Shown here piece by piece: positions 1-64,000 of a DNA stretch of 64,000 bases (position 1 is the first letter of the stretch; every line of letters begins with the position of its first letter). The translations under genes and the position numbers were made by a program. The notes beneath the pieces are model-generated. The model was not told the DNA's origin. It was given only the letters and a program-made list of their open reading frames with translations, and ran no database searches. This stretch comes from Ilex aquifolium (taxonomy: Eukaryota > Streptophyta > Magnoliopsida > Aquifoliales > Aquifoliaceae), in the NCBI GenBank assembly GCA_951799425.1, contig OX637391.1:23174551-23238550 (forward strand), read 5' to 3'.

Positions 1-175
1 GATAATTGGCTCCCGTCGTTTTGACGCATAAAAACCTGAAAAGAACAACATTCAATGCATTATCCTTAATTCACACATTAACCCTAATTAGATTTATTTT
101 GACTAGTTTAACTTTATTTAATTACACAATTGACCTTTTAATTTAATTACATTTTGCATTAATTAGGGTTAATCA
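1..175 (-). mobile_element. 5' tip of a Tat/Athila-type LTR (family B-like), running off the left edge
   Basis: Read on the minus strand, an LTR-like start TGATTAACCCTAATTAATGC begins at 175 and runs AT-rich toward base 1. The same start (TGATTAACCC) opens the B LTRs at 18709 and 41325. To its right lies family A LTR sequence with no polypurine tract at the junction, so this B LTR probably inserted into the family A copy. Only the tip is in the window, so orientation and family rest on about 20 matching bases. Confidence 0.5.
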
Positions 176-878
176 CATGCCAAGCCTTAAAAGTCTTCAA
201 AATGTGTAAGAGATACATGGAGATGTGTAAGGAAATGTTGGGGGCAAGTGGGAGAATCATTGGCGGGACCCCCAAGCAAGTGGGAAGTGATTTGGAGGCA
301 TTTCGGGCTGTTCAGGAAACCCTACCGGTACTGTGTACCGGTACTCTAAACCTTCTGGAGTTCGAAGTACCGGTACGCAGTTCTGGAACGGTACCATACT
401 TGTACCGTGTACCGGTACTGTTTTTATGCTCTGTACCACTTTTCGTAGAATCGGAATAACTTTTGATCCAACCGTTGGATTGAGCTGAAATTTTGACACA
501 ATACAGAAGACATCGATATCTACAACTTTCACGTTTTTAACTTTTTCAGATTCGAAGCGGATCATGGTAAAAATGGAGTAATACCATGGCTCTGTTTCCA
601 GATGGTGTGGCTGCTGGTGTTTTTGTTCCCAAACACCAATACCTCCTTGATTTCTTCACTTTTAAGCCTCCAAATCTTCATGTAATGTGTCCATGCCCTC
701 ACCACACATCCATCATAGTTGCAAGGTCCTAAAATCAATCATTTAAGCTATAAAAACTTGCAACATTGAAAATTCAACATTATTCATAAAATTGGCTAAC
801 ACTAAGTACTTATATGCAAAAGTTGAGTTAAAATGAATGTAATGAGGCCTTCAAATATACAATATTTTGTGCTCATCA
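176..878 (-). mobile_element. Family A LTR fragment, copy A1
   Basis: On the minus strand this starts at 878 with TGATGAGCACAAAATATTG, the start also seen in copies A3 (42102) and A5 (49540). It carries the family A U3 text, including the stretch around 480-560 that also occurs near 22490-22590, 42470-42560 and 49860-49960. It stops at the B LTR junction at 175, so the R-U5 half is missing. No polypurine tract lies at 879, so it is not an obvious 3' LTR. ORFs inside it follow shared LTR sequence and are not genes. Confidence 0.75.
318..412. promoter_or_regulatory. Paired GTACCGGTAC palindromes in the A1 U3
   Basis: The 8-bp palindrome TACCGGTA is centred at 326.5 and 339.5 (13 bp apart). A further copy lies near 386, a degenerate one near 392-398, and another near 410. 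Copies A2 and A5 carry the same palindrome pair at the same LTR position and the same 13-bp spacing. Confidence 0.7.
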
Positions 879-2381
879 CACGCCACGACAAAAATACACA
901 GCGATCAAATTTTAGGGTTTGGTCTATTTTTAACCCTATATATACCCTAGGGCCGCGATTTGACGTCCCTTTTCCTAATTTTCACTATCAACAAGCCTAA
1001 GAATCTATAAGAGCAAGAAAAAGAGAAAGAATGACATTAAACGCGAAGGATTAACACACGAATATCGCATCAAAACACGTAGAATTGCACTTTTTGCAAA
1101 TTAAAAGGTAGGGATTCTTTCTCAAGTTCATCCATTGAGATTAGGAGATGTAGTTATACATTTTTCATCTCTATTATAATATAAATAATAGAATCATAAG
1201 GTTTTCTTGTTTGTTCGATCCTACAATTCGTTTCTTCAAACAAAATACAGGTTTTGCATTAAAGATTGTTTGTTCTTGATACAAAATCCTAGTTCTTGAA
1301 TTACAAGGTTATTTGATCAGTAAAGCTTCGAGGTTTCTATATTCTTTTTTTAATAAATGTCTTGATTATTGAAGAAATCCATGATTTATATATTCAAATA
1401 CATGTTTTATATTCACAAATCATGTGTTCTTGATAAAAGTCTATAATTTGAAATATCGTGAACAAGAAGACTTGTTACAATCTCTTGCATGTTTTGATTT
1501 GACTATTTTAGCTATCTTAATAATTGTGGAATATTAGATTATGGTATACGTGTGTTTTTATGGGAAAAAGTGGGTTATTTAATTATCTCTTGTATAGGTG
1601 GGTTTTGATGAGCATGGATTACACTCGAATGTGTATTGTAGAGTGTTAGAGGTTTTTCTATCTCGAGGGGTTTGATGGTTCCTAACACATGTAGGGGGTT
1701 TGGTGTCTTGCGAGAGCCAACCACTATGTTTCACATAGGTTCGAGGCTAAGGGCTAGTATACTATTTCTGGGAAGGATTCGCCAATGTGAATGACTTGGT
1801 AGATGCCCTTCCTAAAGAGCTAATGACTAGTGTGACCCTGCGAAAATTTATGTTAGATGGGTTCTGTTTGTGGTGGGTGAATGAGATAGGTTCGGTGTGT
1901 AGTTTCAATGGGTAATATACCTGCATTCATGAGATATAATGGTGTTGATTATCTATTGTTTTGAGAATTGATTCTACTCGTTTATGAAATTGCTATTTTA
2001 TACCGTAAATTTGAGATCGTTATAAATATCATTGTTTTACTTGAAAGTTTATTTATTTATTTTATAAAATTGAGATCTACCTGTTTAATGTTTTGAAACC
2101 TTGGTTGGGTTTGAGAAGGTTTTTCTATTAGGCTTTGTGCTCATCCCACGATATAACATTTTTCGGACTATGAACTTCAAGATTATACCACACTAGATGA
2201 GCATGTTGATTTTGAGGCTGAACTGGATTAGGATGTTAATGAAGTTTTATTGACATTTGTTTAGTTATATATTTCTTGTTGAAGGATGGCTTTTATTATT
2301 TAATGGTTATTTTAGATGCTCTAATGGTTGGATGCTGTATAGATAGTTAATGCACTTCCAGGTGGATTTTGGGACATTATA
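879..2381 (+). mobile_element. Family C LTR fragment
   Basis: This matches, in opposite orientation, the LTR at 16105-17979. Shared blocks include the region near 1100 (AAAAGGTAGGGATTCTTTCT), the region 1600-1900 and the 3' end GTTAATGC...GGGACATTATA at 2381. A TATA-like TATATATA lies near 938, followed by a probable leader. The U3, including the palindrome array present in the other copy, is missing because the fragment is cut at 878 by family A. No coding sequence is present. The 164 bp to the next LTR (2382-2545) hold nothing I recognise. Confidence 0.65.
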
Positions 2382-2545
2382 GAGAGAGACTATGGAGAGC
2401 ACTAAGGACCTTATCGAGACACACCTTCCTACGACTGCTAGCTATAGTAGGCTTCAACTTGATTGGATCAGTATGGGACAACCAAGGAGGAAGGGGACCA
2501 TAAATGATGAAAATGGAGGAATTGCAAGCGCTAATACCTGATTGT

Positions 2546-4040
2546 TGTTAGGCACTCAATATTGCATAATTCTCCGAATTATGTTGTAATTTGATTAAGG
2601 GTGTGAATTTATGTTTGTAGGTGCAAATGAGAGGAGAATGATTGAAGGGGATTCAATATAAATATCATGGGAAGACATAGCAAAGAGAAGGTTGTGAACC
2701 AGGAAGAGCAAAGCAGGAAATCAGGAAAGACCCTGATGTTGTACCGGTTCATCAGACTACAGAAGTTCATTGTACTGCTTCATCAAAGATTTTTACTAGG
2801 TTCATGAGGTTTCAGAAGTTTATCAGAAAACCATTGTACCGGTTCTACCTTACCTTTGTACTGGTTTATTGAGTTATAGAAGTTTTGCAGAAATCATCAG
2901 AGATGTATTGTACCGGTTCTATCTTACCTTTGTATTAGTTCATATACACATATACAGAGCACAAGTCTCGAGCTCTCATTCGATGCCGTGTGTTAACTCT
3001 TATTCACTTCCACACTCAAGAGGGTGGCTCCTAATACCTAGGCCTTGCTTTTGATTGGATGAATGCACCTTCCAAAGCTTCACGAGAGGAATCCGATTGG
3101 ACGACGTTGGCGGAGGAAGCTTCTTCGGCAAAGCATTCACCACCCACACCACATACCATGGCGAATGAGGAGGAACAAGGAAGATGCTGTATATACCTAC
3201 ATTTTTACATACATGAGGAATTTTTTTGCTTATCTTTAGTTTTAGTTTTGAGTTGTAGCTTTGGTTTGATTTTCAAAGCTTGTTTTGCATTGTTTGTTTT
3301 GCATTATTTTTTGTTGCATTTGAACTTAGTATTTTGAAGCAAATCTAGTTGAAGTTATTACTTTCAATCTTCTTGTTCATTCCCGTTGGTTTTACATGTT
3401 GTTTAACACTGATTTTGGATTAATGGATTTTGCTTCCGACTAAGTTTCAACACGATTTGAAGGATGATTCTCATTTGTAATCAAGCATTATGGATTCTCT
3501 AATATGTTCTAACCATGTAGTATGCTTTGTACATGGTAAAAATCACTTTTGAAAAATAGTGTTTATGTGTACACTTTGATTTCTTGTCAATAGTTCTTCT
3601 TAATGCTTAGAGTTCATATATACGACTAAGTGTTTATCATTCTTGCTTTCATTACCTGTTGTCAAAGCAACATATTGTTCGAAAGTGATTTTAGTTGAAT
3701 ATTTTTCGTCCAAGTGAATTTGATTATGAGCTTGGATGAGTTGTAAATGAGAATTGATAAGCTTGATTACTTTGAGATGATTTCCGAGGATTAGCCAATT
3801 GTTTTCATTTGAATTTACTACACTAGCTGCTACTCTCACCATTTTCCACAAAACGAAAGGATTTTTATTTTATTTTGCATACACATCACCATTCAAATTA
3901 CCATTTATCCCTAAGGAGACGACCTTAGAATTTTCAAGTTACTACACTACAAACATTTCCTATGCTTGGGAAACACATTACAAACATATAAGAGATGTGA
4001 GCATAATCATTGGAGAGAAATAGACAAGCAATTTCCACTT
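2546..4040 (+). mobile_element. LTR-like element, family D (probable LTR, right end approximate)
   Basis: It opens with TGTTAGGCACTCAATATTGC, which resembles the family A start (TGATTAGCACAAAACATTGC). It contains a TACCGGTT palindrome array at 2738-2925. Near 3912 it has the text CCTAAGGAGACGACCTTAGA, equivalent to the U5 landmark of family A copies near 43735 and 51110. Its right end is not sharply defined. Short ORFs inside (for example 3059-3337) have no recognisable domain. Confidence 0.5.
2738..2925. promoter_or_regulatory. Paired ACCGGT-core palindromes in the family D LTR
   Basis: ACCGGT cores are centred at 2745.5, 2840.5 and 2914.5. The last two each have a degenerate partner 22 bp downstream (2862.5 and 2936.5). 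The first has a weaker partner 31 bp away. The arrangement resembles the arrays in the other LTR families of this window. Confidence 0.5.
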
Positions 4041-4059
4041 GATAGAGGTAGATTTTAAG

Positions 4060-4890
4060 GGGTTCAGCTTGACGTAGGCAAATAATGGACCAAGCATTTC
4101 AAATGTACAATAGAGGTTGGACAGGGCACTTGTAAACCCAAGATGGAGAATGAGATACCCAAAGGGTCAAGCTTTTTGCGAACCACGAATGGGTTTAGAC
4201 CAAAGCCTCATGGTCATAGATTTTGGGAATTCCCCAAAGAGAGTTCCTTTCAGCTTTAAATTCAAGGCCATGGGGTTGGAGCCGAGCCAATGTGAGGAAG
4301 TTGTAAAGCAAGGATGGAAACCAGGTTAGAGGGATCCGATATGCTCCAAGTTAGTGTGGAACTAAAAAGATGTAGTGAGAAGTTAAGAGAGTGGAGCAGA
4401 GAAAAATTTGGAAACAATAGGAAAGTATTGCAAAATTGCAAGAGCAACCACTCCACATTCAAAGTGCTGAACCAACAGAGGAAAAATTGGATCTGGAAGT
4501 TACAATTATCTCCCAAATAGATGGTACACAATGAAAAGAGGAATTGTACAGGCTTCAAAGATCCAGAGTTAGATGTCTGAAGGTTGACAACCAGAATATG
4601 ATTTTTTTCCAACTCACAACCCTACAGTGGAAATAGAGGAACCAGATCCAGTGGCTTAAAATGGAAGATGATACTTGGATAGAGGAAGATGAGGACAACA
4701 ATGAACACATGCATAGTTACTTTAGGAACCTATTCTCAAACATGGTACAAAGAGAAATGTCAGAAACAATAGAAGTGGTGGAACCTTTGGCCATTGAGGT
4801 AATGAATGCAAGACTCCTACAACCAATCACTGAGGCTGAACTCCATAAAGCAACAAAACAATTGGGAAGTCTCAAATTACCATAGCCAGA
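4060..4890 (+). pseudogene. L1-type LINE fragment: end of endonuclease domain to just before RT
   Basis: Broken reading frames give, in order, the C-terminal end of an APE endonuclease (LDRALVNPRW then an 'MGLDQSLMV' equivalent of the SDH motif, 4111-4260), a linker with a W...FGN motif (4314-4520), and the region preceding RT with YFRNLF and a 'TEAELHKATKQLGSLKLP-PD' type motif (4661-4885). This order is typical of plant L1 LINEs. A stop interrupts the last motif at 4882-4884, and there are stops and frame changes between blocks. The RT is absent because family E LTR sequence begins at 4891. It is a dead relic. Confidence 0.8.
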
Positions 4891-6042
4891 TGATTAACCA
4901 TAAAAAATGTTATTTTATTATATTTAAAGATGAATTAATTACATATTATTTTAGATTAAACATTTTAGATTCTTGAATTTTCTAGCTTCATTCTCGTTCT
5001 AGTTTTTTGCCTTATTTTGTAGGTAATTCGAGTAATTTATGATAATAATGGGGTGATCCAAGTTGTAAAACAATGGAGAAAGAATTCAGCTAGAATAGGG
5101 GATCATTTGATGAAGAAAAGAGGTTGGGAGGCATTCTAGAGCATAAATACCTTGTTGGAGAGAATTCGGGAAGGAAAGATTTTAATATTACTTCGGTATT
5201 TTGGTCATAAATTTTTACCTCAATGACCAATTGACCTAATTCTTGTCGAATTGAAAAGTAGACCTCAATAGATTTAAATGTGTATTTCATGAATCAGATT
5301 CTAACTATGTGAACATCGAGCTTGAAGTTTGAAAAAATTCAGTAGCCGTGTCTGGAAGCACATGCCGTGTTCAGATGCACCTATGAAAATTTTTCCAGTG
5401 AGTTTTTACTGTCTGGATGGATTTTATAGTTGGACGCGCCTATGAGGTTTGGTCCAGTAAGTTTTGACCGTCTGGACGCATTTTGACTGTCGGGACACTC
5501 CTCCTTGAAGCTGATGCATGTATTTTGGACGAAAAAGACTCATAAATCTTTATCTTCCCAAGATTGATTAAATGTTATTAGTAAAGTTCTATACTCTGTA
5601 TAATTGTTTGATTAACTATTAACAAGATCAATTTCTTGGTATATTCAATGCTTATGATTCCTTGTGAGTTTTATAAAATTAGTTCTTCAAATCTTATTTT
5701 TAAATCAATCAAATCAAATGTATTTCAAAGTCATATTTTTCAGTTTAATATACTGACTTTGGAAATCAACTGAGTTATTTATAAATTGCATGACATAATT
5801 ATTTGATTAGCATGAACATATCAAGATCCTGAAGCTAAATGGCCTTTTTCCCCCATAGATATTTACCTCTAATTTACTTGCAATTGATCTTCAAACCAAT
5901 TCAATCTTCATTAAGCTCTTTCCTATTCTTCCTTTACCTTATTCCTAAATTTCATTTAATCCCTATGGTTTGACCTCAGACATATCAAGAATTATAAATT
6001 CTTTACCACCTGCACTTGGGTGTACCTATTTTGGATGAATCA
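4891..6042 (+). mobile_element. 5' LTR of a decayed Athila/Tat-type element (family E)
   Basis: It starts TGATTAACCA at 4891 and ends near 6042 just before a tRNA-Asp-type PBS. The U5 end reads CACCTGCACTTGGGTGTACC, the same landmark that precedes the PBS in E1 (54311) and in the fragment at 8812. At 5345-5500 it contains several degenerate TCTGGA/TTCAGA paired motifs about 17-19 bp apart. The LTR directly abuts the truncated LINE, so it probably marks the insertion site. Its right partner LTR was not identified. Confidence 0.7.
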
Positions 6043-6048
6043 AGTTTT

Positions 6049-6066
6049 TGGCGTCGTTGCAAGAGA
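6049..6066 (+). other. Primer-binding site, tRNA-Asp type (degenerate)
   Basis: TGGCGTCGTTGCAAGAGA differs at only a few positions from the 18-bp site in E1 (54352), which is complementary to the 3' end of plant tRNA-Asp. It lies 6 bp after the LTR end. Confidence 0.7.
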
Positions 6067-6219
6067 TCAAAAAGTGCAATTTGAGAAGAAGAAGAAGGAA
6101 GAATCCACCTTCATCAACAAACTACTTGGAGAAAGTTTTTTTCGGGTAACTTCGTTCCATCTTTGTAATTTTTTTTAGATTCTTGTTATATTTTTCATAA
6201 TTTATTTTTACCCATTACA

Positions 6220-8127
6220 TGTCGAGTGTTCAATCATCTGATTCCAACCAAGCCTTATCCCATTCAAAGAATGTAGGGTCAGTTGGCCCATGTAGTCCTT
6301 CAAGTGCTGAGTCAGTTAATTTTCCCATTTTTTGAGTCAAACGGATAGTGAGATGGGTGATTGGATAGAAGAGGTTAATTAGTAGGGCAGAACCCTGAGG
6401 GATTATCTACTTCCAAACCAGAGTAGTGTCACATCATATTTTGTAATTCCCTCAAATGGTCAAAACTTCACTATCAAACAAGGGTCTATACAATTGCTAC
6501 TCCAGTTTCACGGGCTTGAGTATGAAAACCCATACGTACACATTAAGGAATGGAAGGATGTATGTGTGACTTTTCAAGACAACTCTGATGTAGCCCGACT
6601 CAAGCTTTTTCCTTTTTCACTAAAGGATAAATCTAAGTTGTTGCTAAATTCCTTAAAGCCATTATCTATTTCTAACTGGCAAGCCCTCTAAAAAGAATTT
6701 TCCAAAAAAAATTTCCCCTTCATTGTACAAATGCTTTGAAACGTCGAATCATGAATTTTTTTGTCAAGGAAGGTGAAACCTTTTATGAGTGATGGGAGAG
6801 ATTTAAGGATATCCTCCAAGCTTGCCCCCCACCATACTTATGAAAACTAGAGTTTAGTAGGGTTTTCTATATTTCTCTCCTCACTTCTTTCTATTAATTT
6901 GTTGAGATGATGTCACAAGGGGATGTTATGGGTAAGAGTTCAGATGAGCATTTTGATTACTTTGATAAATTAGCAAGAGTTCCAAGATGTGGGACTCAAC
7001 TTCATTAACAAAAGTAGAGTATAAAGCCACCATTTATGATGGGAGAAAGTTTGTTTTGAAAGGAAAGGATGATTTGAGGGCCAAGATGGCCACCATGGCC
7101 CGTAAACTTGAGGCCTTGGAGATGCGGAAAGTCAATGCGGTTTCTATTGTTCCCCCGACAGAGTAGGTGTGTGGGATTAGTGCTTTGTCAGAGCATCCCA
7201 CGAGGGAGTGCCATACTATTCTAATCTTCAAGGAGTTCATATTGGAGAAATCCAATGCGATCTCTGGTTTTAATAAGATTTATTCTAACCCATACTTTGA
7301 GAATTACAATCAAGGGTGGGGTGATCATCCAAATTTTAGTTGGAGGAACAATCAACAAGCACAACCACCAGTTAACTACCTCAAACAACATCACAATATC
7401 CACCATACCAGTCACATATAAGTAGTCTAGAGGACACCTTAAATCAATTCTTGCAGAGTCGGATGAACTTTAATACACAATCCACTTAGGCTTTCAATGA
7501 TTTCAAAGCCCAAACCACTCAATAAATAGATGATATCAAGAGTCACCTTACGAAGTTGACCCAATCTTTGACTACCATTAAGAAGGGCAATTTTTTTGCC
7601 TAACCAAAGCTACCATAGGGTCAATTTCAAATAGGTATCTCTTCCACTTCTGAAGCATCACTTGAGCATGTACATTCCATCACCACCTTTAGGAGTGGTA
7701 AAGTTGTAGACAAGGTCATAGCTCCCCAAGAGTCTAGTTCCACAGTCGAGTCTACTTCAATTTCTCATGATGAGACTGCACCTGAGGAGAAAGAGGATCC
7801 ACTATGTCCCATAGCAGCTCTCTTTCTCCCAAGGTTGAAGAAGTGATAATAGATAAATCATCATGCTAATATCTTTAAATTGTTTAAATAGGTTAAAATA
7901 AATATTCTATTACTTGATGCCATCAAATAGATCCCCACTTATGCCAAGTTCCTAAAGGATTGTGCACTATCAAGAGAAATATCAACATGCAAAAAAAGGC
8001 ATTCCTTACAGAGCAAGCTAGTGTCATTATTCGACATAAGACCCCACCAAAATATAGAAAACCAAGTTGTCCAACAATTTTATGCGTTATAGGGAACTTC
8101 AAGGTTGAACAAGCTTTGCTTCACTTT
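6220..8127 (+). pseudogene. Gag and start of protease of the family E element, decayed
   Basis: This is an alignable but heavily broken version of the gag-protease in E1. Recognisable blocks are the N-terminal gag motif near 6480-6690 (FHGLEYENPYVHIKEW), a core near 6990-7160 (KFVLKGKDDLRAKMATMARKLEALEMRKV), a damaged zinc knuckle near 7160-7210 (the Cys/His spacing is retained except that the second Cys is Ser), the FNKIYSNPYFENYNQGW block, and the pre-protease block near 7960-8110 (KAFLTEQASV...IGNFKVEQALL). Many stops and frameshifts occur. The sequence ends exactly where the protease catalytic DLGAS would begin and then continues as LTR sequence, so everything downstream is deleted. Confidence 0.8.
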
Positions 8128-8848
8128 TTAGTGAGAAGTGATGGACATGTATATTATTGTTCGGAAGTTATATTTGTGCATTTCATTTATGCTTAATGAT
8201 TTATCTTTCCATTGCTTATTGCATGATTGAATGCATCTAGCAAAGCTAAAAGTACTTTGTACAATCATGAATCTCTTATAGACAAGTTAATTCTTGACAT
8301 AGGAGAATTCATTGGTTCTTTGCAAGTACTCAAGCTAGGTCTTCATGACAAATTTTCAATATTCATTGTCAGTATGCTTTAACTAAGAATGGGATAACTT
8401 AACAGTTGTTGGATGATTTGTAGGTTTGCTTGCTTGTCTGTAGACGGGTTAAGTCCCAGCACAAATAATTCTTGCCAATCTCTACAACGACATCGGAGTC
8501 ATGCTCTTGATTCACACATTCCATCTTTATCCTCTAATTAACTTACTATTGACTTAGGAGTTAATTAAGTTGTTTACAAAGCACAAATATAACAATCGGA
8601 TGAATAAATACATGTCCAGATCCTCGAGCTAAATGGTGACTTTTTCATTTAAGAGAATCATATATTTAGTCTAGAAAATTCTGTAATCATCATAAATTCA
8701 AATCTCAAGGGTTCCGGTTACTTTGATTTGTATCACTTATAACTTCAAAACATCAACATTAGTTCCTTATGGATTCGACTCCGGACTTAACCAGATTATA
8801 AATACAACTTGACCACCTGCAGTTGGGTGTACACATTTTAGAAAAGTC
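8128..8848 (+). mobile_element. R-U5 part of an E1-type LTR
   Basis: This aligns with 53590-54345 of the E1 5' LTR. Shared landmarks are GCATCTAGCAAAGCTAA, the TTTGTAGACGGGTTAAGTC type block, ACATGTCCAGATCCT, GGATTCGACTCCGGACT and the terminal CACTTGGGTGTACAC motif. The U3, including the palindrome array and TATA box of E1, is absent. It joins the broken protease without a PBS or polypurine tract, so the junction is a deletion breakpoint rather than an insertion edge. Confidence 0.75.
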
Positions 8849-9534
8849 AATGACCAAGCCCAATGGTGTATGGATTTCAAGGACCATTGTTGTGCCCAAG
8901 ATTACTCGAGGCCTAGAGGATCCTCGCGGAGGTGAATCTAAGTGACGCTATCCAAGCAGTCGAAGGAGGCCATTGGCAGAAAGGCTTATTATATGAAGGA
9001 ATATTTAATCATGGTATTGGTTGAGGTATAAGACTCAAATACTTGTAAGCTAATTTTGGGGTAGTAGATTAGGTTTGGTAAACCGAGAAGGTTCCTTTCG
9101 TTTTTCCTAAGGAGGGTTTCCGTGTCAACAAATAAATGTGCCATTTATTGTTCTTATATATACATGTTTGATTTGATGCACACACACGCACTATATTTTT
9201 GATTGTATGCTTGATTGAATATCTTCATCATCTATAGTTGTGTACTAAGGGTTTGGGCCATTGGGTTGGGATCCTTGTGGGAGATTGAGTGTTGAGTGAT
9301 TAATTGTAAAAATTAACAACATCAATTCTCATGGTTCAAAGGGGTCGTGGTTGTTGAAAATTAGTTCTCACCATTAATCGTTAAATTCTTGTGAGAAGAT
9401 GTAATTGAGGTAGAATTGGGCTTTAAATTGTGATTGATTAAGCTTAAAGTTTAAAAACCTATTCACCCACCTCTGGGTAGGTCGTGCGGTCCACGTGTAT
9501 TTTTGTGAGGGAAGATCCACAATGTTTTTTGACT
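8849..9534 (+). mobile_element. Probable Copia LTR remains
   Basis: This non-coding stretch contains a segment (AAGGAGGGTTTCCGTGTCAA near 9110) and an end (TTCACCCACCTCTGGGTAG near 9462) that look like the 3' half and pyrimidine-rich end of a plant Copia LTR. A true Copia PBS and gag follow at 11033, across the minus-strand LTR at 9535-11006. No ORF of note. The assignment rests on these two text patterns only. Confidence 0.4.
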
Positions 9535-11006
9535 TGATCTCTATCATGCACACCCAAGTATAAGTATTCAAGTTGTAATATATCTTGGTAAAGTCTGAGG
9601 TAGATTCCTCAGGGGGTATGTGCGGAACTTTAATTGAGAATAGTGAATTAAACCTATCGGAAAGATCATTAAAAAGTGGATTTTTGGTGTGTACTTGGTG
9701 GCTGAAAAATTGAATACTTAAAAACAGGGTTTACTTTTGATAAATTTAAAAGGTGCTCTTAAGTTTGGGGATCGGAACATGTGTGCCATTGCTGGAGTTT
9801 ATGATAGTGCTACCATGCTTCAACTAGCTCCCGTGTCAACGGTAAGTCAATTGAAGGTATTTATATATCAAACTATAACACAACAACCGTCAGGTTTATT
9901 GGAAAGTCTATGCACCATACGACAACTAGTTATCCTCGCAAACCCGAAGGTGCTAATAACCATTCAAGAGTTTACTTTGGTAATTTATCGGAAGGTCTAT
10001 GATTAAATGAAAAACATAGCTCCGGATTATTCTTAGAATCAAAAGCATTGGATATGGCAAGACTTAACCCATCTATACCCAATCTCCTAATCTCTACATA
10101 AAGCCCAACCTAGTAAATCATTGAATCATGATTTAGAGTACATAACACAAGAAATATGGAATGGAAATGAAAATGAAGACCTAGTTCAGTACTTGCATGG
10201 ACGATGTGCATAACCTAAGTTATACACTGGTATACAAAGTACAAAACATTAAAGAAGGTACCATCCATCATTAAGGGAGGTATACAACAATAAAGGATGA
10301 AGAATAAAATTGCACTTTCATTATTCAAGCAATATTACACAAGTCTTCACCCTTTACTAAAGAGCAAATGAGAAACTACCCACTCTTCATGGCTATGGAC
10401 AAGCTAGAAAAGTGGGAGAACCTAATTCCTCCAAGTGAGGTGTAGTCTTTAAAATACAAAAGTAAAAAGGCTAAAACAAACTCTTCCCCAAGGTGTAATT
10501 GAAATACCCCCACTTTTCTTAACCAAGACAAGGCTATGAAAAGTGAGAGAGGTTCAACCATCCAAGTACAAAGATCATTAAAGAAATGTAGAAGGGAGAG
10601 AGTTTCTTCAATTCTTGAACCCCCCTAAATGCTAGAAAGGGTCATCTATTTATAGAGCCCCATGGGTGGTAGTTGGTGGCAGAAGGAACCAATAGGAAGC
10701 AACCTTGGTGGAGAAGAAAAGGCAAGTCGATTTAGCACCTTTCAAACGCTAGCCACCACCGTTTAGATGGTGTTAATCCACTGGAATTCCCCTATTTTGG
10801 CTGTTAATTTTGGAACTTGATCCTGCATGTGCATTCGGACGGTGGAGGAGCATTCAGACGGTGTCAACTTCCTTAAAATTATTCACTTTATATAGACATT
10901 CCATTTATTAGTGATAATATAACTTACTTTAACTTATTGGCTTATTTAATTAATGTAATCAACCTTTAAATATATATAGAACATTGTAATTTTTTAGGGT
11001 TAATCA
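9535..11006 (-). mobile_element. Family B-like LTR
   Basis: On the minus strand it starts TGATTAACCC at 11006 and ends near 9535 with the U5 landmark (reverse complement of CACACCCAAGTATAAG). It shares this layout with LTR B2 (39817-41325). A TATA box (TATTTATA on the plus strand, 10647-10654) lies downstream of a pair of TTCGGA/TTCAGA motifs centred at 10836.5 and 10855.5. No matching 5-bp target duplication is visible (TGACT left, TTCTC right), so the insertion edges are uncertain. The ORFs inside (for example 9737-10006) are LTR sequence. Confidence 0.7.
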
Positions 11007-11032
11007 TTTCTCCCTCCTCTGGGAACAACAAT

Positions 11033-11044
11033 TGGTGTCAGAGC
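11033..11044 (+). other. Primer-binding site of the Copia element (initiator tRNA-Met type)
   Basis: TGGTGTCAGAGC matches the usual plant Copia PBS text TGGTATCAGAGC with one change. It lies about 110 bp before the gag start codon and just after a CTCCTCTGGGAACAACA LTR-like end. Confidence 0.7.
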
Positions 11045-12088
11045 GTGGTTGCCCTGAGTTGCATAGACACTTATTGGCATATTTTGTAATTGCTTACTTG
11101 CCTTGTTTGTTTGCTTCTTAGAGAACTATTGTTACTATGAGTTAGTTTCAAATGGAGTCTCGAAAGGAAGGTAGTTCAATTGCATGACCACCTCTCTTTG
11201 ATGGGAGTAATTTTACGAGTTGGAAAGCTCACATGAGAGTGTTTCTAAAATCAATAGACAAGAGAGTTTGGGTATTTGTGCAAGAGGGTTGGAGCCCGCC
11301 CATTGCCACAACACCGGTTGAAGGTGGTGAAACATTGGTTGAAGTGAAATCCCCAAAGACTTGGACAAAAGTCAAAATCAAACAAGTGGGGTGGAAATCA
11401 AAAGGCTTGAATGCGATATTCTATGTTGTGACACGAAATGAGTTCCGATGAATTTTAAATTGGGAAACCTCCAAGGTGGCATGGGACATTCTTATGGTAT
11501 CTCATGAGGGAACTGCAATGGTCAAGATGTCCCGTTTCCAGAAGTACATCTCTCCGTTCGAGACTTTGAGGATGCAAGATGAAGAAACATTTATCGATTT
11601 TTATGCTAGTTGTGCGATATTGTGAATTCTTCCTTTGCATTAGGTACCAAGATCGATGATGTCGCCATCAAGTGGAAAATCTTGATACCTCTATCGAAGA
11701 GATTTTACACTAAAGTGACCTCGTTAGAGACGAGTGTTAATATGGCTTTGGTGTCGGTCAAAGACCTAGTTGGGTCACTTTTGACTTTTGAGATAAACCT
11801 TCTTCCACTCAAGAAAGTGAAGGGTGTAGCCTTGAGTTCAACAAATGAAGAAAAGGTTAAATATGAGTCACTCAAATTAGGAGAAGAGGACATAGCCTAT
11901 TTTAAGGTTAATCATGTTGAGGCCCCAAGGTCGAAAGGAAAGCCAAGTAGACCCAAAACTCCTAACAAGGGAAAAGAAAAAGGGGCTAAAACTTCTCGAC
12001 ATGAGGTTGAGAAGAAAGGGAAAAATCTCTAATGCAATGAATGTCATGGTTTTGGATATATAGCTTTGGAATGTCCAAGTGCTAAGAA

Positions 12089-14606
12089 TGTGACGCCCCT
12101 AAAACCGGGGGTCCTTTGTCAACCCGTTTATCACCCATCAACCCGCGAAAGTACCCGTGAATGCCGCATAACCCGACACCACGGCAATAACATCCCCTTC
12201 ACAGGGATCATATACAACACAGTGTTTGGGCAGAGTCTCCCTTGTACCGGGCACTCCCAAACGCATAACATGTGTACATTTCAATCATTTGACCATCCCA
12301 AGGTCCAATATACATCAATTTACCTTTAATTATTCTCAATTTACATCATTTGAACAAAAGGACTTGAGACCCGAAGGCTTGGTAAGACCATTTTAACTTT
12401 TTGAAATTTTAAGGAAACCTACTGGTAGAAGACTAAGGTTCTACCGGTAGAAAAACCTTCTGGAATTCTTCTACTGGTAGGTACTCGACGTTCTATCAGT
12501 AGAAGTGTCCACTGGAATTATTCTACCGGTAGATACTGTATGTTCTACCAATAGAAGTATCTACTGGAATTCTTCTACCGGTAGATACTGGACGTTCTAC
12601 CGATAGAAGTGCCCAGTTTTTCCCCGATTCAATCCTTTTTCAATTCCAACACTTCCAATCTCATACAAAAACCACCCAAACTCATATAACATTAAATTTT
12701 AAACAAAATAAGGTTCATATGAGTTCGTTTTGCAATCATTTGCACAATATTACATGTCCAAAAATAATTACACACTTTTTTTACAACAATGTGATATAAA
12801 GCTATGACCTGAATTTTCTTCATCAATGAGGGCCCGAGTGAGAGCCATCCAACGGTGCCTATCCCGCACCTGAAATTTTGTCCCCATAAAGGGTGAGTCA
12901 CGCTCAATAGGGTATATCCTAAAGCGGCTACTCCCCAACCTAGATGCATATGAAATGCTCACATGCAATTCAACAATCAACAAACAATCCATTTAAGAAT
13001 ATACAATTCATAATGGAATTCTCTATGCCATGACATGTTATGAGATGAGACTCACACATGCAACTCAACCCGAGCCTTCACCGGCTCCCATAACACATGC
13101 AATGCCATGTGTATGAATCCGAGCATTCCAAGTCCCCTTCATTGATGTTACACATCCAATGACCATTATAATTCTCGGATCTTTCTTGGGATGGGTATTT
13201 ATGGACTTACACCAACAGACACCCAACCGACACGACATTTATGGACTTCCACTAACGGCTTCGCATACACCGACACATTTTATGGATTCGATACCAACGG
13301 AGTACGTATCCAAAATCACCGGGTCTTGCACTTGAGGGACAGTCTAACCCTTTTTGCTAACCCCGACCCTATTTTCAATGCAACCAGTGTGACTTAGTCG
13401 AACCTTGGTGTTTGATCAAAATCGTGCACACACACCCACACTCATGTCATGTGCCCACAAATGCGATGTTTCCCGTGCATATGAAATGTAATGTACAATT
13501 GCATTTTTCAATATCAAGTTCAATATGTCATGAGCACAATATGAACAATATTCCTTCAACATTTCCAAGTCCTCAATATCAATATATCATGATGCATATA
13601 CCAATATTTCCAAACATCAAATCCCAAGCATGTTATAACATAATCAATGCAATTCACACACTTAATCTACATATGCATTTCATCAAACACCTTCAAGGCA
13701 CAAAATCATGTAACACATAATATGCCAAAATCATCATGATTCTCAAGAAATCACAAACAAGTAATTTCAATAAACTCAATTCATGCTAGAATTTATTTTA
13801 ACCATTCTTATACTCATTTTCCACATTTCAACTACCATAGGTATGTGCCATACATGAGATTACATCTCTAACACCCTACCCATTTCATATGTCAACCCTA
13901 AGCTAGAAATAAACCTAATTGGGAAAGGAATCCTACCTCTTGAAGCGTAAAACAAGCAGTAGAAAGCCTCCAAGAATCCAAATCAAGCTTTAGCTCTTGA
14001 TTTCCAAAAATCCCGTCTTTTGGAATTTGTCAAAACCTTCAATTTTTGGTATGGTTTTGTAGCCGACGCCGTGTAGAACAATCTTTGTTCGTGGCTCGAG
14101 GTGATTCGACGAACGGAGAGTCCTCGATCGTAGAGTGAAGTTGAAGAAAATCTTTGATTTTTCCTCTCCTCTTTCCTCTCTCTTTCCAACGAAAATCTGA
14201 TGGGTAATGGGTATAAAATCTGATTTTTCTCCTCTATTTATACCCCTCGAATACTTGACCATCGTTGCGCCACACATCCGCCTTTCTCAGGTCCAATTTC
14301 GTCCCGAATCAAATAAATTTCGTCCCGTTTCAAGTTCAATATATTTTTATTTGAACTAATTTTAATTTATTTTCCACTTTTCACAATTTAATTCTTAGTC
14401 ACATTTATTTCGGTCACGTGAAGCCCGATCGCCTTATAAAACGCGAAAAATTCGACTGTCTCAAAATTCAACGAAAATTGACGGGATAACTAAATTTCGC
14501 GAGATAAATCCAACGGTGAGGTCCATTTTGTCATCCGAGTTCTAGAAAAGACCGTAGTGACAAATTATTGTTTTGCCCTTTTTCATAAAAAAATTTAAAT
14601 TAAAAA
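12089..14606 (-). mobile_element. Solo LTR, chromovirus (Del/Tekay-like) type, 2518 bp
   Basis: On the plus strand it opens TGTGACGCCCCTAAAACC, the reverse complement of an LTR end like that of the Del element at 26509 (...GGGGTGTCACA). The other end (14400-14600) is homologous, in reverse, to the first 250 bp of the 23718 LTR (AGGGCAAAACAATAA, TCGTCTCGCGAAAT type text). A 5-bp duplication AAGAA flanks it (12084-12088, 14607-14611). Removing the insertion plus one AAGAA restores the gag reading frame, which confirms the edges. It is a solo LTR with no internal domain. The 14606 end does not begin with TG, so that terminus has decayed. Confidence 0.85.
12415..12612. repeat. Four 52-bp tandem units, each with two TTCTACCGGTAGAA-type palindromes 22 bp apart
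   Basis: Core centres are at 12423.5/12445.5, 12475.5/12497.5, 12527.5/12549.5 and 12579.5/12601.5. Every pair is 22 bp apart and every pair repeats after 52 bp. Individual sites range from perfect TTCTACCGGTAGAA to variants with one to three changes (for example TACTGGTA, TATCAGTA, TACCAATA). Confidence 0.85.
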
Positions 14607-15065
14607 AAGAAGGTTGATAAAGAAACCCAAACCAAATCATTTGTGTATTTTACTTGTGATGAGCATGGTCACTATAGTGCACATTGCATTCATGATGGGT
14701 AAGTTATCAATAAGAAGCTCATGCATCTAGCCAACCAATCCAAAGTTTTGAACAACCAGGTTTTAAATTTTTTTAAAGCTTTTGGAAAGGCCTAGTGAAT
14801 CCAAGCATAGTCACGCATCATCTTCTAAAGGCTCAAATGCTAGAATGCACAAAACTCTTTCTACTCCCAATGTCAAAATTGATCTACACGCCTTTGGAGA
14901 GAAGAGAGTTAGTCCTCCACCCATTCCCCAACCAAACCCGAGTTCTTCGAAAGGAAAACAAGTCTGTGTGACTAGGGAAGACTTTGAGAGGCTCACTGTC
15001 TCTACCAAGTTAGATGCCACGAGTGCTTCCAACAAGGTTAAGGCACCTAAGAGGAAGGTGAGGTG

Positions 15066-16104
15066 AGAAAGTATGGACTAAGGTGATTATTCATGTAATG
15101 CATCAAACACCCTACGGTCATACTTTGTATAAAATTTTTCTTTATTTATTTTTGCTTTGTTTTCTTAAATGAAAACCCAAAAAAAATTGGAAAACCCAAA
15201 AAAAATTTTGATATCAAGTTTGACATTCTTTTTAGGATTTATGATTAATTTCTTTACTTGTTCTTTCCTTTGTTTATTCCATGCTTATGCATATTTTTTT
15301 CTTTGTATATGTTTTTTTGAAAAATACAATAACATTGGGAAAAAAAGCAAAACGATTTACTTTTGTTTATGTTTCTTTGTTATTGATCATGGTAATTCAC
15401 ACTTTGGTTTCCTTTATAATGATTTCATCCTTAAATCAAAGTTCAAATGTGCGTTGCTATGAGTCATATTAGGAGATTGAGAACTTAGTGGCATAAATCT
15501 TATTGCATGATTCATGAGCCAAAGTCTATTTCAGCCTAGTGTGCTTGGATAATGTTTACCTTTGAAAAATTCATAAACCATGTACACACCAACCATTCAC
15601 CTTGATACTTATGATTCTTGTTAGTTTCATTGATTTGATGATCGTATATGATTCGAAGTGTTGGTGATAGATGATCACATGACTAAATTTTAGCCAAACC
15701 ACAATCCCTTAAAAGATGCCAAAGGCCAAATGTAAGAAACGATCCCAATGTAGACAATCATTAAAAAGTGAGGCATAAATAAAATGTCTAAAAATAATTG
15801 CACTTGAATTGTTGAGAGTATTTATGCTTAATTCAAATTGCTCATTTGTAAAACTCACTGGACTCATGCTAAACATGTTTAGAAGCATAATGATAAAGTA
15901 CGAAACAATCGTGCTAATTGAAGCCATAAGAGTACAAGGGATAAAAGATAGGGGGAGTTGTCAAAAAAGAAAAATATTTTGGACACTCACTAACCAGTTG
16001 TGTATTCACTTAGTCGATGCATTAGGATTTCATGTAGATCTTATTAATGATTTCAACTAAATGTAATCCTAATTGTGTCGGAGTTTGATTTCACACACGA
16101 TTGC
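15066..16104 (+). other. Non-coding tail of the Copia element and flanking DNA
   Basis: After the gag tail this stretch is AT-rich with T-runs and no recognisable protease, integrase or RT fragment in any frame. ORFs at 15169-15462 and 15809-16060 have low-complexity or unrecognised products. It reads like the long non-coding region of a gag-only non-autonomous Copia element, but no 3' LTR was found to prove that. Confidence 0.4.
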
Positions 16105-17979
16105 TGTAATGCCCCAAAATCCACCCTGGAAGGGCATTAACTATCTATATAACATCCAACCATGGGAGCATCTAAATAATCATTAACTAATACAATCCAT
16201 CTATCAATTAAATAAACAACTAAACCAATCCCAATAAGATATAATTAAAACCTCAAAGTTACATCCAAAACCTGAGTAAAAGTCTTCCAAAAAACTATTA
16301 AAATTATTAATTCAAAACAATTGTCCCATCAACCATAACTCAAAAATTTAAACTACGACCAAGCATCACTAGGTATCCACATCCTGATCTGCCTCAGCAT
16401 CCCAATCAACCTTCTCACTTAGTGTGATGTCTTCCTTAAAGCCGAAGTCTGAAAAATAGATTTATAACATAGGATGAGCAAAAAGCCCAGTAGGAAACCT
16501 TCTCAAGCCTAGATGATGTTTCAAAACAATTAAAACATGTAGGTCTCATTTGATAAAATAACATATCATAATTTGAAGTAAAACAAGGACAATTAACGAG
16601 ATGTCAAGTGTATGGTACAAAACACTAAAGTTCATAAAGAAGAAGGAACAATTCTCAAAGTAATAATTAATCACCACTCGTTTATCTTATGTACGTAGGT
16701 AGACTTAGCATGAATACACACATTGAGAATATCCTGACCCACACTCATACACTCACAATCCTCATAAGGATACCACACTTTAGGAAGGGCGTATACCGAT
16801 GCATTGGCAGTTATGAATCCTCCCTAGGAATAGTATACTAGTCCTTAGCCTCGATCCTTGTGAGTGAATAGTGAAAATTCTTGAACCTCGCAAGGAACCA
16901 AGTAATTCCACTATGAGTGATAGCAAACCTTCAAACCCCTCAAGGTAAGAAACACATCTATGCACTCTACGTTACTTAGTCGAAGGTAACCTACATTCAT
17001 CACACCCACCAATATAAGAGATAATTTTCATAAAGTACACATAAAATCACAAATCACAGTTCCATAATTGTCAAAATAGAATAATTTCAGGAAAAACTTG
17101 CAAGAGATCCCCAAGAAACCTCTTTGAATTGATAGTAACCAAGAACTAGGGTTTTTGAAATCAAGAACATGAAATTTGTGAGATAAAACATGTCACGTGC
17201 TTAACACAGGAGAGTAGAAGAAATTTTTCCAAGAAATAAATCATATTCTCAACAAAAATACAAAAGCATTGTATATCTATTATATATAATTGATTAGAAA
17301 ACAAAACATACATATAAGTAACCCTAATCCTGAATGATTGAACATTAGAAAGAATCCTACCTTTAATCCACAGTTTGTTGAAACCCTAGCTTGTTGATTC
17401 GTCTCTTAAGCGTAATTCCTTCACAATCTTGTTCTTTTTCTTCCCTCTTACTCTCTCTTGCATTTCTTAAGGTATTTATTGGGTCATAATTTGTATAGTA
17501 GGTGCAAGCTTGATCGCTATAAAAATTGCGCTTACGTTCGAATGTGACATGCGTTCGAACATGCCTTGCTCCCAGTATCTCGAGTTCTGTCAATTTTTTT
17601 GTGAAACCCCAAAGCACAATGGCTAAAATTCATTCTAATGTAACTTGCATTAGAACATGCCATGCTCTGAGTATCTCAGGTTTTGTCAGTTTTTTTGTCA
17701 GACCCCAAACTACTATAGCTAAGCTTTGTTCGAATGTTATTTGCGTTCAAAAGTGACTCCAATTTCTATCTAAACTTCCAATGCAGTTTTGATCTAGTTA
17801 GAAGTCAATTCACAAAATTTTGTGAAATAAAATTTTGTAGCTCTTGAAATTTAGTTTCTACTGGCCAAAAATCATGTCAATATAATATTAGAATAAAAAG
17901 TTATGAGTAAAATACTAAGCCAATATCTATTTGGTATCTTCCTAACTTCTCCCGAAGATGCTTCCCAAAATTCATAACA
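16105..17979 (-). mobile_element. Family C LTR
   Basis: The plus-strand left end TGTAATGCCCCAAAATCC is the reverse complement of the LTR 3' end (...GGGGCATTACA), equivalent to the end at 2381 of the other copy. Homology to 1000-2381 runs through the whole LTR, including the block near 16830-16870 (AGTATACTAGTCCTTAGCCT). The right end near 17979 is provisional: the 5-bp flanks ATTGC and CCTCT do not match. A TATA-like ATAAATAC (minus strand, near 17470) lies between the palindrome array and the body of the LTR. Confidence 0.65.
17531..17755. repeat. Three 96-bp tandem units, each with a TTCGAA-type palindrome pair 17 bp apart
   Basis: Core centres are at 17539.5/17556.5, 17635.5/17652.5 and 17731.5/17748.5: spacing 17 bp in every pair, period 96 bp. 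The first unit has two intact TTCGAA cores; in the others they drift to TTCTAA, TTAGAA or TTCAAA. It lies upstream of the putative TATA of family C on the minus strand. Confidence 0.8.
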
Positions 17980-18708
17980 CCTCTATTGCACCCTATATTC
18001 CTATTCTTAAGCTATTTTATATACATGCAACATATGGTATAGAATAGACATTATTATAAATATATGGGGGGTTTATAGTTACACTTGAATTAGTCAAAGT
18101 TTAAAAAAATTAGAACACTTGCGTGAATAAAATTGAACTAAGTGGGCGAACATTCCTCAAGTTATAAAATTTAGTTCAATATTTTTTAATATACCTAGTA
18201 ATGTGATGAGGTAATGAAATTTGGATGGAACAATTATAATGTGAACATGTGTAATTTTCATGAGTAATGACATTGTGAAGTTTATGATTAATTAAAAATT
18301 GCATTACATTTAGTTCCAATTTCATTCATGCATGCGCATTTAGTTGCATTTAGGTTGTATATACTCATGCATGCATTTTGGCGCTCAATTGGATATTGAA
18401 TAATGGGTTGGACAACTATAGGAGGAAAGCTGAACCATTAGGAATTGCTCGAGTGACCTAAATAGAAAATCGGTCCAACCAGCTCTAAAAATCATATTTT
18501 TGACCATTCCTCTTCATTTCTTCCATTTCGTCCACGAGCCCACCTCTTTAAGACCACACCTATAGCATTTTCTTGTGCATTAACTTCATATTCAGTGAGT
18601 TTTAGTGCATTTTGATATTAGATTTGAGATTTTCTATTGTATTTGAACTATTTCGCTGATTATTTTTTGGAAAATGTTGGCAAGAGCTGAGAAATGAGGG
18701 AGGGTACG
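17980..18708. other. AT-rich DNA with no recognisable feature
   Basis: No ORF above background, no terminal repeat and no tandem repeat could be picked out. It may be old element sequence. Its last bases (GAGGGAGGGTACG) are purine-rich and abut LTR B1, a coincidental or old polypurine-like stretch. Confidence 0.4.
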
Positions 18709-21054
18709 TGATTAACCCTAAAAAGTGCATAATTGAATCATGAATTAGGGTTAGCTATGTGCTTACATTAGGATAAAATGATTAAATTATAAATTATTAG
18801 GGTTAATGCGGAATTTCAAGTGAAAATACAGAAATACAGATGTAATAACCTGAGTTTCGGTAATTAGAAATCGTTGGGTGTATGCGGTTAGGGGTTCGAA
18901 GTACGGATAGACGGACTGTAAATTAATGACTCTAGTGCGGTGCATAGATGTTCTGGAGATGGTTAGGAGGTTTGCTAGGTGTAGGAATGTGGTTGGTGAA
19001 AAAGAAATGAGTCGAGAAGCGCAAATGACGAAGTAGAATTAGTGGTATCGGTAAATTAGGAATGCGAGAGTTGCATTAGCGGATCAAATTGGAGATCAAT
19101 TCGATGTCCAAAACTTTAACAAATAATTTTATAGTGCTTGATTTAATATATATGTAATTGTGAAAAAAAATATATTTTTAATTAATTTTCGAAATTAGAC
19201 AAAATTGGGAATTTACCAAAATGCCATTGAAGCTTCAAGAGTCTTCTACACATGGAAAGTGGCTGATGGAGGCTTGCTAGGTTGCATGGAAGACGCCCAG
19301 CTGCTTGGGGAAAGCTGAGTCAGCTGCTTGGGAGGGGAATAAAATGGAGAATGATTCGGTGGGAAGAGAGAGAGGAGAAAGAGAAGTTAGAGAGAGAAAG
19401 TATGGACTTTGAAATTTTGGATTCTTGCAGAGACTAATTCGAACACTAAGAGGTATACTCACAGCCTAATATGGATGCTAGGAACTCATATATGTATTTA
19501 GATTTTTATTTGGTTTAGTATTAATGCATGAATTTGTGTTTTAAAGTTAAGTGTGTTTTTGGATTTTGAAACGGGTTTGAGATTTGAGCATGATTTGGGT
19601 TAATTGTTTGGTATGGCTGAGTTTGGGAGGTCTTGAGGAGTTTTTTAGTGGTGGTGTGGTGGTTTGCCATGGTGTGTGGTTGTGTAACAGTGGCGTGAGG
19701 GTTTGATGAAGTGAAAATGTGATTTTTGTTAAAAACTTGTTTAAGCTTCGAAAGGGGATTGGTCTATCTAATTTGGGGTCAAGGAATTCATTTCCGGCCT
19801 CAGAAGTGGATTTAGAGGTTTTTTTGGGGATGAAACGGGCAGTTGCAGGTCTGCCCTTGTGTTAAAAAAATAGTTTTTGGCCAACTTTGACAAATAATTT
19901 GATGGCGTTGTAATTAAATTCAAAGGTTGAGTCTAAGGGGCATTGGAACTAGGTTATCCAAAGCGTATGTGGATGTTGAAATCAAAGGATATGGTGTACT
20001 GTAGTGGGAGAACTAGGGGGTCAAAGTGGGGTGGTTGAGCAGAAATTTCTGCAATTAGGGCAAAAGTCAAACAAGCAAAGGTTGAAGATGAAGTGGGATG
20101 GGGGACACCAGTGGACTCCGACGGCAATTGTGGCTTCTTCCGACATCTGATCGACCTCTGGTTGGTGCCAAAAGTTCCGTAACGTCCATACGGAGGTCCC
20201 GGTAAAATTTTAAGTCGATCCGACGGCCATATCAAAATGAGGAGTAAAATGATTGTTTTTCCCTCCGGGGTCAATTTGACCCAGTTTTGGAGTACTTTTA
20301 AGAAAATAATTTTTATATTCATTCTTAGGTAGGTTAATTGAGTATGTGTATTAAATTTCATCAAAAAATAACATTATTTAATTTTTGGTTATTTCAGATC
20401 AAAATACCGAGCGGGTAAGGTTTCTCAATTCCAGAACAGGCGATGCTTTTCCAACTTGTTTCTAAATTATTTCATAATTTATTTATGATACTTTAGCATT
20501 TTTTTAAATATCTGATTTGGTGTTTTGAATATTGACGTGAATCCGGACCCGAATCAGGATTTTCTAAGTGTAGTTTGCACTAATGTTTTGGAAATGATTG
20601 TATTGCTTGAATTACTCGTATTGAATGAAACTCTAGGATCTTTTTTATGGAAATATAAGTGCACACAGGTCGAGTGGCAAAAGAGTTTACATTCTAGTTT
20701 GAGGTCGTAGAGGGTACTTATTGAGTTTGTAAATGCCTGGGTGGTCCAGCTGGTCTTCGAACTTAGGTATTGAATTGTTATTAGGGAGCGTATCTTCCTC
20801 GGGGTGGAAGTCCCCCAAAAGGTTGGATCGTATGTTCGTATGGACCCTTAGTGATCTATTAGGATGAATTGCCCACCAGTGTAGCATTGTACTTGAATTT
20901 CTGAACTCTCTTTTACAGTTTTATTTAACTGTTACAATTTCACATGAAAAATGATGTTTTTGCTGACATACATGTATCAAATGCTCGTTTGGATTTTGCC
21001 CAATCATGTCAAATTATGTTATTTTCAAACTCGTTTGCTTGGAAATTGAGTTAC

Positions 21055-22919
21055 TGCTTGATTAAAAACCTTGTTGTTCCTAACCTCCTAAAATCATCTC
21101 TCAATGTGTATGTATGATGTGTGTATGAAGGGATTGTCACTCTCCCTCGGAATGATGTCAAAAGAAAGGGCAATGGAATGGTGGATGAATGAAATGAAAT
21201 GAAATGTGTGTGTGAACAAAAGTGCTCCCCAAGCGCAAGAAGTCTTTTGAATGTTGTGTTTTACTTGGAAAAGTATTCGAAGATCGTCTCCTCAGGAAAG
21301 GAAAGTTCAAGTGTGTGAAGGTGATTTTGTCAAAAAGAGAAAGTGTAAAAATCTTTTGAGTTTTGTGAGTGAAGTTTTGAGGAAAATGAAATAAAACAAG
21401 TGTTAGCTAATCCGAAGGGTCCATTCCAATGGGAATCCCAAATCAACTTGAAGCCTTGCTCGAATAGAGCTTAGATGAACGATTGATTCGTGGGAAGTTA
21501 GGGACGAGATGAAGGTGAGGATCCAAGCATAACCCGTGACTAGGCCTATGGGATATCAAAGACTCACAACCGCATCCACTCTCAACCCAGTCAAACCGAA
21601 CTATCGTACTCTAAGAGGAGGAAAGAGAATGAGTTGAAATGACACACCCAAGAGGAAATCTCCCTTGGATTAACCAACTTAAAATCTAGCTACTCATAAT
21701 AAAAGACAAGACATTCATAATGTAAAGAGACATGTAAAGGAAATGGAAATGAAAATGAGATGAAAATGAAACTTAGAACTTGTATTAATGCTAGGAAATG
21801 GTAAACTACAAAGAGAAGTTCATGTAACACTAAAATGGAAAAGTAGCAGAGAAGACAATTGAAACCCAGCAAAGATTATGAAAATGCAAGAACATTGAAT
21901 TAAACTTGGTTACACTAGAATTAAAAGAGATTACAATGCAAGAAATAAAGATTACAAGAGAACTACAACTTACTACAATGAAATGGGTGAAGAAAATGCA
22001 AAAACATGAATTTTATCTCCCTAGCATTATTCATCATCTTCCTCCCTGAACTACTCCTAAACTTAGGTAGCCACCTCCCAAATCTTGTGTGAATGCTGAA
22101 TATATGGAGTGAGAGCCTTGTAATTTCGTCCATGGTGGTCCCCCTAGCCTGTGTGTGCAGGCCTCCCATCAATGGGAGGTTGAATAAATGGCCTTGGACA
22201 GGCTAGCCTGCAACTCCCCTGGCAGCTCCCTTCTCTCCCATCCTCATTAATGCAATGGTCTCCAAAGTCTTCAACTAGGGTGTGGGAGGCATGTAAATAT
22301 GCAGAAAATGTCAGGGGGCAAGTGGGAGAATAATAGGTGGGACCCCCAAGTAAGTGGAGCATGAGATGCAGGCGATCTGGGCTGTTTAGCATAGCGTACC
22401 GGTACAGTGTACCGGTACTGCGAACTCCAGTAGCATAAGCGTATCGGTACAGCCTTCTGGTACGGTTTCTGCTCCGGACCAGTTTTCGTAGAATTGTCAT
22501 AACTTTTGATCCAATCGTCCGATTGAGCTGAAATTTTGATACAATACAGAAGACAACCAGATCTACAACTTTCATGTTTTGAAAGTTTTCAGATTCTAAG
22601 TTCACAGTCAAAAAGGAGGAAAACCGAGGTACTGCAACCAAATGGTGTGGGTGCTGGTGCCTTTGTTACCAAGCGCCGATACCTCCTTAATTTCTTTCAC
22701 TTTTAAGCCTCCAAATCCTCATGTAATGTGTCCATGTCTTCACCACACATCCACACTTAGTTGCAAGGTTCTAAAATCCATCATTTAAGCTATAATTATC
22801 TGCAACATCAAAAATTCAACATTATTCATAATTTCGGCTAACTCTAAGTACTTAAATACAAAGTTAAGTTAAAATGCATATAATGAGGCCGTCAAATATA
22901 CAATATTTTGTGCTCAACA
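21055..22919 (-). mobile_element. Solo LTR A2 (family A), inserted in LTR H
   Basis: On the plus strand it runs from TGCTTGATTAAAAACC to ...GTGCTCAACA (minus strand: TGTTGAGCAC...). The 5-bp target duplication GTTAC is at 21050-21054 and 22920-22924. It is 1865 bp, close to A3 (1919 bp) and A5 (1849 bp). The U5 landmark (plus-strand CTCCTCAGGAAAGGAAAG near 21285) and the U3 palindromes (22394-22450) are present. The 165-aa ORF inside (22144-22641) lies across U3 and is not a gene. Confidence 0.9.
22394..22450. promoter_or_regulatory. Paired GTACCGGTAC palindromes in the A2 U3
   Basis: TACCGGTA is centred at 22400.5 and 22413.5 (13 bp apart), with a degenerate copy (TATCGGTA) near 22445. Spacing and position match copies A1 and A5. 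Confidence 0.75.
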
Positions 22920-23397
22920 GTTACTCTACTGAGCTGCTGATGCTCACCCTACATTATTTTCCCTTTTTCAGATGTGAGAAAGCTGGGAGATGTGTACATA
23001 ATAACCTGCCAAAGTTTCTGTATATCTTAGGAAGTTGTATCCAAAGTTTTTAATATAATAGAAGTTGTAACGTATACTTAATTGGATATTAGTTTGTAAT
23101 AGTCCAAAATGTGTTAGGTTAAAAGTGTTGCATATGTTTATACAATAATCTGTGGTTTGTATATTGTGGGTAATTATACTATACTACTTGACGACTCGGT
23201 ATTATAACGTTCTGTGGATTAAAGTAACATCTGTCACATGCCCAGCTGATTCGGGTTGAGACAACAGAAATACGAAAATACAGGAAATACAGGAGGATCG
23301 AAGTGTAAAGGCTAAATGGAAAAGGGGAGGCAAGTGCAATTACCAAATCAGCAAGTCAAGCAAGGAGGCTGCCGAGGCTGCAAAAAACAGAGAAATG

Positions 23398-23550
23398 CTA
23401 CCGTCCAGATGGTGGTGATGGCATCCAGACGGTGCTCCAACCACCTCAACTCTCTCTCCTCTCTCATTGGTCCAATTAAGCAACAAAATGATGTGATTGG
23501 CCAACCAGGGTGTCTGCCGCCTTAAAGCCCTCTACCGGTGCCTGTAAATA
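23398..23550 (+). promoter_or_regulatory. LTR B1 promoter region: paired TCCAGA motifs and TATA-like box
   Basis: ACCGTCCAGATGG and GCATCCAGACGGT form a degenerate inverted pair with cores at 23406.5 and 23426.5 (20 bp apart). TGTAAATA at 23543-23550 sits where LTR B2 has TATAAATA. LTR B2 has the same pair at the same 20-bp spacing (41042.5/41062.5). Confidence 0.6.
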
Positions 23551-23717
23551 GCCCTTCTCAGCTTATTTTTCAGGGGATTCCAGGAGAGTTCAGTCCAGGG
23601 CAAGAGAAAAGAAAGATAGAAAGAAAAGAAAAGAGAAGCCCTGTCAAATCACTTCTCAACCAGAATTTTCTTTACTTCTACATTTATGTTTATCCTTTAT
23701 ACTTGGAGGGTTGAACC

Positions 23718-26509
23718 TGTGAAACCCCGGAAAATTTGAACTATTCACAAAGGGGCAAAACAATAACTTGCGACTATGAACGGGTTGCGAACCTGAATTT
23801 TTCTAGAGCTCAGATGACGAAACGGACTTCGCCGTTAAATTCGTCTCGCGAAATCTAGTGACCATGTAAAATTTCATCAAATTCCGAAATAGTCGGATTT
23901 TTCACGTTTTACGAGACAGTCGGGTCGCGGGTGACCCCAAAAACGAAATTTTGGATAAAATGTGAGAAAATTGAAAATAATTTAATTAGAGTTCATAGAA
24001 AATATTTTGAACTTAAACCGGAGCGAAATTTAATTGTTTCGGGATTAAAACGGACCCGGAACTAAAAGGGACGTGTGGCCAATTGTGGGCCAAGTATTCT
24101 ATAATTATAAATAGGGTCAAATTTGGAGATATTTCAGCAGAAATATCCCCAAGGTCAGCTGGTCTCACACGTTGGAGAGAAAAGAGAGAGAAAAAGGGTT
24201 TCTTCAAGCTTTCTCCGGCAACCGTCGCTCGGATTCCGTCGAGCTAGAAGAGAGAGTTGCTCTACGCGACGAGGGCTACGTGTGGGTACCAAAAACAACA
24301 ACTTTCACCGAAGGTGAACGGACGCGGGTGTACGAAAATCAAGATTCGAGTTGAGTTTCGGGTCTTCGGAGCTTCCTACGGGATTTGTCACGCTACAAGA
24401 GATAGAGGTTCTCCTACTTGGGTTGATTTCTTACCTAGAATGTCTATGATTATGGCTTGGTATATATATAGATATGTATACATATTTATATGTATATAGT
24501 TATGGAATAATGAAGAAAATGGATAGGTTGTTAGAAAAATTACACTTGCCCTTTTTGTGGAATTTAGGTAAAATAATTTTATCCTAAATTGTTATGTAGA
24601 AATTGTCTATTGAAATTTCTTGAATTATATGAAAGTTGGGCATGATATGTGCTACCATAATTGTTTGTCTTGAATGTGTTCAACAAAATGCCTAAGTTGG
24701 TGGAAATGGTTATTTTAATAAAACTGAAATAACATACTTGAAATTTTGATAAAGTTAAGTTATATGTTTATGATATGAGCTACATGAAAATTTGTGATTG
24801 TTGATATATGATTTTAATATATATTGGCATGGTGAAAGATTGTGAGAATTACATGCTCATGATGTAAATTGTCATGGGATTTGATGAAATGTGTGAGATT
24901 ATTTCATATGACATTAATTATATATGAACATGATATACAAGTGACAATGGTTCATTGCATTGCATATGCACGGGAACATCGCATACATGGACATTGTGTC
25001 ATAGGGATGTTGTGCATGGGTGTTTATACCACAATCTATGTGGTATTAAATGTATGTGGACATGGGCATCACATTCATGGGATGTTAGCATGGGTGTGGG
25101 TGTGTTTGTGCATGGGTATTGTACCACAAGCTATGTGGTATTATGGGAGTCTAATATGAAGATAAATTGCTCATTGGCATTCATGACATATTGGGCATAA
25201 GGTGATGTCACATTCATGGGAAACTTGCATGAGTGTGGGGGGGTAGTTGCATATATCAATCATCATGCTTGGTGTTTGGTGGATGGGCTCGGAAAAGTTG
25301 GATTGATTATTCAACTGAGTCGCATGGTTGCATGAAAAAGAAGAAAAAGATTGGGTCGGGGTTAGCAAGAAGGGGCAAGACGACCTCTCGGGTGCAAGAC
25401 CCGGTGTTTCGGATACGCACTTCCGTTGGTATAAGAGCCCATAAAGTGTGTTGGTGTACGCGGCACCGTTGGTGGAAAGAGTCCATAAATCCCGTGTCGG
25501 TTGGGTTCCGTTGGTGGAAGTCCATAAACGCCCACCCCAAAGAAAGACCCAGAGATTTTCTTAAATTAGTTATTGGGTGAGTAATACCAATGGCGGGGGC
25601 TTGAGAAGTCCGGTTTTTATACTAATGGCATTGCATGGGGGAAAGGAGCCGGGAAGGGCTCGGGTTGAGTACATGAGTTACATCTCATTCATGGGGCTTA
25701 GGTAGCCCGGTTTTGCATACATGGCAATAGCATGTAAAGGGAGTCGTGGTGGACTCGGGTTGGATGCACGTGAGTGAGGCACATCTCATCTCATGGCATG
25801 ACATAATAATATTTAATCATTCAATTGCATAATTATTGATGGAATGGTTATGAATTTTATGGTATGTTGCATGTGAACATTTCATATGCATATAGGTTGA
25901 GGAGTAGCCTTTGTAGGAAACACTCTACTGGGCGTTGGCTCACCCTATAAAGGAAACATTTCAGGTGCGCATCATTCGCGGGAGGGAGGTTCTCATTTGG
26001 GGCCTCAAAGTTGAAGAAGCCAAAATGTGGCTTTTATGGTTAAATTGTATAACTTTTATATAAATTCCATATAATTTGGATGTGTACATATATGGAATTG
26101 TATGAAATGGATTTTCCATGGACTTTGTATAATGTAGGAATTTCATTATGCATATTTGGGATGAATTTGGAAGTGATTTGGATGGGTTTGAAATGTAAAA
26201 CACTTGTGATATTTGCATGTTTTGATATAAGTATGGATAATTGGACCCGGTGTGGCCAATGTTTACTTATAAATGGACCCGGTGAGGTCATTTTTTTATA
26301 TTGGGTCTCGGATGGGTCATGTGAAGTTAAATTGCATAGGTTGGGTTTTGGGTAGAGCTCACTGTATGAATGAGACTCTGCCCAAATTTTGTTAAGTTAT
26401 GGACCCCGATAAATGGGGCATAACAGTGTGATATCGAGTTACTTGGTATCTAAGGGTGTTCTGCGGGTTGATGGGTAATCAACGGACCCCCAGATTTTGG
26501 GGTGTCACA
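23718..26509 (+). repeat. 5' LTR of the Del-like element
   Basis: It runs TGTGAAACCCC...GGGGTGTCACA. It contains a (TA)n-like stretch near 24460-24500 and the CGTTGGCTCACCC block near 25935. Near its 3' end a GGACCCGGTG motif occurs twice (26243 and 26275). ORFs inside it recur in the 3' LTR at an offset of 4047-4048 bp because the LTRs are near-identical, not because they are genes. Confidence 0.92.
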
Positions 26510-26511
26510 GA

Positions 26512-26528
26512 TGGTATCAGAGCCTAGG
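26512..26528 (+). other. Primer-binding site, initiator tRNA-Met type
   Basis: TGGTATCAGAGCCTAGG begins 2 bp after the 5' LTR end. TGGTATCAGAGC is the standard PBS text of plant elements primed by initiator methionine tRNA. Confidence 0.85.
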
Positions 26529-26844
26529 TATACGATTACCTAGGGCTTGAGGGAAATGGGTTTACACCATTGCATTCCATGTGCATTCATGTTATGTGTT
26601 TTATTTGTTACATGATTATGTGCTACATGATTATGTGTTATGTTTAAATTATATACATGGTAAAATGTATATGGAAAAGTGGAACACTAGGGTTAGAAAA
26701 CATAACCTTGGGGGTTCGGAAAAGGATGAACGGGATAGTTCATGGGTTAAATGTCTACTAGTGTGAGACACTCGCTCTACTAGGGACACGATGAGAGAAT
26801 TCTCAATGTTTTGAACTTGGTCCCTACATTGGGATACTAAGTTA

Positions 26845-27664
26845 TTGTTTCATGACAATTTAAATTGCATAAAGGAATTGGGCTTAGAGGGTAAAACCTT
26901 GGAAAAGCCATTGTGTGTGAGTTCTCCCCTAGGAGCTAGGGTGAGTACTAAATGGATATGTCGGGAACATGAGTTAAGAATCTCGGGGATTCTACTCCAC
27001 GGACATGTTAGGGTTCGATTCATCCTCGGGATGGATTGGTTGACGGCACATCGTGCCCTTATTCATCGTGATCGTAAACAGGTCACTGTCTACACACCAG
27101 ATGGTGGTTGTTTTGAGCTTTAGGGGGGAAAACCAAGATGTTTTACCCCAAGTGTTGTATAAATTTCATTGGTACGGGCAGTTAATGGGTTAGCTAGCAA
27201 GCTTTACCCTAGGGGACGAGGTGAGACAGGATTTTGGGTCTACCTCAGTTGGTTATGAGTTTGCGACGTTCACCTCCATGGTTGGAAGCGGACTTCAGTG
27301 TTGAGTTACACGCCGGTACATTGCCTATTTCTATGACTCCATATGAAATGGAATGGGTAGATTTGGAAGAACTCTGAGGAATAAGGGTTTTGTCGGACCG
27401 AATGCTTCACCATAAAACGTTCGGTGTTAATTGACATATGATGAAGAAGGGTTACCTTACCTTATCTTCTAGTGGTTTCAGAAAGGGAACAGAGGTACAC
27501 TTGATATTGTGATACCTCCAAGGACGGACTTGATTGTATTTGAATATAGTCCGGGAGAGTGATGGTTTATGGTTCACGACGGTTAAAGAACCACAAACGG
27601 AATTACCCAACGTACCCTAGGGATTAGGGGTATTGTCTTTGCCTTGAAGACTTGATGTCACTAT
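26845..27664 (+). pseudogene. Protease/pre-RT and RNase H scraps of the Del-like element
   Basis: Frame 26845-27123 gives the C-terminal half of a chromovirus protease, including ILGMDWLTAHRALIH; its catalytic Asp region is not recognisable. Broken frames at 27230-27380 match the segment before RT (an LHAGTLPISMTPYEM-like block). At 27565-27660 a block resembling the RNase H motif around SRRLKNHKRNYPTYP appears. The RT palm and all of integrase are missing. The pieces are in the correct order, so one or more internal deletions explain them. Confidence 0.75.
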
Positions 27665-27750
27665 CGATATAGTGCGGATGGTATCTATTGTAGGATAGGC
27701 ACGTGGTTGAACGTGGTTGTGGGTGTGAATTTCGGGGACGAAATTTTTTT

Positions 27751-27764
27751 TAAGGGGGGAAGAA
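27751..27764 (+). other. Polypurine tract
   Basis: TAAGGGGGGAAGAA sits directly before the 3' LTR start TGTGAAACCCC, after the AATTTCGGGGACGAAATT text typical of chromovirus 3' ends. Confidence 0.85.
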
Positions 27765-30557
27765 TGTGAAACCCCAAAAAATTTGAACTATTCACAAATG
27801 GGCAAAACAATAACTTGCCACTATGAACGGGTTGCGAACCTGAATTTTTCTAGAGCTCGGATGACGAAACGGACTTCGCCGTTAAATTCGTCTCGCGAAA
27901 TCTAGTGACCATGTAAAATTTCATCAAATTTCGAAATAGTCGGATTTTTCACGTTTTACGAGACAGTCGGGTCTCGGGTGACCCCAAAAACAAAATTTTG
28001 GACAAAATGTGAGAAAATTGAAAATAATTTAATTAGAGTTCATAGAAAATATTTTGAACTTAAATCGGAGCGAAATTTAATCGTTTTGGGATTAAAACGG
28101 ACCCGGAACTAAAAGGGACGTGTGGCCAATTGTGGGCCAAGTATTCTATAATTATAAATAGGGTCAAATTTGGAGATATTTCAGCAGAAATATCCCCAAG
28201 GTCAGCTGGTCTCACACGTTGGAGAGAAAAGAGAGAGAAAAAGGGTTTCTTCAAGCTTTCTCCGGCAACCGTCGCTCGGATTCCGTCGAGCTAGAAGAGA
28301 GAGTTGCTCTACGCGACGAAGGCTACGTGTGGGTACCAAAAACAACAACTTTCACCGAAGGTGAACGGACGCGGGTGTACAAAAATCAAGATTCGAGTTG
28401 AGTTTCGGGTCTTCGGAGCTTCCTACGGGATTTCTCACGCTATAAGAGGTAGGGGTTCTCCTACTTGGGTTGATTTCTTACCTAGAATGCCTATGATTAT
28501 GGCCTGGTATATATATAGATATGTATACATATTTATATGTATATAGTTATGGAATAATGAAGAAAATGGGTAGATTGTTAGAAAAATTACACTTGCCCTT
28601 TTTGTGGAATTTAGGTAAAATAATTTTATCCTAAATTGTTATGTAGAAATTGTCTATTGAAATTTCTTGAATTATATGAAAGTTGGGCATGATATGTGCT
28701 ACCATAATTGTTTGCCTTGAATGTGTTCAACAAAATGCCTAAGTTTGTGGAAATGGTTATTTTAATAAAATTGAAATAACATACTTGAAATTGTGATAAA
28801 GTTAAGTTATATGTTTATGATATGAGTTACATGAAAATTTGTGATTGTTGATATATGATTTTAATATATATTGGCATGGTGAAAGATTGTGAGAATTACA
28901 TGCTCATGATGTAAATTGTCATGAGATTTGATGAAATGTGTGAGATTAGTTCATATGACATTAATTATATATGAACATGATATACAAGTGACAATGGTTC
29001 ATTGCATTGCATATGTACGGGAACATCGCATACATGGACATTGTGTCATAGGGATGTTGTGCATGGGTGTTTATACCACAATCTATGTGGTATTAAATGT
29101 ATGTGGACATGGGCATCACATTCATGGGATGTTAGCATGGGTGTGGGTGTGTTTGTGCATGGGTATTGTACCACAAGCTATGTGGTATTATGAGAGTCTA
29201 ATATGGAGATAAATTGCTCATTGGCATTCATGACATATTGGGCATAAGGTGATGTCATATTCATGGGAAACTTGCATGAGTGTGGGGGGGGTAGTTGCAT
29301 ATATCAATCATCATGCTTGGTGGTTGGTGGATGGGCTCGGGAAAGTTGGATTGATTATTCAACTGAGTCGCATGGTTGCATGAAAAAGAAGAAAAAGATT
29401 GGGTCGGGGTTAGCAAGAAGGGGCAAGACTACCTCTCGGGTGCAAGGCCCGGTGTTTCGGATACGCACTTCCGTTGGTATAAGAGCCCATAAAGTGTGTT
29501 GGTGTACGCGGCACCGTTGGTGGAAAGAGTCCATAAATCCCGTGTCGGTTGGGTTCCGTTGGTGGAAGTCCATAAACGCCCACCCCAAAGAAAGACCCAG
29601 AGATTTTCTTAAATTAGTTATTGGGTGAGTAATACCAATGGCGGGGGCTTGAGAAGTCCGGTTTTTATACTAATGGCATTGCATGGGGGAAAGGAGCCGG
29701 GAAGGGCTCGGGTTGAGTACATGAGTTACATCTCATTCATGGGGCTTAGGTAGCCCGGTTTTGCATACATGACAATAGCATGTAAAGGGAGTCGTGGTGG
29801 ACTCGGGTTGGATGCACGTGAGTGAGGCACATCTCATCTCATGGCATGACATAATAATATTTAATCATTCAATTGCATAATTATTGATGGAATGGTTATG
29901 GATTTTATGGTATGTTGCATGTGAACATTTCATATGCATATAGGTTGAGGAGTAGCCTTTGTAGGAAACACTCTACTGGGCGTTGGCTCACCCTATAAGG
30001 GAAACATTTCAGGTGCGCATCATTCGCGGGAGGGAGGTTCTCATTTGGGGCCACAAAGTTGAAAAAGCCAAAATGTGGCTTTTATGGTTAAATTGTATAA
30101 CTTTTATATAAATTCCAAATAATTTGGATGTGTACATATATGGAATTGTATGAAATGGATTTTTCATGGACTTTGTATAATGTAGGAATTTCATTATGCA
30201 TATTTGGGATGAATTTGGAAGTGATTTGGATGGGTTTGAAATGTAAAACACTTGTGATATTTGCATGTTTTGATATAAGTATGGATAATTGGACCCGGTG
30301 TGGCCAATGTTTACTTATAAATGGACCCGGTGAGGTCATTTTTTTATATTGGGTCTCGGATGGGTCATGTGAAGTTAAATTGCATAGGTTGGGTTTTGAG
30401 TAGAGCTCACTGTACGAAGGAGACTCTGCCCAAATTTTGTTAAGTTATGGACCCCGGTAAATGGGGCATAACAGTGTGATATCGAGTTACTCGGTATCTA
30501 AGGGTGTTCTGCGGGTTGATGGGTAATCAACGGATCCCCAGATTTTGGGGTGTCACA
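27765..30557 (+). repeat. 3' LTR of the Del-like element
   Basis: Nearly identical to 23718-26509. Differences are concentrated in the first 250 bp (about nine seen by eye), with sparse substitutions and a 1-bp length change in a G run near 29287 beyond that. Confidence 0.92.
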
Positions 30558-31513
30558 GAACCACTCTCACTTTTGTGCCATAGTTGGTAATAAGAGTGAC
30601 AGTGTTTCAACTATTCCTCGGGGAATGAATTTTTGTATTTTATTTTCGATTGTAATTGGATTATATCATTCCTTTTGCTCGCCTATAGCAATGAGGCGTG
30701 AGTAGTCCGTTTATACTCTTCGGTAAATGGTGAATGCATGTGTAATACTGTTTACGTTAGGGAAATGTCAATGTTTTATTTATGCGTTAATGTTTATACC
30801 TCCCTTATTTGATAGATGGTTATATTTATAATATGCTCATGGTTATGAACACCGAGCAGAGCTTAATGTTATATATCATACTATCTATAATTATTACGCA
30901 CTTTATGCATAATACATTGATGTACGTAGTTGGGCTTTATGTAATAGTCGGGAGACTGATTATAAACGGGTTAAATCTCGTCATAGTCAATGCTTTTGAT
31001 TCAATGCATAAGCCGGAACTCCGTCTTTTTTGAATCATCAACCTGCCGATTGAATAGATTGAGTAAACCTTTTGAATGGTTCACCTTCTATTTTACTGAG
31101 GTTATTTGATTGTTGCATGGTACATAGACATTCAGCTAACCTAATCAGTTGCTGTGATATGATTTGGTTATACATCAGACCTATCGGTTAGCTTTCTAGT
31201 AAAATGAGGGTTAATTGTTGTAAGGTGGCATTTTCATAAATAAAAAGTATAAAACATGTTGGATCCTCGCACTCAAGAGTACCTTTTTTATCATTGTGTT
31301 TTAAAGTTTTAGTTAAGTGTTTGTTTGACAATTCTAAGCTCACACCACAAGTTATTTCGTTGCACACTACGCACACGCCAATTTCATTGTTTCTGCTTTG
31401 AATACCGACAGTTAGCTCCCTGTGGGTTCGACCTCGGACTTAAACCGAGAAATATTACAATTTGACCAGTTATACTTGGGTGTATGACATAAATCAGGTC
31501 AGGTCAAACTTTT

Positions 31514-31531
31514 TGGTGCCGTTGCGAGGGA
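31514..31531 (+). other. Primer-binding site, tRNA-Asp type, of the B1 element
   Basis: TGGTGCCGTTGCGAGGGA follows the LTR B1 end and differs at a few positions from the perfect tRNA-Asp site at 54352. Confidence 0.75.
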
Positions 31532-31614
31532 ATTACGGTGATTTCGTAACGAACAGGGAAGTTGTCTAGTTTGTATTATATGTATATGCACTTTTTGTTG
31601 TATTTTCATCATGT

Positions 31615-31990
31615 ATGTCTGATAATTCATCAGTAGGGTCTATAAATCAATCTAGTCATTTATCTTCGTCATCTTCATCTTCACAAGCACATTCTGACTC
31701 TTTTGAGTTAAGCATGACTAATACTAATCAAAGGGAACAAGAGGTAGTTCAGAATGTTCAACTTTTAAGAGAATACTTGCATCCCATACGCACTAGTGTC
31801 CGGTCATGTTTTGATTTTCCCACTAATGCTTCAAATTTTAACATTAAGGCAGGGACAATACAATTTTTACCATAGTTTCTTGGTCTTGAGTCGAAAAACC
31901 ATATTTGCATATGAAAAAATTTGAGGAAGTATGTGGTGCTTTGCAAGATAATTCTGAAATGGTCCGGTTGAAATTTTTACCTTTCTCTTT
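31615..31990 (+). pseudogene. Gag N-terminus of the B1 element
   Basis: From ATG 31615 an 86-residue frame starts MSDNSSVGSINQSS and reaches the gag motif FNIKAGTIQFLP, equivalent to the FTVKPGTMQLLPVFHG block of E1. Stops and a frame change follow (PHICI*KNLRKYVVL... corresponds to the E1 block YLHIKDFEEVCGTFQDNSE). At about 31990 gag homology ends inside the LKFLPFSL-type motif and unrelated LTR-like sequence begins. Confidence 0.75.
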
Positions 31991-33080
31991 AAATAAGAAA
32001 GAGGTTCTATCGGTAGGTTTTATTGTTCTGCCGGTAGGTTGGGTCACAAAAGGATGTTGTATCGGTAAGTTGAGGCAGATTTTCACGAGAAATTCAATTA
32101 AAGATCAGATCTTGTCATATCTTTTGGGGATTCTAAACCAATAGGAAGAGGAGATCATTTTGGGGAAGATATTTACCAAAGATCTAAAGATTCTCCTTCC
32201 AATCGGAATAAATAGAGACCCTTTGGGGAATACAGGGCATCACGCAGTAGAAGACATTTAGGAGTTTTTCTTATTCTTTACTTTAGAGAGTTTTATGGTT
32301 ATTTTACATAGTTTTACATTATTCTTCTTTTAAGTTCAGTTCCTTAATTTGTTCAAACAATATTTACTTTCAATTTTTTTTTTTTACTTTCAAAGCTTTG
32401 TTATTTACATTCAGTTTTTCAATACAAGCGATTAGTTTCAATTCAATCTTTACTTTTATGAATTCAATTATGTTTTCCTTAATGCTTTGCATTATTTCCA
32501 ATATCATGAGTGAGTAGTCTTCCTTTGGATAATCTGAGGAAGGATTCCCAACCTATGAAATAGGGCGTATGCTCTAAACTAGGATTTTAACGTTTATGTG
32601 ATTGATTGAATAGGTTATGCTTTCAAAAACCTAATCGGTTTGCGTACGTCCCGATTATCTGTATACATTTAGTTTTGGTATAAATAATTAATGGTGTTTC
32701 CTACGTCCGTTAGGATATTGATTCTTCCAGCATAAACCATCTTACAATTGCTACATTAGTTATTTCAAAAAATTTAGTTGAATATCATCCGTTTGTAGTA
32801 GTTTGAATACGAAAGCAGATGAGGTATAGATTTATGGTAGAAACTATTATTCATAGGTGGGACGAATTCTGAAGGTTATTCAGTTTTTCTTTTTATTGAA
32901 TTTCAATTTCATTAGTAGTTAACTCTCAAAATTCTCAACTTCAATCAGCTTTTTCCTTTTATTTTTCATCACCTTAGATTCGAATTCTTTCCCTGAGGAT
33001 GCAATCTGGACTTTTAGTTCGAGTTACTACACGATACCTTTCTCTTGTGCCTAAAAATTTTCGTGAAAATAAAACCCCTT
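31991..33080 (+). mobile_element. LTR fragment inserted in or recombined with the B1 gag
   Basis: It opens with a palindrome pair (TATCGGTA centred 32011.5, TGCCGGTA centred 32032.5, 21 bp apart) and a further TATCGGTA near 32060. It ends with a U5-like block (TTCCCTGAGGATGCAATCTG, ACTACACGATACC near 33030) resembling other gypsy LTRs here. No coding sequence. The left edge is ragged and no target duplication was found. Confidence 0.5.
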
Positions 33081-33430
33081 TGGAGGGCAAGCACCTACAC
33101 AAACGCAGCTATAAACATCAGCAAAAAGAACCATAAAAGGAAACAAATATAAAAAGGTAAACACATACCGCCATTAGTCAATGAAGGACATTCCTCACCT
33201 TATCAGCATAACCCAACGATGAAGATCGACAAATGTCAATAGTTGAGATGATGCCTATGAGCTCACAGCTAGCCAGCTACACATTGCATATGTGGCTAGG
33301 CTGAGTAGGGGGCATCGTAGAAGAGCTCGGAGCTGACCGATCTGGCCCAGATATTCTTGGCATAGCATATGGGACTACCACCTTAGATCCTTCTGTGAGA
33401 CCTGAATAGGCATATCATATCATTTTATAA
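33081..33430. other. Unassigned stretch
   Basis: No recognisable coding block or terminal repeat. Its left and right neighbours are both element remains. Confidence 0.3.
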
Positions 33431-33562
33431 AATGTTGTGGGTTAAAGTGTTGTGGCAGAACCAACCAGTAAAAGGAGCAACTTGGGAAGCCGAGGAAGTC
33501 ATGCGAACTAAATATCCTCACTTGTTTCAGATTGGTAAGTCAAATTTCGAGGACAAAATTCC
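33431..33562 (+). pseudogene. C-terminal end of a chromovirus polyprotein
   Basis: The frame reads VKVLWQNQPVKGATWEAEE then MRTKYPHLFQIGKSNFEDKI, the conserved end of chromovirus integrase/chromodomain tails (an 'EATWE...MR..YPHLF' pattern). It is followed by a purine-rich tract and an LTR start, as expected for a 3' end. Upstream coding sequence is missing. Confidence 0.8.
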
Positions 33563-33577
33563 TAAGGAGGGAAAAAT

Positions 33578-36091
33578 TGAAAGACCCAAACACGCATGTC
33601 AAACATATAATATTTATAATAAGCATATTCACATGCGACATGCATGCGTAGGATTGACAACCACTATTTAATTATGAGAAATGGTATGAGACCAGAACCT
33701 GAACGATGAATATTTTAATATTCAAAGATAAAGTATAAATAATGATTATAGGAAAAATTGTTTTATTCAAGTGTGAAAAATTAAATAGAAATGTTGACAT
33801 GTGATATGACTTTATTATTTTATGTACATTAGCGCATGTGGAATTAATTGGGTGGCAAGCATATGACATTAATTTATTGCTATTAAAATAAAATTTGTTA
33901 GTATATACAAGAAATGGATTAAGGATCTGAAATATGAATTTAATGGGTTATTAATATTTTGGATATGAATATATATACATGTTTATGTATAAATATGCAT
34001 ACAAAGAAAATGTGGGTATATATATATATATAAAATATGCTAGGAAATGTGCATATATATGTATACACACACACATATATATATATATATGTAATATGCT
34101 AGGAGAGGTGCATATATATTTAAAAAAATTGGAAATGATGGAGCACTCCAGTTAGGAAGACATCCAAGGCATGTCTTGCATGCAAAAAAAAAACCAACAA
34201 ACGAGTCTTACACTTAGAATTTTCAGCAACAACAAGAATAAAAAGGAAAAAAAGAAGAAAAAAAGAAGAAGAATAAATGAAGAAAAAAAAAAGGGTGGGT
34301 GCAAAGGTAAGAATTATAATCCATTTTCTTCTTCTAAGATGTAGAAATCCAACTCTAGTATATATATTTTGAGTGTTGCATGTATTTAAAGTATGCTATG
34401 TTGTATGTGTTTGAGTATTGTGTATATATTAAAGTATAATGTTTAGTATGAACTTTGATTAATGCATGAAGGATTTTACCTCAATATTTATGTGGGTGTA
34501 TAAATAAAGTTAAGGTTGTTGCATGAAAAATAAAATAGTGGAATTGTTGTATGTTGGTTGAATTTTGGTCAAGAGATTGTGGTTTGTTGGGTAATTTGGA
34601 ATCTAGTGAATTGCTCTTGAATTTTCATGAAACTCATGGGTATGTGTAATTATAAGAAAGCATGCACTTTTATAATTTTATAGGAAATTATGTATATTCA
34701 AGTATATTTTGGGTTACTATAATTTTATGATAATAGTTTACTTTGGGTGTAATGGATTCGAGTAGAAAATTTTACTTGTTATGAATAGATTATTTTACAT
34801 GACTCAAATTGATTATAAACTACTAGTTTAATCGATTTGAGTAATTAACATTATTAGGTGTGGATGAATTATTGAATGTGACACAATTAAATTACGAAAC
34901 TTGATTCGAGTAAACCAAACGAGTAAAAAGCGGAACTTTTTATTAATACTTGAATGAGATTGTGAATATTGGGTGCCAGGTTCGGGGACGAGCACTGCAA
35001 AGAACGTTGGCCAAAAGCTCCGACGGATGAGTAATTTAAGAGATAGAATTTCTCGCAACGTAGGTACACCACCCTACAAATTTTTCTAATAATTTATTAG
35101 ACTTTTAAACATACGTTTTTGTTATGGTTATTGTTGGGAATAATTAATTGAGCGGAGGCACACAGTAGTGTTACGAGAGTCGTTTAAGTGACGAGAGAGA
35201 AATTATGTGATTTGGTTGATCTAAGTAACATGAAGTATTTTTATGGCTTGAGTCGTTTATGTGATGGGATTTATTTATGTGGTGGAGTCGTCTATGTTAC
35301 GCGATAAAAAACTCTCTGTGTGATGTGGGTCGTCTAAAGGACATAAACCATTAGTGTGGTTTGGGTTGTTCGAGTGATGAATGATATATATGTGGTGATA
35401 CAAGCTTGTGATATATGTTGTGTGTGTGGTGCAAGAATCTGTGCAACTAAAATAAAATAGCTTGTGTGGCAGTTGTTATTTACAGGACGTTTAGTTTGTG
35501 TATGTGTGTGTGGCGTAATTTAATTATGTGAAAGAAAATATATGTGCTATATATTTTTTCGATGTAGTATATACAGGTTATGTTAATGTGATGTAAACGA
35601 ACAACGTGTATGAGGTGAAATATAGTTTGAAAGTAAGTACCTGATACGTTGTTAAGGTTGTTCCTAAATAAATAAAAAAATTTTTTATCACTTGTTGTGC
35701 TCATAAATATTGATCGCATATTTACTCTTACTAATGGTCTTGATGACTTTTCAAGAAAAACCGCAAAGATGCGAGGAGTCCACTGTCGAGTCTAGAGAGT
35801 CAATTGAGATGTCATCATGAGGGTCATGTTTATATGTCCTTTTAATTTAAATTGTATTTTTATAAGTCATGTCTTTAGATCAATATTACAGTTTGTAAAT
35901 AAGTAGGTCTCATGGAAAGCATTCCACTAAGGGATTTGGTGAATTTTTATGTTATTATATTTATACAAAGCAAGATGAAAAAAAAATAAAGGGTAGGGAT
36001 ATATGATTCTTGATGATTTTTTATTTTTTATTTTATATTTTATTTTTTATTGTATTGTGGAAAATATTGTACCTTGGGTTGGGGTGTTACA
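33578..36091 (+). mobile_element. 3' LTR of a truncated chromovirus (family F), 2514 bp
   Basis: It starts TGAAAGACCCAAACACGC immediately after the purine tract CCTAAGGAGGGAAAAAT and ends GGGTTGGGGTGTTACA at 36091. It includes TA-rich microsatellites at 34015-34095 and an A/G-rich run at 34180-34300. The 5' LTR was not found, so the element is truncated on its left. Confidence 0.75.
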
Positions 36092-36212
36092 CCTTCAGCT
36101 CCATAGTGGGGACGTCGTGCTCATCACCCTACAGGCTGGTCGGAATGGTAGGCCTTTCATCTGAGACACCAACATAAGAAGGTTAGAGAAGCACAATTAG
36201 GTAAGTCAAAAA

Positions 36213-36233
36213 GGGGGGGGGGGGGGGGGGGGG
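36213..36233 (+). repeat. 21-base poly(G) run
   Basis: An uninterrupted run of 21 G, preceded by AAAAA and followed by AAGGG. Its true length in the genome is uncertain because such runs are hard to sequence. Confidence 0.8.
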
Positions 36234-36286
36234 AAGGGAAACCGAAGGACAAAGAGATCACCTAAGTTTCTAGGGGGCTCCCACAT

Positions 36287-36900
36287 TCAAGGAACACAGA
36301 ACATTGACACCATCTCTAGGCCAAACTCCCATCCGTCCCTGGATATGAGAAAAAATCTACGTCTGCATCCTTTAGGAGATGAGGGAAGATAAAAAATTAA
36401 GTCAGGCCCTCCTGCCCTTCTCACGAAATGATAAAAATCGGGGAAAGGACAATCAACCAAACAGAAGAAATAGATGAATTCAAGAGTAGAGGGGGGGAAA
36501 TTCTGCCATGCCTTGTTGTCAGTAAGCAAGGACGACCACTAACAAACCCCATCCCTCCATTGACTGTCTGGAGGGGCAAATATTGAAGTAATGAAAAACT
36601 AGTCTAATGAAGGGCTATAGAGGAAACCTCAAGCTAGCTTGAAAAGTGGATTTGAAGAAACAGATCTTGCGAAACAAGAGAGAGTTGTACCAAGTTCCAA
36701 GAGGCGGGACTTTCGCTAAAATCTCACTAGGGAACCCATGGACTTCCCTGATCTTGGTGACCTCAGCCCCAGTTAGGACACTAGTATCAATCAAAGGAAA
36801 AAATTTAGGGTCTACTATGCCAAGTGAGGCCCTAGCACGCCACAAGAAATCCCTAGGTCATGATACACCGGCATCCATGGCGATTGAAAAACTTACCCAA
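36287..36900 (-). pseudogene. N-terminal 'putative gypsy-type transposon' domain, broken
   Basis: Two minus-strand frames (36845-36615 and 36529-36287) give FKSTFQASLRFPL and, further on, EFIYFFCLVDCPFPDFYHFV and RRRFFLISRDGWEFG. This follows the order of the domain in Tat-lineage gag-region ORFs (a '...FQAGLRFPL...' block, then '...K.RFF...G.WEF'), named Transposase_28 or putative gypsy-type transposon in Pfam. It has internal stops and at least one frame change. Confidence 0.6.
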
Positions 36901-37233
36901 GTAGCAAAGAAGTAAAACAATGGAGGGCTTTGTACCTGACTAGCAATTTCATCTCAAAACTCTAAGAAGCAAGAAGGGAAACAACAAGGGAAACCCACTA
37001 GAGGGAAATGTTTAAATAGTCCCTAGTTTTGGCACTCCACCTCCCTGAAACGCATTTAATGTGAGGTAGTTGCATTAAATGCAGCTGAAATTCAAGGCAT
37101 GTGGCATAAAAGGATTAAAATGGCACGCAAATCCAAGCACAGTTGCGATTGCACGCCTGCGCAATAGAAGCATGTGTCACAGTCACGTCTCTTCAAAACC
37201 CTCAAAAAATGAAAACTTGCTCTGGAAGCCAAG

Positions 37234-37588
37234 ACAAGCTCTCTAGGTTTCTGAGTTGTTCAGCAAGTAGGGACACTTTGGTCCATTTTGCTTCTGAGCA
37301 AGGACGAGTTCCCCATGTTTTTGAGCTGTTTAACCAAGAATGGGCACCCTAGCCCACTCTACTTCTCAACAAGGATGAGCTCCCCAAGATCTTATGATTT
37401 TCAGCCAAGGATGGGCACCTTGGCCCATATTGCTCCTCACCAAGGATGAGCTTCCCATGTTCCTTAACTTTCCAGCTAAGGATATGCACCTCTGACCACT
37501 ATGCTTCCTAGCAAAGGCAAGTTCCCAAGTTCCTTAATTTTTTAGCTAAAGGTGAACACCTAGGACCTCGGTGCCCATTAATTGGAAG
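37234..37588. repeat. 71-bp tandem repeat, five units
   Basis: Units start near 37234, 37305, 37376, 37447 and 37518 and are each 71 bp. Shared text includes AAGGATGAGCTTCCC and GGGCACCTTGGCCCA types. Units differ at many positions, so the array is old. Confidence 0.8.
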
Positions 37589-37830
37589 AAGCTCCCCAAG
37601 GATTAAATTATTAACTCCAGGGGGCCACAATAAGCTCGGACTTAGTAACTCAAATCAGAGACGGATGTCATCATTGCTACAAGGCTAATGCCTTTTAGCA
37701 AGTGAAGGGGGCAAAGATAGTTATGTTGATATTTTGACATTATAAAAAAGCATGTTTAAAAAAAGGGTATATTTCATTACAAAAGAGAATTTAAAAAAAA
37801 AAACAAAAAAAAATTTAGAACAACTCAAGA

Positions 37831-39816
37831 TGTCACACCCTACCCCGGATAGAGTACTCATATAGTCTATTCCAGGAGAGTGGACCCCAATTACCAACTA
37901 ATAACCTATCACACTATGCATAATATTAAATATTCCATAACATAAACAATAATCAACATAATTACATACTTGCATAGCCCATGTAGATAAAGTTAAATTC
38001 ATACATTTACACAAAAACCCTACTCAATCCTTTATCAAAATACTTTAACTTGACATCTAACAACTGTACAAATTTAAATGTCCAAATTTTTTCAAAATTT
38101 GACTTCACATCCCAACTTAAAATACTCAGCAGTGGACTTCATTCTTCTCATAGTTCCCTAAAAACCACAAACAGTGGGGGGTGAGCACAACACGCTCAAT
38201 GAATGTACATTTTCATTTTATAAATAATAAAAAAAAAACATACTTCACGCACTAGCATTCTAGCATATAAGTATCAACAAATAACATTGTCAAACCATCA
38301 CCCACATAACTTTCACGTATTCACATATATTCGCCACTAAGGCCATAGCTTAGCTATTAAGGCTAAATTTTCCATCTAGGCACAATAACACTATTATGGC
38401 CATACAATTGCCACTAAGACCAAACAATTACCCTTCATGGGCTATATTAGCCAATAGGCTCTTCGCACGTCAATAAGGCTTTAAACCTTCACATAATCAT
38501 TGGCAATCAACAACTCACCACATATTTGATACCAGAGTTTGGTATTAGCCTTAACGACAAAAGTTCACTATCTTCGAGCCATGTACTATTTTTAGATCAA
38601 TAAACATTATGCTCATACATAAATAACATAGTCATATTTTAGCTATTGCTTTTCACATGAAAAAACACTTATGGTTAAATTCCAAATCTGAATTCAATAT
38701 GTAGCCTTAGATGAATCCGACGCTGGCATCATCGTCTTTGAAGCTAACATAAATTGTCGCAGACCACCTAAATATCACAAATATATGATGTTACGCTACA
38801 CATGCATAGTAATTAATCGAACTTAACCCGATACCTTCATAATGCCCCTTTTCATTTACCATAATATATCGAACCCTTCAATTATAATTGATTAAATCCA
38901 TTAAAATGTTTAAAGAAGATTTGAGGTTGAGTGGAAAATGAATTATACATGGAACAACAAAAATGGCAAGGTTTCATGTGCCTACCGGTACTAGTAGAAG
39001 TTCTATAGTAGAACACCTGACATAATGTTGTTCTACCGGTAGGTCACCACTTTCTATTAGCAGATGTTTGACAGAACCTCGTCCTATCGGTAGGTTTTCA
39101 CTTCTTACCAGTAGAACACCTTATAAAATGTTGTTCTACCAGCAGGTCACCTCTTTCTACCAGTAGAAGCCTTGACAGAACATCGTCCTATCGATAGGTT
39201 TTTACTTCCTACTAGTAGAAATCTGACAGAAACCTATTTGGGTTCCATCTTCTTCCTTCTCTTTCAAACCCACAATTCCTAAACACCTACCATCAATCAC
39301 AACCATATTTCCCATGAAAATTGATACTAATAGCATACCCACATCAGAATTCATAAATCAAAATCAAAACTAAAACCATAACTATCCCTCACAACCAAAA
39401 TTCATAACCCAAAACCTAATTCTTTTCTTATACCTTCAAAACTCCATTCTACACTAACCAACCATTACCCACACCACTAGGATATTTCTAAAGGTTGCAA
39501 TATAAATAAATTTACAAGATTTCATCTACATTCATTGTCGCTCAACTCCATCGAACTTCTTTGAATTTTCGCTCAAGATCTTTGGATTTCTTAGCCCTTG
39601 AATCACAACCATCACTCACTTTCTTGTGCACAAACATGGATTGTAAAATTTCTCAAGAAGGATTTCCACTCAAGCTCAAGCATGCAAGAGGTTCTTGTTG
39701 AAATTGACAAATTCCAAACCCCACCAATTCTCCCTCTTTCTCTTTATGTTAAATAGACGCACAAATATATATATATATGTGTGTGTGTGTGCGTGTGGGT
39801 AAGAAGGTAGGTGATT
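37831..39816 (-). mobile_element. Chromovirus-like LTR G, cut on the right by element E2
   Basis: The plus-strand left end TGTCACACCCTACCCCGG is the reverse complement of an LTR end (...GGGTGTGACA). The text GGGGTGAGCACAACACGCTC near 38178 resembles the GTTGGCTCACCC block of the other chromovirus LTRs in reverse. The LTR start is missing because E2 sequence begins at 39817. A TA/TG microsatellite lies at 39758-39795. Confidence 0.65.
38985..39225. repeat. 51-52-bp tandem units with TACCGGTA-type palindrome pairs 21 bp apart
   Basis: Core centres are 39037.5/39058.5, 39088.5/39109.5, 39140.5/39161.5 and 39192.5/39213.5. Every pair is 21 bp apart; periods are 51, 52 and 52 bp. A further TACCGGTA lies near 38990. 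The design is almost the same as at 12415-12612, in a different LTR. Confidence 0.8.
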
Positions 39817-41325
39817 TGACCCGATTTATGCCATACACCCAAGTATAAGTGGTCAAATTGCATTATTTCTCGGTTAAGTCTGAGGTCGAACCCACAGGGA
39901 GCTAACTGTCAGGATTCAAAATAGAAATGGTAAAATTGCCGTGAATGCAATGTGCAATGGAATAACTTGTGGTGTGAGATTAGAACTATCAAATAAACAC
40001 TTAACTAAAAATTTGAAGGACAATGGTAAAAGGTACTCTTTAGTTTGGGGATCCAACATGCAGTATATTGTTTGTTTATGAAAATGATACCTTATAACAA
40101 TTAACTCCCATTTTACTAGAAATTTAACCGATAGGTTTGATGTATATTGAACCATAACACAACAACTAATTAGGTTAGCCGGAAGGTCTTTGTACCATGC
40201 ATCAATCAAATAACCCTAGTAAACCAGAAGGTGAACCATTCACAAGGTTTACTCAAGCTATCCAATCGGCAGGTTGATGATTCAATAATATCGGAGTTCT
40301 AGATTATGTATTGAATCAAAAGCATTGACTATGACGAGATTTGACCCGTCTATAACCAATCTCCCGACTATTACATAAAGCCCAACTATGTACATCACTG
40401 TATCATGCATGAAGTGCGTAATAATCATAGATAGTATGGTAAATAGCATTAAGCTTTGCTCAGTGTTCATAACGATGAGCATATTATAAATGTAACCATC
40501 CATCAATTAAGGGAGGTATAAACATTAACGCATAAGTAAAACATCAACATTTTCATAACGTAAACAATATGTCACATATATTCACCCTTCATCAAAGAGT
40601 ATAAATGGACTACTCACGCCTCATTTGCTATAGACGAGCAAAAGGAGTGAGATAATCTCATTAAAATTGAAAACAACACGTTCTTCCCCGAGGAATAACT
40701 GAAAAATTGCCACTCTTATTACCAACTAGGGCACAAAAGTGGGAGAGGTTCAACCCTCCAGGTAGAAAGGATAAACAGAATTGTAGAAGTAGAGAAAATT
40801 CTGGCTGGGAAGTGATTTTGGCAAGGCTTCGCTCTTCCTTTCTTTCTTTCTTTCCTTCCTTCCCTCTAGCACTGAACTGAACTTCTCTGGATCCCCCCCT
40901 GAAAAATAGTTGAAGCAGGCTATTTATAGGCACTGGTAGAGGGCTTTAAGGCGACAGACACCCTGGCTGGCCAATCAGGTGAATTTTTTGCTTAATTGGA
41001 CCAATAGGAGAGGAGAGACTTGAGGCAGTTTAAGGACCATCTGGATGCCACCACTAGTGTCCAGACGGTGGCATTCCTTTGGATTTTTTCTTTGGCAGCC
41101 TCCTTGTTGACTTGTTATTTATTTGATAATTGCACTTGCCTCCCCTTCCTTATTCAGCTTGTGCACTTGAATCCTCCTGAATTTCTGTATTCCCGCTTGA
41201 AACCCTACAAAGTGTCCAATTTATGCATTAACCCTAATACTCTATAACTTAATCATTTTAACCTATTTTACGTACATAATGAACTTTAAAACCTAATTCA
41301 TTCACTCATTTTTTTGGGTTAATCA
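39817..41325 (-). repeat. LTR B2, 3' LTR of E2 (1509 bp)
   Basis: On the minus strand it starts TGATTAACCCAAAAAAATG at 41325 and ends with the U5 landmark (reverse complement of GACCCGATTTATGCCATACA). It is the intact counterpart of split LTR B1. TATAAATA is present (plus strand TATTTATA, 40921-40928), and the paired TCTGGA/TCCAGA motifs are centred at 41042.5 and 41062.5. Confidence 0.9.
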
Positions 41326-41338
41326 CACCCCCCAACCA
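41326..41338 (-). other. 3' polypurine tract of E2
   Basis: On the minus strand GGTTGGGGGGTG immediately precedes the LTR start TGATTAACCC. Confidence 0.85.
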
Positions 41339-42096
41339 AACATTACTAGTTCCCAGTAATAAAAATAAACAACAAAATAAAATCATTTTCGTAGATTCCA
41401 CGATTGCATTTAACATATGCAACAAGCCGTTAAACCCCTTGGTGATCCCTAGTGGACGAGTTTTGTCTCGTGAAGGTTTTCAGTGAAGTTACCAAAAAAC
41501 TTCAAGGCTTAGGATTACATAATTCATATTTTTCATAGATAAAATTAAATCATCATTCCTCTTTATTGCCAGGATACTTCCCTTCCCCGGTCATTATAAG
41601 GGTAACACACATTAGTTGTAACACTATTCCATATATTTTTAGAAAAACTCTTGTGTGTGTGTGCAGGAATTCATTTATTTCAAAAATCACTTAAGAAATA
41701 TCACCACCCTTCACTTTGTTGTACAAGAATTAGCCTCGACGTCAATCCTTTCCTGAAAATCACTTAGAAAAGAAGAAAATCAAGTTTTAGTGACTATCAC
41801 TCAAAAATTACATGTAAGGAGAATATTGTTATCAAAGCAAAGTAATAGCACATGTAATATCCCAAACAAAGGTTATTTGAATAAAACTGAAATTTGACAT
41901 AATCTCATGAAAGAATATTAACACTGCATTAGACAACATTATCAACACTTTCCCTTTTCTGATGAATAGGTGGAAATACTACATATGCATGACCTCTGGA
42001 ATCAAAAATGACTTTATTAGGGTTATAATGTGGCCAAGGGTATTGGGTTTAAGAAACGACGTCAAAGATATTCAAAAAACTATCCTTTCTTGACTA
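41339..42096 (-). other. 3' non-coding region of E2
   Basis: AT-rich DNA between the end of the last ORF and the 3' LTR. It continues at 44026-44497 on the other side of solo LTR A3. No ORF or repeat of note. Confidence 0.5.
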
Positions 42097-42101
42097 GTGT
42101 T

Positions 42102-44020
42102 TGATGAGAGCAAAATATTGCATATTTGATGGCCTCATTATATGCATTTTAACTCAACTTTTGCATTTAAGTACTTAGTGTTAGCCAAAGTTGTGAATAA
42201 TGTTGATATTTTGATGTTGCATGTTTTGATAGCTTAAATGATGGATTTTAGGACTTTGCAACTATGTTGGATGTGAGGTGAAGTGGTGGACTCATGAAAT
42301 GAGGATTGAGAGGCTTGGAAGGTAAAGAAATCAAGAAAAATGCATTTTGGATGAAGACCTTCAGGAAGGTTTATGAAGACCTTCCGGAAGGTTTAGCCCA
42401 CTGGAATTTCGTAATTTTGACACTGTACCACTGTTTTTCTAAATTTTGACCATGATCTACTTCGAATTTGAAAAAGTGAAAAACATGAAAGTTGTAGATA
42501 TGGATGTCTTTTTTATTGTGTCAAAATTTAAGCTCAATCCAACGGTTGGATCAAAATTTATTATTTTTCTACCAAAACTGGTCCAGAGCTGTCACCAGAT
42601 TCCAGTAGGTTAAACCTTCCGGAAGGTTGTCATCGTTCTTCGGGAAGGTCTTGCCCAGAATGCGAAAAAACAGCCTGCAACTCAACTTTGCGGCTTGGGG
42701 ATCCCACCTAATCTTCTCCCACTTGCTCCCCAACATTATCTTACACAAGCACATGCTTCCCTTACACATTTGGAGGACTTTGAAGGCTTTGCATTGAAGA
42801 AGGCATGGGAGGGAAGTGGGCTACCATGGGGGTGTTGTCCTAGCTTGTCCAAGGCAATCAACTCAGCCCCTCTTTGGTGTAAGACCTGCACACACCTAGG
42901 GGGACCCTCCATGGACGAAATTCAAGGCTTTCACTCTCCATTATACATTCAACATTCAACACACAAGAAAAGTTGTTGGCTACCTAAGCTTAGGATTAGA
43001 TATAGAAAGCTCCAAGGGGGAAGATGATGAATAGTGCTCAAAGTGACGTTTTTGCATTTTTTCTTCCACTCTTTCACTTGTAGTTTAATGTAAGAACCTT
43101 GTAAGCTTCATTTATTGTCTTTAATGTCATTCCTTTCAAGTTTATTGCAAGTTTACTTTCATGTTCTTCATTTCACCATTGTTATTTAAGTTTTCTTCAT
43201 TTCAAGCTTTTATATTGGGTATTGCATATTTTTCCTTCATAGCTTTAGATTTCTTGTTGTAAGTTAAGTTCCATGCTCCATTTCCCTACCATGTCCATTT
43301 CCTTTATGCTTGTCTTGCATTGTTAATATGAGTAGCTAGGATTTAAGTTGGTTAATCCAAGGGAAAATTCCTCTTGGGAATACCATTTTCAACTCTTCTT
43401 CATTCCTCCCTTTAGAGTCAAATGGTTCGGTTTGACGGGGTTGAGAGTGGATGAGTTGGTGAGCCTTTGATATTCCGTAGGCCTAGTCACGGTTTATGCT
43501 TAGATACTCACCAATCTCGTCCCTAGCTTCCCCCGAATCAATCGTTCATTCATGCTCAATCGGAAGAAGGCTTTGAGTTGATTTGGTATTCCCATTGGAA
43601 TGAACCCTTTGGATTAGCCAACACTTGCTTTATTTGCATTTTCATTTACAAACCACACACAAAACTCAAACAAAAGATTTTACATTTTCTTTTCACTTTT
43701 GCAAAATCACTTTCACAAAACTCCCTTTCCTTCCCTGAGGAGACGACCTTGGAATACTCTTCCAAGTAAAACACCGACAACGAAAGACTCCTTGCGATTG
43801 GGGAGCACTTTTGTTCACACACACGCATTCCATTCCACATTTCATTCCATACATTTTGTTCATTCCACATTTCCATTCACATCTATTTTGTTGTTGTTTC
43901 CTATCTTCTTGCATCATCCGGAGGGAGAGTGACACTCCCCCATCACTATAAGCCACATACACACATTGAGGGTGAGGGTGATGTTACGAGGTTAGGAACG
44001 ACGTAATTACCAAACAATCA
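42102..44020 (+). mobile_element. Solo LTR A3 (family A), inserted in E2
   Basis: It runs from TGATGAGAGCAAAATATTG to ...CCAAACAATCA (1919 bp), with target duplication GTGTT at 42097-42101 and 44021-44025. Its R-U5 half (from about 42970) is almost identical to that of A5 (from about 50345), while its U3 is clearly more diverged and carries a different palindrome. ORFs inside (for example 42695-43027) are LTR sequence. Confidence 0.92.
42357..42650. promoter_or_regulatory. ACCTTCCGGAAGGT palindrome pairs in the A3 U3
   Basis: Core centres are 42363.5/42385.5 and 42620.5/42642.5, both pairs 22 bp apart. The two pairs sit on either side of the conserved family A U3 block, where A1, A2 and A5 have GTACCGGTAC on one side. 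Confidence 0.8.
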
Positions 44021-44497
44021 GTGTTGCACACCTCTTCCACATTTTTCCAAAACTTTTACACATGGTATTTCCCATTTCTCCATTTTCAATTCCATGTTTG
44101 CTATCTCTTGGCTAATTTCTTTCTTTGTTTCTTTCTGTTTTCTTTTTGTCTCTTTCACAGATTCTTTTCAAAATAAGGAATTTTTACATGCTCAAAATGC
44201 TTGAGTTCTTATGAAAATATTAAGATAGTGCACAATCAATGTATGAAAATCCCGCACAATCTGGTTAGGGTTATAATTGCAAAGCATAAGAATGATAACC
44301 TAATTTTCATCGTGAATCACATGAAATAAGCATCATAACACAACAAAATTTAAGCAAAATGATAAACCAACCTTATTACTGACAAAAACAACTTAAAACC
44401 ATTATTTAAAACATCAAACTGAAATAAAGTGCACAAGTAAAAAGTTCGATAAAAGTAGTAAAAGCATAGAAATTCCAGAAACTCCAGTCATTTAAGC

Positions 44498-45800
44498 TGA
44501 TGGGCCTCCACCATACTGTCCTCGAAGTAGCCTCAGGATCTCATTCTGATTCTCCTCATTGCTAGCCATCCTCTGATCTAACTGGGTGATGCCAGTCTCC
44601 AATCCTAATAGAATCTAGTGGTCAGTCCTGTCATCAACAGTAATATAAGGCTGCTCTTCTTGTTGCTGAGGCTCTTCTGGTTGCTGAAAGTGTGCACCTC
44701 TTGGGAATGGATCTGCTTGTGGTGCTGGTGGTGCTTCCTGCTGCTCCTCTAGCTTCCTTCCATGGCTATTTCTTTGCGAGGTTTTTTCCAATGGTGCCAA
44801 ATGCTCCACTGTTGGCCATGTGGGATCTGCAATGACTCATTTCTCCCTGCACAACTCAAATACTAACACAACCAATGAGAGTGGGGGCTTCTTAACCTTA
44901 TCAATCACCATCATTTGGTCCATTATCAATGTTGGAAAATCAATGGTGTGTCCCATTCCGAAGGCATACATAAAATAGGCTCTCTCAGTATAAATTTGGT
45001 TTTTTTGGGAATAAGGCAACAGATTGTTTACAATTATCAAATTCAGGATTTTATACTTATCGGTTAAGTTACCTTGCTTTATGTACTTATTCGGCCTACC
45101 CCAAACATATTCTAGATTCCTAGTCAACTCAATCCCAATGACAATTATATCAGGTAATGTGGAATAGGGATATTGTGGGTTCTAATATCTTAGGATCGGA
45201 TTCAAAAAATTAGCAATGTTAGTCGATGTAACTTGAAACACAACTCCCCTAACATAGACACGAAATTGTCTTGGCCCGGTTTCTTTTGCATTACTATAAA
45301 ATTCTCGGACCAAGCATTCATATGCAGGACCTACCAATTTCACATAGTTAAGCCAACCGCGTGTAGCCAAATTTTGCCTAACCCCTATTGGTTCAAAATC
45401 TTCATATATAATAGGTCTCTCAACAATAATAGTCTTGGAATAAAAATAACTGTGAGATCCTGGAATTCCACATCGGTTAGGGAGAGGAAAGTTGCTGGGC
45501 TTATAAGTAAGCCCCTCGCCTTACATGGCATAAGGCCTTTTCCTAGGGGTACTAGGAGGAACAAAACCGTGAGGGCTAGTGGGCCCAAAGCGGACAATAT
45601 TATGTCATGTGGAGGGTGGGGTGTTACAATAACTATCATATCAGACTTGCTGATCAATATTTTTGAACATCGCAGCGTCGAATACATTCTATCCCTAGGG
45701 TTGTTCTTGCTGCTGCAGGGGTGCCTCAGGCAGTGAAGAGGCTCCTCGCCTTGCTCGGCTTGACGAAGCTCTTGTTCATGTTCTTGAATCCATGGATTCT
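44498..45800 (-). pseudogene. E2 last ORF, 'putative plant transposon protein' family
   Basis: On the minus strand, recognisable coding runs from about 45700 to 44498. N-terminal block MFKNIDQQV then IIVERPIIYEDFEPIGV; then LATRGWLNYVKLVG; then LVREFYSNAKETG and YVRGVVFQVTSTNIANFL; then WGRPNKYIK, NNLLPYSQKNQIYTERAYFM and a C-terminal Pro/Gln-rich, acidic tail. This is the layout of the Pfam family called putative plant transposon protein, common next to plant gypsy elements; its biochemical role is not established. Lesions: stop near 45690, TRIM insertion 45451-45628, stop near 45180, TGA near 44835, stop near 44612. Confidence 0.75.
45451..45628 (+). mobile_element. TRIM-like solo LTR, 178 bp
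   Basis: It runs from TGTGAGATCC to GGGGTGTTACA with target duplication ATAAC at 45446-45450 and 45629-45633. It includes CCACATCGGTTAGGGAGAGG, a TATA-like CTTATAAG and AAAGCGGACAATATTATG, text typical of small terminal-repeat retrotransposons in flowering plants. It splits the E2 last ORF. The ORF 45385-45687 spans it by chance. Confidence 0.85.
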
Positions 45801-46234
45801 TGAGTTTCTTGATGAATAAACTATTTTAGGGATTTTCGATCGGTAGAAACCTGTAAAAGGTTGTGGGTAAGTGTTTAATCGGAGTAGAATTCAAGAAAAG
45901 TTTAGGGGTATAGAAATTTTGAAGAGAGATGTGAAGAATCTGCTATTTTTTCGAATTTCTGCCGTGAGGGAGATGTTGGACTGTTTAGTTTCACGACTGT
46001 GAGCTTTTATATTGGCAAGTTTCGTTCTGACGCTATAAGCATCGTTCGGACGGTGCTGATCCTCTAGAATTCGTTTGGCTTTGTAGGCTGCTATCCCTTG
46101 ATATTCTCCTGGTTTCCAGCTTCAGTTTTCCAACCTGCAGTTACAGAAAATCAGTTTAAATTCAAATATTTACACAATTAATTATCTAATAAACTTAAAC
46201 ATTCATACACATCCTAAGAATTGTGCACTTTGAT

Positions 46235-46689
46235 CATAATTATTTTTAATCAGAATCTTCTAAATTATGGACATTAGTGAACCAATGAATCTCTTGTCGC
46301 ATATATCATGAAAGCATGGGACTAGAATAAGATGACGTTTCAGGGTAATCCTTACTCTGCCCATACTTAATCCAATTAAGACGATCTAATGCTCGACCTG
46401 AAATTGGTTCGGCACACTAATTATATTCTCTCATATGCATTAAACGATCGCACTTTACACAACCACCGATTCGATTTGCTCGTCGGCGTTTGGAAAATGA
46501 ACTTTTTCCGCACAAAAGTTTTGCTTGACTTTCAAGAATTTCTAATTTTCGAACAACCTTTGCTTTTGATATGATCAAAGAATGTATATCTTTTGGAAAA
46601 GTTCGCAGCCCACCCAAACTGAACCAAAAAAATTTCTCATTCATTTTTGAAAATTTTTGAAAATGACTCACTATGCGGTTCTTTAACAT
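46235..46689 (-). pseudogene. CRP-like small basic Cys/His protein of E2, with a nonsense mutation
   Basis: The minus-strand frame from 46689 gives an N-terminal extension, then FFWFSLGGLRTFPKDIHSLI, a basic linker, LCGKSSFSKRRRANRIGG and C-x2-C-x4-H. A TAG at 46417-46419 replaces the Gln codon that E1 has just before the last Cys of its finger. The frame continues after it with CAEPISGRALDRLNWI and YGQSKDYPET, matching E1 closely, so the stop is recent decay. A second stop lies about 35 codons later. It sits between the E2 integrase end and the E2 last ORF, as in E1. Confidence 0.75.
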
Positions 46690-46749
46690 TTGCTAGTCAC
46701 GAAGACGAATATTGATTGCTTCCGGTTACAAAGACGAATATGGATTTTT

Positions 46750-46787
46750 CCCTCCCGCCAACCTAAATTTAACATTGTCCTCAATGT
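46750..46787 (-). other. Internal polypurine-like tract of E2
   Basis: The minus strand reads ACATTGAGGACAATGTTAAA followed by TTTAGGTTGGCGGGAGGG. The same text (CATTGGAGACAATGTT, then TTTAGGTTGGGGGG) is in E1 at 60363-60400, both just after integrase and before the CRP-like ORF. It is not next to an LTR in either element. Confidence 0.65.
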
Positions 46788-46966
46788 ATAACTTTATGAA
46801 GTAAAATTATAGACAATTGCTAAAAAGATCTGGAGGCGAGACAAATCCATCGTGTCAAACCCTAATCTGTAAAACAAACAACAAATAGGTAGTACTACTA
46901 TTTACAATTAAACACTTACAAAGACTTTTCAAGGCACATATACTGGTTTTATTAAGTGAATGGAAT

Positions 46967-47097
46967 TCACATTTTGAACAAATCATCATGATATGGCTTA
47001 AGCCATTTACCATTCACTTTGAAATCATTTCCAGTTAATGGATTCTCAATTTCAATTGCCCCATATTCAAAAACTTGTTTAACAATGGAAGGGCATG
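46967..47097 (-). pseudogene. C-terminal end of E2 integrase
   Basis: The minus-strand frame reads SIVKQVFEYGAIEIENP, then NDFKVNGKWLKPYHDD and a stop. This corresponds to [19 protein letters not shown] and NNFTVNG-RLKPFLEDF of E1. It is cut at 47097 by the family A LTR. Confidence 0.85.
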
Positions 47098-48832
47098 TGC
47101 TTGATTCATTCCGTCGACCCTAATTTCCGAACATGAACCCTTAATGTGTATATGGCTTATGTGTGTGGGTGAGTATCACTCTCACTCGGGTTCGATGCAA
47201 GAAATGGGGTAAACGGGTGTGTGAAAGAAATGTGTGTGTGTGTGAACAAAAGTACTCCCCAAGCGCAGAGAGACTTTCGAGTGTCGTGTTTTACTTGGAA
47301 ATCGTATTCCAAGGTCATCTCCTCAGGGAAGGAGGTGAATTGTTTTGAAGGTGATTTTGGTGAAAGAGGAAAAGTGTAAAAATCTTTGATGTTTGAGTTT
47401 GGTGATTACTGTTCTTGATGAAAATTAAATAGAAACAAGTGTTGGCTAATCCGAAGAGGTCATTCCAATGGAAATGCCAAATCAACTCAAGACCTTCCTC
47501 CAATGGTGCCTAGATGTTTGATTAATTTGTAGGAAGCGAGGGACTAAAATGGAGGTGAGAATTCAAGCATAACCCATGACAAGTCTACGGTGTATCAAGA
47601 ACTCACAACCACATCCACACTCAATCTAGTCAAACCAAATCATCGTACACTACGAGGAGGAATGAAAAAGAGTTGATTTAGCATACCCAAGAGGAATTCT
47701 TCCTTGGATTAGCCAACTTAAAGCTTAGTTACTCATATTTACTGCAAGAACATTAATGAAGTAAAGAGACATTGTGAAGAAATGAAGATTGGAACTTAAA
47801 TTAATACAAGAAAACATAAACTACAGAAAATGGCATTTTATACCCATTTCAAGAGCTTGAGACGAAAACTTAAATACAACAATGGTAGATTCTAAGATAC
47901 TCAACTAAACTTGCAATGTACTTGAAGTAAATGACATTAAAGACAATAAATGAAGCTTACAAGAGTATTCAAGAAGATTACAAGTGAAATGGATGGAAGA
48001 AATGCAAAAATCTAAGCTTTCTCTCACTAAAACTATATCTTCTTCCTAGAGCTTCCCTCTCTATAATGCAATACCATCTGAATAATCTTTCATGAATGAT
48101 GCATTTTCATCCATGGAGCTCTCTCTAGGTGAGTGACAGGCTTCCCATCCATAGGGGGATGACTTGATGGCTTGGGCAGGCTAGGATAAGCCTAGCCTGC
48201 AACTCCCTTCACTTGCCTCTTCTCTCTCTTCCTCATTAATGCTTGAGCCTCCAAAGTATAAGCAAAGGTGTGGGGGAGGCATGTAGATGTGTAAGGGATA
48301 TCAGGAGACAAGTGGGAGAAGCATAGGTGGGGCCCCCAAATGGCAGAACCCAAATGGCAAAACTTTAGTTGCAGGCTGTCTGGGCAATCTGGGCAAAACC
48401 TTCCGGAAGGTTTGTGCATGAACAGTTCAAACAGCAGTCCAGTAAGCAAAACCTTCCGAAAGGTCGATGCAAACCTTCCAGAAGGTTCATTCCAGTAAAC
48501 AAAACCTTCCAAAAGGTTTTGGCACTGAATAGGCAGATCAAGTGCAAACCTTCCGGAAAGTTTATGGCCAAACCTTCCGGAAGGTTTTCATCCAAATTAC
48601 ATTTTTCTTGGTTTCTTCACCCTCCAATCCTTCCTTTAAGCTATCCCCTCATCTTCATTGACTTTAAACATTACGATGGGAGCTTACTCAAGCCTTTTAC
48701 AACATTTTCACCTACATTCACACAAAACTTCATTAAAGAGAAGATTAAACACAATTCTCCCCAAATTCACAACAAAAGCAAGTACAAAGGGGCATAATAA
48801 CATACAATATATGCAATGTTTTGTGCTAATCA
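47098..48832 (-). mobile_element. LTR A4, 3' LTR of a family A element
   Basis: The minus strand starts TGATTAGCACAAAACATTGC at 48832 and ends at 47098 (plus strand TGCTTGATTCATTCC). A polypurine tract adjoins it at 48833, and the 5-bp flanks GCATG and CAGCC differ, so it is a 3' LTR and not a solo LTR. It contains the U5 landmark and an ACCTTCCGGAAGGT array. Confidence 0.85.
48395..48600. promoter_or_regulatory. ACCTTCCGGAAGGT palindrome array in A4
   Basis: About seven sites, intact or with one or two changes, lie between 48395 and 48595. The clearest pair is centred at 48554.5 and 48578.5 (24 bp apart). Confidence 0.75.
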
Positions 48833-48850
48833 CAGCCCCCAACTTGAGTT
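48833..48850 (-). other. 3' polypurine tract of the family A element
   Basis: The minus strand reads AACTCAAGTTGGGGGCTG directly before the LTR start TGATTAGC. It follows TTTGCTAGGGACAAACAAAA, a common context for such tracts in plant gypsy elements. Confidence 0.75.
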
Positions 48851-49128
48851 TTGTTTGTCCCTAGCAAACATTTACTTTAAACCACAAGTTATAAACTTAA
48901 AACAAAATCCATTCATACAAGTAAATATTCAAACACTCAAAATGCAAAAATCACATTGCAATTAAAGAAAGGACTTGGGCAATGATAAAATGTAACAACT
49001 GCGGTATTTTAATTGATCATTCTCAAAAATTCTTACAATGGGTTAGAGTTTCAAAACAAAATGGCCCAAAACCTAAAGACACATCTACTAGGCCGACAAG
49101 ACGAACCCTAACTCTGTACAATCTGAAA

Positions 49129-51396
49129 TCAAAAGAAACAAAATACAAAAGTCATAGTGGCAATTGTGTCGGGGGTCACCTCGAAAGTCTTCCCCCTCAC
49201 ATTGGTCCTCAACCTACCACCGTCCTCGCCAAACACAGACAACTTCATGTAAAATTCATGACACATCCCCAAATTGTATCCCTTCACCTCAGCAAACCAA
49301 ATATTCAACCCACGTACCTCAATCACCCTCACAACTTCATCATTTGGCCCAAGGGAGACTTTATCCACGTACCTCTCGCACGTGACATTCTTTTCCTTAA
49401 TTCGTTGTCTACGTGCATCGTGCTTTGCCTTAGTCCTCCTCTCTTCCCGATCTTGTCTTCTAGGGCCTTCACTGCTCCTTTTGCAGGAGCTAGTGCCCGT
49501 AGGTGGTGGGGACTCGGGGCCCGTTCTCTTGGTGCGGGTTGATGAGCACATAATATTGCATATTTGAAGGGTTCATTACATGCATTTTAACTCAACTTCT
49601 GCATTTAAGTACTGAGAGTTAGCCGAAATTATGAATAATGTTGATATTTTGATGTTGCAAGTTTTTATTGCTTAAATCATGTATTTTAGGACATTGCAAC
49701 TTTGTTGGATGTGTGGTGAAGGCATGGACACAATACATGAAGAATTGGAGGCTTAAAAGTGAAGAATTCAAGAAGGCATTGGTGCTTGGGAACAAGGGCA
49801 CCAGCTGCAGCAACAATTGGAAGCACTGCCTCAGAATTCCTCCATTTTGACCATGATCTACTCAGAATTTGGAAAAGTTAAAAACATGAAAGTTGTAGAT
49901 ATGGGTGTCTTCTGTTTGGTGTCAAAATTTCAGCCAATCCAACGGTTAGATCAAGAGTTATGCCGATTCTACCGAAGGTGGTCCAGTGCAGAAAAACAGT
50001 ACCGGTACCCAGTACCGGTACTCCGGACCTTCTGGTCGCGAAAACAGCCTGTAACTTAACTTTGAGGCTTGGGGGTCCCACCTACATTTCTCCCACGCCT
50101 ATCCCAACATTTCCTTACACATTTACAGGCCTCTTACACTCAAGTGGAAGACTTTAAAGGCCAATGCATTAAAGGAGGAATGGGGGGAAGTGGGCTGCCC
50201 AGGCTATGATCTCCTAGCCTTTCAAAGCCATCCATTCAGCCCTCTCTTGATGGGAGCTCATTCACACATCTAGGGGGGAGCCTCTTGGACGTTTTGGCAA
50301 GTCTCCACACTCAATATATTCAACATTCAACACACAATGTAAAAGAGTTGGCTACCTAAGCTTAGGATTAGATATAGAAAGCTCCAAGGGGGAAGATGAT
50401 GAATAGTGCTCAAAGTGACGTTTTTGCATTTTTATTCCACTCTTTCACTTGTAGTTTAATGTAAGAACCTTGTAAGCTTCATTTATTGTCTTTAATGTCA
50501 TTCCTTTCAAGTTTATTGCAAGTTTACTTTCATGTTCTTCATTTCACCATTGTTATTTAAGTTTTCTTCATTTCAAGCTTTTATAATGGGTATTGCATAT
50601 TTTTCCTTCATAGCTTTAGATTTCTTGTTGTAAGTTAAGTTCCATGCTCCATTTCCCTTCCATGTCCATTTCCTTTATGCTTGTCTTGCATTGTTAATAT
50701 GAGTAGCTAGGATTTAAGTTGGTTAATCCAAGGGAAAATTCCTCTTGGGAATACCATTTTCAACTCTTCTTCATTCCTCCCTTTAGAGTCAAATGGTTCG
50801 GTTTGACGGGGTTGAGAGTGGATGAGTTGGTGAGCCTTTGATATTCCGTAGGCCTAGTCACGGTTTATGCTTAGATACTCACCAATCTCGTCCCTAGCTT
50901 CCCCCGAATCAATCGTTCATTCATGCTCAATCGGAGGAAAGCTTTGAGTTGATTTGGTATTCCCATTGGAATGAACCCTGTGGATTAGCCAACACTTGCT
51001 TTCTTGCATTTTCATTTTGAACAAAACTCACCAAAACACAAATACAAGATTTTACACTTTCTTTTCACTTTTGCAAAATCACTTTCACAAAACTCCCTTT
51101 CCTTCCCTGAGGAGACGACCTTGAAATATTTTCCAAGTAAAACACACGACCACAAAAGACTCCTTTCGATTGGGGAGCACTTTTGTTCACACGCATTCCA
51201 TTCCACATTTCATTCCATACATTTTGTTCATTCCACATTTCCATTCACATTTGTTGTTGCTCCTATATCTCTTGCATTATCCGGAGGGAGAGTGACACTC
51301 CCTCATCACTATAAGCCACATACACACATTGAGTGTGAGGGTGATGTTTAGGGGTTAGGGAATACAACACCGCATTTCCAATCAATCACGGGTCAT
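49129..51396 (-). pseudogene. Last ORF of the family A element, split just after its start codon by solo LTR A5
   Basis: Minus-strand ATG at 51396-51394 is followed after one codon by the solo LTR and its CGGGT duplication. The frame then continues from 49539 to 49129. The N-terminus is basic and Ser/Pro-rich (RTKRTGPESPPPTG), followed by NVTCERYVDKVSLG, LNIWFAEVKGYN, CHEFYMKLSVFGED and NVRGKTFEVTPDTIATM. These blocks match the plant-transposon-protein ORFs of E1 and E2 at the REFY and VRG positions. It stops at 49129, shorter than E2. The plus-strand ORF 48982-49542 is antisense to this and not a gene. Confidence 0.7.
49540..51388 (+). mobile_element. Solo LTR A5 (family A), inserted in the family A element
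   Basis: It runs from TGATGAGCACATAATATTG to ...CCAATCAATCA (1849 bp), with target duplication CGGGT at 49535-49539 and 51389-51393. TACCGGTA palindromes are centred at 50003.5 and 50016.5 (13 bp apart). The R-U5 half is nearly identical to A3. Confidence 0.92.
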
Positions 51397-51786
51397 GAGG
51401 GACAACAGTGCCCCAACACCAAGGATGGTAAAAATCCACATGACAACCCATTCAAAGGGCTCAAACATGTCAACAGATGCCTTTCCCAAACGAGCCATCA
51501 CAAGGGAATGTAGAGGGTTCAAGAAGATCAAAAGGTACTTTGAGAATTTGGAAGACTTTGGAGACCTAGGGTTTTTTTAGATAACACCCAAAAATTCGGC
51601 CACAATCCACCCAAACTCAACCCTAATCAAAAGAAAAGTGACAAATTGGAGCTTGGGTGAAGGGTTTTGAAGATTGGAAGAGAGTAGAAGGAGAGGAGAG
51701 AGTTTAGGAGCTTGAGATTTGGGGGAAATGTGAAGGGTTTCTAAAAAAAATCTAACTTAAAATCCTCATTTTTAGGCTTCTGGGCA

Positions 51787-51985
51787 AGACCTTCCGGAAG
51801 GTCGATCAAAACCTTCCGGAAGGTTTTGCTCACTGCTTGAGGCAATAATGTCCAGTAGGCAAAACCTTCCAGAAGGTGTTGCTTACTGCTGGGGCACCAC
51901 TGTCCAGTAATGAAAACCTTCCGGAAGGTCGATCACAACCTTCGGGAAGGTTTTGCATACTGGACAGAACCTTCCGAAAGGTTTT
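51787..51985. promoter_or_regulatory. ACCTTCCGGAAGGT array upstream of the last ORF of the family A element
   Basis: Pairs are centred at 51795.5/51817.5 and 51922.5/51944.5 (both 22 bp), with single sites near 51868 and 51974. On the minus strand this lies about 390-590 bp upstream of the ORF start at 51396. It is internal to the element, not in an LTR, yet carries the same palindrome and spacing as the A3 LTR. Confidence 0.75.
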
Positions 51986-52406
51986 GCCTTTGCTGCAAAA
52001 CCATTCATTTGCTTCGAAACTCACATCCAATCCAATTTTCCTCAACTCCAAAACATTTTAACACCCTATCTATGACATCTAACCTACCAAAAACTTGAAC
52101 CACACATATGAACCACAATTGATTGATCATGCCCAAAGTCAATTCCGAAATTGCAACATGATTTAAAATTTTGAAGTTTTCAAAGTACAAGACATGGATT
52201 TCTAACTTTAACTACCAAAATGAATACCCAAAATATAAAACATGAATTCAAATAACAAGGGCATTCCTAAATCTTATCAAATATTGAAAGTTGAGCAATA
52301 TTTCCCCATCCTTTAAGCATAGGGCTACCTAACACGTCGTTCAAATGCCCGAACCAAGTACACATGAGCAGAACTATGGCTTTAAATGCTAGCCTAGAGT
52401 ATGCAC
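51986..52406 (-). other. Internal non-coding region of the family A element
   Basis: No ORF or repeat recognised. It ends at 52406, where the E1 LTR begins. The CRP-like ORF, if this element has one, would lie farther upstream beyond E1 and is not visible. Confidence 0.4.
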
Positions 52407-54345
52407 TGATTAGTACTTAAAGTTGACATATTATTATGACATTTTAAGACTAATTGTACTTTAATGGAGTTTAAGTGATGTCATTTCAGGCCCTAAACTG
52501 AACAAGGACCCAAGAACAACAAGTACCACACTTGGATGCAGTACCAGTACATTAGAGCCCAAAATTGGAGAAGTTTGGAGCACAGCCAGAACGTTCGAAC
52601 GCCAACTCACGTTCGAACGTCCACAATACACTGTAGCAGACTCAAATGCTGAAGAGAAGGCGTGTTGCAGTTAGGAAAGAAGACTGGAGCTCTGAAGTAC
52701 TTGAGTGTCACATTCGAACGCCAACTCACGTTCGAACGTGCACTTGAGTTGATGGAAGACCAGACCACTGCAGAGAGTTGGAACTGCATTTCACAGGAGA
52801 CCAACAGATCACTCGAGTGAAAGGGGTCAGAACAAATCTGGCGTTCGAACGCCCTCAATGCAAAAACAGAAGAAACGTTCGAACGCCCTCAGTGCAAAAA
52901 CAGAAAGAACGTTCGAACGCCAACTCACGTTCGAACGTCATTCACAGACTGGCAGCAGAGTTGTTGACTGTTCACTTGGACTTGGGCGGCAAACACTATT
53001 CTTTCACCCCCCCCTTTCTCGTCCTCTTGCCTATAAATACTCCCCTTGTTGGAGAGCTAAAAAAAGAGCATAGTAGGAAGTAGAATAGTGATGGAGGCTT
53101 AGACTCCCACTCTCATTGTAGTTAGTTCATTTTCCTTATGAAGTCTTTATTTTAGAGATTAGTTTGGCTTTAGCCCAACATCTCTTGCTTGTTATAACAG
53201 TAGTTTTATGCTTATGCTTATGTTTATGCTTTCATTTCTCATGCATAGAAGAGAAATAGCTCACATCTTGGTTGAGGAAGCAACCCTCCAATTCTTGGTT
53301 GAGGAAGCCACCCTCCAAATGTGACTAGCTTTCTTCTACTTTTATTGTTCATGCATTTCACTTCCATTGCTTGAGCTTCCTTCTTTCTTAGAAGAGTTAA
53401 ACTCTTCCACTTTTCTAGAGCTTTATTAAAGTCGTAAAGGGTGGAACGTGATTCACCCATTCTTTGTGGAAGATTAGCTCCGCGTTTGTTGTTACTTTAT
53501 CTTTTAAAGTTCTCCACTTGGAGGGATGAGCATCACTCACTTTTCTAGCTTTACCCAAGCCATGAAGAGTGAGTAGTTTCTCATTCACTCTTTAGTGAGA
53601 GGAGAAGGGCATGTATAAGTTATCCGGGAATCACATTTGTGCAATGTTCTTTTATGCTTAACGTTTATTTCTCCTTGTTACCGGATGATTGATTGCATCT
53701 AGCAAAGCTAAGGTACTTTGTATAATTGTGAGCTCTTTCTATGACATGGATGACTCCTGCATAGAAAGACTCATCAGTTCAAGGCAAGTACCCCGGCTAG
53801 ATCCTCATGACTACCCTTCAATCTCCCCCCTTATTGTACTTTATTTAAAGAATGGACTATTAATATCATGGTTGGATGTCTTGTAGAAACACTTGCTTGT
53901 TTGTAGACGGGTTAAGTCTCGGCACAGACAATTCTTGTAAACTTCTAGAAAGACATCGGAATCATGTTCTTAATTCTCACAATCCATCTTTATCTTCCGA
54001 TTAACTTGCTGTTGACATGGGAGTTAATTGAGTTATCAAGCACAATTATGACAAACCGGATAACTAACTACATGTCCAGATCCTTGCACTAAAGAGTGAC
54101 TCTTTTTAATTAGCATTTATCTCCTATTTTGTTAAGAAAATCGTCCTGGAAAGAATTTTATATTCTATCCAGCAAAACCCATATCTCACAGCAAATCTAA
54201 AAGGTTACAATCAAAAGGTCTCTACCACTGCTTGCCTTAGAAATATCAACAAAAGTTCCCTGTGGATTCGACTCCGGACTCAAACTGGATTATTACTACA
54301 GCTTGACCGCCTGCACTTGGGTGTACACATTGGATCAAGCCATCA
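52407..54345 (+). repeat. 5' LTR of E1 (about 1939 bp)
   Basis: It starts TGATTAGTACTTAAAG and ends near ...CAAGCCATCA, 6 bp before the PBS. U3 holds the GTTCGAAC array, then a TATA box. The U5 landmarks are ACATGTCCAGATCC, GATTCGACTCCGGACT and GCACTTGGGTGTACAC. The left edge is set by resemblance of its start to the family A start, since the 3' LTR is not available for comparison. Confidence 0.75.
52588..53039 (+). promoter_or_regulatory. E1 LTR promoter: eight TTCGAA palindromes and a TATA box
   Basis: ACGTTCGAACGT-type sites are centred at 52596.5/52614.5, 52715.5/52733.5 and 52914.5/52932.5, each pair exactly 18 bp apart, plus single sites near 52846 and 52878. TATAAATA is at 53032-53039, about 100 bp after the last site. 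Transcription probably starts near 53065. Confidence 0.8.
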
Positions 54346-54351
54346 AGTTTT

Positions 54352-54369
54352 TGGCGCCGTTGCCGGGGA
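54352..54369 (+). other. Primer-binding site complementary to tRNA-Asp
   Basis: TGGCGCCGTTGCCGGGGA is the perfect complement of the 3' end of plant tRNA-Asp (with CCA). This primer is characteristic of Athila/Tat elements. Confidence 0.93.
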
Positions 54370-54462
54370 ACCTTTGAAAGGTGCTTTAAGGTAAAAGGTA
54401 AAAAGACCTTTAACATTGTGTATATTTTGATTTACTGTAAATAACTTTGTTTTATTTTCTTT

Positions 54463-56829
54463 ATGACTGAGGGCACTCCTCACTTCCAAAATTTGCCGGC
54501 AGAATCGTGTGAGTCCGTGAATCAGCCTGAACCTAATTCACCTAGATCAGTAGCAGACTCTTGTGAGGGTAGTATGGCAAATAATGAAAGAAATGGAGAA
54601 GTCCCTATGACAGAGGAGGAAGTCCCTAACATCCAAACTTTGCGGGATTAATTGAATCCCACAAGAAATAGTGTCCTCTCTTGTTTTATTTTTCCTGAAA
54701 ATGCTCCCCTCTTTACTGTAAAGCCGGGGACAATGCAGTTATTGCCTGTGTTTCATGGATTGGATGCAGAAAATCCATATCTGCATATAAAAGATTTCGA
54801 AGAAGTGTGTGGAACATTTCAAGACAATTCTGAATTGGCCAAAATGAAATTGTTTTCTTTCTCTTTGAGGGATAGAGCCAAACAATGGTTGAATTCTTTA
54901 AAGGCTTTTTCAATACCCAATTGGCAAGCATTGCAAAATGAATTTTTTAGAAAGTTTTTTCCTTTACATCGCACAAATGCATTAAAAAGGCAAATCATGA
55001 ATTTTGCGGTCAAAGAAGGAGAAACTTTTTATCAAAGTTGTGAGAGATTCAAAGATCTACTCCAATCTTGCCCACATCATGCTTTTGAAAATTGGACTTT
55101 GGTAGGATTTTTCTATGACTCCTTACCCTCTAGACTACGTCAGTTTGTCGAAATGATGGCCCAAGGAGAATTCATGGGAAAAAGTCCGGAGGAGGCATTC
55201 AATTTCTTCGACACCATATCTGACAGTTCTCAGATGTGGGACTCAGCCTCCCCTACCACTGTAGAAGCCAGACCATCTAATTCCCAAGGAGGAAAATATG
55301 TCTTGAGAGAGGATGATGACTTGAGAGCAAAAATGTCCACATTATCTCGAAAGCTCGAAGCTTTAGAGATGAAGAAAGTCCATCAAGTTGATGTTAGCCC
55401 TTCCACTGAGCAAGTGTGTGAAATCTGTGCGCTAACAGGACACCCTACTGGGGAGTGTCCCACCATCCCAGCATTCAAAGAAGCCTTGTTAGAACAAACA
55501 CATGCAGTTTCCAACTTCAACAAGCCCTACTCCAACCCATATTCTGAAACATACAATCCAGGGTGGCGAAATCACCCTAACTTCAGTTGGAAGAACACAC
55601 AACCAATACCCATGAACCAACAACAAGGGCCATACCCACCACCTCAAGGACCTCTTGCATATCAACCATACCAACCACCACAAAAGAGGAACCTTGAGGA
55701 CACATTAAATCAGTTCATGCAAAGCCAAATGAATTATAACAATAATTCCACACAGGCTTTCACTGATTTCAAAACCCAAACCACTCAATCCTTTGAGGAT
55801 CTTAAAAGCCACATCCAAAAGTTGACTCAATCCATGGTCACACACGAAAAGGGAAAGTTTCCTGCCCAACCAAAGCAACCACAAGGCCAATTCCATGTAG
55901 GGAACCCTTCAACAACAGGAAACACCCAAGACCAAGCCCAAGTTGTCACGACACTAAGAAGTGGCAAAGTGATTGACAAAACAATCAGAGACATACTCAT
56001 TCCCAAGCCAAGACCTGAGTCAAGCCCAGCCAACCCATCATCTGAACCTGAACCAATTGAGAAAGACCCTGAGCCTGTGATTGAACAAGAGTCAGAACAT
56101 TCTGAGAAAAAAGAACCTTCGTATCCCGTTCCGACTCCATTTCCTCATCGACTCAGAACCAAACAAAAAGTGAAAAATCAGCCTGAAATTTACGAGCTTT
56201 TTAAGCAAGTAAATATCAACATCCCACTTCTGGATGCAATCAAACAAGTCCCGCCTTATGCCAAGTTTCTAAAAGACTTGTGCACAGTCAAGAGAAGCCA
56301 GAAAGTCCAAAAAAGAGCTTTTCTAACGGAACAAGCTAGTGCTTTTCTCCAACAGAAAACCCTTCCAAAATACAAAGACCCAGGGTGTCCGACTGTCTCA
56401 TGTATCATTGGAAACTTCAGAATTGAACAAGCCTTGTTAGACCTTGGAGCCAGCGTTAATCTGCTACCCTACTCTGTCTATCAACAGTTGGGTTTGGGTG
56501 AACTTAAACCCACTTGTGTCACACTCCAGTTGGATGACAGATCTGTCAAAACCCCCAGAGGGATTGTTGAAGATGTGCTTGTCCAAGTAGATAGTTTTGT
56601 CTTCCCTGTTGACTTCATTGTTCTGGATACTCAACCAGCAATAAATTCGGAGAACCAAATTCCCGTCATTCTTGGTCGACCATTCCTAGCAACTTCCAAT
56701 GCTTTAATCAATTGCAGGAATGGAGTCATGAAATTAACTTTTGGGAATATGACTCTCGAAATGAACATTTTCAATATTGCTAAACATCCAGAAGAGGAAA
56801 AGGAAGAAAGGGAAGTAAACTCCATATAA
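54463..56829 (+). pseudogene. E1 gag and protease, one internal stop
   Basis: ATG 54463 starts an acidic leader of 62 codons, interrupted by TAA at 54649-54651 and continuing in frame to a TAA at 56827-56829. The family E copy has TAT (Tyr) at the first stop. Gag core: FHGLDAENPYLHIKDFEEVC, then RDRAKQWLNSLKAFSIPNWQ and LKRQIMNFAVKEGETFYQSC. A zinc knuckle C-x2-C-x4-H-x4-C (CEICALTGHPTGEC) is intact near 55420-55461. A Gln/Pro-rich linker follows. The protease has DLGASVNLLP at about 56440 and ILGRPFLAT at about 56668. Gag packages the RNA and the protease cleaves the polyprotein. Only two stops break an otherwise long frame. Confidence 0.93.
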
Positions 56830-56832
56830 TCT

Positions 56833-58881
56833 TTGATACAGGAACATCTGGATGATACATTCTGTGAGGATCCTGCTGAATCATCTCTGTTAGAACTCAT
56901 CTCATCAGAAATAACAGATAATGACCCAAATCCACCAAGTGACCCTACTCATACTGTTGAGACCTGGGCACTCAAATTCGAAGAAATTTCACCAAGTGGC
57001 ACAAAGCCAGTCTCATCAAGTGTTAGCCCACCAAAGCCTGAATTGAAACCTCTCCCATCTGACCTCAAATATGCATTCTTAGGAGAGAATGAGTCATACC
57101 CAGTGGTAATTTCATCTAAACTCACAGACTTGCAAGAGTCTAAATTGCTTGAAGTTCTTCGAAGTCATAAAAGTACCATTGGATGGACCATCGCTGACTT
57201 GAAAGGTATAAGCCCGTTAATCTGCAATCATGCCATATACCTTGAAGAGGACTCAAAACCCTCTCGTCAAATGCAGCGACGACTGAACCCTCACATGAAG
57301 GAAGTTGTGAGAATTGAAGTACTCAAACTCTTAGATGCAGGGATAATCTTCCCTATCTCAGATAGTAAATGGGTCAGTCCAACCCAAGTTGTGCCAAAAA
57401 AATCTGGGGTCACAGTGGTAAAAAATGATGCAAATGAACTAGTGCCAACTCGAGTCGTCACAGGATGGCGAATGTGCATTGATTATCGAAAACTCAATTT
57501 GGTCACTAGAAAAGATCATTTTCCTCTCCTGTTTCTTGACCAAGTCCTAGAGAGAATTGCAGGCCATGCATTTTACTGTTTCCTGGATGGATATTCAGGG
57601 TATAACCAAATTGAGATAGCCCTAGATGATCAGGAGAAGACAACCTTCACATGCCCCTTTGGCACCTTTGCATTCAAAAGGATGCCATTTGGACTTTGTA
57701 ACGCTCCTGCAACATTCCAAAGATGTATGCTAAGCTTGTTCAGTGATATGGTTGAAAAATTTTTGGAAGTATTTATGGATGACTTCTCTGTCTATGGTGA
57801 TTCCTTCGATTTGTGTTTAACCAATCTAGAGAAAGTACTGATCAGGTGTAAGGAAGTCAACCTAGTGCTCAATTGGGAAAAATGCCATTTTATGGTAACA
57901 CAGGGCATTGTTCTTGGTCACATCGTGTCTTCTGAAGGCATGAAAGTTGACAAGGCAAAAATTGATTTGATTGGAAATTTGCCTGCTCCTAAGACTGTAA
58001 AGGATGTTCGATCATTCCTAGGACATGCAGGGTTCTACAGGAGATTCATAAAAGATTTCAGTACCATAGCAAAACCAATGTGCCACCTCCTAAGTCAGGA
58101 TGTAATATTTGATTGGAATAAAGCATGCCAAAAAGCCTTTGACAAGCTAAAAGACATGTTAATTTCTGCACCAATAATGCAACCTCCTGACTGGAATCTT
58201 CCTTTTGAACTAATGTGTGATGCAAATGATTTTGTTGTAGGTGCTGTATTGGGACAAAGAAAAGATAAGAAACCCCATGTGATTTACTATGCAAGCAAAA
58301 CTTTGAATTATTCAACAACTGAGAAAGAATTGCTTGCTGTAGTTTTTGCACTGGAAAAATTCCGTTCTTATCTTGTTGGTTCTTCTGTTACTGTATTCAC
58401 TGACCATGCAGCTCTAAAATTTTTGCTCACAAAGAAGGACGCCAAACCAAGACTCTTGAGATGGATACTTCTGCTCCAAGAGTTTGATCTTGTCATTAAG
58501 GACAAAAAAGGCGTCGAGAATGTGGTGGCATATCATCTGTCCAGACTGACCTATGAATTTCATGAGGATGGACTGCCAATCAATGAAAAATTCCCCGATG
58601 AACAACTGTTCATGATTGATAAGACACCATGGTATGCAGACATTGCTAACTTTCTTGCTACTGATACACTCCCTCCATCTTTTACCATGTTGGACAAAAA
58701 GAAATTTCTGAGGGAGGTTCGTAACTTCTTTTGGGAGGATCCTTACGTATTCAAGTACTGTAAAGATCAAATCATAAGACGTTGCATCCCTGCTCATGAA
58801 AGTAGCCAGGTAATAACATTTTGTCATTCTGAAGCATGCAGTGGCCACTTTTCATCAAGAAAAACAGCTGCAAAAATATAG
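56833..58881 (+). pseudogene. E1 reverse transcriptase and RNase H
   Basis: Same frame as gag-protease, separated only by the TAA at 56827. RT motifs in order: [31 protein letters not shown], the catalytic [24 protein letters not shown], and VFMDDF, the YxDD-type active site. RNase [13 protein letters not shown] (Asp), [19 protein letters not shown] (Glu) and [10 protein letters not shown] (Asp). The fourth acidic residue, expected in the VVADHLSR motif, is Tyr here (GAT to TAT), so RNase H is probably inactive. The N-terminal part of integrase follows (H-x3-H region [15 protein letters not shown]). The frame ends at TAG TAG (58879-58884). Confidence 0.92.
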
Positions 58882-59843
58882 TAGTGTGGATTTTACTGGC
58901 CTACACTTTCAAAGATGTCCATGCCTTTTGTTTAACTTGTGATAGGTGTCAAAGGTTGGGAAACATTTCTAAAAGAAATATGATGCCCTTAAACCCCATT
59001 CTGGTAATTGAAAATTTTGACTGTTGGGGCATCGATTTTATGGGACCATTTCCCCATTCCTTTGGCTATCTATACATTTTAGTGGCTGTAGACTATGTAT
59101 CCAAATGGGTTGAAGCAATTCCATGCCGAAACAATGATCACAAAACAGTGATCAAATTTTTAAAAGAAAATATTTTTTCCCGGTTTGGAATTCCGAAATC
59201 AATCATAAGCGATGGGGGTGCTCATTTTTGCAATCGTCCCTTCTTGAATTTAATGAAAAAATACTTGATTTTTCACAAAATTTCAACCCCTTATCACCCA
59301 CAGACCAGTGGACAAGCTGAGTTAACTAATCGGGAGATCAAATTAATTTTGGAAAAAACGGTGAATCCAGATCGCAAAGATTGGTCATTAAGACTAACTG
59401 ATGCGATCTGGGCATACCGAACTGCTTTTAAAACAATTTTGGGCATGTCTCCTTATCGATTAGTCTATGGAAAGCCATGTCACTTGCCTGTGGAATTGGA
59501 ACATAGGGCATACTGGGCCATTAAAGCAATGAATTTTGACTTAGACAAGGCTGGGCTAACAAGGAAACTTCAGATAAATGAATTGGAGGAATTGAGAAAT
59601 GAAGCATATGAAAATGCTAAGATTGCTAAAATCAGGATGAAAATCTTTCATGACAAACACATTGTGCGGAAATATTTTGAGCCATCTCAAAAAGTCTTGC
59701 TATTCAACTCAAGACTCCGCCTCTTCCCTGGTAAGTTAAAATCAAGATGGGTTGGGCCTTACATTGTGAAAAAGGTGTTTGAACACGGAGCAGTTGAAGT
59801 GGAAAACCCAGCAAACGGTAATAATTTTACTGTTAATGGTTAG
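58882..59843 (+). pseudogene. E1 integrase
   Basis: After two adjacent TAG codons (58879-58884) the original frame continues for a few codons (GFYWPTL) and then loses one base near 58910. The rest is read in the frame that ends at 59843. The zinc-binding CLTCDRC, the catalytic core [10 protein letters not shown] (Asp), [10 protein letters not shown] (Asp) and [11 protein letters not shown] (Glu) are present, with exactly 35 residues between the second Asp and the Glu. The C-terminal domain ends [19 protein letters not shown] and a TAG where E2 has a sense codon before RLKPFLEDF. The catalytic triad is intact despite the upstream breaks. It joins the cDNA to the host chromosome. Confidence 0.93.
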
Positions 59844-60362
59844 AGGTTAAAACCATTTTTGGAGGATTTTGTTAGAAATGTGGAAACCATTCTTCTAATG
59901 GAACCAGAGTACTCCTCCGAAATTCGCGCTTGCCGACACTCCAGTGGATCGGATCAGGAAATATCTACTCCAACCCGACCCCCTGGGGCGCCGTTATAAG
60001 GCGCCCACTTGTTCCCCAGCCGCCGCAGTTGGCCCCCCCCCCTTTTTCTTCTTCTTCTTCTTTTTCTTTTCTTCTTCTTCCTTCTGTGAGTCTTCGAGTC
60101 ACTGTTACCCGAGAAAACACCCATGACCACACACTCCACAAACACGATATTTTGCTTCCTATTTAGCATTTTAATCTTATATTTGCTCACGGGTGTTCTT
60201 CTCTTGTTCGCACTCACACATAAGGATTTTCAGCCTACCCGAAATCCAAATCTGTGCACAGATGAGTAATTTTTGGTGTTTTTTTTTATTTGTAGGTCTC
60301 AGAGGTGAACAGATCTCTACCATTCAACCTCGTCTCCACACTCCATGAACCGGTAAATTCGA
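59844..60362 (+). other. Non-coding region after integrase
   Basis: The integrase tail (LMEPEYSSEIRAC) reads on past the stop to about 59935. A C-rich run and CTT-rich stretch follow at 60030-60080. ORFs here are low-complexity and unconvincing. Confidence 0.5.
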
Positions 60363-60400
60363 AACATTGGAGACAATGTTCAGTTTAGGTTGGGGGGTAT
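60363..60400 (+). other. Internal polypurine-like tract of E1
   Basis: ACATTGGAGACAATGTTCAG followed by TTTAGGTTGGGGGGTATG. It is conserved with E2 (46750-46787, minus strand) at the same place, between integrase and the CRP-like ORF, and it is not beside an LTR. It could prime extra plus-strand synthesis. Confidence 0.65.
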
Positions 60401-60589
60401 GATCAGTTCATCAGTTCATTTTCGTTCATAATTTTCGCAAATTTTTTCACTTTCTTGTTATTATTGTCATAGTTGATCATGTTTGAACATTGATTGTATA
60501 AATTGATTATGCTTATGAATCAGCTTCAATCGTCTTTGTGACTGGCAGACGTTAAAGAACCAGATAGTGAGTCTTAAAATTTAGCAATC

Positions 60590-61000
60590 ATGGATGTAAA
60601 TCTTTTTTGGTTTAGCCTAGGAATCCTACGTACTTTTCCACCTGATATACATACCATGATCATGAGAAAAGCAAGATTAGTAAGGAAGGCTGAAATCAAA
60701 GAAAAACAAGCGAAACCCCTCTGTGGCAGAAGTAGCTTTGCCAAACGCCGTCGTGCAAAAAGGCTTGGTGCCTGTAAACAGTGTGGCAAATACTTTCACG
60801 AAAAAAGGTACAACCAGTGTTCTGAACCAATTTCCGGTCGCGCACTTGATCGATTAGACTGGATAGTGAATGGGCTGAGTAAGGATTACCCTGATACGCC
60901 ATGCTATTCCGGTACTGTCCTTAACCGATTTGTGAGAGAGGAAGTTGGGAGAGTTACTGGTTGTCCATTTTACACAGACACAGAGGGAGACTCAAATTAG
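60590..61000 (+). CDS. Small basic Cys/His protein resembling carlavirus-type cysteine-rich nucleic-acid-binding proteins
   Basis: 136 residues, intact from ATG 60590 to the stop ending at 61000. Seen: hydrophobic start LFWFSLGILRTFPPDIHTMI; basic helix-like segment MRKARLVRKAEIKEKQAK; block CGRSSFAKRRRAKRLG (residues 45-60), a likely nuclear localisation signal; finger C62-x2-C65-x4-H70-x6-C77; conserved EPISGRALDRLDWI; tail with VREEVGRVTG. A divergent copy with 'I/V', 'K/R' and 'D/E' exchanges lies at the same place in E2, which argues for a selected protein. Known of the family: carlavirus-type cysteine-rich proteins have a P-x-D-I region, a GRS-x-x-A-basic-A block and a CxxC finger, bind nucleic acids and can suppress silencing. 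The likeness is my recognition, not a search; convergence is possible. The E1 start may be shorter than in E2, which has 15 extra N-terminal codons. Codon use looks like its neighbours. Confidence 0.6.
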   Translation: MDVNLFWFSLGILRTFPPDIHTMIMRKARLVRKAEIKEKQAKPLCGRSSFAKRRRAKRLGACKQCGKYFHEKRYNQCSEPISGRALDRLDWIVNGLSKDYPDTPCYSGTVLNRFVREEVGRVTGCPFYTDTEGDSN

Positions 61001-61266
61001 ATAATCTTCTGTAGGAAAAGTATACTTTTGTTGGGGGAGTGAATGCCAAAGGTCCGAATTTGTTGTAAAAAGTGTAAAAATCTTTTTGTATAAATTTCTT
61101 TTTGACTGAAATGAAAATATGGGCCGAGTAAGGAATGCCCCAAAATACCAACCTGAAGCGTGGGTAGGGGTTCATCCTGAGACGCCTTAGTTTTTGAATT
61201 AAATTTGTGTGTTTTGTCTTCTTTGATTGTATATAGTGCAATAGAGAAAAATTTTAATTTTTGGTT
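61001..61266 (+). other. Non-coding region between the two extra ORFs
   Basis: AT-rich, no domain. ORFs on the minus strand (60954-61241, 60997-61269) are unsupported. Confidence 0.4.
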
Positions 61267-61554
61267 CAACGTTCGAACGCCAGGTAACGTTCGAACGTTG
61301 ACTGCTTACAATACTCAGCCTCTGATGAAGCTTCTGCTGGAACTTGAAAGTACTGGGAGCTCAGTCCGTTCGAACGCCAATAGACCGTTCGAACGAAGAG
61401 TACTTACAGTACTTTGGCCTCTGACAGAAACACAAAAGTACTGGGAGCTCACCACGTTCGAACGCCAAACCACGTTCGAACGATTTGTTTAAATTCCTTC
61501 TACCCACGTTCGAACGTCACCAACGTTCGAACGTTACAACTCAGGCTATAAAAG
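61267..61554 (+). promoter_or_regulatory. Second E1 palindrome array and TATA box, upstream of the last ORF
   Basis: TTCGAA sites are centred at 61274.5/61292.5, 61371.5/61390.5, 61459.5/61477.5 and 61511.5/61528.5 (18, 19, 18 and 17 bp apart). TATAAAAG follows at 61547-61554, about 215 bp before the ORF start at 61769. A further ACGTTCGAACG lies at 61755-61765, touching the start region. The motif, pairing and spacing match the E1 LTR array, so this looks like a copied promoter for the last ORF. Confidence 0.75.
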
Positions 61555-61768
61555 CCTGGTTCGTCATTTTCAGCCAAAATCCCCAAATTTTTCAAAACCC
61601 TGAATTCATTCTCACTCCACAGACCTCAACTTGCCCTCATTCCCCAAGAATACCCAAATTCGACCTTCCCTAACTCCTCCCCACATCAAAATCATCAATC
61701 CCAGACCTAAAACCATAAGTTCCAGAACTTTTCAGGACCCTCGCAAATCAAACCCACGTTCGAACGCC

Positions 61769-62238
61769 ATGCCAAGGATGAAACTCCCTGCCAGGCGTGC
61801 TCCACCAGTGAATCAAGACCCAAACATGGTAGAAGAAGTGATTGAAGAAAGGGGAGGAAGGCAAAGGACAAAGACATATGACAGAACCAAATTTCCTAAT
61901 GCCTTAAAGGCTGAGAGGTATGAGAATTTTTACCATAAGCATGCTATTGTCTGTGAGAGAGATGTTGTGATTGATGATTTTGATGGGATTGGTATAAAGT
62001 AGGAGATGGAGAGGAGGGAGTGGGTATGGTATTTGAGGAATGGTGGAGACGCCGTTGTTGACTTGGTGCGGGAGTTTTACTCCAACGCTGAGATCATCAA
62101 CGGCGCAATCCGGACATATGTTAGGGGTACCCACATTGACGTGGACGAAGCATATATTGTAGAAATAAGGGAAGAAATACCTCGGGTCCCAAATCCCGTT
62201 TATCCCCCAAGGAAGAATGTGGCGATGAATGAGGTGGG
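61769..62238 (+). pseudogene. E1 last ORF, 'putative plant transposon protein' family, truncated
   Basis: ATG 61769 (MPRMKLPARRAPPVNQD) is chosen because it lies after the second TATA box. Blocks: TYDRTKFPNALKAERYENFY, HAIVCERDVVIDDFDGIG, a TAG at 62000-62002, then EMERREWVWYLRN, LVREFYSNAEIINGAI, TYVRGTHIDVDEAYIVEI. These match E2 (ERPIIYEDF, REFYSNA, YVRG) and, more weakly, the A element. It is cut at 62238 by LTR A6, so the second half is lost. The role of this family is unknown. Its position is where some plant gypsy elements carry an env-like ORF; no signal peptide or membrane segment is seen here. Confidence 0.75.
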
Positions 62239-64000
62239 TGATTGATCAAAAACAATCCTATTCCTAACCCTTTAACTACTATCCTTCAAATGATGCAATG
62301 TATGAGCGGAAGGAAGGATTTCTCCCCCTTTGGGATAGTGTGAAAAGAAAGGGCAATAGGAAAGGGAAATGGGATGATGTAGATATGGAATGTGTATGCA
62401 CAAAAATGCTCCCCAATCGCAAGGAGACTTTCGTGAGTTGTGTTTTACTTGGAAAGTATTCCAAGGTCGATTCCACAGGGAAGGAAGTGAGCAAATGTGA
62501 AAGTGATTTAGTGCAAAAGAAAGTGTAAAATTCTTGTTGTTGGAAATTGTTTGGTGAAGTGTGTGTTGGTGAAATTAGAATGAGAAAACAAGTGTTGGCA
62601 ATTCCAAGAGATCCCTCCAATGGGTATACTATCTCAACTCAAAACACTCCTCCGATTGAGCAAGAATGAACGGTTGATTCACGGGAAGCCGATGATGATG
62701 ATGGTGAGTGCCTAAGCATAAACCGTGACTAGGCCTACGGGTTATCAAAGACTCACCAAATCATCCACCTTCAATCCGGTCAAACCGAACCATGGGACTC
62801 TAAAGGAAGGGTGTAGAAAGAGTTGAAATGGTATACCCCAATGAGGATTCCCCTTGGTCTTGCCAACAAAAAGTGCTTAGCTACTCATACTTGAACTAGA
62901 CATGATAATGTAAAGGTAATGCATTCTAAGGCTATGGAGCTTTTAAGTAACTAAGTGCAAGAAATCCTAGACTAGAAGTGAATGAAATGAAAAGCTATTT
63001 TATATCTATGAACAAGAATAATCTTGAAAGCATTAATGGTAGAACATAAATGGGAGCATTCAACTAACCAAACATGAAGGGAAAACAACATTTATGGCAT
63101 TCAATGAACTACTAAGATTCTTACTCAAGATTACAAGACAAATGCAGTAGGAGAAATGGTAAAATCGTCACTTTCTCTCTCTAAAAACCACTATTCATCC
63201 TCTTCTCTGCCTAGAGCTCCTCTCTCTAAAACTATATCATACAATACATCATCAATGAATACCCCCCCAAGGAGACTCTTGCTTTCCCCCCAAAACGTGC
63301 CTGGAGAGAGAGGGAGGTCTACAGAGTTGATCTCCATCACTAGGGGTGCAGCAACATGGGTTGGACAGGGGGTGAGGCAGAGCTGTCTGCCCACCCAGCT
63401 TCCTTCTTCTTCTCTCTCTTCATTAATTATCAAGACTCATCCAAATCAATGCAGGCGTGAGGGAGGCTCCAGGATGTGTAAGGGATGTCAGGAAGCATGT
63501 AGGAGAAGTGCATGTGGGACCCTCCAAGCCGCAAAGTTGAGTTACAGGCTGTCTGGAGAAAAGTGCAAAAACCTTCCGGAAGGTCGACATACACCTACCG
63601 GAAGGTCGCTGAAAGAACAGTTAAATGAAAAGAATCAAATGCAAGAACTTCCGGAAGGTCGACATCAGTAGCAAAAATCTTCCGGAAGGTTCATTCCAGT
63701 AGCCAAAACCTTCCGGAAGGTTCATTCCAGAAAACAAAACCTTCCGGAAGATTTTGGCAGTCAAAAAGAAACCCAAGGCAAAACCTTCCGGAAGGTCCAT
63801 TCCAGTAGACAAGTCCTTCCGGAAGGTTTTACTCCAGTAGCTAGAATCTTCCGGAAGGTTCATTCCAGAAAACAAAACCTTCCGGAAGATTTTGGCAGTC
63901 AAAAAGAAACCCAAGGCAAAACCTTCCGGAAGGTCCATTCCAGTAGACAAGTCCTTCCGGAAAGTTTTACTCCAGTAGCTAAAATCTTCTGGAAGGTTCA
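62239..64000 (-). mobile_element. LTR A6 (family A), running off the right edge
   Basis: The plus-strand left end TGATTGATCAAAAACAATCC corresponds to the family A 3' end. The U5 landmark (minus strand) is near 62440-62490, and the U3 palindrome array starts at 63568. The LTR start lies beyond 64000, so it is unknown whether this is a solo LTR or part of an element. ORFs inside it follow the repeated array. Confidence 0.85.
63568..64000. repeat. Dense ACCTTCCGGAAGGT array in A6, with a 138-bp tandem duplication
   Basis: At least a dozen TTCCGGAA sites, the first pair centred at 63577.5 and 63599.5 (22 bp apart). A block beginning TTCATTCCAGAAAACAAAAC at 63721 repeats at 63859, period 138 bp, with few differences. 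Confidence 0.85.

What the first reader, a model, noticed from the sequence alone, without database searches (positions are those of the whole stretch)
60590..61000. Retrotransposon ORF resembling a carlavirus-type cysteine-rich nucleic-acid-binding protein, in two related elements
Between integrase and the last ORF, E1 carries an intact 136-residue protein with FPPDIHTMI, GRSSFAKRRRAKRLG and a C-x2-C-x4-H-x6-C finger. E2 has a divergent copy at the same place (46235-46689), with conservative replacements and one nonsense change. The order and content of these blocks are those of the small cysteine-rich proteins of carlaviruses and relatives, which are known as nucleic-acid binders and silencing suppressors. 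A plant gypsy element that took such a gene could use it to escape host silencing. Presence in two elements at the same position argues against a chance viral insertion. The homology is recognised by eye only.
Basis: partly seen in the sequence, partly recalled or inferred. Interest (0 to 1): 0.92.

Follow-up and report, generated by a model that had tools for sequence, protein, structure and literature searches.

The report
Virus-type gene carried by plant retrotransposons
An abundant plant jumping-gene family carries, as a regular and preserved gene, a small zinc-finger protein of the kind that plant RNA viruses use to block the plant's RNA-silencing defence, which suggests that jumping genes may borrow viral anti-defence weapons.

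Summary
ORF 60590-61000 encodes an intact 136-aa protein that passes Pfam's cut-offs for Viral_NABP (41.5 bits, E 1.9e-10) and Carla_C4 (24.4 bits); six shuffles match nothing. Profile and fold searches lead to named flexivirus nucleic-acid-binding proteins; those scoring best are prunevirus, trichovirus and vitivirus ones, not carlavirus ones. The second copy (46249-46644, minus) is 55% identical with two stops, not one.

In the 800-Mb host genome the gene belongs to Athila-like LTR retrotransposons: five of six loci examined have an LTR pair, with 5-bp target duplications, and the gene stands between integrase and a Transposase_32-type ORF. Two searches each filled the 150-copy scoring cap. 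dN/dS between subfamilies is 0.14-0.37, out-of-frame 0.93-2.16; the zinc ligands are kept in 78 of 78 rows. One subfamily carries two such genes in tandem (27 of 29 loci). A conserved 47-bp block precedes the genes.

Best reading: a flexivirus-type RNA-binding protein captured and kept as a working gene, most likely against RNA silencing. Homology and selection are shown; direction and function are inferred.

The parts
60590..61000 (+). NABP gene: intact 136-aa basic (pI 9.7) CCHC zinc-finger protein with Arg-rich stretch
60524..60570 (+). 47-bp conserved noncoding block ending 19 nt before the NABP ATG; holds an AG in an acceptor-like setting; also precedes the E2 copy and both genes of tandem elements
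60384..60395 (+). polypurine-tract-like G-rich tract upstream of NABP
61030..61041 (+). second polypurine-tract-like tract just after NABP; a like tract at the same distance (442 nt from the ATG) in 5 of 5 other copies examined
52407..54345 (+). 5' LTR of element E1 (TGATTAG...CCATCA); ends read by eye from alignment with other copies
54352..54369 (+). primer-binding-site-like sequence just after the 5' LTR (recognised from recall)
54652..56829 (+). gag (PF03732) with a CCHC knuckle, and aspartic protease (PF13650)
56833..58881 (+). reverse transcriptase and RNase H (PF00078, PF17917); separated from gag by a stop in E1
58836..59843 (+). integrase (PF00665), in another frame than RT in E1
61631..62245 (+). 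ORF3, broken in E1 (61631-62002 and 62006-62245); open at 340-385 aa in 4 of 5 other copies; Transposase_32 (PF20167): E 1.6e-24 in copy L018, E 2.3e-7 and below its cut-off in E1's second piece
46249..46644 (-). E2 copy of NABP, 55% identical, two in-frame stops
46668..46714 (-). the 47-bp block before the E2 NABP, 10 mismatches
47009..47119 (-). integrase C-terminal remnant upstream of the E2 NABP
45167..45370 (-). remnant like E1's second ORF3 piece (41% identity), downstream of the E2 NABP

Best explanation
An ancestor of these Athila-like Ty3/gypsy elements captured the nucleic-acid-binding, cysteine-rich protein gene of a flexuous plant RNA virus (Betaflexiviridae or a relative) and placed it between integrase and the 3' ORF. 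The gene has been kept as a functional element gene through several subfamilies and was duplicated in tandem in one of them. The protein is basic, with an Arg-rich stretch and one CCHC zinc finger. It most likely binds element RNA or small RNAs in the plant cell and blunts RNA silencing of the element, as vitivirus p10 does for its virus. Shown here: homology, place inside LTR elements, many copies, purifying selection, tandem duplication. Inferred: direction of transfer, expression (perhaps from a spliced message using the conserved block), RNA binding, silencing suppression.
For: Pfam hits above curated cut-offs; the PF05515 score, 41.5 bits, is above that of the 90-aa vitivirus p10 itself, 30.4 bits; shuffles negative. 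A profile search reaches named viral proteins: Glyptostrobus pensilis prunevirus 5e-28, apricot vein clearing associated virus 2e-20, peach mosaic virus 2.5e-11, Grapevine virus A 1e-10, garlic virus D 2e-8, elderberry carlavirus A 1.1e-5. Pairwise: 36% over 131 columns with the prunevirus protein, 47% over 64 with GVA p10. The only BFVD fold match at E<=0.001 is the same prunevirus suppressor, 1.3e-5. LTR pairs in 5 of 6 loci and 5-bp duplications in those 5. 135 of 150 and 149 of 150 scored copies without stops. dN/dS 0.14-0.37 between groups, out-of-frame 0.93-2.16. Zinc ligands kept in 78 of 78 rows. Tandem pairs in 27 of 29 distinct loci of the second subfamily, each gene with its own upstream block where that stretch was in hand. 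Two copies that lost integrase keep an open gene. Published statements: viti- and carlavirus CRPs have a CCCC or CCHC finger plus an Arg-rich NLS, and CRPs usually act as silencing suppressors (PMC11213338, passages); p10 is listed as an siRNA-acting suppressor (PMC3712444, passages).
Against: No assay of function. The tree is unrooted and long viral branches limit it, so virus-to-element direction is not proved. The single-sequence database search found no named viral protein; naming viruses needed the profile A2, which includes four proteins of unknown origin, and that profile also underlies the fold model, whose confidence is modest (pLDDT 61, pTM 0.31). A second plant-genome family of about 182 aa carries the domain too, which could mean several captures or an older plant source. 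Copies were picked as best protein matches, which favours open frames, and the six loci fetched at length were all picked from stop-free entries. E2-type copies are decaying: 22 of the first 50 listed (of 150) have a stop within 75 residues. NABP is less constrained than integrase.
Confidence: 0.6

Rival explanations
1. Same captured gene, but it works for the element as a nucleic-acid chaperone or packaging factor (an extra nucleocapsid) rather than against silencing.
For: One CCHC finger next to a basic stretch resembles a nucleocapsid knuckle; the family is called nucleic-acid-binding.
Against: The element's Gag already has its own CCHC knuckle, C256-x2-C-x4-H-x4-C. Conservation extends beyond finger and basic stretch, e.g. 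G46, D87, I92, G95, K98 invariant in the 12-row alignment.
Confidence: 0.15
2. Same captured gene, but it acts in the nucleus as a regulator of host or element transcription, as has been described for one carlavirus protein (recalled, not looked up).
For: The KRRRAKR stretch is NLS-like; PMC11213338 (passages) ties such stretches in CRPs to nucleocytoplasmic distribution.
Against: No DNA-binding or localisation test; no host target known.
Confidence: 0.15
3. Reverse direction or shared plant ancestry: the domain arose in plant genomes or elements and flexiviruses took it from there.
For: The domain is found in plant genomic proteins, and the tree is unrooted. The finger resembles a retroelement knuckle.
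Against: The viral proteins found come from several virus genera, whereas E1 and its seven close homologues in the tree form one shallow group (97/98). This is weak, because viral genes evolve fast.
Confidence: 0.2
4. Passive passenger: an endogenous virus fragment amplified by chance and not used.
For: E2-type copies often carry stops: 22 of the first 50 listed of 150.
Against: dN/dS 0.14-0.37 between groups with out-of-frame controls near or above 1. Zinc ligands in 78 of 78 rows. Gene duplicated with its upstream block. First genes of tandem pairs, which came in by linkage and not by their own similarity, give 0.21 and 0.26 against E1-type genes (groups g4 and g3).
Confidence: 0.04
5. Chance resemblance or a ribosomal-protein-like zinc protein (one source labels a homologue L37AE/L43A).
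For: Weak phmmer hits to eL43 and eL37, best E 0.0078; JGI label on P0005.
Against: The viral Pfam families match far better and no ribosomal family is listed. Shuffles give nothing.
Confidence: 0.02

Closest known systems
Flexivirus nucleic-acid-binding / cysteine-rich proteins (Pfam PF05515 Viral_NABP, PF01623 Carla_C4): prunevirus, vitivirus p10, trichovirus, allexivirus, carlavirus
   Same: GRSxFAKRRRAKRLG-type block, single zinc finger, following I-x-x-G motif; passes both Pfam cut-offs
   Different: Encoded inside an LTR retrotransposon, not a plus-strand RNA virus; finger spacing C-x2-C-x4-H-x6-C; many copies and tandem pairs
Insect LINEs with an RNA-virus helicase domain (PMC5563155, PMC6338049; passages seen)
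   Same: Retrotransposon with a gene of plus-RNA-virus origin, proposed to weaken RNA silencing
   Different: Non-LTR elements of insects, with the helicase as a domain of an element polyprotein; here a separate small ORF in a plant LTR element
Phalaenopsis Ty3/gypsy elements with a 2-ODD/AlkB ORF (PMC9289625; passages and one section read)
   Same: Plant Ty3/gypsy element with an extra conserved ORF acting on RNA
   Different: Different domain; the section on its screen of 121 angiosperm genomes names no viral NABP among the domains it discusses (figure and supplement not seen)
Athila and other plant LTR elements with additional ORFs after pol (PMC7264820; abstract and passages seen)
   Same: gag-pol, then an extra sense ORF before the 3' LTR
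   Different: Extra ORFs there are env-like or of unknown origin; none is said to be a viral RNA-binding protein in what I saw

Membership tests
Flexivirus NABP/CRP family (PF05515, PF01623) | Score above the curated cut-off of PF05515 | tested here: met
   41.5 bits against 23; 42.3, 36.9 and 49.4 in three further genes
Flexivirus NABP/CRP family (PF05515, PF01623) | Score above the curated cut-off of PF01623 | tested here: met
   24.4 bits against 20.9; 26.7, 22.7 and 26.1 in three further genes
Flexivirus NABP/CRP family (PF05515, PF01623) | CCCC or CCHC zinc finger | tested here: met
   C62, C65, H70, C77 in 78 of 78 rows; zinc binding itself not tested
Flexivirus NABP/CRP family (PF05515, PF01623) | Arg-rich NLS-like stretch beside the finger | tested here: met
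   K52 R53 R54 R55 A K R in sequence; these four plus the zinc ligands all intact in 69 of 78 rows; localisation not tested
Flexivirus NABP/CRP family (PF05515, PF01623) | RNA/siRNA binding and silencing suppression | not testable with these tools
   needs bench work
Flexivirus NABP/CRP family (PF05515, PF01623) | Encoded by a plus-strand RNA virus genome | tested here: not met
   Lies inside LTR retrotransposons; no Pfam domain in three flanking and two antisense ORFs
Carlavirus proteins specifically | Groups with carlavirus sequences | tested here: inconclusive
   The two carlavirus rows group with pruneviruses, away from the element group (96/97), but on long branches
Athila-type Ty3/gypsy LTR retrotransposon | Paired LTRs and 5-bp target duplication | tested here: met
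   LTR pair in 5 of 6 loci fetched at length (not C17; C5's 3' LTR is partial); duplications in those 5, read by eye
Athila-type Ty3/gypsy LTR retrotransposon | gag-PR-RT-RH-IN order | tested here: met
Athila-type Ty3/gypsy LTR retrotransposon | Athila placement by RT phylogeny | not tested
   The lineage name rests on recalled similarity of integrase and primer site

The most novel reading that the evidence does not exclude
A lineage of plant LTR retrotransposons has made a captured RNA-virus silencing suppressor one of its core genes, doubled it in an apparently younger branch, and spread to hundreds and perhaps thousands of copies by disarming host RNA silencing; derivatives that lost integrase keep the suppressor.
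Probability: 0.45. Interest if true: 0.92.

Novelty: new variant of a known kind. Interest (0 to 1): 0.82.

Why it matters
Whether plant retrotransposons carry their own proteins against small-RNA silencing is an open question; to my recollection the known anti-silencing cases in plants are DNA transposons, and the nearest retrotransposon precedent seen here is the insect LINE helicase. Here is a small gene of a viral family with known suppressors, preserved by selection in an abundant plant LTR retrotransposon. It gives a direct, simple test: one protein, standard silencing assays. It also documents shared genes between RNA viruses and retrotransposons in plants, and offers a possible reason why this lineage became so abundant.

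Tried and rejected
Chance match: rejected by curated cut-offs and shuffles. Ribosomal protein: only weak hits. Neutral passenger: rejected by dN/dS and zinc-ligand conservation. A longer viral 3' end captured (e.g. coat protein too): no Pfam domain in three flanking ORFs. Viral contigs of IMG/VR: two scans found no relative. PDB folds: no match at E<=0.001. The first structure model was too poor to use. Integrase as a yardstick (six comparisons): dN/dS 0.086 in two, 0.341 in one, two saturated (L067), one without synonymous change. Close-range dN/dS inside groups is not relied on: one pair gave 3.8 (g3) and four groups 0.26-0.53.

Rows and samples: of the 150 places I fetched the 8 best (L001-L008), 20 more chosen by hand for spread, and six at length (all stop-free entries); of the 150, the 12 best and 20 chosen by hand. 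Three of those 20 (L057-L059) are the same places as L025-L027, and L001 is E1 itself, so the 78 rows are 74 gene copies (70 distinct DNA rows). L009-L024 were left out of that count beforehand as repeats of other loci (they include one further 84% copy, in L013); genes covering fewer than 110 of 120 positions were dropped, among them the truncated first genes of L025-L036 and L071 and the shortened one of L062. A first scan for the 47-bp block used a best-match setting that can skip matches; it was redone with a full scan, and only that is used for counts.

Full report
WHAT IS THERE. The ORF at 60590-61000 (+) is real: 136 codons, basic (pI 9.7, 26 K+R against 15 D+E), with C62-x2-C65-x4-H70-x6-C77. 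hmmscan against Pfam gives PF05515 Viral_NABP at 1.9e-10 and PF01623 Carla_C4 at 2.9e-5, both above the curated cut-offs. Six of six shuffles of the same residues match nothing at E<=1. The second copy lies at 46249-46644 (-), 55% identical over 132 residues, with two stops. An integrase remnant precedes it and an ORF3-like remnant follows it, as in E1.

THE ELEMENT. In E1 the order is 5' LTR (52407-54345), primer-site-like sequence, gag-protease (54652-56829), RT-RNase H (56833-58881), integrase (58836-59843), NABP, ORF3. E1 is damaged: a stop separates gag-protease from RT, integrase is in another frame, ORF3 is broken, and colinearity with other copies ends at 62238 (62127 against one copy). 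Six further loci were fetched at length from the 800-Mb host genome; all six were picked from entries without a stop in the gene. Five of the six showed an LTR pair around the gene (in C5 the 3' LTR is partial); C17 did not. In those five, a 5-bp duplication, read by eye, flanks the LTRs. For the three pairs that aligned over full length in one piece, identity was 97.5, 99.0 and 97.8% (C1, C3, C13), which is 0.4-1.0 million years at a recalled rate of 1.3e-8. In these five the gene is followed, in four, by an open ORF of 340-385 aa; the one tested is Transposase_32, E 1.6e-24. Of the 28 E1-type loci, 22 show integrase in the 1.5-2.1 kb held upstream and 6 do not (L007, L008, L040, L047, L050, L055). 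The lineage name Athila is recalled from the look of integrase and primer site; no RT tree was made.

HOW MANY. A homologue from another source, P0008, filled its 150 with a different subfamily (88-92% to P0008), 149 of 150 without a stop. E1 and P0008 are 69% identical, so the two lists should be separate, which I did not check place by place. A query with the first 75 residues of E2 filled another 150, at 64-100% identity; 22 of the first 50 listed carry a stop in those 75 residues (the rest not counted). Candidates are not copies, and the lists hold best matches only, so these fractions are not those of the whole family.

TWO GENES IN TANDEM. In the P0008-like subfamily the gene is preceded, about 1.35 kb upstream, by another NABP gene (P0005-like or E1-like) on the same strand. 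This was seen in 12 of 12 of L025-L036 (where only its end lies inside the locus) and 18 of 20 of L057-L076; three places occur in both sets, so it is 27 of 29 distinct loci. The two without are L067 and L072. In one tandem locus (L078) integrase, 94% identical to E1's, directly precedes the first gene. In a second (L077) integrase, 93%, lies about 2.8 kb before the P0008-like gene, but the first gene is not inside the fetched stretch. The six E1-type loci that extend 7.8-8.3 kb downstream show no second NABP there. Two copies, C1 and C17, lack the E1 stretch 58634-60294 with integrase, with the same end points, and keep an open NABP.

SELECTION. E1 against E2: dN/dS 0.23 by Nei-Gojobori, with 0.95 and 1.54 in the two wrong frames. 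Among six groups of copies, between-group values are 0.14-0.37. For six representative pairs the in-frame values are 0.13-0.40, the bootstrap intervals all end below 0.68, and the wrong frames give 0.93-2.16. Synonymous sites are near saturation in some pairs (dS up to 1.5), so those values are rough. The first genes of tandem pairs came in by linkage and not by their own similarity, and still show 0.21 and 0.26 against E1-type genes (groups g4, g3). The four zinc ligands are present in 78 of 78 rows (74 gene copies), and all eight finger and basic positions in 69 of 78. Integrase gives 0.086 in two comparisons with tandem loci and 0.341 in one close one, so NABP is less constrained than integrase.

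A CONSERVED SIGNAL. A 47-bp block at 60524-60570 ends 19 nt before the ATG. In a full scan of both strands at up to 14 mismatches it occurs in the window only there and before the E2 copy (10 mismatches); 0 of 200 shuffles matched. In L057-L076 it stands before both genes in 17 loci (first genes 6-9, second genes 4-6 mismatches) and before the one gene start held in the other three (L067, L071, L072). In the six loci held at length it occurs only before NABP genes: once each, and twice in L013, which also holds part of a neighbouring copy. It holds an AG in an acceptor-like setting. My reading, untested, is a splice acceptor or another expression signal. G-rich tracts like the element's own polypurine tract stand on both sides of the gene, which could have helped capture or duplication by strand transfer; this is speculation.

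VIRAL RELATIVES. The single-sequence search found close homologues and one distant one, but no named viral protein. A profile from three of these proteins and four of unknown origin found Glyptostrobus pensilis prunevirus (5e-28), apricot vein clearing associated virus (1.6e-20), peach mosaic virus (2.5e-11), Grapevine virus A (1e-10), Grapevine virus M (9e-10), garlic virus D (2e-8), shallot virus X (2e-8), carrot vitivirus 1 (7e-7), elderberry carlavirus A (1.1e-5) and, not significantly, potato virus H (0.016) (only the 7991 candidates sharing most words were scored). Single-sequence comparisons agree: 36% over 131 columns to the prunevirus protein, 47% over 64 to GVA p10. In the predicted-structure library of viral proteins one match of a modest-confidence model passes E 0.001: the prunevirus silencing suppressor (1.3e-5). 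Of the ten best, eight are named: seven are flexivirus nucleic-acid-binding proteins or suppressors and one is a betaflexivirus protein called HP. PDB gave nothing significant. The tree joins E1 with its seven close homologues (97/98) but cannot say which virus genus is nearest; the two carlaviruses fall with pruneviruses on long branches. So the gene is of the flexivirus NABP family; 'carlavirus-type' is one branch too specific.

OTHER SOURCES. Eleven close homologues (63-85% identical, P0001-P0010 and P0012) come from sources marked ena or jgi, with no organism given. A second, distant family of about 182 aa is annotated in Populus, Xanthoceras, Rhamnella and Orobanche; one of its clusters, without organism, has 566 members. 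In this host a poplar query (P0112) finds matches of 31-38% only, among 150 scored of 2938 candidates, several at places already listed, so no closer member of that family was seen.

MECHANISM. Best supported: the protein is a working product of the element that binds RNA and protects the element against silencing. Basis: PMC11213338 (passages) states that beny-, allexi-, mandari-, viti- and carlavirus CRPs have CCCC or CCHC fingers with an Arg-rich NLS and that CRPs usually act as silencing suppressors; PMC3712444 (passages) lists GVA p10 as acting on siRNA; PMC12389679 (passages) says the CRPs of two garlic allexiviruses are suppressors. The element's Gag has its own knuckle, which makes a pure nucleocapsid role less needed. 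I give about 0.6 to the whole best explanation, with the suppressor step the weakest.

NOVELTY. All ten searches of the open library were used, among them retrotransposon with carlavirus and cysteine-rich protein, Carla_C4, gypsy with carlavirus and cysteine-rich protein with LTR and viral origin. In these listings, and in the passages of the eleven papers opened, I saw no report of this gene in an LTR element; most listed papers were not opened, and subscription papers are not held. Chiba et al. 2011 (PMC3136472, passages) describe a betaflexivirus replicase sequence in cucumber, not this gene. The 121-genome screen PMC9289625 names other extra domains in the section read; its figure and supplement were not seen. 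Insect LINEs with viral helicases are the nearest precedent (PMC5563155, PMC6338049; passages). Hence: new variant of a known kind.

Noticed in passing
60524-60570: 47-bp noncoding block before every NABP gene whose upstream stretch was scanned; possible splice acceptor or other expression signal.
   Followed up: partly
L057-L076, L025-L036: Tandem pairs of NABP genes about 1.35 kb apart in the P0008-like subfamily, 27 of 29 distinct loci.
   Followed up: yes
L007, L008, L013, L015: Two copies (C1, C17) lost integrase with the same end points but keep an open NABP.
   Followed up: partly
60384-60395 and 61030-61041: Polypurine-tract-like tracts on both sides of the gene, a possible trace of how it was captured or duplicated.
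   Followed up: partly
P0005 and P0033 (protein database): Both report a 2941-base JGI contig, so a tandem NABP pair may also exist in another host; not proved to be the same contig.
   Followed up: no
P0112, P0114, P0116, P0093, P0046: A separate family of up to about 182 aa with the same viral domains in several plant genomes, one cluster of 566 members; whether it is element-borne is unknown.
   Followed up: partly
P0016, P0018, P0020, P0024, P0121, P0122, P0125: A third group of 118-133 aa proteins of unknown origin with the same domain, at least one looking degenerate; virus or element not resolved (the host-genome search with P0020 did not complete).
   Followed up: no
23718-26511 and 27765-30559: A 2.8-kb direct repeat, 98% identical, possibly an LTR pair or a recent duplication.
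   Followed up: no
63628-64000: Tandem repeat with a period of about 136-138 bp near the window's end.
   Followed up: no
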